This document shows, piece after piece, positions 1-33,775 of a DNA stretch of 33,775 nucleotides. The notes beneath the pieces were generated by a model. The model was not told where the DNA came from, did no database searches, and saw only the letters and a program-made list of their open reading frames with translations. Both the position numbers and the translations under genes were made by a program. Source of the DNA: Christensenella sp. UBA3857 (GTDB lineage Bacteria; Bacillota; Clostridia; Christensenellales; CAG-138); contig DGHD01000030.1 of NCBI GenBank assembly GCA_002392505.1, positions 1 through 33,775 on the forward strand. The letters are read 5' to 3'. Position 1 is the stretch's first letter; each line of letters opens with the position of its first letter.

Positions 1-15
1 CCGGCGGTCACATCG

Positions 16-1677
16 TCAGTATCTGAACGAACTGCCACCCATAAATTCCCTCAGCAGCGATATTGGGGGCAGGAGGCTGATGTCGTCGATAGGCTCAAAC
101 TGAATCAGCAGGCGGCGCAGGCGGTCGCTGGTGGGGTATTGTGGTTGGTCGGGAGTGATTTCGGCCAGTATGGGCAACACTTTGTTGCGCAGCACCGAGA
201 GTTCGTAGAATTGCACACTGTTGAATTCCGTGTCGGCATATTGCTGGAAGGGGAATACCCACTTCTCCTCGCCTCGGCGCACACTGGGCCAGCGGTCGAT
301 GGTGGCTTGTGGCGAGGTGTTGCGGTATCGACGGTCGCGCAAGATGCGGCGTATGAGGCGGCTGTCGGTGCGCGACACCGACGAATTGTCGTCCCACTCT
401 ATGGGTGCGAGCGACGAGACGTAGATTCGGTATTTTGCCTCGTCGGCAATAGCGTCGGTAAACAGCGGGTTGAGCCCGTGTATGCCTTCGATTATAAGCG
501 GCTGGTCCTTACCCGCTTTTATGACGAGCCCTTTATCCTTGGGACGCTGCTCGATAAAGTCGAATATGGGGGTCTCGACTTCCTCTCCCGCCATAAGCAG
601 TTTCAGATCGTGATTGAAACGCCCTATATCAAGCGCGTTGATATGTTCAAAGTCCAGCTCGCCGTTCTCGTCACGAGGACAGTATTTCCGGTCGCAGTAG
701 TAGTTGTCAAGCGAAATCATAATGGGGTCGAGCCCCTCCGCGCGAAGCTGGGTGGCTATGCGGTTTGCTGAGGTCGTTTTGCCGGAGGACGACGGACCGG
801 CAAGCATTATTGCCTTAGCGCCGCGCTCTATAATGGCGTCGGCGGTCTTTGCAAACATCTTCTCGTGCAGGGCCTCGTTCACGCGGATAAGCTCGCGCAC
901 GGTGCCGTTTTCAACGCGGGTGTTAAGCTCGTTCGCGGTGGAGCAGGTCATGATGCGCCCCCACTCGTCGCTGCGGCGGAACACGGCGGCCATCTTTGGG
1001 TTCGGAACGTACTTGATAGGCTCAAGAGGCGCCTCGCGCCTTGGGCGGAGCATAACCAGCCCGCCGTCCAAAAGATGCAGGTCGAACAGCGAAACGTACC
1101 CCGTCGACGGAGCCGTTTCGCCATAGTAATAGTCAATGTAGTCGCTGTATTCGGGGCAGCGGTAAACGTCGAAATAGCTGAACCTGCGCCATTTGAGGAG
1201 CGCCGCCTTGTCAAGCTGCCCGTCCTTCTCGAAAAAATCGAGCGCGTCCTGTATGCTCATGCGCTTCCTTACAAGCTTTAGGTCGAGCGCGGTAACGCGG
1301 CGCATCTCTTCATAAAGGAGCTTATTATCCGCCTCGGAATAGGCGGGCTCCTTGTCGATCGTGATGTAAACGCCCTTGCCGAGGGAGTATCTTACGAACA
1401 CCCTCGCCTTGCCGAAGAGCTTCCTCACGCACATAATAAGCACGAACTGGAGCGTGCGCTCGTAAACGCGCTTGCCCTCCTCGTCCGTGTAATAGATGAG
1501 GTCGATATCCGCTTCGTGCATGGGGGTATAGGCAAGGTTGAATATCTCCCCGCCGATGCGCGCGGCAAGGGGACGGTCCTTAAGGCTCGTTCCCGCCATG
1601 CCGTTCTTTTTCAATAATTCCAGAATGGTCTCCCCCGGCGTGAGCGAGCACGGGGAGCCGTTGATCCTTATATCCAC
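16..1677 (-). CDS. Nucleoside (uridine-type) kinase with N-terminal TGS-like domain
   Basis: Predicted cytoplasmic kinase of about 553 residues that phosphorylates a nucleoside, probably uridine, from a nucleotide donor. Residues about 1-65 look like a TGS domain and the next ~200 like the threonyl-tRNA-synthetase second domain, a fusion known for this kinase family. The kinase half carries a P-loop, GPSSSGKT, near residue 296 and conserved stretches EGIHGLNP and WPSVRRGEEKW, ending in a GGSSF tail typical of the family. The start is GTG, 7 bases after GGAGG, and lies behind a TTGCAA-17-TATAAT promoter. The gene runs to 16 bases from the window edge but has its stop, so it is complete. Oddity: roughly the last 150 codons use CAA, CCA, CGA, TTG and TCG far more than the rest (CAA is 5 of 7 Gln codons there, 0 of 6 before), suggesting a different origin for that part. 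Family assignment is firm; exact substrate is not. Confidence 0.9.
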   Translation of the reverse strand: MDIRINGSPCSLTPGETILELLKKNGMAGTSLKDRPLAARIGGEIFNLAYTPMHEADIDLIYYTDEEGKRVYERTLQFVLIMCVRKLFGKARVFVRYSLGKGVYITIDKEPAYSEADNKLLYEEMRRVTALDLKLVRKRMSIQDALDFFEKDGQLDKAALLKWRRFSYFDVYRCPEYSDYIDYYYGETAPSTGYVSLFDLHLLDGGLVMLRPRREAPLEPIKYVPNPKMAAVFRRSDEWGRIMTCSTANELNTRVENGTVRELIRVNEALHEKMFAKTADAIIERGAKAIMLAGPSSSGKTTSANRIATQLRAEGLDPIMISLDNYYCDRKYCPRDENGELDFEHINALDIGRFNHDLKLLMAGEEVETPIFDFIEQRPKDKGLVIKAGKDQPLIIEGIHGLNPLFTDAIADEAKYRIYVSSLAPIEWDDNSSVSRTDSRLIRRILRDRRYRNTSPQATIDRWPSVRRGEEKWVFPFQQYADTEFNSVQFYELSVLRNKVLPILAEITPDQPQYPTSDRLRRLLIQFEPIDDISLLPPISLLREFMGGSSFRY

Positions 1678-1704
1678 AGTGAATCCTCCGAATCCTTTTT
1701 CAGC

Positions 1705-1733
1705 ATTATATTATAATTACAGCCCGCTTGCAA
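1705..1733 (-). promoter_or_regulatory. Sigma-A-type promoter of the nucleoside kinase gene
   Basis: Read on the minus strand there is TTGCAA (1728-1733), a 17-base spacer, then TATAAT (1705-1710), about 27 bases upstream of the GTG start. It is divergent from the thiT promoter, whose -35 element lies about 12 bases away. Confidence 0.75.
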
Positions 1734-1745
1734 GCATTATCCCTA

Positions 1746-1773
1746 TTGCTTTTTTTCCAAAGAGTGCTATAAT
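1746..1773 (+). promoter_or_regulatory. Promoter of the thiT riboswitch leader
   Basis: TTGCTT (1746-1751), 16-base spacer, TATAAT (1768-1773). The predicted transcript start near 1780 lies just ahead of the TPP riboswitch aptamer. Confidence 0.75.
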
Positions 1774-1787
1774 GGGCTCGTAAAAAC

Positions 1788-1880
1788 AGAACAGCTCCGC
1801 TGGGCGCGCTGCTTTTTTAGCGGCTGAGAATGAGCCTTCGAACCTGTCGGGTCAATACCTGCGTAGGGAAGCGGTACGGA
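1788..1880 (+). promoter_or_regulatory. TPP (THI-box) riboswitch
   Basis: The aptamer shows the hallmark conserved segments: CTGAGA (1824-1829) in the pyrimidine-sensing arm, then GAACCTG and the ATACCTGCGTAGGGAA segment of the pyrophosphate arm (about 1840-1870). A closing P1 helix can form between CCGCT (1797-1801) and AGCGG (1870-1874), and a P3 helix between GCTGC (1809-1813) and GCGGC (1820-1824). It binds thiamine pyrophosphate and lowers expression of the thiamine transporter directly downstream, which confirms the physiological match. Confidence 0.95.
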
Positions 1881-1895
1881 AATAAATGCATTATG

Positions 1896-1934
1896 CCCTC
1901 CGCACCGAAACGGGGGTGTTTTGTTTTGGGAGGG
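1896..1934 (+). promoter_or_regulatory. Expression platform: Shine-Dalgarno-sequestering helix
   Basis: CCCTCC (1896-1901) is complementary to GGAGGG (1929-1934), which is the ribosome binding site of thiT. The loop contains a G-rich run followed by TTTTGTTTT, so a weak terminator is also conceivable. The simplest reading is that ligand-bound riboswitch lets this helix form and blocks translation. This is inferred from base complementarity only. Confidence 0.55.
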
Positions 1935-1937
1935 AAA

Positions 1938-2921
1938 ATGAATAAGTTTCGTTCCATGTTCGGCATGAGGGGCTTGAGCCTCATCCTCTGCCTGATGCTC
2001 GTCGCTTCCATCGTGGCGTTCGGCGCCGCCCGCGCCGTCTATGCCGATGAGGGCGAAGGTTCTTCCGATACAGCCGAAACCACCGAGACCGTCGATTCCG
2101 CCGATCCCGGCGAAGACGGCAAAGACGGCGAAAAACCTGGCGAGGTCGGAGACGCCGATCCCGGCGACGCTGCCACTACCGGCGAGACCGAAGAAGAGCA
2201 TGAAGAGACTCCCGAAGAGAAAGCCGCGCGCAAGGCGGCGGAAAAGAAGGCAAGGATCAAAAAAGCCATCCCCTACGCCATTGTCTCGGGCGTTGTCGCC
2301 GCGCTGATCACCGTCGCGATCATCATCCCCAATTGGAGCAGGTCAAACGGCAGGATCACCACGCAGCAGCTCACGGAAAGCGCGCTCATGATCGCTATTG
2401 CGACCGTCTGCAGCCTTGTAAAGATCGACATCAGCTTCGGCGGAGGCGTGACGATAGTCAGCATGCTCCCGCTCGTTATGATCAGCCATCGCTACGGCTG
2501 GAGATGGGGTATCCTCACGGCGTTCGTTTACAGTATCATCCAGCTCATATTCGGTCTTGACAATGTGGGCTGGGCGACGAGCTTCATCATGGCTGTCGCG
2601 ATCGTATTCCTCGATTACATCATAGCTTATACCGTGATCGGTCTTTCAGGCATATTCGGCAAAAAGCGTTCCTCCGTCGCAATCGGTATCGCGGTGACTT
2701 TCACTCTCCGCTTCCTCTGCCACTTCATGACCGGCATATGGGTATGGGACGAGTGGATGCCCGAAGAGTATTTTGGTCTTACCATGACCAGCCCGGCGCT
2801 TTATTCGCTGCTTTACAACGGCTGGTATATGCTTGCCGAGCTCATCATCACGGAGATCGTTGCGATGCTCGTCTATAAGCCCCTCAAGAAATACTTCACC
2901 GGCGAAGACGTTAAGGCGTAA
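1938..2921 (+). CDS. thiT: ECF-type thiamine transporter substrate-binding subunit ThiT, extended form
   Basis: Membrane S-component that binds thiamine and works with a shared EcfA-EcfA'-EcfT module, which is not in this window. The start is ATG at 1938, 3 bases after GGGAGGG; an upstream in-frame ATG lies inside the riboswitch and is rejected. The ThiT core occupies residues about 138-320, with several hydrophobic helices and family stretches such as HRYGWRWG and the W-rich loop GIWVWDEW. Unlike ordinary ThiT (about 180-200 residues), this 327-residue protein begins with a signal-like hydrophobic segment (13-35, with a possible AxA-type site before DEGEG), then an acidic Glu/Asp/Thr-rich stretch (37-95), a basic Lys/Arg/Ala stretch (95-110) and an extra hydrophobic helix (111-131). 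The riboswitch supports the thiamine assignment. The role and topology of the extension are unknown. Confidence 0.9.
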   Translation: MNKFRSMFGMRGLSLILCLMLVASIVAFGAARAVYADEGEGSSDTAETTETVDSADPGEDGKDGEKPGEVGDADPGDAATTGETEEEHEETPEEKAARKAAEKKARIKKAIPYAIVSGVVAALITVAIIIPNWSRSNGRITTQQLTESALMIAIATVCSLVKIDISFGGGVTIVSMLPLVMISHRYGWRWGILTAFVYSIIQLIFGLDNVGWATSFIMAVAIVFLDYIIAYTVIGLSGIFGKKRSSVAIGIAVTFTLRFLCHFMTGIWVWDEWMPEEYFGLTMTSPALYSLLYNGWYMLAELIITEIVAMLVYKPLKKYFTGEDVKA

Positions 2922-2947
2922 CTCAGAAGCACCGGCACTTTTTCCAT

Positions 2948-2975
2948 AGACCGCTTTTCACAGCGGTCTTTTTTA
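2948..2975 (+). terminator. Rho-independent terminator after thiT
   Basis: AGACCGC (2948-2954) pairs with GCGGTCT (2963-2969) around an 8-base loop and is followed by a T run ending near 2974. Confidence 0.85.
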
Positions 2976-3004
2976 TTGCTCTTTGGCGCAAAATGTGGTA
3001 TTAT
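2976..3004 (+). promoter_or_regulatory. Promoter of the coaE operon
   Basis: TTGCTC (2976-2981), 17-base spacer, TATTAT (2999-3004), directly after the thiT terminator and 22 bases before the coaE start codon. The transcript start would be near 3010, giving a very short leader that just contains the AGGAGG site. Confidence 0.6.
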
Positions 3005-3026
3005 TACTAGTCAGGAGGTGTTTTCG

Positions 3027-3659
3027 ATGATCGGATTGACTGGCGGTATCGCTTCCGGAAAGAGCACGGTAACGGCAAGGCTCAAGGCGCTCGGGGCGTT
3101 CGTCGCGGATGCGGACGAGGTCTCGCGCGAGGTCATATCGTTCCCCGCCGTGCTCGAAAAGATCAGAGAGACTTTCGGCGGCGGCGTGTTTGCGCCGGAC
3201 GGAAGCCTTGACAGAGTGGAGCTTGCTTCACGCGTGTTCTCCTCCGAAAAGCGCGCGGCGGCGCTGAACGGTATCACTCACCCCGTCATACGGGAGGAGC
3301 TCCTCCGCGTGACGGGCGAGGCGGAGGCGAGCGGTCTCTACCCCCTCGTTTTCGTCGACGCGGCTCTGCTCATCGAATCGGGCTTCAACGAGCTGTGCGA
3401 AAGGGTGTGGCTCGTAACGGCGGGCACCGATACGCGCATCCGCCGCATAATGGAGCGCGACGGCGCGACGTATGAACAGGCGTGCGCCCGGATCTCAAGC
3501 CAGATGCCGGAGGATGAAAAACGCGCGTACGCGGACGTTGTGATAGAGAACGACTCGGGGCTCAAAGAGCTTATCGAAGCGGTCGACGCCGCTTTCTTTG
3601 CGGAGCTGAAGCTCGGACCCGTTATCGACGAAATAAGAAACGATTATGAGGAAAACTGA
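3027..3659 (+). CDS. coaE: Dephospho-CoA kinase
   Basis: Catalyses the last step of coenzyme A synthesis, ATP-dependent phosphorylation of dephospho-CoA, in the cytoplasm. The protein is 210 residues, normal for CoaE. The P-loop GGIASGKST is at residues 6-14, followed by the family's DAD motif (about 30) and, in the second half, a VVIEND-type stretch typical of the family. The ATG at 3027 is chosen because AGGAGG ends 8 bases upstream; an earlier in-frame start would lie in the promoter. It is the first gene of a tight three-gene unit: its end overlaps the next start by 14 bases, so translation is probably coupled. Confidence 0.93.
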   Translation: MIGLTGGIASGKSTVTARLKALGAFVADADEVSREVISFPAVLEKIRETFGGGVFAPDGSLDRVELASRVFSSEKRAAALNGITHPVIREELLRVTGEAEASGLYPLVFVDAALLIESGFNELCERVWLVTAGTDTRIRRIMERDGATYEQACARISSQMPEDEKRAYADVVIENDSGLKELIEAVDAAFFAELKLGPVIDEIRNDYEEN

Positions 3660-4230
3660 CACTTTTTTGCGCCGGGTCGTCCGCGCGGCGGCGCTCGCAG
3701 CCGCGGCGGCGGTATGCGCCGCAGCCTTAACCGGCTGCATTTCGGATCGAATAAACGCGCGGCTATATCCCATAAGCTACGTTGAGGAGATAAAGACGGC
3801 TGCTGACGGCAGCGGTCTCGACAGATACCTTGTCGCGGCGGTCGTCGCCACGGAATCGGGCTTCAAGCCCGACGCCGTTTCGGGCGTCGGCGCAGAGGGG
3901 CTCATGCAGGTCCTTCCCTCCACCGCGGAATGGATCGCCTTCCGCAGGGGGCTCGATTACTCCGAGTGCGATCTTTTCGATCCGGAGACGAATCTCGATT
4001 ACGGCTGCTGGCTTTTGAAGTTCCTGCTCGACAGATACAACGGCAGCGTGAGAAACGCGCTCATCGCCTACAACGCGGGCTTCGGCAGGCTCGACGAATG
4101 GCTGAAGACCGGCGCGGACGAAAACGGGGAGCTCAAGGAGATCCCCTATGCCGAAACGCGCAATTACGTGGACAAGGTCATGAAATACATGAAAAAATAC
4201 GGAGAATTGTATGAAGAAGAGCTCGGCTGA
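3646..4230 (+). CDS. Lytic transglycosylase (SLT-type), lipoprotein
   Basis: Predicted surface-anchored murein lytic transglycosylase that cleaves the MurNAc-GlcNAc bond of peptidoglycan. The 194-residue protein starts with a basic, Ala-rich signal and a lipobox LTGC near residue 31. The SLT fold follows: the catalytic Glu lies in the ATESGF motif (about residue 68), then GLMQVLPSTA, then the YNAGFGR motif, all in standard order. The start overlaps coaE by 14 bases and the end overlaps the next gene by 20 bases. coaE followed by a Slt gene is a familiar clostridial arrangement. Family assignment is strong; whether the role is cell-wall turnover or assembly of an envelope structure cannot be told. 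Confidence 0.9.
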   Translation: MRKTDTFLRRVVRAAALAAAAAVCAAALTGCISDRINARLYPISYVEEIKTAADGSGLDRYLVAAVVATESGFKPDAVSGVGAEGLMQVLPSTAEWIAFRRGLDYSECDLFDPETNLDYGCWLLKFLLDRYNGSVRNALIAYNAGFGRLDEWLKTGADENGELKEIPYAETRNYVDKVMKYMKKYGELYEEELG

Positions 4231-5830
4231 CAAGAGGCTGTTTCGAATAGCGGCGGCGCTCATCGCGTGCTGTATGCTGTGCACGTGCGCTTTCGGCTGC
4301 AAAAAAAAGCAGTCCGTTCCCGTTCAGCCGGAGGAAACGCCGGAGCCTTCCGCTTCGCCCGCCCCCGTCGAGCCGGTGCGCGGCGGCACGCTTCGTCTGC
4401 CCATGCCGATAAACGCCTCCCGCTCCGATCCCATGGACGTTACCACGGAGGAGATGCTCTGCCTGTTCTCCCTCGTTTACGACAGGCTGCTGACCGTGAA
4501 CGCGGCGGGCGAGATAGAGCCCTGCCTTTGCGAGAGCTGGTCGAGCGACGGCGCGGGCGTGTGGACGCTTCGTCTGCGCGAGGGCGTGAAGTGGCACGAT
4601 TCGTCAAAGCTTACCGCGAACGACGTCGCGGCGTCCTACAATTCCCTCGTCGCAATGGCGGACAGCTATTACAAGCCCTGCCTCAAGCATATCAGGAGCG
4701 TTGAGCCCACCGGCACGCTGACGGTAAGGGTGACGATGGACATCCCCGGGCTTATGGGACTTTACTCCCTCACCTTCCCCATCAAAAAAAGCGCCGAGCT
4801 TGTGGGCACAGGCGCATATAAGCTCGAGAGCATGGACGACGACACCGTGGTGCTCCGCGTGAACGACGACTGGTGGGACAGAGCGCCCTATATCGAGCGC
4901 GTTATTTTCGCGGAGAGGGATTCGAACTCCACCGCGCTCGCCTCATATGAGGCGGGTCAGCTCAACATGGTGCCCACGGACATTATCACCGCCGGCAGAT
5001 ACGCCGAGGCGGGCATGACCAACGTGCGCGACGCCATGACGCAGAACATGGAAGTGCTCCTGTTCAACTACAAAAACCCGATATTCTCCGATGCTTCGCT
5101 TCGCAAAGCCGTGGCGCACGGCATAAACCGCAGCCGCATCATCACGAACGTATACAGCAACAAGGCGCGCGCGGCGGACGTGCCCGTGCCTCCCGACAGC
5201 TGGCTTTACGACAGCCGTTCGGCAGTGCTCAATTACGACTCCGAAGCGGCTTCCGCACTTATCGAGGAAGCCGGCTATGACGTCGTTTCCAAGGAAGGTC
5301 TGCGCTTCTCCCGCGCGGGCGGGCATCTTGCCGTGAAGCTCCTTACCAGCGCGACGACGGAAAACACCCTGCGAAGCGACGCCGCCCAGATGATCGCCTC
5401 GCAGCTCGGCGCGCTCGGCTTTTACGTTGAGATCGAGACAAAGCCGCATACCCTCGGCAGCGGCGAGAGCGATTTTCTCAAGGCGCTCCGCGAGGGCGAC
5501 TGGGATATGGCGCTCGTTGGGTTCAGCCTCGGCAGGAGCAACGAGCTTGCCGATTATCTCGAGGTATCCGGAGCAAACAATTTCGGCGGCATAAACGATC
5601 CTTCGCTCGCCCTTTCCGCAAAGCAGATGACCTCCGCCGCAAACGAGGAGGAGCTGCGCGAGGCGGCTTACGATATGCAGGCGAAATTCGTTGAAACGGT
5701 CCCCTTCGTCACCCTGTATTTCAGGCTCAACAGCGTTATTTGCTCCGCGGATATCGCGGGCGTGGGGACGCTGCGCATGCAGGATCTTTTCAGGGACGAA
5801 AAGGATTGGTATCTCGAAAGCCTGCTTTAA
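4211..5830 (+). CDS. ABC transporter substrate-binding lipoprotein, family 5 (oligopeptide/nickel type)
   Basis: Extracytoplasmic solute-binding protein of 539 residues. The N-terminus is basic and Cys-rich with a likely lipobox AFGC (Cys about 30), then a Pro/Glu-rich linker (about 35-60). The mature part has SBP family 5 features: a GGTLRLPMP start, the LTANDVAASY segment, the conserved GTGAYK stretch and a LRKAVAHGINR helix. The start codon lies 20 bases inside the transglycosylase gene, so coupling is likely. No permease or ATPase genes adjoin it, so this is an orphan binding protein that must use components encoded elsewhere or has a signalling role. Substrate unknown; peptide is only the family default. 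Confidence 0.87.
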   Translation: MKKSSADKRLFRIAAALIACCMLCTCAFGCKKKQSVPVQPEETPEPSASPAPVEPVRGGTLRLPMPINASRSDPMDVTTEEMLCLFSLVYDRLLTVNAAGEIEPCLCESWSSDGAGVWTLRLREGVKWHDSSKLTANDVAASYNSLVAMADSYYKPCLKHIRSVEPTGTLTVRVTMDIPGLMGLYSLTFPIKKSAELVGTGAYKLESMDDDTVVLRVNDDWWDRAPYIERVIFAERDSNSTALASYEAGQLNMVPTDIITAGRYAEAGMTNVRDAMTQNMEVLLFNYKNPIFSDASLRKAVAHGINRSRIITNVYSNKARAADVPVPPDSWLYDSRSAVLNYDSEAASALIEEAGYDVVSKEGLRFSRAGGHLAVKLLTSATTENTLRSDAAQMIASQLGALGFYVEIETKPHTLGSGESDFLKALREGDWDMALVGFSLGRSNELADYLEVSGANNFGGINDPSLALSAKQMTSAANEEELREAAYDMQAKFVETVPFVTLYFRLNSVICSADIAGVGTLRMQDLFRDEKDWYLESLL

Positions 5831-5842
5831 CGCAAAAATCAA

Positions 5843-5897
5843 AGCATAAACACGAACAGAACGGGGACTTCGGTCCCCGTTCTGTTATGCTGATTTT
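5843..5897 (+). terminator. Strong terminator after the coaE-slt-SBP unit
   Basis: A perfect 14-bp stem (5855-5868 with 5873-5886) closes a TTCG tetraloop; flanking AGCAT/ATGCT can extend it, and a TTTTT run follows near 5893-5897. Confidence 0.85.
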
Positions 5898-5918
5898 TAT
5901 GGAATTTAGGAGGTTTCC

Positions 5919-6005
5919 ATGAAAATATCGCTGATTAGTTCCTGCGAATATATATTAGCACGAAGCCGCCTGTTAAGTCAATCGTCCGAAACAGTCACTT
6001 TGTAA
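5919..6005 (+). CDS. Possible 28-residue small ORF
   Basis: A short open frame begins with ATG 5919, placed 7 bases after a near-perfect TAGGAGGT ribosome binding site, and ends with TAA at 6003-6005. The peptide starts MKISLISSCEY and has no recognisable family, no clear membrane helix and no lipobox. No good promoter lies between it and the strong upstream terminator. It could be a real small protein, the stub of a deleted gene, or chance. It points toward the 3' end of the tetR gene. The ribosome binding site is the only strong evidence. Confidence 0.3.
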   Translation: MKISLISSCEYILARSRLLSQSSETVTL

Positions 6006-6015
6006 ACAAACTGTT
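5990..6015. repeat. Imperfect inverted repeat at the end of the TetR gene
   Basis: Arms AACAG + TTTGT and ACAAA + CTGTT face each other around two central A bases, with four extra bases in the left half. It lies between the small ORF's end and the TetR stop codon, and may be a weak terminator or a binding site. Confidence 0.35.
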
Positions 6016-6017
6016 AA

Positions 6018-6572
6018 TTATTTAAGCGCGTCGAGAAGGGCGTTTTTCAAAAGCGAAAGCCCGTCCTCATGCATTTCGGGATCCGCGCCGAGAACTATCG
6101 TCGAGCCGTAGATCAGCGAGCGGACTATGAATATCCTGTTCCTCAGCTCCTGCCGCGAAAGCCCCTTCTTCCTGCCGTAGAGCGTGAACAGCCGCTTTGC
6201 CGGGACGCTCAGCCCCGCCGCCTGGACCGCAAGCGGGCTGTCGAGCCCGGTCTCCTTGATCATGAGTATCGCCTTGAAATCGGGGTTCTCGCACAGAAAC
6301 GCCACGTATTCCGCCGCAAGAGAGGCGATGGACGCCTCCGCCGTGTTTTCAAGGCGGAAGCTCTTCTTTATCCTTTCGCGCCATTTCTCGTTGACGTACG
6401 CGATCATCTCGCCGAACAACGCCTGCTTGTCCTCGAAATGCTTGTAGGGCGCCGCGCAGGACACGCCGCACGCCGCCGAAACGCGGCGGAGCGAGAAGCC
6501 CTGCATCCCGTGGGCGCGTATCTCCTCCATGCCGGCAAGTATCAATCTTTCTCTCGTATTGTTCTCAGCCAT
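6018..6572 (-). CDS. TetR/AcrR-family transcriptional regulator
   Basis: DNA-binding repressor-type protein of 184 residues. Residues about 8-52 form the TetR helix-turn-helix: the GFSLRRVSAACGVS segment followed by YKHFEDKQALF, the typical recognition helix and its C-cap. The remaining ~130 residues are a ligand-binding helical domain without a predictable ligand. The ATG at 6572 sits behind AAGGAG. It is divergent from the Crp/Fnr-type gene at 6748, and the ABC importer follows that, so the TetR protein may control this importer or itself. No obvious separate target gene lies downstream; only the 28-codon frame and the upstream operon's terminator are there. Confidence 0.9.
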   Translation of the reverse strand: MAENNTRERLILAGMEEIRAHGMQGFSLRRVSAACGVSCAAPYKHFEDKQALFGEMIAYVNEKWRERIKKSFRLENTAEASIASLAAEYVAFLCENPDFKAILMIKETGLDSPLAVQAAGLSVPAKRLFTLYGRKKGLSRQELRNRIFIVRSLIYGSTIVLGADPEMHEDGLSLLKNALLDALK

Positions 6573-6681
6573 ACCAACGCTCCTTAAAAAACCCTTTTTT
6601 TCTATTGTATCACATCCGGAGCGATTTGCACATACTCTTTTTCCGATTTTGAATATATTGCGTAAAATCCCGCCCGGGGTG

Positions 6682-6710
6682 TTGACAGGCTTTGTTCTGT
6701 CTCATATAAT
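6682..6710 (+). promoter_or_regulatory. Perfect consensus promoter of the Crp/Fnr-type gene
   Basis: TTGACA (6682-6687), a 17-base spacer, TATAAT (6705-6710). All 12 hexamer bases match the sigma-A consensus, so in the absence of a repressor this should be a strong promoter. Confidence 0.9.
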
Positions 6711-6733
6711 ATCATTAGTCTTATATGAGACAG
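6697..6733. promoter_or_regulatory. Operator-like dyad, 13-bp perfect arms over the -10 and start site
   Basis: CTGTCTCATATAA (6697-6709) is repeated inverted as TTATATGAGACAG (6721-6733), separated by 11 bases. The left arm covers the -10 hexamer while the transcript should start near 6717, between the arms. The left arm is therefore not transcribed and the dyad must act as DNA, most simply as a repressor site. Candidate ligands are the TetR protein or the Crp/Fnr-type protein encoded on either side. Confidence 0.8.
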
Positions 6734-6747
6734 GAAAGGAGCGTTTC

Positions 6748-7377
6748 ATGACCAGATCCGAACGAATAAGGGCGCTTGGCGCATGCGTGCTGTTCAACGG
6801 GCTTTCGGACGAGAGCATCCGCCGCGCCGCCGATGCCGCCGAGGAACGCCATTATCCCGCCCGCGCGGAGCTTTTCAGCCAAACGGGAGAAAGGTGCATC
6901 GGCGTTATCGTCAATGGTTCCGCAAAGGTGATGAAGCCCAAAAGGGGCGGCAACGTGACGATGAGCATACTCGGAGCGGGCGACGTTTTTGGCGCGGCTT
7001 CGCTGATGGACGGCGACCCGCCCGCCACAAGAGCGGAGTCCGTAAAGGAGCTTTCGGCGCTCGTTTTCACCCAGGAGCGCTTCTCGGAGCTTATGAAGCA
7101 GGATCACGAGCTCACGATGAACTTTTGCCGCTATCTTATCGGAAGGATCCGCTTTCTCACCGCAAGGGTGGAATGCCTTGCCGGGTGCACTGCACAGGAT
7201 AAGATAATGAGCTATCTGGAGCTCAACGCCAAGGACGGCGTGATGCACGTCCCCTTCGGCATGGACGCGTTCGCGAAGGCGATATCGCTCTCGAGAGCAA
7301 GCCTGTACCGCGCGCTCGATGAACTCGAAAAAAGCGGAAAGATCGCCCGCACGGGGCGCGAGATCCGTCTTTTATAA
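6748..7377 (+). CDS. Crp/Fnr-family transcriptional regulator
   Basis: Regulator of 209 residues with an N-terminal cyclic-nucleotide-binding-type beta-barrel (about 15-125, including the GDVFGAASLMDG segment) and a C-terminal winged helix (about 145-209, with the SLSRASLYRALDELEKSG recognition region). There is no Cys cluster of the FNR [4Fe-4S] type: the few Cys residues (for example the ECLAGC pair near 145-150) do not match it. The ATG at 6748 follows AAGGAG by 6 bases. The gene is 30 bases upstream of the ABC importer, with no terminator between, and probably forms one transcript with it; a local regulator of that importer is the natural reading. The effector is unknown. Confidence 0.9.
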   Translation: MTRSERIRALGACVLFNGLSDESIRRAADAAEERHYPARAELFSQTGERCIGVIVNGSAKVMKPKRGGNVTMSILGAGDVFGAASLMDGDPPATRAESVKELSALVFTQERFSELMKQDHELTMNFCRYLIGRIRFLTARVECLAGCTAQDKIMSYLELNAKDGVMHVPFGMDAFAKAISLSRASLYRALDELEKSGKIARTGREIRLL

Positions 7378-7407
7378 AGAAAAGCAATACAAAAAAGGAG
7401 AAAAACC

Positions 7408-8352
7408 ATGAAAAGAATAGTTTCCCTCGTCCTTGCGGCGCTGATGATCGCCGCGGCATTCGCACTCGTCGGCTGCAATAAAGCCGACAATACCACCCTC
7501 CGCATCGCCGCCCTCAAGGGCCCGACCGGCATGGGTATCGCTCCCCTTATGAACAAGGAGACCTACGCAAATTACGATATCACGATCGGTTCCGATCCCT
7601 CCGCGGTCACTTCCTCCTTCATCGCGGGCGAATACGATATCGCCTGCGTTCCCGTGAACGTTGCCGCCGTGCTTTACAACAAGCTTGAGGGCGACGTCGT
7701 GATGCTCGCCATCAACACCCTCGGCGTCATGTACGTGCTCGAGAGCGGCGAGGAGATCAACTCCATGGCCGACCTTTCCGGCAAGACCCTCTACGCCACC
7801 GGTCAGGGCTCCACTCCCGAATTCGTGCTCAATTATCTGCTTGAGAAGAACGGTCTTACCGACGTCACCGTTGAGTACAAGGCGGAGCACTCCGAGCTCG
7901 CCACGCTCATGGCGGACGGTTCCGTCACACTCGGCATGCTGCCCGAGCCCAACGTGACCGCCACTATGGCAAAGAACGATTCCCTGCGCGTCGCCCTCGA
8001 CCTTACCGCCGAGTGGAACAAGGTCAGCGACACCAAGCTCGTTCAGGGCGTCATAATCGCAAGGCGCAGCTTTGTGAACGAGCACAAGAACGCGATCAAG
8101 CAGTTCATGGATAACTACGGCAAAGCGGTTGAGCTTGTCAACACCGCCTCCGACGAGGCCTGCCAGATGATCGTCGACGCCGGCATACTGCCCGCCGCGC
8201 CCATCGCGAAGGCCGCCATCCCCCGCTGCAACATCGTTTTCATCACCGGCGATGAGATGAAGGCGTCCGCCTCCGCTCTCTACGAGGTGTTCTTCGCCGC
8301 GGAGCCCAAGTCCGTCGGCGGCAAGCTTCCCGCTGAAGACCTCTACTATTGA
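7408..8352 (+). CDS. ABC importer substrate-binding lipoprotein (NMT1/SsuA-like)
   Basis: Secreted binding protein of 314 residues with signal peptide and lipobox LVGC (Cys about 23). The fold is that of the nitrate/sulfonate/taurine/thiamine-precursor binding family: the chain opens with LRIAALKGPTGMG, then an AGEYDIACVPVNVA segment in the first lobe and LSGKTLYATGQGS in the second. The start codon ATG 7408 lies 8 bases after AAGGAG. It is followed at once by its permease and ATPase, so the transporter is complete. The substrate cannot be read from sequence; sulfonates, nitrate and pyrimidine precursors are all taken by relatives. The neighbouring genes give no metabolic hint. Confidence 0.87.
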   Translation: MKRIVSLVLAALMIAAAFALVGCNKADNTTLRIAALKGPTGMGIAPLMNKETYANYDITIGSDPSAVTSSFIAGEYDIACVPVNVAAVLYNKLEGDVVMLAINTLGVMYVLESGEEINSMADLSGKTLYATGQGSTPEFVLNYLLEKNGLTDVTVEYKAEHSELATLMADGSVTLGMLPEPNVTATMAKNDSLRVALDLTAEWNKVSDTKLVQGVIIARRSFVNEHKNAIKQFMDNYGKAVELVNTASDEACQMIVDAGILPAAPIAKAAIPRCNIVFITGDEMKASASALYEVFFAAEPKSVGGKLPAEDLYY

Positions 8353-9104
8353 TGAAGGGGCTTTTCAAAAGCAAAATAATAAGGACTATCGCCATAGCCG
8401 CCTGCTGGATACTCGTCTGGCAGGCGGCGGCATGGGCTGTCGGGAGCAAACTGCTGCTCCCCTCCCCTTTCGTCACGCTCAAGGCGCTCATTGCGCTCGC
8501 GGGGACAGCAGTATTCTGGAAGAGCTGTTTTCTTACGCTGCTCCGGGTATTCGCGGGATTCCTGCTCGGCGTGGCAGTGGGATCCGTGCTCGGCATAATC
8601 ACAGCGGTTTCCGGCTTTTTGAGGGCGCTGCTCGACCCCCTGCGCTCCGTCGTTAAGGCGGCGCCGGTCACTTCGTTCATAATACTCGTTCTTTTATACC
8701 TCTCCTCCGCGCTGACGCCTATGTTCATAGCGTTCCTCATAGTGCTCCCCGTCGCGTGGACGAACGTCGCCGCGGGCATCGCGTCCACCGACCCGCAGCT
8801 TCTCGAAATGGCGGAGGTATTCGGTTTTTCAAGGGCAAAGAAGCTGAAGACGGTCTATGCGCCGTCCGTACTTCCGCATTTCCTTTCCGCCTGCACTACC
8901 GGTCTCGGCTTCGCGTGGAAATCGGGCGTCACGGCGGAGGTCATCGCCCACCCCGCGTTCGGCATGGGCAAGGCGATCTACGAAAGCAAGCTGTATCTTG
9001 AAACGCCCGACCTGTTCGCCTGGACGGCGGCAGTCATAATATTGAGCTTTGCGCTTGAAAAACTGTTCGTGCTCATCGTCGGGAGGATAGTAAAATGGAA
9101 ATAA
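8352..9104 (+). CDS. ABC importer permease (SsuC/BPD type)
   Basis: Inner-membrane permease of 250 residues with about six hydrophobic helices. The EAA-type coupling loop is visible as the stretch EMAEVFGFSRAKKLKTVYAP (about 155-175), a signature of binding-protein-dependent permeases. The ATG at 8352 overlaps the stop of the binding-protein gene by one base (TGATG); an alternative TTG lies one codon earlier. The 3' end overlaps the ATPase gene by 10 bases. Confidence 0.9.
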   Translation: MKGLFKSKIIRTIAIAACWILVWQAAAWAVGSKLLLPSPFVTLKALIALAGTAVFWKSCFLTLLRVFAGFLLGVAVGSVLGIITAVSGFLRALLDPLRSVVKAAPVTSFIILVLLYLSSALTPMFIAFLIVLPVAWTNVAAGIASTDPQLLEMAEVFGFSRAKKLKTVYAPSVLPHFLSACTTGLGFAWKSGVTAEVIAHPAFGMGKAIYESKLYLETPDLFAWTAAVIILSFALEKLFVLIVGRIVKWK

Positions 9105-9655
9105 AGCGCGTTTCGTTCTCATACGGCGATGAAAAGGTGATATCGGACTTCTCCCTCTCGCTCCCCAAAGGAAAGCGCGTTGCGATAATGGGCGAGAGCG
9201 GGCGCGGCAAAACCACGCTTGTCAGGCTCATGCTCGGGCTTTTGAAGCCGGACTCGGGCGAGATAATACGCGACCCCGGCGAAAGACCCGCCGCCGTGTT
9301 CCAGGAGGACAGACTTCTCCCCTGGTACAGCGTGAGGAAGAATATCGGGCTCGTTACGGACGACGGTGCGCTTGCCGGCAGTCTGCTTGACGCAATGGAG
9401 CTCGCCCCGTTCGCCGACAAGCTCCCGAAGGAGCTCTCCGGCGGTCAGCAGAGACGCGCCGCCATCGCGCGTGCGCTCGCGTTCAGACCCGATCCCCTGC
9501 TCCTTGACGAGCCCTTCAAGGGGCTTGACGCCGATATGCGCGTCCGCATCGCCGAAAAGATACTCGACCACGCGGACGGCTCCCGGATACTTCTCATCAC
9601 CCACGATGAGAAGGAAGCCGAACTGCTCGGCTGCGAAGAAGTGATAAGGCTGTAA
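9095..9655 (+). CDS. ABC importer ATP-binding protein, compact (SsuB type)
   Basis: Cytoplasmic ATPase that powers the importer above. All motifs are present in order: Walker A GESGRGKTT (about 32-40), Q-loop FQEDRLLPW, signature LSGGQQRR, Walker B LLLDEPFKGLD and switch His in ITHDEKE. At 186 residues it is shorter than usual SsuB-like ATPases (about 240-260); it stops soon after the switch region and lacks the C-terminal extension. The stop is followed at once by a terminator, so this looks like the natural end, not a frameshift. Translation is coupled to the permease by a 10-base overlap. Confidence 0.9.
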   Translation: MEIKRVSFSYGDEKVISDFSLSLPKGKRVAIMGESGRGKTTLVRLMLGLLKPDSGEIIRDPGERPAAVFQEDRLLPWYSVRKNIGLVTDDGALAGSLLDAMELAPFADKLPKELSGGQQRRAAIARALAFRPDPLLLDEPFKGLDADMRVRIAEKILDHADGSRILLITHDEKEAELLGCEEVIRL

Positions 9656-9682
9656 AGCCCATTGACTGAAATGTAAACAAAT

Positions 9683-9708
9683 AAGGCTTCCCTTCGGGGA
9701 AGCCTTTT
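9683..9708 (+). terminator. Terminator-like hairpin after the ABC importer
   Basis: AAGGCTTCCC (9683-9692) pairs with GGGAAGCCTT (9697-9706) around TTCG, with a short T run. The same hairpin type recurs at 33663-33685, where it is part of a dispersed repeat. Confidence 0.7.
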
Positions 9709-9785
9709 GGTTCGGGTCCTCGCCGACGTCCTGCCTTTCCTTTGCGGAAGGGGGACCGCTCTTGAACGAGCGTTGGACGAGGGAT
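9683..9785. repeat. Dispersed intergenic repeat, copy 1
   Basis: The region starts with the GGCTTCCC/GGGAAGCC hairpin and includes a segment at 9746-9772 whose reverse complement occurs exactly at 25875-25901 (27 of 27 bases). Its hairpin and the following TTTTGGTT and TCCTGCCTT words recur near 33663-33720. No coding potential is seen. Confidence 0.7.
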
Positions 9786-9818
9786 AATTGCTGATTGCTT
9801 ATGCCTTTCCGGGCTTTC

Positions 9819-10781
9819 TCACGCCCGGTCATTCTCCTGACGGTAGCCGGTCGCGCTGTCGACGCGGTTCAGTATCGTCTCGCCCGAAACGAATCTTCTC
9901 AGATTCTCGGCGGAGATCTTTATGATCCTGTCGAGCGTCTGGGGCAGATGGAAGAAGCCCGAGATATGCGGCGTGATGTAGACGTTCGGCGTGTTCCAAA
10001 GCGGATGATCGGCGGGGAGCGGCTCGGGATCGGTCACGTCGAGCGCGGCATAGATGCGTCCCTCGCAGCAGACCTTCCGGAGCGCGTCGGTTTTGATCGC
10101 CTTGCCCCTGCCCACGTTGATGAGCACGGCGCCGGGCTTCATGAGCCTCAAACGGCGCTCGTCCATGAGCCCGTTCGAGTCCTTGCCGGAGGGAAGCGAC
10201 AGCGCGACGACGTCCGCCCTCGGCAGAAGCTCGTCCAGCTCCGAAAGGGTATGCAGCTCGTCCAGCCATTCGGGCTTTTCGCGCAGGGTGCGGCGTATGC
10301 CCATCGTGTATGCGCCGAGAAGCTTGCACTTCCTTGTGAATTCGCCGCCGATATCGCCCATTCCGACGGAGAGCACGACCGCGTCCTCTATCGAGGTGAC
10401 GCCGCCCTCGTCCTGCCAGAGGGAGTGGAGCTGATTCGCGTGGTAGTTATACAGCTTTTTCTTGATCGAAAGCAGCATGCCGAGCATATGCTCCGAAATG
10501 GCGAGCCCGTACGCGCCGCTGGAATTGGCAAGCACAGCGCCCTCCGGCATACGCTCGGGGTAGCCGTCCGCGCCCGCCATGTTAAGGTGCAGGAGCTTGA
10601 GCCTTTCGCATTTGCCTACGAGGTCGAGCGGTACGTTGCCGATTATGACGTCGGCTTCCTTAACGTCCTCCTCCTTCACGTTTTCGCGGAGCACGTAATG
10701 AAAATCCCCGCCGGGGCAGGCGTTTTCGAGCATAGCCTTATGCTTTTCGTTCACGGGGGGCGTAACAAGTATATTAAACAT
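9819..10781 (-). CDS. D-isomer-specific 2-hydroxyacid dehydrogenase family protein
   Basis: Cytoplasmic NAD(P)-dependent dehydrogenase, 320 residues, of the family that includes phosphoglycerate and D-lactate dehydrogenases. The Rossmann signature GMGDIG is near residue 140, the catalytic Arg lies in INVGRG, the acidic residue in DVTDPEPLP and the catalytic His in TPHISG, so the active site is complete. The N-terminal substrate domain does not show the sequence of SerA or any specific member, and there is no ACT domain. A ribosome site AAGGAG lies 10 bases before the ATG. It is divergent from the UPF0340 gene and the substrate is not inferable. Confidence 0.88.
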   Translation of the reverse strand: MFNILVTPPVNEKHKAMLENACPGGDFHYVLRENVKEEDVKEADVIIGNVPLDLVGKCERLKLLHLNMAGADGYPERMPEGAVLANSSGAYGLAISEHMLGMLLSIKKKLYNYHANQLHSLWQDEGGVTSIEDAVVLSVGMGDIGGEFTRKCKLLGAYTMGIRRTLREKPEWLDELHTLSELDELLPRADVVALSLPSGKDSNGLMDERRLRLMKPGAVLINVGRGKAIKTDALRKVCCEGRIYAALDVTDPEPLPADHPLWNTPNVYITPHISGFFHLPQTLDRIIKISAENLRRFVSGETILNRVDSATGYRQENDRA

Positions 10782-10795
10782 CGGTCTTCAACTCC

Positions 10796-10824
10796 TTGAA
10801 TTTAGATTTGTTTAGCTATATAAT
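10796..10824 (+). promoter_or_regulatory. Promoter of the UPF0340 gene
   Basis: TTGAAT (10796-10801), 17-base spacer, TATAAT (10819-10824). It sits in the 67-base gap to the divergent dehydrogenase gene. Confidence 0.7.
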
Positions 10825-10848
10825 ACAACTGTAACGGAGGTGATTCAA

Positions 10849-11448
10849 GTGGAAATTTCTCTTGATGAAATAAAAGCGCAGGCGAAAGCCGCAATTACGG
10901 AGCTTTTGAATTACGGGGAGGTCGGGCTGCTTTACGCCGGCACTTCCTCTCACAACATCCCCCCTCTCAAAAAGGGTGATATCGTCGTCGTTGGCTGCTC
11001 GACGAGCCGCGTTATGGGCTACCACATGGGCACGCATTCGACGGAGGATATCGCGCGCGCGATCATGGGCGAAGTTCTGCCCATGGTGAAGGAGCGCGGG
11101 CTGTACCTCGCATGCCAGTGCTGCGAGCACCTTAACCGCGCGGTCGTCGTGGAGCGCGAGTGCATGGAGAAGTACGGCTTTGAAGAGGTCTGCGTCAAGC
11201 CCGCTCTGCACGCGGGCGGCGCCTGGAGCGTCCGCGCGACCGAGGTGTTCGACGATCCCGTGGTCGTCGAAGACATAAAGGGCATGGCGCGCGCCGGCAT
11301 GGACATAGGCGGCGTCCTGATCGGCATGCACATGCACACGGTCGCCGTTCCCGTACACGCCCAGAACGACAAGCTCGGCAACGCCAACGTTATAATGGCA
11401 AGGGTGAGACCCAAGCTGATCGGCGGCGCGAGGGCGCAGTATAATTGA
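10849..11448 (+). CDS. UPF0340 / TIGR01440 family protein (YwlG-like)
   Basis: A conserved Firmicutes protein of unknown function. Recognisable family motifs are GCSTSRVMG near residue 50, LACQCCEHLNRAVVVER (about 85-100), HAGGAWS and the C-terminal RPKLIGGARA. The GTG at 10849 is chosen as start: the GGAGG site ends at 10840, 8 bases upstream, while the earlier in-frame GTG at 10840 overlaps that site. This gives 199 residues, usual for the family. The gene is alone between its promoter and a clear terminator. Confidence 0.88.
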   Translation: MEISLDEIKAQAKAAITELLNYGEVGLLYAGTSSHNIPPLKKGDIVVVGCSTSRVMGYHMGTHSTEDIARAIMGEVLPMVKERGLYLACQCCEHLNRAVVVERECMEKYGFEEVCVKPALHAGGAWSVRATEVFDDPVVVEDIKGMARAGMDIGGVLIGMHMHTVAVPVHAQNDKLGNANVIMARVRPKLIGGARAQYN

Positions 11449-11465
11449 TCGGAAAACACAAAAAG

Positions 11466-11498
11466 ACCGGGAATGGATCGACCATTCCCGGTTTTATT
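11466..11498 (+). terminator. Terminator after the UPF0340 gene
   Basis: An 11-bp perfect stem, ACCGGGAATGG (11466-11476) with CCATTCCCGGT (11482-11492), 5-base loop, then a TTTTATTT tract. Confidence 0.88.
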
Positions 11499-11559
11499 TA
11501 TTCCAAGCCCGGAGCGTCCGTCCGGATGCCGCTTCCCGGAAAAAGAGGTGCAAAAGCGG

Positions 11560-12198
11560 TCACGCCGCGTCCTGTTGAGCCTCTTCCTCCGCCTTATCCT
11601 TTTTCCTGATCCTTTTCAGGTTTTGTTTGTAGTTGAAAACGTACCTGATAATAAGCAGTCCCTGCAGGGGAAGACCGAGGAAATACATATACCAGGGGTT
11701 CGAGCTGATCAGGCGCAGATAGACGCAGGTAATGAGCGACCAGATGAACACCGTTCCGCAGATGAACTGCAGGGTATTCGTCTGCTCCTTCCGGTTGCAG
11801 TACCACAAAAGAAGCGCGGTCGCGGGGACGCCCCAAACGAAGATCTGCCAGATGCTCGTCTGTTTCGTGATCCGGAAATAGACGAACACGGCGCAGATGA
11901 TGAACCAGATCTCGCACGAAAGGAACATCTGCGAAAGGATCGCCTTGCTGACCTTCGGGATCGGTCCTTCGGTATTATCGCTCCCCGTGTTCTTTTCCGT
12001 TATCGCCGAAACGGGCACTTTGAACACTTCGCTCAATGCGTATATGGTCTCAAGATCGGGGACGACCTCGCCCTTTTCCCACCTTGATATGGCTTTATCT
12101 GAATAATTGATCGACTTTGCAAGCTCCGCCTGGGTAAGTCCGCGTTCTTTTCTTAACGTTATTAAGTTTTGCGATACGATTTTCCTTACGTCTTCCAT
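11560..12198 (-). CDS. XRE-family helix-turn-helix regulator with membrane domain
   Basis: About 212 residues. Residues 5-65 form a Cro/C1-type HTH (LTQAELAKSINYSDKAISRWEKG is recognisable in two pieces). Then come roughly four hydrophobic helices (about 90-190) and a basic/acidic cytoplasmic tail (KRIRKKDKAEEE). HTH regulators with small membrane domains occur widely in Clostridia; the membrane part is thought to sense envelope state or simply tether the protein. The ATG at 12198 is only 9 bases after the TATAAT of a good promoter and has no ribosome site, so a leaderless mRNA is likely. A longer form starting at 12249 would begin upstream of the promoter and is rejected. Target genes unknown. 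Confidence 0.83.
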   Translation of the reverse strand: MEDVRKIVSQNLITLRKERGLTQAELAKSINYSDKAISRWEKGEVVPDLETIYALSEVFKVPVSAITEKNTGSDNTEGPIPKVSKAILSQMFLSCEIWFIICAVFVYFRITKQTSIWQIFVWGVPATALLLWYCNRKEQTNTLQFICGTVFIWSLITCVYLRLISSNPWYMYFLGLPLQGLLIIRYVFNYKQNLKRIRKKDKAEEEAQQDAA

Positions 12199-12207
12199 AG
12201 CTCTGAC

Positions 12208-12236
12208 ATTATAATACAAGACTTCCCGAAAAGCAA
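12208..12236 (-). promoter_or_regulatory. Promoter of the XRE gene (leaderless transcript)
   Basis: On the minus strand TTGCTT (12231-12236), 17-base spacer, TATAAT (12208-12213). The ATG follows the -10 hexamer by 9 bases, so the expected transcript start falls within about 2-5 bases of the start codon and no Shine-Dalgarno sequence fits between. Confidence 0.75.
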
Positions 12237-12283
12237 GTGTTTTCGGCAATTTCTCGCTGTGGTAGAGTCCTCTCTCGCCGCAG

Positions 12284-12307
12284 TTGACACACCCCTTGAT
12301 ATAAGGG
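12284..12307. promoter_or_regulatory. TTGACA next to a small palindrome; possible operator
   Basis: TTGACA (12284-12289) precedes the perfect inverted repeat CCCTT-GATAT-AAGGG (12293-12307). No -10 hexamer lies at a normal distance, so this is not a proper promoter as read. It could be a regulator site in front of the glycosyltransferase gene. The promoter of that gene is itself unclear: a TTGACG (12339-12344) and a TATAAC (12358-12363) are only 13 bases apart. Confidence 0.3.
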
Positions 12308-12406
12308 AGTGACGCGATCCGACAGTTTCTTTACTTTTTTGACGGTCGGCGGTACACTATAACGTGAAGAAAAGCAAAAAAAGACTTGCGGAGGAACGAT
12401 CAAAAA

Positions 12407-13348
12407 ATGAAAAAAACCATTCCCGTATTCTTTGCCTGCAACGACAGATACGTCCCCTATCTGGACGTGGCGATAATCTCCATAGTTTCACACGCTTCGG
12501 ACGAAAACGATTACAGGATCACCGTCATGAAGACCGACATTACCGAGGAACATCAGGCGCTCCTGAAGAAGCATGCAAAGCGCAACGTCTCGATCGAATT
12601 CTTCGACGTGAATGAAATGCTGGAGCCCGTAAAGGATACGCTGCCGGATATGTTCCATTACAGCATAGCGGCGTTCTTCAGGTTTTTCATCGAAACGTCG
12701 TTCCCGCAGTACGATAAGGCGATCTATCTCGACAGCGACGTCGTGCTGCTGAACGACATTGCAAAGCTTTACGATACCGACGTCGAGGACTGCCTGCTTG
12801 CCGCCGCATACGAGCAGAATACCGACCGCAGCCCGATGTTCACGAATTACGTCGAAGAGATCATCGGCATCCCCTACTACACGTATTTCAATTCGGGCGT
12901 TATGGTAATGAACCTAAAGGAGTTCAGGCGTTTCGGCGTTCAGAAGAGGTTCCTCGAAATGCTTACAACGTATAATTTCGACACCCTCGCACCCGATCAG
13001 GAGTATCTAAACGTCATCTGCCACGGCAGAGTAAAGCGTTTGCCGACCGGCTGGAACAAGCACAGCTTCCCCGAAGCGCCCGAGGGAGAACTCAATCTTT
13101 GCCATTATGCCCTGGCGCATAAGCCCTGGCATTACGCGGATACGATCAACGGCGAGTATTTCTGGAAATACGCGAAGCACAGCGAATTCTACCCTTCACT
13201 TGAACAGGGGCTCAGGAACTATTCCGAACAGGATATGCTTCGCGACAGGATGGAATTCGAAGAGATTGTAAAGGGCATCGAGCAGATCAAAAACAGCGAA
13301 CGCACCTTCCGCAAGCTTTGGTTCAAGTGTGAGGTGAGCCATGCCTGA
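12407..13348 (+). CDS. Glycosyltransferase family 8 protein
   Basis: A retaining GT8-type sugar transferase of 313 residues, using a nucleotide sugar and a divalent metal. Evidence: N-terminal IPVFFACNDRYVPYL, which resembles GT8 starts, and the DxD metal site in KAIYLDSDVVLL (Asp about 109 and 111), followed by a YFNSGVMVMNL segment and a C-terminal KPWHY element, all typical of GT8. The ATG at 12407 lies 12 bases after GGAGG; an earlier TTG at 12386 is less likely. It overlaps the following acyltransferase gene by 8 bases, so both probably act on one envelope glycolipid or polymer. Acceptor and donor unknown. Confidence 0.9.
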   Translation: MKKTIPVFFACNDRYVPYLDVAIISIVSHASDENDYRITVMKTDITEEHQALLKKHAKRNVSIEFFDVNEMLEPVKDTLPDMFHYSIAAFFRFFIETSFPQYDKAIYLDSDVVLLNDIAKLYDTDVEDCLLAAAYEQNTDRSPMFTNYVEEIIGIPYYTYFNSGVMVMNLKEFRRFGVQKRFLEMLTTYNFDTLAPDQEYLNVICHGRVKRLPTGWNKHSFPEAPEGELNLCHYALAHKPWHYADTINGEYFWKYAKHSEFYPSLEQGLRNYSEQDMLRDRMEFEEIVKGIEQIKNSERTFRKLWFKCEVSHA

Positions 13349-14162
13349 CACGGAAAAAAGGAAGCGCATTGTTGCCCGCATCGCGCAGTACGAAAAGGAA
13401 GGGCGCTTCAACGAAGACGTTGAAGAAGACGATCCGCCTATACCTATAAAGCCCGGCGAAGTCGACTATACCAACAAGAAGCTTTCGAGCAGGATGAAGA
13501 CGTCGTTTGCCAACTTCCTCGGCAAGACGTTTTTCGAGAACATGATCAGGAAGGGGCAGCTGATCATCAAGGAGGTGCACGGGCTCGATTCCGTCAACGT
13601 GAGCGGAGGAGCGATCGTCACCTGCAACCATTTTCATCTCAGCGATAACTACGTCGTCTACAAGACGATAAAGCCCATCCTCAGGAAGCATCATTATCTT
13701 TATAAGGTCATAAAGGAATCGAACTATACCAACTTCAAGGGTCCGGTAAGGATCATGATGCGCCATGCGAACACCCTGCCGCTCTGCTCAAACGTGTCCG
13801 CGATGAAGGACTTCTTCGCCGGCATGGAAACGCTGCTTGCCCGCGGAGAGAAGATACTTATCTATCCGGAGCAGGCGATGTGGTTCAATTACAGAAAGCC
13901 GCGCCCGCTCAAGCCCGGCGCGTTCAGATTCGCCGCAAAGTACAACGTTCCCGTGATACCCGTGTTTATCGGCATGAAGGACTCGGACGTGCTCGACGAC
14001 GAAGGTTACAGCGTGCAGGAGCTGTACGTCCACTATCTGCCCGTGATCTATCCCGAGGACGGTCTCAGCGCGAAGGAGAACGCCGACGCGATGATGAAGA
14101 AGAACTACGCCCTGTGGGTGGAGGCATATGAATCGTTCTACGGCGAAAAGCTGACTTATTGA
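13341..14162 (+). CDS. PlsC-type acyltransferase (1-acyl-glycerol-3-phosphate acyltransferase family)
   Basis: Membrane-associated acyltransferase of 273 residues. The catalytic HX4D motif is seen as NHFHLSD (His 97, Asp 102), followed by a block with GPVRIMMRH and then IYPEQAMW (about 174-181) in the place of the FPEGTRS motif of standard PlsC, so motif III is modified (PEQ for PEG). The first ~50 residues are a charged, non-conserved extension. Translation starts at ATG 13341, 8 bases inside the GT8 gene. The GT8/acyltransferase pair suggests synthesis or decoration of a glycolipid or capsule anchor rather than bulk phospholipid synthesis, but that is inference. Confidence 0.87.
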   Translation: MPDTEKRKRIVARIAQYEKEGRFNEDVEEDDPPIPIKPGEVDYTNKKLSSRMKTSFANFLGKTFFENMIRKGQLIIKEVHGLDSVNVSGGAIVTCNHFHLSDNYVVYKTIKPILRKHHYLYKVIKESNYTNFKGPVRIMMRHANTLPLCSNVSAMKDFFAGMETLLARGEKILIYPEQAMWFNYRKPRPLKPGAFRFAAKYNVPVIPVFIGMKDSDVLDDEGYSVQELYVHYLPVIYPEDGLSAKENADAMMKKNYALWVEAYESFYGEKLTY

Positions 14163-14185
14163 ACGAACGGCAAAAACGATACGAA

Positions 14186-14216
14186 AAACCGAGGATGTTC
14201 AGACATCCTCGGTTTC
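14186..14216. terminator. Bidirectional terminator between the acyltransferase and surface-protein genes
   Basis: A 13-bp perfect stem, 14186-14198 with 14203-14215, loop TCAG. There are T-rich tails on both strands, so it can end both converging transcripts. Confidence 0.85.
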
Positions 14217-14275
14217 TTATTAGCTTATATGCTGATAATACTTGGCGGCGCCGATCGAATGCGCCGCTTATTACC

Positions 14276-15373
14276 TCAGTGCTTTTTGAAGAGCACGACG
14301 CCCGCGCCGCAAAGGACAGCAGCGGCGCCGATCACGGCAAGGCTCATCGCGCCGGTATCGGGCGGATTTACGGGATCGGTGGGTTCGGTGGGCTCGGTGG
14401 GTTCGGGTTCATCGCCGCCCTCGCCGCCGAACTCGAAAGCGGAGGAGGTGCGTACGGGCTCGGAGCCTGCGACGAACACGCCGGGGGTGAGCGCATCGGC
14501 GATCTCGTCATCGGTGAAGCCGAAGAAGCCCATATAGGTGTTATACGCAAGCTCGAGCGCGTCGAACGCGTCGCCCTCGGTCACAACGTTTTCCTCATTG
14601 CCGACCTCGGTATAGGAGACGCCCCTTGTAACGCTCCTCATATAGTCGTGACCGTTGAGGCAGACGTAATAGTGATCGAAAACGCCGTTCTCGGCATAGA
14701 ACTTCATGCCGCGGAGCTGTACGTTGAATATGTCCTTGAAGTAAATGTAGTAAGCGCCGTCTTCCTCAACGGCGAGCTTGCCGCAGGAGAAATGCGCGGG
14801 CACTTCGTACTGTCCGACAGTGACGGTGCTGTTTGCGGTGATCTTGTCCGCCTCCGCGATGCCGCGGACGATGACCTGTATCTCAGAATCAAGATGCGCG
14901 TAGACGACCAGCTCGCCATCCTCTATCGCGGCGTTGGCATAGCCGGGGAGAGGATAGCAGACGCCGATATCGAAATCGCAGTCGGAATTGGGTTCGCAGC
15001 CGAAAGCCATAACGAGCTCGTTAAGCTCAAGCCCGTCGAAGGAGAAGCGCACTTCTATCGAATTGAGTGCCTCCTCGTCAAAGCCCTCGAGCGAAGCGGG
15101 CACGGCGATCTCGCAGGAGAAGGTGACGTCCTCGCCGGGCTCGACCGCGTGATCGCTCTCCATGTACGTCCAGGAGTACTCCTCCTCGCCCCATTCATTC
15201 TCGGTAATGACGGGGTCGTTCTCGACATGCTTTACCTCAACGGGGAAAAGCGCATCCTCAGTAAGCGTGATCTCGGGCAAACCGGGATCGGTCTCGAAGC
15301 CGGTGAACGCGAATACGGGCAGAGCCGTGAGCACGAGCAGCGCGGCAGCGGTGATTGCAAGGATCTTTTTCAT
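14276..15373 (-). CDS. Cys-rich secreted surface protein with PPDTG sorting-like tail
   Basis: A 365-residue exported protein of no recognised family. A signal peptide (about 1-22, ending VFAF) is followed by a beta-rich ectodomain that contains six cysteines (in FSC, FGC, SDC, VCY, FSC, VCL), a Gly/Glu/Pro/Thr linker (about 315-335) and a C-terminal sorting-like signal: NPPDTG at 336-341, a hydrophobic helix and KKH. This fits attachment by a sortase with non-canonical specificity, or simple membrane retention. It is the last gene of the redox operon, 19 bases after the iron-sulfur gene. Six ectodomain Cys are unusual for a Gram-positive surface protein, making it a good client candidate for the thiol-redox proteins encoded upstream. 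Function otherwise unknown. Confidence 0.75.
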   Translation of the reverse strand: MKKILAITAAALLVLTALPVFAFTGFETDPGLPEITLTEDALFPVEVKHVENDPVITENEWGEEEYSWTYMESDHAVEPGEDVTFSCEIAVPASLEGFDEEALNSIEVRFSFDGLELNELVMAFGCEPNSDCDFDIGVCYPLPGYANAAIEDGELVVYAHLDSEIQVIVRGIAEADKITANSTVTVGQYEVPAHFSCGKLAVEEDGAYYIYFKDIFNVQLRGMKFYAENGVFDHYYVCLNGHDYMRSVTRGVSYTEVGNEENVVTEGDAFDALELAYNTYMGFFGFTDDEIADALTPGVFVAGSEPVRTSSAFEFGGEGGDEPEPTEPTEPTDPVNPPDTGAMSLAVIGAAAVLCGAGVVLFKKH

Positions 15374-15392
15374 AGTCTATCTCCTTAATTAA

Positions 15393-16541
15393 TTATTTGC
15401 TTTTCTTTGTGCGGATGGCGTTGCCCTCCGCTGTTTTGAACCTGAAGCCGGGGCGGATCGCCTTCTTGGGGCAGGATGCGGCGCAGGTGCCGCAGCGTAT
15501 GCACTCAAGACTGTTGGGATCCCTGACCGGGTCGACGCCCATCGGGCACGCGTGCGCGCACGCCGCGCAGCCCTTCGCTCGGTTGCAGGAGGCGTCGTCA
15601 ATGCCGTATCTGTAAAGCGAGACCTTATTGAAGAACGAGTAGATCGCGCCGAGCGGGCAGATATAGCGGCAGAACGGTCTGTAAAGGAAGAGGGAGATCA
15701 CCGTGAGCGAAGCAAGTATGCAGAGCTTCAGCAGGGTGAGGTTCCCGGCCGCGGCCGCGAGGGATCTATTCATGCTCATGAGCGGGATGCCGCCGAGGAG
15801 CATGCCCGAGGGGCATACGTATTTGCAGAACCATGGATCCGCCTTGACGAGGAGCGGAAGGAATATGACCATTATGATAAGGAACGCGTACTTGGCATAG
15901 CGGAGGTATTTATCCACGCCGAGGAAGAACCTTACGGCCTTCGGATGCTTGGAATTGGCTATGCGCATCTCGTCCCTGGGGAGCCTGAGCTTCTTTACGG
16001 GGATCTTGTAAAGGAGATCCTGCACCCAGCCGAACGGGCACAGAAGCCCGCAGACGAAGCGGCCGCAGACGGCGCCGATGATCATCAAAAGGCCGATGAG
16101 ATAGAACGCGAACCAATACTTCGGCACCTTTACGTAGGTGCCCGTCTTCTGATCGACCCAGGATTTTTTCGCGTCGAAATCGTTGAAAATGGCCTGTAAG
16201 GATCCGATCGGGCAGGCGCCCCACGCGCCGGGGCAGGAATAACAGTTCATACCAGGTACGCAGAGATACTTGAGCTTGCCCTGATAGATGGTGCCCTTGA
16301 ACCAGCCGATCATGAAGCTGTTCGTGAGCATGAAGAAGCAGGCCTGAGTGATGAGCTTGGTCCTCTGCCAGACCTTGTTGCCGAAGCGCCTTATCTGAAA
16401 CCGCTTTTTGACGAGCAGGACTATGAGCGCCGCGAGCGCCGCGGCAATGACGACGAAGGTCGCGATTATGGCTGTAATGGTAACGGGATCGGCAAGCGCG
16501 CTCTCGTCTATGCCGAAGACCCACAGGATGATGTCTTTCAT
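15393..16541 (-). CDS. Polytopic 4Fe-4S membrane protein, NapH/MauN-like
   Basis: A 382-residue membrane protein predicted to move electrons across or along the membrane. Hydrophobic segments lie near 20-45, 65-80, 140-165, 215-232 and 270-288. Four Cys (94, 100, 103, 110) in a CVPGMNCYSCPGAWG-type cluster follow the second helix. CxxxCP motifs of the NapH family lie at 164-168, 239-243 and 291-295. The C-terminus has two cytoplasmic-type ferredoxin motifs: Cys 319/325/328/332, and CIRCGTCAASCP at 347-357. The ATG follows AAGGAGG. It is preceded at 10 bases by the small CXxC gene, a frequent partner in Clostridia. The redox partner is not identified in sequence; the neighbouring thioredoxin lipoprotein is the obvious candidate. 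Confidence 0.88.
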   Translation of the reverse strand: MKDIILWVFGIDESALADPVTITAIIATFVVIAAALAALIVLLVKKRFQIRRFGNKVWQRTKLITQACFFMLTNSFMIGWFKGTIYQGKLKYLCVPGMNCYSCPGAWGACPIGSLQAIFNDFDAKKSWVDQKTGTYVKVPKYWFAFYLIGLLMIIGAVCGRFVCGLLCPFGWVQDLLYKIPVKKLRLPRDEMRIANSKHPKAVRFFLGVDKYLRYAKYAFLIIMVIFLPLLVKADPWFCKYVCPSGMLLGGIPLMSMNRSLAAAAGNLTLLKLCILASLTVISLFLYRPFCRYICPLGAIYSFFNKVSLYRYGIDDASCNRAKGCAACAHACPMGVDPVRDPNSLECIRCGTCAASCPKKAIRPGFRFKTAEGNAIRTKKSK

Positions 16542-16551
16542 GCGAGCCTCC

Positions 16552-16707
16552 TTAACCCAAGCCGATACATTCCATACAGATCGCGGCTGCCTTCCGAAGA
16601 ACGGTCAGCACCTCTTTATCCGCGATTCCGATGATAACGAAAGTAACGCCGCAGGCGAATATCGCCGCAGGGATAATGTAACGTGACGCCTTTGATTCCT
16701 TCTTCAT
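16552..16707 (-). CDS. 51-residue single-TM CXxC protein (CD1871A-family-like)
   Basis: Small protein reading MKKESKASRY at its start and ending ICMECIGLG. One hydrophobic helix (about 11-29) follows a positively charged N-terminus, so by the positive-inside rule the C-terminal CMEC pair (Cys 44, Cys 47) should face outward. Length, single helix and the C-terminal C-x-E-C-I-G-x-G tail match the CD1871A family of small clostridial CXxC proteins as I recall it; no search was run. The start ATG 16707 lies 5 bases after GGGGGA and the stop is 10 bases before the iron-sulfur gene. Likely a thiol relay between that membrane protein and the thioredoxin lipoprotein encoded just upstream. Confidence 0.85.
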   Translation of the reverse strand: MKKESKASRYIIPAAIFACGVTFVIIGIADKEVLTVLRKAAAICMECIGLG

Positions 16708-16729
16708 GTTATCCCCCATTCGATACGGC

Positions 16730-17629
16730 TCACAGCAAGCCGTCTATGATAGCGCACCATCCTTCATAGGACTGCGCGCCGTTTACACAATCATGTAATT
16801 TCCCATCTTCTAACTTGACCTTTACCAAATGCCCGTCCTGATCGACGAATACCGTCGTGGGCAGAGCAGCGGATGTAAGGAACCTGCCGAACGCCTGCTT
16901 CATGGAGTTGTTATAGCGAAGCGCGGGAAGCGAGACGTTGTTTGTGTTCATGATATAGATCGCGTTCTCAATCGCGCCGGAATCGCCGGAATCGTAGAGC
17001 ACCGTGATTACCTGCAGCTTTGAGTAATGCTGATCGAGCGCCTGAAGATGGGGCAGCTCCTCGATACAGGGACCGCACCAGGTCGCCCAGAAGTTGATCA
17101 TTGTGAGCTTCTTCTTCGCGAAAATGCTCTCGGTGTATTCCCTGTTGTTTACGATATCGTAGGTCTTGAAAACGAAATCGGGCTTCGGCGCCTCCGTCGG
17201 CTTCGGAGTCGGCGCGGGCGTGGGCGTCGGCGCGGGAGTGGGCTTCGGCGTCGGAGTGGGAGCGGGCGTCGGCGCGGGCGTGGGCTTCGGCGTCGGCGTA
17301 AGACCTGCCGTGGGCGCGGGAGTTTCCTCCCCTGTCGGCGCGGGAGTTGCCTCCTCCGTCGGCGCGGGAGTTGCTTCCTCCGTCGGCGCGGGCGTCTCCT
17401 CCCCTGTCGGCTCCGGAGTGGTTTCCTCCGTGGGAGCGGGAGTTTCCTCCTCCGTCGGCACGGGAGTTGCTTCCTCGGTCGGGAGCTCCGACGGCGTTTC
17501 GCTGACGTACGCCTGCTGCTCCGTTTCAGAGGGGCGCTTGGCTACGCGCCAGGTGTAGCACCCCGTGAGCGACAGGAGCGTCAACGCGCCGAGTATGAGC
17601 GCTGTGATTCTTTTCAAGAGGGGCTTCAC
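16730..17629 (-). CDS. TlpA-like thioredoxin lipoprotein with long Pro/Thr/Glu stalk
   Basis: Extracytoplasmic thiol-disulfide reductase of 299 residues. The signal ends in lipobox LTGC (Cys 24), so the protein is membrane-anchored. Residues about 44-150 are a stalk of PTEEATPA-type and TPAP/TPKP-type repeats that would extend the domain through the cell wall. The thioredoxin fold follows: the active site WCGPC (Cys 185, Cys 188) and cis-Pro in LPTTVF (Pro 257) are intact; two further Cys (281, 292) lie near the C-terminus. The start is GTG at 17629 with GGAGG just upstream, 12 bases after the previous stop. Probably accepts electrons from the membrane redox pair encoded downstream and reduces surface substrates. 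Oxidase function is not excluded. Confidence 0.9.
   Translation of the reverse strand: MKPLLKRITALILGALTLLSLTGCYTWRVAKRPSETEQQAYVSETPSELPTEEATPVPTEEETPAPTEETTPEPTGEETPAPTEEATPAPTEEATPAPTGEETPAPTAGLTPTPKPTPAPTPAPTPTPKPTPAPTPTPAPTPKPTEAPKPDFVFKTYDIVNNREYTESIFAKKKLTMINFWATWCGPCIEELPHLQALDQHYSKLQVITVLYDSGDSGAIENAIYIMNTNNVSLPALRYNNSMKQAFGRFLTSAALPTTVFVDQDGHLVKVKLEDGKLHDCVNGAQSYEGWCAIIDGLL
17313..17480. repeat. Coding minisatellite, 7 units of 24 bp
   Basis: Seven tandem 24-bp units encode eight-residue repeats such as TEEATPAP (residues about 51-106 of the thioredoxin lipoprotein). Units are similar but not identical. A shorter GGCGTC/GGAGTG-type repeat region encoding TPAP and TPKP continues to about 17190. 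Copy number is likely to vary between strains. Confidence 0.8.
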
Positions 17630-17641
17630 TTTGTTCCTCCG

Positions 17642-18406
17642 TTATTGGATACCCATTGTCATGCGGAGTATTATGAGCGCGTCCGTCGCTTCTATTGCGC
17701 CGCTCAGATCCATATCGCCGTGGGCGATGTTTTCCTCGGTCGGGATCTGCATCTCCAGCGCGAAGCGAAGCGCCAGGAGCGCGTCTGTCGCCTCTACCGA
17801 GCCGTCCAGATTGACGTCCCCGTCGGGAGCGGGAGTCTCGGTGGGAGCGGGAGTCTCGGTGGGCTCGGGCGTTTCGGTCGGCTCGGGAGTTTCCGCGGGA
17901 GCGGTCTCGCTCCAGAAGGCGAGCCTTTCAAGCAGGGTATCGGGCGTTGTGAACGCCGCCTGCCATGCCTCGACTATCACGCCGTGATCGTTAACGATAA
18001 AGCTCTGCGGGATATACATGGTCTGGTCCACGACGGACTGCCATATATCGTCGCAGGTGAAAACGGGGAAATCGAACCCGTTCTGCTCCATGAACGCCGC
18101 CGCGGCGGCGGGTGTGCTCGTCGCGTCGACGGCGAGGAGACCGAACACGCCGTACTCGGGATGTGAAACGGCGATCTCATTGAGCGCCGACATCTGGGAG
18201 AAGCAGCCCTGCTGCCATGTCGCCCAATACGTTACGACCGAATAGCGGTACGCAAACACGGAGCCGTCGACGGGCGTGCCGTCAATGAGTTCGGAACAGA
18301 AGCCGCTGACGTCCGTGCCTATCTGCGCGCGCTCACTCCTCTCGCCGAAGGCGGGCAGGCAGAACGTCATGCAGATCATCAGCAGAGCTGCGGCAAATCG
18401 TTTCAT
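17642..18406 (-). CDS. Secreted redoxin with C-terminal dockerin; first active-site Cys missing
   Basis: A 254-residue exported protein. Signal peptide about 1-21, then a TlpA/redoxin-like fold (30-165) with WATWQQGC at 61-68: where thioredoxins have WCxxC, the first Cys is Gln 65 and only Cys 68 remains. Two other Cys (37, 118) are in the mature domain. The cis-Pro region reads YIPQSF (131-136). A Pro/Thr/Glu linker (170-194) leads to a dockerin with two calcium-binding repeats starting GDVNLDGS and GDMDLSGA (about 196-252). It has no membrane anchor of its own. The cohesin protein encoded just upstream is its likely docking partner. A binding or chaperone role, or a one-Cys redox mechanism, is possible. 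Confidence 0.88.
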   Translation of the reverse strand: MKRFAAALLMICMTFCLPAFGERSERAQIGTDVSGFCSELIDGTPVDGSVFAYRYSVVTYWATWQQGCFSQMSALNEIAVSHPEYGVFGLLAVDATSTPAAAAAFMEQNGFDFPVFTCDDIWQSVVDQTMYIPQSFIVNDHGVIVEAWQAAFTTPDTLLERLAFWSETAPAETPEPTETPEPTETPAPTETPAPDGDVNLDGSVEATDALLALRFALEMQIPTEENIAHGDMDLSGAIEATDALIILRMTMGIQ

Positions 18407-18409
18407 CCT

Positions 18410-19255
18410 TTAGTTTTCCTTTCTGTCCTTACGCGCGATAAGGAATATGCCGAGCGCGATTAGCGCCGCGGCGACGAGTCCGCCGAGGGCGATCAGCAAG
18501 TACTTGAGCCAATTCTTGGCGGTTTTGCTGCCGTTTTCATCCTGACCGGGATCGTCTGCGCCGGGAGTCGCGTCGGGATCGGGAGTGACCTTCGATACGT
18601 CGGAGCCGGGCTCCTGCGTCGCGTCGGGATCCTGCGTCTTGTCGGGCTCCTGCGTCTTGTCGGGATCGGCGGTCTCATCGGGACCGGGGGTAGGCTTGCC
18701 GATAGGCGGAGTGGAGGATGCGGGCTCGGTCGGAGTCGTGGCGGAGCCGCCGGAGACGGAAACGGAAATCCCGCTCGCGGTGCATTCGATATCGGTCGCA
18801 TTCGACTGCCCGACGGGCAAATAGCCGAACTCTTCAACAATGAGCTTGAAGCCCGTCTTATCGCCGGCGGAGGAGAGCGCCTTGAACTTGAGCTTTACAA
18901 GCTCGCCCTCGACGGAGGCGGGATCGGTAGGCATCATTACGGCGAAGCTGACCGCCTTGCCGTCGAGCGTGATCGCACAGTTGCCGATGGCGCCTTCTTC
19001 AACGAGCTCATTATAAGCGTCGCCGTTTTTCTTGCCGAGATACTGGAAGGAGTTCTTATCGAACTCTATGCGCAGATTCATGAGATGCGCTTCATACTCG
19101 CCCTCAACGTTAACGATGATCTCCAGCTCGTCGCCCGCGTTTACAGAGGAAGGACCCGTCAAAAAGAAGTGCGGGACGCTGCTCGCAAATACGGGGAAAG
19201 CGCATACGGAAGCCAGAAGAACCGCACAGAGTACGGCAATGATGGTTTTTTTCAT
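18410..19255 (-). CDS. Membrane-anchored cohesin-domain protein
   Basis: A 281-residue surface protein. Signal peptide about 1-24 (ending VFAS), a cohesin-like beta domain (about 28-167, opening with a SVNAGDELEI-type strand and an EFDKNSFQY segment typical of cohesin-fold proteins), a Pro/Asp/Thr/Glu linker with PDKTQEPDKTQ-type repeats (168-246), a TM helix (249-274) and a short basic tail (RKDRKEN). This is the architecture of a cell-surface anchor for dockerin proteins; the next gene encodes a dockerin protein 3 bases away. The start is ATG 19255 behind AAAGGA; a longer frame from 19342 runs through the promoter and is rejected. The cohesin call rests on fold-level resemblance, so carbohydrate-binding or other beta-sandwich folds remain possible. 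Confidence 0.78.
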   Translation of the reverse strand: MKKTIIAVLCAVLLASVCAFPVFASSVPHFFLTGPSSVNAGDELEIIVNVEGEYEAHLMNLRIEFDKNSFQYLGKKNGDAYNELVEEGAIGNCAITLDGKAVSFAVMMPTDPASVEGELVKLKFKALSSAGDKTGFKLIVEEFGYLPVGQSNATDIECTASGISVSVSGGSATTPTEPASSTPPIGKPTPGPDETADPDKTQEPDKTQDPDATQEPGSDVSKVTPDPDATPGADDPGQDENGSKTAKNWLKYLLIALGGLVAAALIALGIFLIARKDRKEN

Positions 19256-19291
19256 TTCAAAAATCCTTTCAGATGTATTTAAGCCTAAACT

Positions 19292-19331
19292 TATACATGT
19301 ATATTTTATCACACAATCGAACGCTTTGCAA
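19292..19331 (-). promoter_or_regulatory. Promoter and palindrome ahead of the redox operon
   Basis: On the minus strand TTGCAA (19326-19331), a 17-base spacer, TAAAAT (19303-19308). The perfect 12-bp palindrome TATACATGTATA (19292-19303) abuts the -10 hexamer on the transcript-start side, a position suited to repression. Confidence 0.7.
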
Positions 19332-19356
19332 CCACATGCCAATATTTTTCACGGCA

Positions 19357-19385
19357 TTGCAAAAAAACGGCTTTTATATTATAAT
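19357..19385 (+). promoter_or_regulatory. Promoter of the lipoprotein-hydrolase pair
   Basis: TTGCAA (19357-19362), 17-base spacer, TATAAT (19380-19385), divergent from the redox operon promoter 26 bases away. Confidence 0.78.
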
Positions 19386-19436
19386 AGTGGACGAAAATCG
19401 GCGCGTCCGCCGGGAAAGGCATATTCCGTCCGCGAA

Positions 19437-20039
19437 ATGAATCACCGCTCTTATAAATCATCCTTGCTGTTGCTGCTGCTCGCCGTCTGCTTTGCGTTCG
19501 CGGGCTGCGGCAAGGGAAAAGACACTCCCGCAGATCCCACTTCGATCCCCGATATTTTTCAGACTCCGGACGCAGAGTCCTACGAGCTCGGCCCGAACGG
19601 TTATTACGAGGATCAGTACATCACCGCAAGCTGGTACCCGACGCTTAAATTAAGCCGCGTCGTTATGAATTATGCCGAGTATGAGGGGAAGACCCCCGCC
19701 GGCGACAGGCTTCTTTTCTCATACACGGTGGACGATTTGGGCTCCTTTGCCCAGGAGCTTTCCGGGCATGATTTCGATTCGTACCAGAAGCTCCTTTTCT
19801 CGCAGAACAGCTACTATTATCTTAAGGACTTCGGCTACGTCAAGGTGGACGGGCATGAAGCGCTGCGCGCCGTTTACGAATACGCTCCCGATGAGGAGCC
19901 CGACAAGAAGGTCTACGTGCTCCAGTACGCCTACAACGTGAACGGCTGGATCATGAGCGTCGCTTATACGAGCCTTTCCCCCATCCCCCCGGAGTGCGAG
20001 GATACGCTTAATTCGGTCAGATTCAAGGCGGGATATTGA
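19437..20039 (+). CDS. Predicted lipoprotein of unknown function
   Basis: A 200-residue protein. Signal with a lipobox AFAGC (Cys about 23), then a short linker and a globular domain rich in Tyr, Glu and Asp with an internal KVDGHEALRA segment. The overall look (small exported domain with a KVDGxEA-type strand) recalls DUF-type lipoproteins of Clostridia, but no named family is recognised. Start ATG 19437 is the first in frame after the promoter; the ribosome site is weak (GAAAGG is about 20 bases upstream). The stop is one base before the hydrolase start, so both are in one transcript. Confidence 0.75.
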   Translation: MNHRSYKSSLLLLLLAVCFAFAGCGKGKDTPADPTSIPDIFQTPDAESYELGPNGYYEDQYITASWYPTLKLSRVVMNYAEYEGKTPAGDRLLFSYTVDDLGSFAQELSGHDFDSYQKLLFSQNSYYYLKDFGYVKVDGHEALRAVYEYAPDEEPDKKVYVLQYAYNVNGWIMSVAYTSLSPIPPECEDTLNSVRFKAGY

Positions 20040-20040
20040 G

Positions 20041-20829
20041 ATGGTCATAAAGGGCATCCGCATAGAAAAAGCCGCCCGCGATAAGGAATGGGGCTTTACC
20101 GAAGCCTCCTCCGCCCGCTTTCACAGGGGAAGCGGCACGGGCATACTGATCTGCCACGGCTTCGGCGGTACGCCGTCGAACATGCTCCCGCTTTACGAAA
20201 GGGCGGTCGAAATGGGCTTCACCGTTTCTATGCCCCTCCTTGACGGGCACGCGAAAACGCTGGGCGAAATGGCAAAGACCGGGCACGAGGCATGGCGGCG
20301 CAACGTCGACGAAGCCTATTCCGCGCTCGTTTCGTCGGGCTGCGAAAGGATATTCCTCTGCGGCTTGAGCATGGGCGCGCTCCTTATGGCGGATCTTGCC
20401 GAAAGGCGCTCATCGAAGGGCGTGGACGGCGTTATGCTGATCTGCCCGCCCGTCAAAATGAAGCCGTATCTCAAATTCACGGAGTTCATCGCGCCGATCG
20501 CGCCGTACATGCTTACGGCGGACGATTTCGACCGCTCGCCCGAAGGGACGGAGGTCTACATGGGCGTCGCCTCGAAGAAGCTGAAGGACATAAGCTTCCT
20601 TGCCCGCGAGGTAAAGCGCGGCGCGGCGCGGCTCGCCTCCCCCGTCATGCTCGTCGAAGCCGGGAACGACAACCGCGTCGATCCCGATTCCTACCGGATA
20701 CTGAAAAAGCTGATCCCGCAGGCGGAGTACACGCTTATAAAAGGCGCCGCGCACGGGATACCGTACTGCCCGAAAAAGCACGAGCTGTGCGATATTTTCG
20801 AGGAGTATTTCTCAAAGCTCGATAGATAA
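20041..20829 (+). CDS. Alpha/beta hydrolase, carboxylesterase/monoacylglycerol lipase-like
   Basis: Cytoplasmic serine hydrolase of 262 residues. The oxyanion motif HGFGGTP is at 39-45, the nucleophile elbow GLSMG at 108-112 (Ser 110), the likely acid in EAGNDNRVDP (Asp 210 or 214) and the catalytic His in GAAHGIPY (His 238). Size and the HGFGG/GLSMG pair fit the Est30-type carboxylesterases and bacterial monoacylglycerol lipases. No signal peptide. It directly follows a lipoprotein gene. The substrate is probably a short acyl ester, but this is a family default. Confidence 0.9.
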   Translation: MVIKGIRIEKAARDKEWGFTEASSARFHRGSGTGILICHGFGGTPSNMLPLYERAVEMGFTVSMPLLDGHAKTLGEMAKTGHEAWRRNVDEAYSALVSSGCERIFLCGLSMGALLMADLAERRSSKGVDGVMLICPPVKMKPYLKFTEFIAPIAPYMLTADDFDRSPEGTEVYMGVASKKLKDISFLAREVKRGAARLASPVMLVEAGNDNRVDPDSYRILKKLIPQAEYTLIKGAAHGIPYCPKKHELCDIFEEYFSKLDR

Positions 20830-20845
20830 TAAAACGATACAAAAA

Positions 20846-20880
20846 GACTCCCGGGCCAAGTCGCCCGGGAGCCTTTTTTT
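20846..20880. terminator. Bidirectional terminator, hydrolase versus zinc-ribbon gene
   Basis: CTCCCGGGC (20848-20856) pairs with GCCCGGGAG (20863-20871), 6-base loop, followed by T7 on the plus strand and preceded by A5 that gives a T run on the minus strand. Confidence 0.88.
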
Positions 20881-20885
20881 CGCAA

Positions 20886-21392
20886 TTACTTCTTGAATAC
20901 CTTGTTCAGTATGTCTATCTTGCCGATAAGGGGAAGCTCCTTCGCCTTGCCGGAGAGCGCGTTGACGATGCCGATAACGGCGAACACGCCGACGGCGAGC
21001 ATTACCGCGCCTGCGACGAGATAAAGCAGCACGGCGGGGATCGCCCAAAGCGCCTTATGTGTTCCGGCGGCGATGCCGATGAATACCGAGCCGAGCACAT
21101 AGATCAGCGTAAAAACGATTGCCGCTGCGATCTCGAACACGAGGAAGGTTATGCCCTGCCTTGCGTGGAACTGAGCGAACTTCGAATTCTTCTTTGCAAA
21201 ATAGGGTATCAGCACGAGCATACCGAGATACGAAAGCACGGAGATCCACTTGTTGCTCTCGATATCCTGCTTGTCGTACTCCTCCACCACCTCGACCCTT
21301 TCGGGCTCCTCGGCGGCAAACCTCGCTCCGCAGGCGGGGCAGGTCTCGGGCGCGCCATCGTAATAAGCGCCGCATTCTTTACAAATTGCCAT
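20886..21392 (-). CDS. Zinc-ribbon membrane protein, DUF4870-like
   Basis: A 168-residue protein. N-terminal zinc ribbon with CKEC and CPAC pairs (residues about 4-22), an acidic linker, then a DUF4870-like membrane domain with three or four helices; the stretch FHARQGITFLVFE is a recognisable signature of that domain, whose role is unknown. Ribosome site AAAGGA precedes the ATG at 21392. It starts 46 bases after valS with no clear terminator between, so it may be read from the valS transcript. Confidence 0.83.
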   Translation of the reverse strand: MAICKECGAYYDGAPETCPACGARFAAEEPERVEVVEEYDKQDIESNKWISVLSYLGMLVLIPYFAKKNSKFAQFHARQGITFLVFEIAAAIVFTLIYVLGSVFIGIAAGTHKALWAIPAVLLYLVAGAVMLAVGVFAVIGIVNALSGKAKELPLIGKIDILNKVFKK

Positions 21393-21438
21393 TTAATATC
21401 CTTTCCCGGCTTATCTGCCGACTTTTTTGTTTATGATA

Positions 21439-24096
21439 TTACTTTTTGAGCTCCGCTATGCGGGCGAGCAGCTTCTCATAGAGCTCCTTCGCGGCGGCGA
21501 GCTTCGCTCTTTCCTCGTTCACGACCTTTTCGGGCGCCTTCGCCATGAAGCCCTGATTCGAGAGCTTGCCTTCCGCGCGCTTTATCTCGCCCTCTATGCG
21601 GACGCGTTCCTTATCGAGGCGCGCGAGCTCCTTCTCAATATCGATGAGCTCGTTCAGGGGGATGAACGCGTCGCCCACGCGGGAAACGACGGAGACCGCG
21701 TCGGGCGCGATGCCTTCCTTGTCGAGCTTTACCGTCACCTCGGAAGCGCCGGCGAGCTTGTTGAAGTAGGGCGCCGCCTCGCGCACGGAGTTCACGTTTG
21801 CCTCGGCGGTAACAATGAACATATGCGCGCGCTTTGCGGGGGGCACGTTCATCTCTGCGCGCACGTTCCTTATCGCGCGGACGAGCTCCATTATGCCGTC
21901 CATGCACTCCGCGTCGGAAGCGAAATCGAAGCCTTCCTCATATTTGGGCCAGCTCTCGAGCATTATCGTCTCGCCGGAGCCGGGCAGCCTGGTATAGATA
22001 TCCTCCGTAATGAAGGGCATAAACGGGTGCAGAAGCTTCATCGAATCGCCGAGCACGCGCACGAGTATCGCGCGGACGTTCTTCTTGGCTTCCTCATCCT
22101 CGCCGTAGAGGCGGGGCTTCGCCATCTCGATGTACCAGTCGCAGAGCTCCGTCCAGATGAAGGAGTAGATCTTCTCCACCGCGAGATTGAGGTCGAACGA
22201 ATCGATGTTCTGGGTCGCCTCGCGCACGATGTTGTTGAGCCGCGACAGTATCCACTTATCGGCAATGTCGAGCTTCGTCATGTCGATATCGCCTATCTCG
22301 CCTTCGCCGAGATTCATCATCACGAAGCGGGAGGCGTTGTACACCTTGTTGCAGAAATTCCTTGCGGCTTCGACCTTTTTGATCTGGAAGCGCATATCGG
22401 TGCCCGCGGCGGTGCCGCTCGTAAGAGAGAAGCGCAGCGAATCCGCGCCGTAATCCTTTATTATCTCAAGCGGATCTATGCCATTGCCCAGGGACTTCGA
22501 CATCTTTCTGCCGAGCTCGTCCCTTACCATGCCGTGTATGAACACGTGATCGAAGGGGACCTCGTCCATGGCGTAGAGCCCGAACATTATCATCCTCGCG
22601 ATCCAGAAGAACACGAGATCGTAGCCCGTGGCGAGGGTAGACGTGGGATAGTAGTACTTGAGCTCCTCCGTCTTCTCGGGCCAGCCGAGCGTGGAGAAGG
22701 GCCACATACCCGAGGAGAACCAGGTATCGAGCACGTCCTCATCCTGATGCATGGCGCCGCCGCACTTGGGGCATTTCGCGGGCGCTTCCGCCGCGACGAC
22801 GGTCTCGCCGCAGTCGTCGCAGTAATAGGCGGGGATCCTGTGCCCCCACCAGAGCTGGCGGGAGATGCACCAATCCTTTATGTTGTACATCCAGTTGAAA
22901 TAGGTCTGCGCGTACCTTTCGGGCACGAACTTGATGCGCCCGTCCTCCACCGCCTTTATAGCGGGCTCGGCAAGGTCCTTAATAGCCACGAACCACTGCT
23001 TGGAGACCATCGGCTCGATGGTGGTATGGCAACGGTAGCAGGTGCCTACGTTATGCGTATAGGGCTCCACCTTTACAAGGCTGCCCGCCTTTTCGAGATC
23101 CTCCACGAACACCTTGCGGCATTCCTTCGTGGTGAGCCCCGCGTAGCTTCCGCCGAGCTCGTTTATATGCCCGTCCTCTGTGAAGACGCACATGCCGGGA
23201 AGCCCCGTCCTGATGCCCACCTCGAAGTCGTTGGGATCGTGCGAGGGGGTGATCTTCACGGCGCCGGTGCCGAAATCCATCTCGACGTATTCATCCGCCA
23301 CGATGGGTATCTCCCTGCCCACGACGGGCACAACGACCGTCTTGCCGACCAGATCGGCATAGCGCTCGTCGTTGGGGTTGACCGCGATGCCCGTATCGCC
23401 GAGGATCGTCTCCGGGCGGGTGGTGGCGACGGTTATCGAATAGCTCTTGTCCGGCGCGTCGTAACGGACGTGCCAGAGGTTGGAGGGCTGCTCCTCAAAT
23501 TCCACCTCGGCGTTCGAGATGGCGGTCTTGCAGCAGGGACACCAGTTGACGATGCGGTCGCCGCGGTAGATCTTGCCCTTGTTGTAAAGGTCGATGAACA
23601 CCTTCTGAACGGCTTTGGAACAGCCTTCGTCCATGGTGAAGCGCTCGCGCTCCCAATCGCAGGAGGAGCCCAGCTTCCTTAGCTGCTTGACTATCCTGCC
23701 GCCGAATTCGTCCCTCCACGCCCAGGCGCGGCGCATGAACTCATCGCGGCCGATATCCTTTTTGGTAAGCCCTTCCTTCGCCATGCGCTCGACGATCTTG
23801 ACCTCCGTCGCGATGGAGGCGTGATCCGTGCCGGGCAGCCACAGCGTTTCGTAGCCGCACATGCGCTTGTAGCGGATCAGTATGTCCTGCATGGTCTCGT
23901 CAAGCGCGTGCCCCATGTGGAGCTGACCCGTAATGTTGGGCGGCGGTATGACGATGGTGTAGGGCTTTTTGTCGGGATTAGGAGCGGAATGGAAATACCC
24001 CGACTCCTCCCACTTTTTGTAAAGACGATCCTCAACTGCCGAGGGATCGTACGTTTTGGGCATTTCTTCAATGCCCGTCCTGTGTTCTTCACACAT
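21439..24096 (-). CDS. valS: Valine--tRNA ligase
   Basis: Class I aminoacyl-tRNA synthetase of 885 residues that charges tRNA-Val and edits threonine. The HIGH motif appears as HMGH at 60-63 within PPPNITGQLHMGHAL, and KMSKS at 531-535. The large CP1 editing insertion, the anticodon-binding domain and a C-terminal coiled-coil arm with ELARLDKERVRIEGE-type heptads (about 815-885) are all present, giving the usual ValS length. The start is ATG 24096 behind GGAGGT, 8 bases spaced; a second in-frame Met lies 11 residues on. An apparent extension to 24249 is the T-box leader read in frame, and is rejected. Control is by the T-box upstream. Confidence 0.97.
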   Translation of the reverse strand: MCEEHRTGIEEMPKTYDPSAVEDRLYKKWEESGYFHSAPNPDKKPYTIVIPPPNITGQLHMGHALDETMQDILIRYKRMCGYETLWLPGTDHASIATEVKIVERMAKEGLTKKDIGRDEFMRRAWAWRDEFGGRIVKQLRKLGSSCDWERERFTMDEGCSKAVQKVFIDLYNKGKIYRGDRIVNWCPCCKTAISNAEVEFEEQPSNLWHVRYDAPDKSYSITVATTRPETILGDTGIAVNPNDERYADLVGKTVVVPVVGREIPIVADEYVEMDFGTGAVKITPSHDPNDFEVGIRTGLPGMCVFTEDGHINELGGSYAGLTTKECRKVFVEDLEKAGSLVKVEPYTHNVGTCYRCHTTIEPMVSKQWFVAIKDLAEPAIKAVEDGRIKFVPERYAQTYFNWMYNIKDWCISRQLWWGHRIPAYYCDDCGETVVAAEAPAKCPKCGGAMHQDEDVLDTWFSSGMWPFSTLGWPEKTEELKYYYPTSTLATGYDLVFFWIARMIMFGLYAMDEVPFDHVFIHGMVRDELGRKMSKSLGNGIDPLEIIKDYGADSLRFSLTSGTAAGTDMRFQIKKVEAARNFCNKVYNASRFVMMNLGEGEIGDIDMTKLDIADKWILSRLNNIVREATQNIDSFDLNLAVEKIYSFIWTELCDWYIEMAKPRLYGEDEEAKKNVRAILVRVLGDSMKLLHPFMPFITEDIYTRLPGSGETIMLESWPKYEEGFDFASDAECMDGIMELVRAIRNVRAEMNVPPAKRAHMFIVTAEANVNSVREAAPYFNKLAGASEVTVKLDKEGIAPDAVSVVSRVGDAFIPLNELIDIEKELARLDKERVRIEGEIKRAEGKLSNQGFMAKAPEKVVNEERAKLAAAKELYEKLLARIAELKK

Positions 24097-24120
24097 TTTT
24101 TTGTACCTCCGAACAAAATA

Positions 24121-24366
24121 ATACGTCCCTCCCGCCAAAGGACGAGAGGGACGCTCGTGGTACCACCTTTGTTGAACGGGGCTTGCCCCGCTCCACTTGA
24201 TATGCGCTGTATCGGGCGCGCCCGTTCCCGCTCCCCGGGCGACCTTCACGGACCCTTATGCCGATGGCTTTCACCTGACCCATCTCTCTTATAGACAACG
24301 GTTTTCCGCTACTCCTCCCGGATCAAAACAGGGGATATAAGCTTATGCGAAAACAAGCTTCGCATT
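24121..24366 (-). promoter_or_regulatory. Valine T-box leader of valS
   Basis: The T-box sequence AGGTGGTACCACG (reverse complement of 24156-24168) sits upstream of a terminator with stem GTCCCTC/GAGGGAC (24146-24152 with 24125-24131) and a T-rich tail. Further upstream are Stem I features: a GGGAGGAGTAG segment, AGAGAG, GGTGAAAGCC and CCGTGAAGG. The GTC at 24251-24253, just before CGTGAAGG, is the best specifier codon (Val). Uncharged tRNA-Val would bind the specifier and T-box loop and stop termination. Confidence 0.92.
24125..24152 (-). terminator. T-box regulated terminator
   Basis: Competing terminator of the valS leader: 7-bp outer stem GTCCCTC/GAGGGAC with extra inner pairs, followed by GTATTATTTT. 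It shares bases with the antiterminator that forms around the T-box sequence. Confidence 0.85.
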
Positions 24367-24373
24367 AAAGTTT

Positions 24374-24402
24374 ATTATAACCGTCCTTTTGCAAAGTGTC
24401 AA
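24374..24402 (-). promoter_or_regulatory. Perfect consensus promoter of the valS leader
   Basis: On the minus strand TTGACA (24397-24402), 17-base spacer, TATAAT (24374-24379). The -35 hexamer lies just beyond the stop of the next gene (24406). Read-through from that gene is possible because no terminator lies between. Confidence 0.9.
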
Positions 24403-24405
24403 CAC

Positions 24406-25725
24406 CTATTTTTCGAGATCCCTTTCCGAATCGAGTTCGAAAGGTTCAAGCCCGTAACCCTTCAACAAAGGAAGGAGCGTTTCCTCCGTGAAATCCTCGT
24501 CCGCGGAGCCGTCCAGGTCAAGTTTTCGTCCATCCTTCATTATAAGAAGATACGAGCCGCGTTCGATCCTTTCGCCGCTGTCGTTATACCTTGCCTTTAC
24601 ATGGACGAGAGCGTCTATATCGGAATAACGGTATTCCTCCCTTGCAAGAAGGTTCCTCTCTCTCGGTCCGTCAAGGCGGTCTTCATAGACCCTCAGCCCG
24701 GCAAAGTCTATCACGAAGACAAGTGCTGCAGCCACGGTAATCGTTACGCCGAAAAGAACGGATGCAAGAACGTTAGTGGCTTTGTCGTTTTGAAGCGAAT
24801 CGAGCTTGTTGATCGCAGCAGAGCTCTTGGGCATGAGCAGTCTTGCCGTCTTGCGGCGAAGGGCTATCGCGCCGAACAACGCAGGGATCCCGGCTAAAAC
24901 CAACGGAAAATACCAGGGCGCCGTATACACGGCAATGCAGCCGACGCCGAAAAGCTTGGAAACCGTAAAATGAACAATTATCAGCAATATCGCCGTAATG
25001 ACGAACGGTATGAACGGGGCTGTGAAATAAAGCAGGCGCGCTTTTTTCTCGATGGCGGCAAACGCTTTAACGGCATTCGCCTCGTTCGGCATCGGTGAGA
25101 ACTCCCCGCCGCTGTTTTTAAGCTTTTCCATGAGTCGTTTTTGATAATCGAATATCTTCTTTTTTCGACTCTTCTTCTCATAGAGCGCGACGGCTTTATC
25201 GTTTTTTCCGAGCAAAAGCGCCTTATACGGATTCGCCGTCGTGTAGCTTAAAAGCACGAGATCGTCCCTGGAATATCCGCTTATATCTGTAAACATGAGC
25301 TTTCGCTCAAGGGAGTCCTCGGGATCCAAATTCCTTTCAAGAGGCAAAAGTCCCTCGTCGACGGAATTCTCAATCTCCTTTATATGGTCGTTCAATACAG
25401 CCGCAAGCGCATTGAAACAGGCTTCCAGCCTTGCTTCATCCTCTATCATGGAGAAAAAAGTCGCGCGGAACTCATCCGTGCCCAGCTCCGAGAATATCTC
25501 CGGCAGGAAATAGTATTTTTCGTTGTTTTTATTTGGATATATGCGGCAGAAGAGTACATTTTTCGTTGTAAGCACAAGCGACTTTCTTATCGCGTATTCC
25601 AACCTGATCACGCGGCGCAGCATCGTAAAGCGAATTTCCTTGCGGTCCGCTTCGTAACGCGTCCAAATAACGTCGTTTTTCTTTGCCTCTTCTTCGCAAA
25701 GCTCCCTGAATCTGTCCTCCAGCAC
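24406..25725 (-). CDS. Membrane protein of unknown function with internal two-to-four helix block
   Basis: A 439-residue protein starting at GTG 25725, behind AAGGAGG with 10 bases spacing. The soluble N-terminal half (about 1-220) is charged and helical and contains a basic patch EKKSRKKKIF. Hydrophobic helices follow: AILLIIVHFTV, a Trp/Pro-rich pair near 265-300 and an AAALVFVIDFAGL segment near 345. A soluble C-terminal domain (about 355-439) with YSDIDALVHVKAR, ERGSYLLIMKDGRKLDLDG and a closing LLPLLKGYG helix resembles PH-like YcxB/bacterial-PH-type folds, but I do not recognise a family. It precedes the valS leader on the same strand with no terminator. Confidence 0.65.
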   Translation of the reverse strand: MLEDRFRELCEEEAKKNDVIWTRYEADRKEIRFTMLRRVIRLEYAIRKSLVLTTKNVLFCRIYPNKNNEKYYFLPEIFSELGTDEFRATFFSMIEDEARLEACFNALAAVLNDHIKEIENSVDEGLLPLERNLDPEDSLERKLMFTDISGYSRDDLVLLSYTTANPYKALLLGKNDKAVALYEKKSRKKKIFDYQKRLMEKLKNSGGEFSPMPNEANAVKAFAAIEKKARLLYFTAPFIPFVITAILLIIVHFTVSKLFGVGCIAVYTAPWYFPLVLAGIPALFGAIALRRKTARLLMPKSSAAINKLDSLQNDKATNVLASVLFGVTITVAAALVFVIDFAGLRVYEDRLDGPRERNLLAREEYRYSDIDALVHVKARYNDSGERIERGSYLLIMKDGRKLDLDGSADEDFTEETLLPLLKGYGLEPFELDSERDLEK

Positions 25726-25748
25726 GATCAAGGCACCTCCTTGGAAAA

Positions 25749-25777
25749 AGTATAGGATAAACAACGCGGATTGTCAA
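25749..25777 (-). promoter_or_regulatory. Promoter of the unknown membrane-protein gene
   Basis: On the minus strand TTGACA (25772-25777), 17-base spacer, TATACT (25749-25754), just ahead of the AAGGAGG site. Confidence 0.78.
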
Positions 25778-25799
25778 GCCGCCGCGCGAGCAAAAGACG

Positions 25800-26050
25800 A
25801 AGGACGTTCAACCTGTTTTCATCGGTAAAACGAAATCGGGAAGCAGATATTTCTTGGAAGCTCCCCTCATCCACCGCTCGTTCAAGAGCGGTCCCCCTTC
25901 CCCACGGGGAAGGCTAAAAAGTCGGAAGCAAAAAAACGCCCCCCTTGCGTAAAGTGGGGGTGCCTCCGTATGGAGGCGGGGGGATCGGCCGATCCGGGCT
26001 TCGTTTGTGTTCCGGCTTGCCCCCTTTCCCCAGGGGGGAATGCCGGACGG
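25800..26050. repeat. Non-coding, hairpin-rich repeat block (dispersed repeat copy 2)
   Basis: About 250 bases with no gene. The 27-base segment 25875-25901 is the exact reverse complement of 9746-9772 and contains a CGCTC/GAGCG hairpin. Next come CCCCC...GGGGG pairing, GCCTCC (25962-25967) with GGAGGC (25972-25977) around GTAT, the 14-bp palindrome GGATCGGCCGATCC (25982-25995) and a CCCCTTTCCCCAGGGG-type inverted word near 26020-26038. It lies between the divergent membrane-protein and MFS promoters. Confidence 0.7.
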
Positions 26051-26065
26051 AAGTATATAATTATG

Positions 26066-26094
26066 TTGTAATATGCCGCGGGATATGTTAAAAT
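26066..26094 (+). promoter_or_regulatory. Promoter of the MFS/GPH transporter gene
   Basis: TTGTAA (26066-26071), 17-base spacer, TAAAAT (26089-26094), 41 bases before the start codon. Confidence 0.7.
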
Positions 26095-26134
26095 GTGTAA
26101 AGACCCCAGCAAATCTTATCCGGAGGGAACATAA

Positions 26135-27685
26135 ATGAAGCTCAATTATTGGCGCACGATATGCGTCGGATTCGCGTTCTTTCTCATCTGCGCGTTCTGG
26201 CAGGCTTACGACAGCATTATCCCCAAAATACTGACCGATAAATTCGGCATGGCGCAGGGCTGGTCAGGCGTTGTTATGGCGCTCGACAACGTGCTCGCGC
26301 TGTTCATGCTGCCGATATTCGGCGCGCTTTCCGACAAGTCGAAGTCCCGCTTCGGCAGGAGGACGCCCTTCATCGTGATCGGCACGGTGATCGCCGTTAT
26401 CGCGTTCGTCGGACTCTCGTTCGTTGACAACGCGCAGCTCGGCAAGCTCGATACCGCGGCGAATTTCGATCAGAAGGCCGTGCATACCGTCTATGAGGAC
26501 ACCGATATCGCGAACGCGACCCTCAAGACCCACGAGGGCGAGGAATACGTGCTTTCCGAAAAATACTCCTTGGAAGAGCTCGATTCCGTGATCGGCAAGG
26601 CCATGCAGGGCGATAAGGAAGCGCTTGCCGAATGGGAGGAATACTTCGTGCCCGCCCGTCAGGCTTACGCCGCGAAGACTGCCGCGGGCAACAAGCTGAT
26701 ACTCGTCATATTCATGGCGGTGCTGATGGTAACGCTCGTCGCGATGAGCACCTTCCGCTCCCCCGCCGTCGCGCTGATGCCGGACGTTACGATAAAGCCG
26801 CTCCGCTCCAAGGCGAACGCGGTCATCAACCTGATGGGCTCCTTCGGCGGCATACTGGTGCTTGCGCTCGGCATAGTATTCGGCACGGGCAAGACGCAGA
26901 ACTCCATGATGAGCTACGTAGTCTTCTTCACCGTGATCGCCGCGATAATGCTGATCGCGCTCGTACTGTTCCTCATCACCGTAAGGGAGCCGAAATTCGT
27001 CCGCGAAATGGAGGCTGAATCGAAGCGCTTCGGCATCGACGACAGCGCCGACGACGACGGCTCCGGCACGAGAAAGCTCTCGAAGGGCGAGCTCGCGAGC
27101 CTCATACTGATACTCGCCTCCGTCGCGCTGTGGTTCTTCGGCTACAACGCGGTAACGAGCAAATACTCCGTCTACGCGGGCAAGGTATTGAATCTCGACT
27201 ATAACATGACGCTCATAATCGCGCAGGCGGCGGCGATAATCTCCTACCTGCCCGTCGGCATCATCTCCTCGAAGATCGGCCGCAAAAAGGCGATACTCGC
27301 GGGCGTCGTAATGCTGGCCGTTTCGTTCCTCGTGGCGGCGTTCCTCCGCGCGGGCAGCCCCGCAATGCTCATGAACGCCATGTTCGCTCTCGCCGGCATC
27401 GGCTGGGCGACGATCAACGTAAACTCCTTCCCGATGGTCGTGGAGCTTGCGAAGGGCGGCAACGTGGGCAAATACACCGGCTACTACTACACCGCGTCCA
27501 TGGCGGCGCAGGTATTGACCCCCATCCTCTCCGGCTTCCTTATGGACGCCTTCGGATTGAGCATACTCTTCCCCTATGCCGTTTGCTTCGTCGCTCTCGC
27601 CTTCGTGACGATGCTCTTCGTAAAGCACGGCGACAATAAGCCCGTCGCGAAGAAGGGTCTCGAAGCGCTGGACGTAGGCGACTGA
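26135..27685 (+). CDS. MFS transporter, sugar GPH/SLC45-like
   Basis: A 516-residue polytopic transporter. The first helices carry the signature FGALSDKSKSRFGRRTP in the loop between helices 2 and 3 (about 64-82), the form used by glycoside-pentoside-hexuronide and SLC45-type sugar symporters. About 12 membrane helices are visible. Oddity: between the third and fourth helix (about 97-187) there is a ~90-residue hydrophilic insertion with acidic and helical character. A cytoplasmic central loop lies near 285-320 with DDSADDDGSG. ATG 26135 follows GGAGGG. No catabolic or glycosidase gene adjoins, so the sugar is unknown. Confidence 0.85.
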   Translation: MKLNYWRTICVGFAFFLICAFWQAYDSIIPKILTDKFGMAQGWSGVVMALDNVLALFMLPIFGALSDKSKSRFGRRTPFIVIGTVIAVIAFVGLSFVDNAQLGKLDTAANFDQKAVHTVYEDTDIANATLKTHEGEEYVLSEKYSLEELDSVIGKAMQGDKEALAEWEEYFVPARQAYAAKTAAGNKLILVIFMAVLMVTLVAMSTFRSPAVALMPDVTIKPLRSKANAVINLMGSFGGILVLALGIVFGTGKTQNSMMSYVVFFTVIAAIMLIALVLFLITVREPKFVREMEAESKRFGIDDSADDDGSGTRKLSKGELASLILILASVALWFFGYNAVTSKYSVYAGKVLNLDYNMTLIIAQAAAIISYLPVGIISSKIGRKKAILAGVVMLAVSFLVAAFLRAGSPAMLMNAMFALAGIGWATINVNSFPMVVELAKGGNVGKYTGYYYTASMAAQVLTPILSGFLMDAFGLSILFPYAVCFVALAFVTMLFVKHGDNKPVAKKGLEALDVGD

Positions 27686-27713
27686 CGAAAGCCGCTTCCC
27701 CGATAAACAGAAA

Positions 27714-27742
27714 CGCCCCGGAGGGATCATCCCTCCGGGGCG
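27714..27742. terminator. Terminator between the transporter and metallopeptidase genes
   Basis: A 12-bp perfect stem (27714-27725 with 27731-27742) and 5-base loop, followed by GTATTGTTTT on the plus strand. It lies between converging genes and has only a weak T tail on the minus strand. Confidence 0.8.
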
Positions 27743-27756
27743 GTATTGTTTTGGCG

Positions 27757-30690
27757 TCAGTTCGGGAGTTCGATCCCGAGCGCGATCATCGCGATCAGCG
27801 TGGAATCGTATGCGTCGATATTGCCGTCGCCGCTGACGTCGGCGTTGGCAAGACCTTCAGCGGAGAGCTCGCCGCTGTTCACGAGGTAAGCGTTGAGAGC
27901 GGTAACGTCCTTCATGTCGACAACGCCGTCGCAGTTGACGTCGCCGAGAAGACCCGCGGGAGCGTTCTTCGTGTAGGTGACGGTGATGGTGACGTCGCCT
28001 GCGCCCATGGTGCCGGTCACGACAGCCTGGTCGGGAGTGTAGCCCGCAACGGTCGGGCTCGTTACGGAGTAGCTCGCGCCGTACTCATAGGTCTGCGTAT
28101 AGGCGGAAGCAGCAGTACCGCCCTCCGCCTTGACGTAGTTGATCGAAAGCGTATAGCTGTTGATCGTGTACTGAGCGGTAACGGTAAGGTCGCTCGTTAC
28201 GTTGGTGAAGTCCGCGCTCCAGCCGGTGAAGGTGTAGCCTTCGCGGGTGGGATCTGCGGGTGCGGCGGCGCTTTGACCCTCCGCGACGCGCTGCGAGGAG
28301 AGCACCGTGCCGTCCCAATCCCTGAAGGTAACGGTATAATAAGTCGTATCGTCGTCGATCACAACGCCGCTCGTCTTCTTATAAAGCTGCACGGAGGCGG
28401 CGGCCTTCGGGGCGTTGAACAGGTTGGTAAATGTGCCCGCATAACCTGTCACGGAAGGAACGTAGGTTATGTATCTCGTCCCCTTCGAGTATTCGTATTT
28501 GAGCTGGCTCGAACTCCCGTCCCAGATCCAGCCGGTCGCGTAGCTCGTGCCGTCCTGCGGATAGAGGTCGTAGGAATTGTCCCAGGCGGAAACGCGCAGA
28601 TGGTAATTCCGGTTGTAAGCCGACCGTATCACATAATAGTCGCCCTCCGTGTAGAAGAGCCATTCCGCGTGTTTGGGCACGGCGTCGGCGTAAACGGAGG
28701 TATCGAGCCCCGTGATCGCGCCGTCCGCGTCGAGCACGGCCTTTATGCCGTAGGAATAATAGGTGCTTGACAGGGAAACATAATTGGCGTTGACGCCCAC
28801 CGCCGACTGATAGTTGGGATTATAGCTCATTACGACGTAAACGTCGCTCCCCGAAGCCGCGCCGATCATGTATTCCACGCCCGTTTCGATGCTCGTTACG
28901 GGAACGTATTTTGTGTAATGATGACCGTTCAGCACGGTCACAGAGGCGGTCGCGGTATAGACCGCGCCGGTATCCTTATCGGTCGCGCGCGCGGTGATCA
29001 CCGCCGTGCCGGGACCGACCGGAACGGCTGCCGCAGAAAAGCGGTTGCCGGAAACGGTAACGACGGAGGTATCGGAGCTTTCCCAAACCATCTCGTAGTT
29101 GTTCGCCTCGATCGGATCGCGCACGACGACGAGGTCCAGCGTCTCGTCAAGGAGTATCTCGCTCGACGCGGGCGTGAGACCTATTCCGTTCAGACCCACC
29201 TCGCCGATGGTGATACCGACGTATTTTAAGGATGAGGACGCATCCGTCGGGGGCACGAATACGCCGTTCACGGGCTTTACGGTGATGAAGCCGCCGCCGT
29301 AGATCTCCGCCGCCTCGGTGCTCGTATAGACGACGGGCGAAAGCAGCCTGTAAAGCGAATCAAGGTCGTAATACGCGGAGGGATCGTAGCCCGCGTTCAT
29401 TTCAAAGCCATAGCCCGAGGCGGGATCGTTCGCGATCATCGCGGTGGTGAAGCCGCGCCAGATATCCTCCCAGCTCCTGCCAGCGGCGGAAACAACGGCG
29501 TTTATCGACGCCTCGACGGAATCGCCCGAATTGGCGCTGATGATGCTCTTGAACACGCCAGAGCCGAAATTCGTATAAAGGTACTGGGTGAAGAGCATGA
29601 CCTCCGCATACCTGGCGAATATGTCGAGCGCGCTCGAATCCCATGCGGTGATCGAGCCGCCCTTGTGAAGATCGAGATCGGGGTTATACTCGTACTCGAC
29701 GGCGGGATTGTTGATATCCGCAAGCGAGGTGAATTTATGATCCACCCAGCTGGGAATGCGCTCGTAAAGCCCGGAGCCCGGGAAGCAGAGCTCCTCCGCG
29801 GAGCCGGAGAGCGCCTCGTTGAGCCACACGTTCATGCCGCCCGTGACGGAGTAATTGATGCAGTGCTGGAACTCGTGAACGAGCGTGCCGAAGCAGTCGT
29901 CGAAATGATCGATATAATTGCCTGCGGCGTTGGTGTATGCAATGCCGGGGTACGTGTCGATATGGATCATGGCAAGGTTGTTGTAGCGGAAATCCTCCGA
30001 CCAGAAGTACCCCGCGACGTAGCCCTGACCGGGCTGCCAGCCGTCGCCGATATCGTAGAAGAGCAGATTCACGCGCCCGTCGTTATTGACGTCGTTGAAA
30101 TCGCCGTAAGCCGCCTGCATGAGCTCGAACTTTTCGTCGAACCTCTCCGCCGCGATGCGCGCATAATCGGAGTTTATGCCGTCCAGGGGGTGATAATCGG
30201 CGTTGGTCGGAGTCCAGATATTGCAGTGTGAGCCCTGATAAAGGAGCTTGAACGTGAAATCGTAATCGCTGCCCGAAACAGGGGGATAATTGTAAAGCCC
30301 GAAGGTGTGCGTGGAGCCGACGACGAAATTCTCACGCGCGGGCGCCTTTTCGGGAGCCTTCTCCGGCGTGTGCTGCGACACCTCATAATCGACGTCTATC
30401 ACGTAGGGGATATCGCTCTCCCCCGCCTCCGTGCGGGAGGGGCTGACGCTCGCCGAAAGGTCGGTTTTGATCCTGCCCGAAAGAGAGCCCGTGGACGCCG
30501 CGGCGCTCATATCGGTCGAGGCGTTATAAATGACGACGTAATCGCCCGCATAACCTCCGGCGGGATCGGCGTCGACTGTAACGCCCGTGTTTATGCCGCG
30601 CTCCGCGTTTTCTTCGGAAAGCGCGGGCAGAGCCGCGAGCACGAACAGGGCTGCCAAAAACAGAGCGATTAACGATTTGATCCTTCTCAT
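27757..30690 (-). CDS. Secreted HExxH metallopeptidase (M30-like) with Ig-like, InlB-type repeats and dockerin
   Basis: A 977-residue exported zinc peptidase. Signal peptide about 1-25 (ALPALS), then a propeptide-like region; the zinc site is HEFQH (272-276) with the third ligand or base Glu in WLNEALSGSAEE (about 292), as in hyicolysin-type M30 peptidases. After the catalytic domain follow a Big_2-like Ig domain (with SSDTSVVTVSG, about 645-710), a region of unknown fold, two InlB/MucBP-like repeats (VTFRDWDGTVL..., GYTFTGWSADF; AGYTPDQAVV...) and a C-terminal dockerin with two calcium loops starting GDVNCDGV and ADVSGDGN. The start is ATG 30690 behind AAAGGAGG; the longer frame to 30990 is upstream non-coding DNA. 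It has its own dockerin and no anchor, so it could be held on the cell by the cohesin protein at 18.4-19.3 kb. Confidence 0.87.
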   Translation of the reverse strand: MRRIKSLIALFLAALFVLAALPALSEENAERGINTGVTVDADPAGGYAGDYVVIYNASTDMSAAASTGSLSGRIKTDLSASVSPSRTEAGESDIPYVIDVDYEVSQHTPEKAPEKAPARENFVVGSTHTFGLYNYPPVSGSDYDFTFKLLYQGSHCNIWTPTNADYHPLDGINSDYARIAAERFDEKFELMQAAYGDFNDVNNDGRVNLLFYDIGDGWQPGQGYVAGYFWSEDFRYNNLAMIHIDTYPGIAYTNAAGNYIDHFDDCFGTLVHEFQHCINYSVTGGMNVWLNEALSGSAEELCFPGSGLYERIPSWVDHKFTSLADINNPAVEYEYNPDLDLHKGGSITAWDSSALDIFARYAEVMLFTQYLYTNFGSGVFKSIISANSGDSVEASINAVVSAAGRSWEDIWRGFTTAMIANDPASGYGFEMNAGYDPSAYYDLDSLYRLLSPVVYTSTEAAEIYGGGFITVKPVNGVFVPPTDASSSLKYVGITIGEVGLNGIGLTPASSEILLDETLDLVVVRDPIEANNYEMVWESSDTSVVTVSGNRFSAAAVPVGPGTAVITARATDKDTGAVYTATASVTVLNGHHYTKYVPVTSIETGVEYMIGAASGSDVYVVMSYNPNYQSAVGVNANYVSLSSTYYSYGIKAVLDADGAITGLDTSVYADAVPKHAEWLFYTEGDYYVIRSAYNRNYHLRVSAWDNSYDLYPQDGTSYATGWIWDGSSSQLKYEYSKGTRYITYVPSVTGYAGTFTNLFNAPKAAASVQLYKKTSGVVIDDDTTYYTVTFRDWDGTVLSSQRVAEGQSAAAPADPTREGYTFTGWSADFTNVTSDLTVTAQYTINSYTLSINYVKAEGGTAASAYTQTYEYGASYSVTSPTVAGYTPDQAVVTGTMGAGDVTITVTYTKNAPAGLLGDVNCDGVVDMKDVTALNAYLVNSGELSAEGLANADVSGDGNIDAYDSTLIAMIALGIELPN

Positions 30691-30712
30691 TGGATCCTCC
30701 TTTGAGACCGTA

Positions 30713-30728
30713 TTGTCACAGATGACAA
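30713..30728. promoter_or_regulatory. TTGTCA/TGACAA dyad in the metallopeptidase leader
   Basis: Inverted repeat TTGTCA-CAGA-TGACAA lies between the -10 and the ribosome site, a plausible operator. Confidence 0.5.
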
Positions 30729-30730
30729 GC

Positions 30731-30741
30731 GGATTATAGCA
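30731..30741 (-). promoter_or_regulatory. Extended -10 promoter of the metallopeptidase gene
   Basis: On the minus strand TGCTATAAT fits an extended -10 (TGN-TATAAT); no good -35 hexamer is seen 17 bases upstream. Approximate position. Confidence 0.55.
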
Positions 30742-30995
30742 TATCTCTTTCAAACGCCGCCAGCGAAAAAACAGCATTATATCATATATGCCGAAAATGT
30801 CGTTTTTCCCCTCCGAATATGGCAAAATTGCGGCGGCCGTGACGGACGTCCGCATTCCGCTCCCCTGCCGCAGAGCGTGTAAAATGCTTGTAAAAAATCG
30901 AAATTGCCTGTTTAAAAAAGCGCCGGGATGTATTATGATATAGACGTGAAAAAATCGAAAGGAAGCCCGCCTAAAGTCGGCGGGCGGCAAGGAAC

Positions 30996-33605
30996 ATGCT
31001 TGAATTAAAAGGTATCAAAAAGGATTACGTTTCCCAGAACGAGACGGTGCACGCGCTGAAGGGCGTCGACCTTTCCTTTGGGGAAAGCGAATTCGTCGCC
31101 GTACTCGGTCCCTCCGGCTGCGGCAAGACGACGCTTCTCAATATTATCGGCGGGCTCGACAGATACACCGAGGGCGACCTCATTATAAACGGCAAGTCCA
31201 CGAAGACCTACAGGGACCGGGATTGGGACGCATACCGCAACCACTCCATCGGCTTCGTATTCCAGAGCTACAACCTCATCCCCCATCAGACGGTGCTCGC
31301 CAACGTGGAGCTTGCGCTGACGCTCTCCGGCGTATCGAAGGCGGAGCGCCGCCGCCGTGCGGAGGAGGTGCTCGAGAGGGTGGGTCTTAAGGATCAGATA
31401 TCGAAAAAGCCCAACCAACTCTCCGGCGGACAGATGCAGCGCGTCGCGATAGCGAGGGCGCTCGTCAACGACCCCGAGATAATCCTCGCGGACGAGCCGA
31501 CAGGCGCACTCGATTCCGGCACCAGCGTGCAGATAATGGAGCTTTTGAAGGAGGTCTCGCGCGATCGCCTCGTCATAATGGTCACCCATAACTCCGACCT
31601 TGCCGATACGTACGCCACGCGGATCGTGAAGCTCCTCGACGGGCTCATCGTCAGCAACGAGGCGAACGCTCCCGCCGCGCCCGAAAGGACGGCGGAGCAG
31701 CCCGCTCCGGAAAAGAAGAAGCGCGTTTCGATGTCGTTTTTGACGGCGCTTTCCTTAAGCCTCAACAATCTGATGACCAAGAAGGCGCGCACGATACTCA
31801 CCGCGTTCGCCGGCTCCATCGGCATCATCGGCATCGCGCTGATACTCTCCATCTCGGACGGGTTCCAGAATTACATCGACCGCGTGCAGGAGGATACGCT
31901 CTCGAATTACCCGCTTTCGATCGACAGCGAGGTGATGGATATGTCCGCCCTCTTCACGCGCGACTCGAAGGACGAACGCCCCCAGGAGGATCACAAGGAT
32001 GGGCTCGTGTACTCTAACGGGCGCCTTTCCGAGGGCGTTGAGCTGATGAATTCCAAGACCCGCAGCAACGACCTCGCCTCCTTCAAGAAATACATAGAGG
32101 GCGACGGCGCGGCGCTTCTCGAAAACACGAACGGAGTGCAGTATCTCTACGATCTGGACGTGTTCATCTACAACAGGACCGCCGTCGGCGGCACCGCGCA
32201 GGCGAACCCCGGCGTGGTGTACGACAAGATGTTCGGCTCGTCCTTCTCCGACATGATGAGCAGGTCGAACAGCACGGATGCGTTCAGCGAGATGATCGAC
32301 AATATCGGGCTTCTCGACACGCAGTACGACGTGCTCAAAGGTCGCTGGCCCGAGAAGTATGACGAGGTAGTGCTGCTCGTGGACAAATACTCGCAGATAG
32401 ACGATTTCCAGCTCTATACCATCGGTCTTCGCGACCAGTCGAAGCTCGAGGGCATTATGGAGCGCATAATGGCGGGCGAATCCGAGCCCGAGGAACAGCT
32501 CGTTTTCACATACGACGACCTAATGGCGATCGAATTCGTAATGCTCCCCCCCACCGCCTTCTATGAGAAGGACGAGCGCGGCGTTTACGTTGACCGCCGT
32601 GAGACGGACGGAGTGGACGCGATACTCGACGAAAGCGGCGTGCCCCTCAGGATAGTCGGCATAGTCCGTCCCAAAGAGGGCGCGGCGGCGACGGCGCTGA
32701 AGGGGACCGTCTGCTACACCCGCGCGCTGACCGAATACGTCATAAAAACCGTGAACGAGAGCGAGATCGTAAAGGCGCAGATCGCCGATCCCGATACCGA
32801 TATCTTCACCGGCATCCCCTTCAACATCGCCGATTACGTCCCGACGAAGGAGGACGTTATGGCTTACATCGCCTCCCTGCCGGAGGAGCAGCAGGCCGGG
32901 ATACTTCCCTATATCGACATGATGAGTGATGAGGAGCTCATCGCCCGCTTCAAGGAGAAGATCACCCCCGCCGGCACGAAGAACACCTATGACGGCAACT
33001 TGAAGACGCTCGGCGTGAACAAGCTCGACGAGCCTTCGTCCATCGTCATCTACCCCGTCGACTTCGCCGCGAAGGACAAGGTGAAGTCCATGATAAACAA
33101 GTATAACGACGATATGAAGGCGGCGGACGAGGAATCGAAGGTGCTCACCTATACCGATTACGTCGGGCTCCTCATGAGCTCCGTCAGCACGATAATCAAC
33201 ATAATCTCCTACGTGCTGATCGCGTTCGTGGCGGTATCGCTCGTCGTGTCCTCGATAATGATAGGCGTCATAACGAACATCTCCGTGCTCGAGCGCACGA
33301 AGGAGATCGGCGTGCTGCGCTCGATCGGCGCCTCGAAGCGCGATATCTCCCGCGTGTTCAACGCCGAGACGCTGATAATCGGCTTTATCTCCGGCATACT
33401 GGGCCTCGGCATAACCGAGCTTCTGATAATCCCCATCAACGCGATAATCTACAAGCTCGGCGGCATAAAGAACGTCGCCGCGCTCCCGTGGAAGGGCGCG
33501 ATAATACTGCTTGTGATCAGCATGCTGCTGACGCTTATCGCCGGACTTATCCCATCCCGCGCCGCCGCGAAGAAGGATCCCGTCGTCGCACTGAGGACAG
33601 AGTAA
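30996..33605 (+). CDS. ABC transporter, fused ATPase and FtsX-like permease (MacB-type)
   Basis: An 869-residue protein joining an ABC ATPase to a permease. ATPase: Walker [10 protein letters not shown] (38-46), signature LSGGQMQR, Walker [12 protein letters not shown], switch His in VTHNSDL. After a Pro/Ala/Lys linker (about 225-240) a first TM helix (about 265-285), then a large extracytoplasmic domain (about 290-730) and three C-terminal FtsX-type helices. The motif [19 protein letters not shown] (about 760-780) is the typical FtsX coupling loop. Such fused proteins act in efflux, lipoprotein handling or peptide resistance. Only one protein is encoded and no peptide-sensing two-component system is nearby, so the substrate is unknown. 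Confidence 0.9.
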
Positions 33606-33610
33606 ACGAA

Positions 33611-33640
33611 AACGCCCGGCGCAAAGCGCACGGTGCGTTG
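33611..33640. repeat. Imperfect hairpin after the ABC gene
   Basis: A GCGC-AAA-GCGC core with flanking AACGC and GCGTT arms (about 33611-33640) forms an imperfect stem. No T tail follows, so it is not a convincing terminator. Confidence 0.4.
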
Positions 33641-33662
33641 AAGACGGAATATTGAGTTTTAC

Positions 33663-33690
33663 GGCTTCCCCTTGGCGGGGAAGCCTTTTG
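33663..33690 (+). terminator. Terminator after the ABC transporter gene, repeat-associated
   Basis: GGCTTCCCC (33663-33671) with GGGGAAGCC (33677-33685), 5-base loop, then TTTT. The stem matches the hairpin at 9683-9706 nearly base for base. Confidence 0.75.
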
Positions 33691-33775
33691 GTTTGGCTGC
33701 TTCCAACTATCCTGCCTTCCCCCGGGGGTTCATTGACGGTTGCCGAAGGCAATTTTGACCATCCGGTGAATGGTC
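33663..33775. repeat. Dispersed intergenic repeat, copy 3, running to the window end
   Basis: After the hairpin the TTTTGGTT word and, about 25 bases on, TCCTGCCTT match copy 1. Further on are TTGCC-GAA-GGCAA-TTTT and GACCAT/ATGGTC stems. No gene start is visible before the window ends. Confidence 0.6.

Follow-up and report, generated by a model that had tools for sequence, protein, structure and literature searches.

The window analysed here, a 33,775-nucleotide stretch of DNA from an uncultured clostridial bacterium that probably lives in the gut or rumen, contains a six-gene operon that, on our best reading, which we consider about evenly balanced between right and wrong, would carry two linked modules. 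Module A, composed of a TlpA-type lipoprotein, a CD1871A-family CXXC protein and a NapH-like membrane protein, would act as a trans-membrane disulfide-reducing relay. We posit that electrons pass from cytoplasmic ferredoxin-type clusters across the membrane by way of the clusters of the NapH-like protein, then to the membrane-bound CXXC of the CD1871A protein at the outer face and on to the CXXC of the TlpA lipoprotein, a job that CcdA/DsbD performs elsewhere. A likely client of this relay is the Ig-like surface protein encoded in the same operon, in which a CX6C pair is invariant. Module B, a membrane-anchored single cohesin and a dockerin protein, would hold a redoxin-fold protein at the cell surface; having lost its thiol catalysis, this protein may be kept for binding a partner, probably a protein or peptide, via its conserved cis-Pro side.

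Operon structure and distribution

All six genes are encoded on the minus strand, from 19255 to 14276 in the ORF listing, and are separated, in order of transcription, by gaps of 3, 12, 22, 10 and 19 bases, as the sequence-only reading had reported; Pfam and NCBIfam likewise bear out its cohesin, dockerin, TlpA-type thioredoxin, CXXC protein and NapH-like Fe-S protein. The features are as follows.

19303..19331, minus strand: promoter-like site TTGCAA-17-TAAAAT with extended TG, less than 50 bases 5' of the first ATG (consensus scan)
18410..19255, minus strand: single-cohesin protein, 281 aa, with signal peptide, acidic Pro/Thr linker and C-terminal trans-membrane helix
17642..18406, minus strand: secreted redoxin-fold protein, 254 aa, with WATWQQGC in place of CXXC and a C-terminal type I dockerin
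16730..17629, minus strand: TlpA/ResA-type thioredoxin lipoprotein, 299 aa, with Pro/Thr stalk and intact WATWCGPC
16552..16707, minus strand: CD1871A-family CXXC protein, 51 aa, a single helix with CXXC 4 residues from the C-terminus
15393..16541, minus strand: NapH-like membrane protein, 382 aa, with a CX5CX2CX6C loop, three CX3CP pairs and two 4Fe-4S ferredoxin motifs
14276..15373, minus strand: surface protein, 365 aa, with an Ig-like pilin/adhesin-type fold, C132-X6-C139 and a sortase-type PPDTG tail
14184..14217, minus strand: likely terminator after the last gene, a 15-pair hairpin and T-run

The first gene is counted from the ATG at 19255, its frame being open also from an upstream TTG, and the CD1871A gene is taken as 51 aa (16707-16552), with an alternative ATG 12 bases upstream in the same frame. 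The promoter-like region predicted 5' of the operon corresponds to a consensus-scan site at 19331-19303, which is not evidence of function. The sequence-only reading saw no terminator inside the operon; a hairpin and T-run follow the last gene, and one weak terminator-like site occurs inside the NapH-like gene, at 16045. Given that similar sites arise in shuffled sequence (region-wide, 6 promoter-like sites versus 2.2 in shuffles and 6 terminator-like sites versus 5.8), the promoter and terminator calls are weak evidence.

A gene-neighborhood search recovers the six genes as a conserved unit: nine of the 13 genomes of the genus have all six together, as does one genome of another genus (G003), and the five genes other than the cohesin gene occur in ten more genomes (nine of g13 and G032). 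The proposition that the six are rarely neighbors is thus rejected. However, the flanking genes for valS, an esterase and a 2-hydroxyacid dehydrogenase are also conserved in the genus, so that the genus neighborhood does not constitute independent evidence, and we rejected conservation inside the genus as the sole proof of a unit. The six-gene locus of G003 lacks these valS, esterase and dehydrogenase flanks; flanks were compared for four of the ten-plus loci outside the genus.

The modules are separable in both directions, and the reading of the whole as one inseparable system is thus not supported. Two near-complete genomes of the genus (G083 and G086) keep the cohesin and the docked redoxin, and neither a CD1871A gene nor a full NapH-like gene was found in them; conversely, 40 of the 60 fetched relatives encode CD1871A and NapH-like proteins without the docked redoxin, the cohesin or the surface protein. 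Mapped on the NapH tree, a nested assembly in which the core was joined by the docked redoxin and surface protein and then by the cohesin needs two changes, the least possible. One genome (G087) encodes CD1871A and NapH-like proteins with no TlpA between these and the docked redoxin. At a further locus (L120), a 25% TlpA match was taken, by position, as the docked redoxin.

The TlpA, CD1871A and NapH-like core

The TlpA lipoprotein matches PF08534 (Redoxin; 46.1 bits, cut-off 26.6) and has a lipobox-like LTGC. Its W-C-x-x-C motif, with the CXXC at 185/188, within a redoxin fold places it among TlpA/ResA oxidoreductases, its score against the NCBI ResA model (47.3) being below the cut-off of 170. 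The 51-residue protein belongs to the CD1871A family (NF040920; 45.9 bits, cut-off 32), and its CXXC, at 44/47, is invariant in all 87 deduplicated sequences; by positive-inside count, the topology is clear in 56 of 90 sequences, tied in 22 and contradicted in 12. We know of no function assigned to this family, which has only been named, and a literature search on the family name CD1871A found no paper. The third member of the core matches PF12801 (Fer4_5; 62.3 bits, cut-off 22) and has four helices by hydropathy; together with the CX3CP pairs and ferredoxin motifs, these features assign it to the NapH-like Fe-S class and not to NapH proper, for which it scores below both models (TIGR02163, 44.9 versus a cut-off of 213; NF007013, 44.9 versus 234). 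Its cysteine set is conserved in 99 to 102 of 102 sequences. The core is present in Clostridia, Treponema and some deltaproteobacterial records, often, as judged by eye, as a stand-alone three-gene set.

The triad bears on how extracytoplasmic thioredoxins are supplied with electrons in anaerobes that lack CcdA or DsbD. CD1871A is present without a CcdA/DsbD match in 54 of the 103 genomes of the family, and a gene of the TlpA or redoxin type with a CXXC adjoins the CD1871A-NapH pair at 33 of the 35 CcdA-lacking loci examined; at three of the 40 core-only loci, a search of 2.5 kb around the core finds no TlpA-type gene with a CXXC. These neighborhoods and the conserved cysteine sets make the proposed NapH-like/CXXC/TlpA relay plausible, and the triad is probably an Fe-S trans-membrane reductase for TlpA. 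None of the six operon proteins matches PF02683 (CcdA/DsbD), the match in this genome being on contig C51. Since all 13 genomes of the genus have a CcdA/DsbD match, the triad is not the sole possible reductant of TlpA there, and CcdA and CD1871A are only weakly anticorrelated (Fisher p 0.051, uncorrected for kinship). We tentatively put forward, as an idea somewhat short of an even chance, that the NapH-like and CD1871A proteins represent a new class of trans-membrane disulfide reductase, powered by ferredoxin-type clusters and not by a thiol relay, that is widespread among anaerobes and replaces CcdA in many of them; in this lineage, a dedicated cohesin anchor and a domesticated redoxin without catalytic activity would have been added to it to form a surface redox platform.

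The cohesin anchor, docked redoxin and surface protein

The beta domain of the first gene product, which the sequence-only reading had called a cohesin, matches PF00963 at 35.4 bits (cut-off 24.1; 37.1 bits in the genome search), and its block in the AF2 model has a pLDDT of 88-97 (whole-chain mean 70.6, from a 7-sequence alignment). In a tree with 55 other cohesins, the 14 operon cohesins form a clade of their own, which suggests that the protein may be a dedicated anchor for a dockerin partner. The dockerin encoded by the next gene matches PF00404 (Dockerin_1; 36.5 bits, cut-off 22.9) with two repeats aligned. A His before the second repeat is shared by 12 of 14 operon dockerins versus one of the genome's 17 other class A dockerins; in a poorly resolved dockerin tree, the operon sequences do not group as one clade (four changes). 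The pairing of the operon cohesin need not be exclusive, given 26 dockerin matches and five other cohesin domains in the genome; a triple-cohesin protein is encoded on C51. Among the 18 dockerin proteins scanned of the 26 matches, the long ones without their N-terminal parts, no glycoside hydrolase was seen, and two carbohydrate-binding matches were below cut-off.

The redoxin part of the docked redoxin departs from the sequence-only reading: the matches to redoxin families are below the Pfam cut-offs (24.4 versus 26 and 22.3 versus 26.6), the score against the ResA model is 47.7 bits (cut-off 170), and QQGC stands in place of the catalytic CXXC of TlpA/ResA oxidoreductases. The first catalytic cysteine is absent from all 24 aligned sequences and the second has been lost from seven. 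The gene is nevertheless under purifying selection in the one species pair compared, with dN/dS of 0.14 for the redoxin part and 0.025 for the dockerin. This domain is probably a non-catalytic fold tethered by the cohesin.

The surface protein matches no Pfam or NCBIfam family over cut-off. Its PPDTG tail is a putative sortase signal that scores below the curated cut-offs (19.3 versus 23.5 and 12.8 versus 15.9); the genome has sortase matches at C48 and C5. Its description as Cys-rich was overstated, for of the six ectodomain cysteines all but C132 and C139 vary among 34 sequences. The full-length protein is found in 20 of the 103 genomes, which are exactly those that combine the docked redoxin with the relay. 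Two homologs have a dockerin in place of the sortase-type tail, consistent with a surface protein able to sit on a cohesin, although both of these dockerins lack the His that characterizes those of the operon.

Alternative readings and known systems

In the sequence-only reading, the six genes formed a single relay in which the docked redoxin, seated on the cohesin anchor, served as an active thiol carrier with the surface protein as its client. The close spacing and common direction of the genes accord with such a scheme, as does a second docked redoxin with an intact CGPC at another site of this genome (G000:C18); moreover, among 16 redoxins, docked or related, from outside the genus rows, 14 keep CGPC, so that the ancestral docked redoxin was probably active, and retention of the second cysteine in 17 of 24 sequences leaves room for one-Cys chemistry. 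We nonetheless reject an active two-Cys role in the relay for the docked redoxin and find its role as an electron carrier unsupported, because the first cysteine is missing from all 24 aligned sequences; given also the seven losses of the second and the persistence of the cohesin and docked redoxin in the two genomes where no relay was found, the single relay is improbable. Equally doubtful is a relay running in reverse, in which CD1871A and TlpA would oxidize thiols at the surface and deliver the electrons to ferredoxin inside the cell, as a missing path of oxidative folding. No match to VKOR or DsbB was found in any of the 103 genomes of the family, and the surface protein has an invariant cysteine pair all the same; however, at textbook potentials electrons would have to move uphill from thiols to ferredoxin, and proteins of the TlpA/ResA type are typically reducing.

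The modules may instead be independent, co-located and co-transcribed at the cell surface with no functional link between relay and docking. Their separability and the likewise conserved genus flanks speak for this reading, which we regard as rather unlikely though deserving serious attention, whereas the association recurs between different flanks in G003 and, without a cohesin gene, in the nine g13 genomes and G032, and the full-length surface protein is confined to genomes that have both modules (20/20). We retain two linked modules as our working interpretation; its gene content and order, conservation, lost cysteine, cohesin lineage and separability are shown, whereas the direction and route of the electrons, the pairing of cohesin with dockerin, the client and the binding role are predicted.

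The proposed relay resembles the pneumococcal CcdA-Etrx1/Etrx2-MsrAB2 system, in which surface thioredoxin-fold lipoproteins are fed across the membrane and act outside the cell, in having a surface-exposed thioredoxin-fold lipoprotein with a trans-membrane supply (PMC3914529, as excerpted). Unlike that system, the proposed donor here is a NapH-like Fe-S protein with a 51-aa CXXC protein, not CcdA, and a cohesin and a dockerin are added; no MsrA or MsrB domain is among the Pfam matches of the six operon proteins. A multi-pass Fer4_5 (PF12801) Fe-S protein is shared with NapH-like flavinylated extracytosolic systems, for which trans-membrane electron transfer and modular partners have been proposed (PMC8238504). 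In our operon, by contrast, the partner is a CXXC/TlpA pair, no FMN-binding domain is among the Pfam matches of the six proteins, the divergent neighbor and six further neighbors (11560 to 24249), and the excerpted parts of that paper name no such pairing. The same excerpts describe DsbD systems that include the small CXC protein DUF4266 and a thioredoxin-like protein (PMC8238504); by description, a thioredoxin-like protein adjoins a small protein with a Cys pair in both arrangements, with a DsbD thiol relay there and an Fe-S protein and a CXXC protein here. The dockerin proteins, multi-cohesin scaffoldin and single-cohesin anchor of this genome recall cellulosome-type and mucinolysome-type assemblies, as far as these are described in the excerpts of PMC12997984, from which this case differs in that the anchor sits with a redox operon and no glycoside hydrolase was seen in the 18 scanned dockerin proteins, the long ones N-terminally truncated.

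The widespread, unstudied three-gene set suggests an Fe-S alternative to the CcdA/DsbD route for extracellular thiol reduction, and the constant NapH-like and usually TlpA-type neighbors of CD1871A offer a directly testable answer for a family that is, to our knowledge, functionally blank. The cohesin part would put cohesin-dockerin docking to a use other than the breakdown of polysaccharides, its cargo being a dead but conserved thioredoxin fold.

Operon Layout, Distribution, and Assembly

The window makes up the entire contig C10 of the 1.42 Mb assembly G000 (completeness 53.5%). Its operon consists of six minus-strand genes separated by gaps of 3, 12, 22, 10, and 19 bases. In order, these encode a membrane-anchored single-cohesin protein, a dockerin-bearing redoxin-fold protein (docked redoxin), a TlpA lipoprotein, the 51-residue CXXC protein CD1871A, a NapH-like Fe–S membrane protein, and an Ig-like surface protein. 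Sequence scans place a promoter-like site directly 5′ of the operon and a hairpin followed by a T-run directly 3′, with terminator-like sites in the region not exceeding those in shuffled sequence. In a family profile search of the six proteins, matches to cohesin, dockerin, TlpA-type redoxin, CD1871A, and Fer4_5 were above curated cut-offs, and the surface protein matched no family above cut-off. The nearest named loci are from clostridial MAGs, one labelled water-buffalo rumen. A divergent gene for a secreted or lipoprotein-like product (window 19437-20039, plus strand; no hits in a Pfam search) was matched next to the operon in 8 of the 12 loci compared within the genus.

The groups used for comparison were the genus (13 genomes) and the family (103 genomes), each counted with G000. 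A search detected CD1871A in 80 of the 103 family genomes, and we fetched the surroundings for 60 of the other 79. The complete six-gene set was found in nine of these 60 loci, eight from the genus and one from another genus (G003, whose locus carries an additional CGPC redoxin), so that 9 of 13 genus genomes, window included, have all six genes. The G087 locus (L120) has only four, encoding the cohesin, a docked redoxin (SADC), CD1871A, and the NapH-like protein; TlpA and the surface protein were not found beside this cluster. Ten further loci (nine from genus g13 and G032 of genus g16) encode one or more docked redoxins, TlpA, CD1871A, the NapH-like protein, and the surface protein, with no adjoining cohesin. 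The remaining 40 clusters have no docked redoxin, cohesin, or surface protein; in 37 of them, a gene of TlpA or redoxin type with a CXXC motif lies on the same strand no more than 2.5 kb away. Beyond the family, the core of TlpA, CD1871A, and NapH-like protein occurs in records labelled Lachnospiraceae, Erysipelotrichaceae, Miniphocaeibacter, Treponema, and some deltaproteobacteria, with CD1871A or TlpA detected in some of these loci and not in all. A 475-residue dockerin protein immediately follows the core in L173 (G102), ∼0.8 kb downstream from where NapH begins, in a cluster that itself has no docked redoxin. The NapH-like protein of G005 (L126:6707-8080) has an N-terminal extension of ∼100 residues that by eye resembles a signal-peptidase-type domain.

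On a tree of 102 NapH-like proteins (quick search, SH-aLRT support only, with the four-gene G087 scored as six-gene), the core, docked, and six-gene states require two changes, the minimum possible; shuffled labels required a mean of 20.2, and 0 of 200 shuffles were as low. The six-gene set forms one side of a branch with support of 98. This two-change history suggests that the parts of the operon were assembled in nested steps. The modules can also separate. In G083 and G086 (completeness 90% and 94%), the cohesin adjoins the docked redoxin between flanks common to the rest of the genus; no CD1871A match was found in either, and a search for NapH-like relatives gave none in G083 and, in G086, one 19.5-bit ferredoxin match. 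In G089 (completeness 61%), the contig ends within TlpA.

A Putative Reductive Relay

The CXXC motif of CD1871A is invariant (87/87) and lies four residues before the C-terminus in 87 of 90 sequences; positive-inside counts favor an outer CXXC in 56 of 90, with 22 ties and 12 against. In the NapH-like protein, the eight ferredoxin cysteines are conserved in all 102 sequences, as are the CX3CP pairs 239/243 and 291/295; the 164/168 pair is present in 101 of 102 and the CX5CX2CX6C loop (residues 94, 100, 103, and 110) in 99 to 101 of 102. Hydropathy and charge predict that the ferredoxin part faces the cytoplasm. The 94–110 loop and the 239/243 pair would be outside given an assumed fifth helix at ∼63–83, which the hydropathy cut-off did not pick up.

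Of the 103 family genomes, 39 have a match to PF02683 (CcdA/DsbD), among them all 13 from the genus. CcdA is present in 26 and absent from 54 of the CD1871A-positive genomes, and present in 13 and absent from 10 of the negative ones (Fisher p 0.051). A CXXC TlpA- or redoxin-type gene adjoins the CD1871A–NapH pair in 33 of 35 CcdA-lacking and 23 of 25 CcdA-bearing loci examined. Searches for VKOR and DsbB each gave 0 matches in the 103 family genomes. From these observations we infer a reductive relay in which electrons would pass from cytoplasmic clusters through the NapH-like protein and CD1871A to TlpA, the direction being based on textbook potentials.

Docked Redoxin, Cohesin, and Surface Protein

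The active-site region of the docked redoxin reads WATWQQGC. In an alignment of the window protein with 23 similar database proteins, none of the 24 sequences has the catalytic first cysteine and 17 retain the second; Trp64 and P133, the latter at the position of the thioredoxin-fold cis-proline, are invariant. A second set was drawn from the fetched loci and comprised 26 redoxins, docked or related to docked ones, that scored 30 bits or more, leaving out two hits that matched via their dockerin and an L141 fragment below the bit limit. Its ten genus members all lack the first cysteine and four lack the second; the 16 from outside the genus have CGPC (14) or SGPC or SGNC (2). For the single pair of the window and G089, dN/dS values in the docked redoxin are 0.14 (redoxin part) and 0.025 (dockerin), and in the cohesin protein 0.23 (cohesin domain) and 0.57 (linker and helix). 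The docked redoxin is thus maintained, though for something other than CXXC chemistry. G000 encodes a second dockerin-bearing redoxin, with CGPC intact and a Flg_new repeat (G000:C18:9406-10587, L179), and this catalytic docked redoxin may act in trans.

On a 69-domain cohesin tree, all 14 cohesins from operon loci (G083, G086, and G089 among them) group in a single clade (support 98) separate from the 55 others, which came from the C51 scaffoldin of G000 and from 18 stretches picked among the matches listed; judged from these sequences, the operon cohesins represent a separate lineage. The AF2 model of the cohesin, built from a 7-sequence alignment, is beta-rich, with block pLDDT values of 88 to 97 over the domain. 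Of the 14 operon dockerins, 12 have a histidine before the second repeat, as do 22 of 23 database relatives; it is present in 1 of the 17 remaining class A dockerins in G000, in 0 of 15 from the docked-only genera, and in neither of the 2 surface-protein dockerins. On a poorly resolved dockerin tree, the operon dockerins do not form a single clade. G000 has 26 dockerin matches, 25 above cut-off, in what by eye are two sequence classes. Among 18 dockerin proteins scanned (∼500 residues of each long one), we saw no glycoside hydrolase and two carbohydrate-binding matches, each under cut-off; a 5′-nucleotidase, two CotH proteins, a subtilase, and LRR and Big_2 proteins were present. The other dockerin class is found in a large protein with Flg_new, MucBP, and Big_2 domains (window 27757-30990, minus strand; DMKDVTALNAYLVNSG).

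The PPDTG tail of the surface protein is sortase-like with a score below cut-off, and G000 has two sortase matches. Matches at E 0.001 occur in 24 of 103 family genomes, of which four are short tail only and 20 are full length; these 20 are the ones that, among the fetched loci and the window, have both docked redoxin and relay. The same search of 103 genomes found no surface protein in G083, G086, G087, or G023, the last of which carries the core only, and the match in the incomplete G089 is restricted to the tail. The homologs L117:7712-8854 (G082) and P0019 end in a dockerin instead of a PPxTG-type tail, and G088 has an additional copy outside the operon (G088:C1:17473-18429), 47% identical to that of the window.

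Comparison with Known Systems

Pneumococcus is known to have thioredoxin-fold lipoproteins on its surface that are fed across the membrane (PMC3914529). In PMC8238504, NapH-like proteins are presented as modular carriers that move electrons across the membrane, with FMN proteins, and thioredoxin-like proteins as a further class of mediator. Unlike those NapH-like/FMN systems, the six operon proteins and seven nearby genes have no FMN-binding domain in Pfam searches. The accessible portions of the literature searched contained neither a system of NapH-like, CXXC, and TlpA proteins nor a cohesin-docked redoxin. On a bolder reading, the NapH-like protein and CD1871A would constitute a reductase class of their own.
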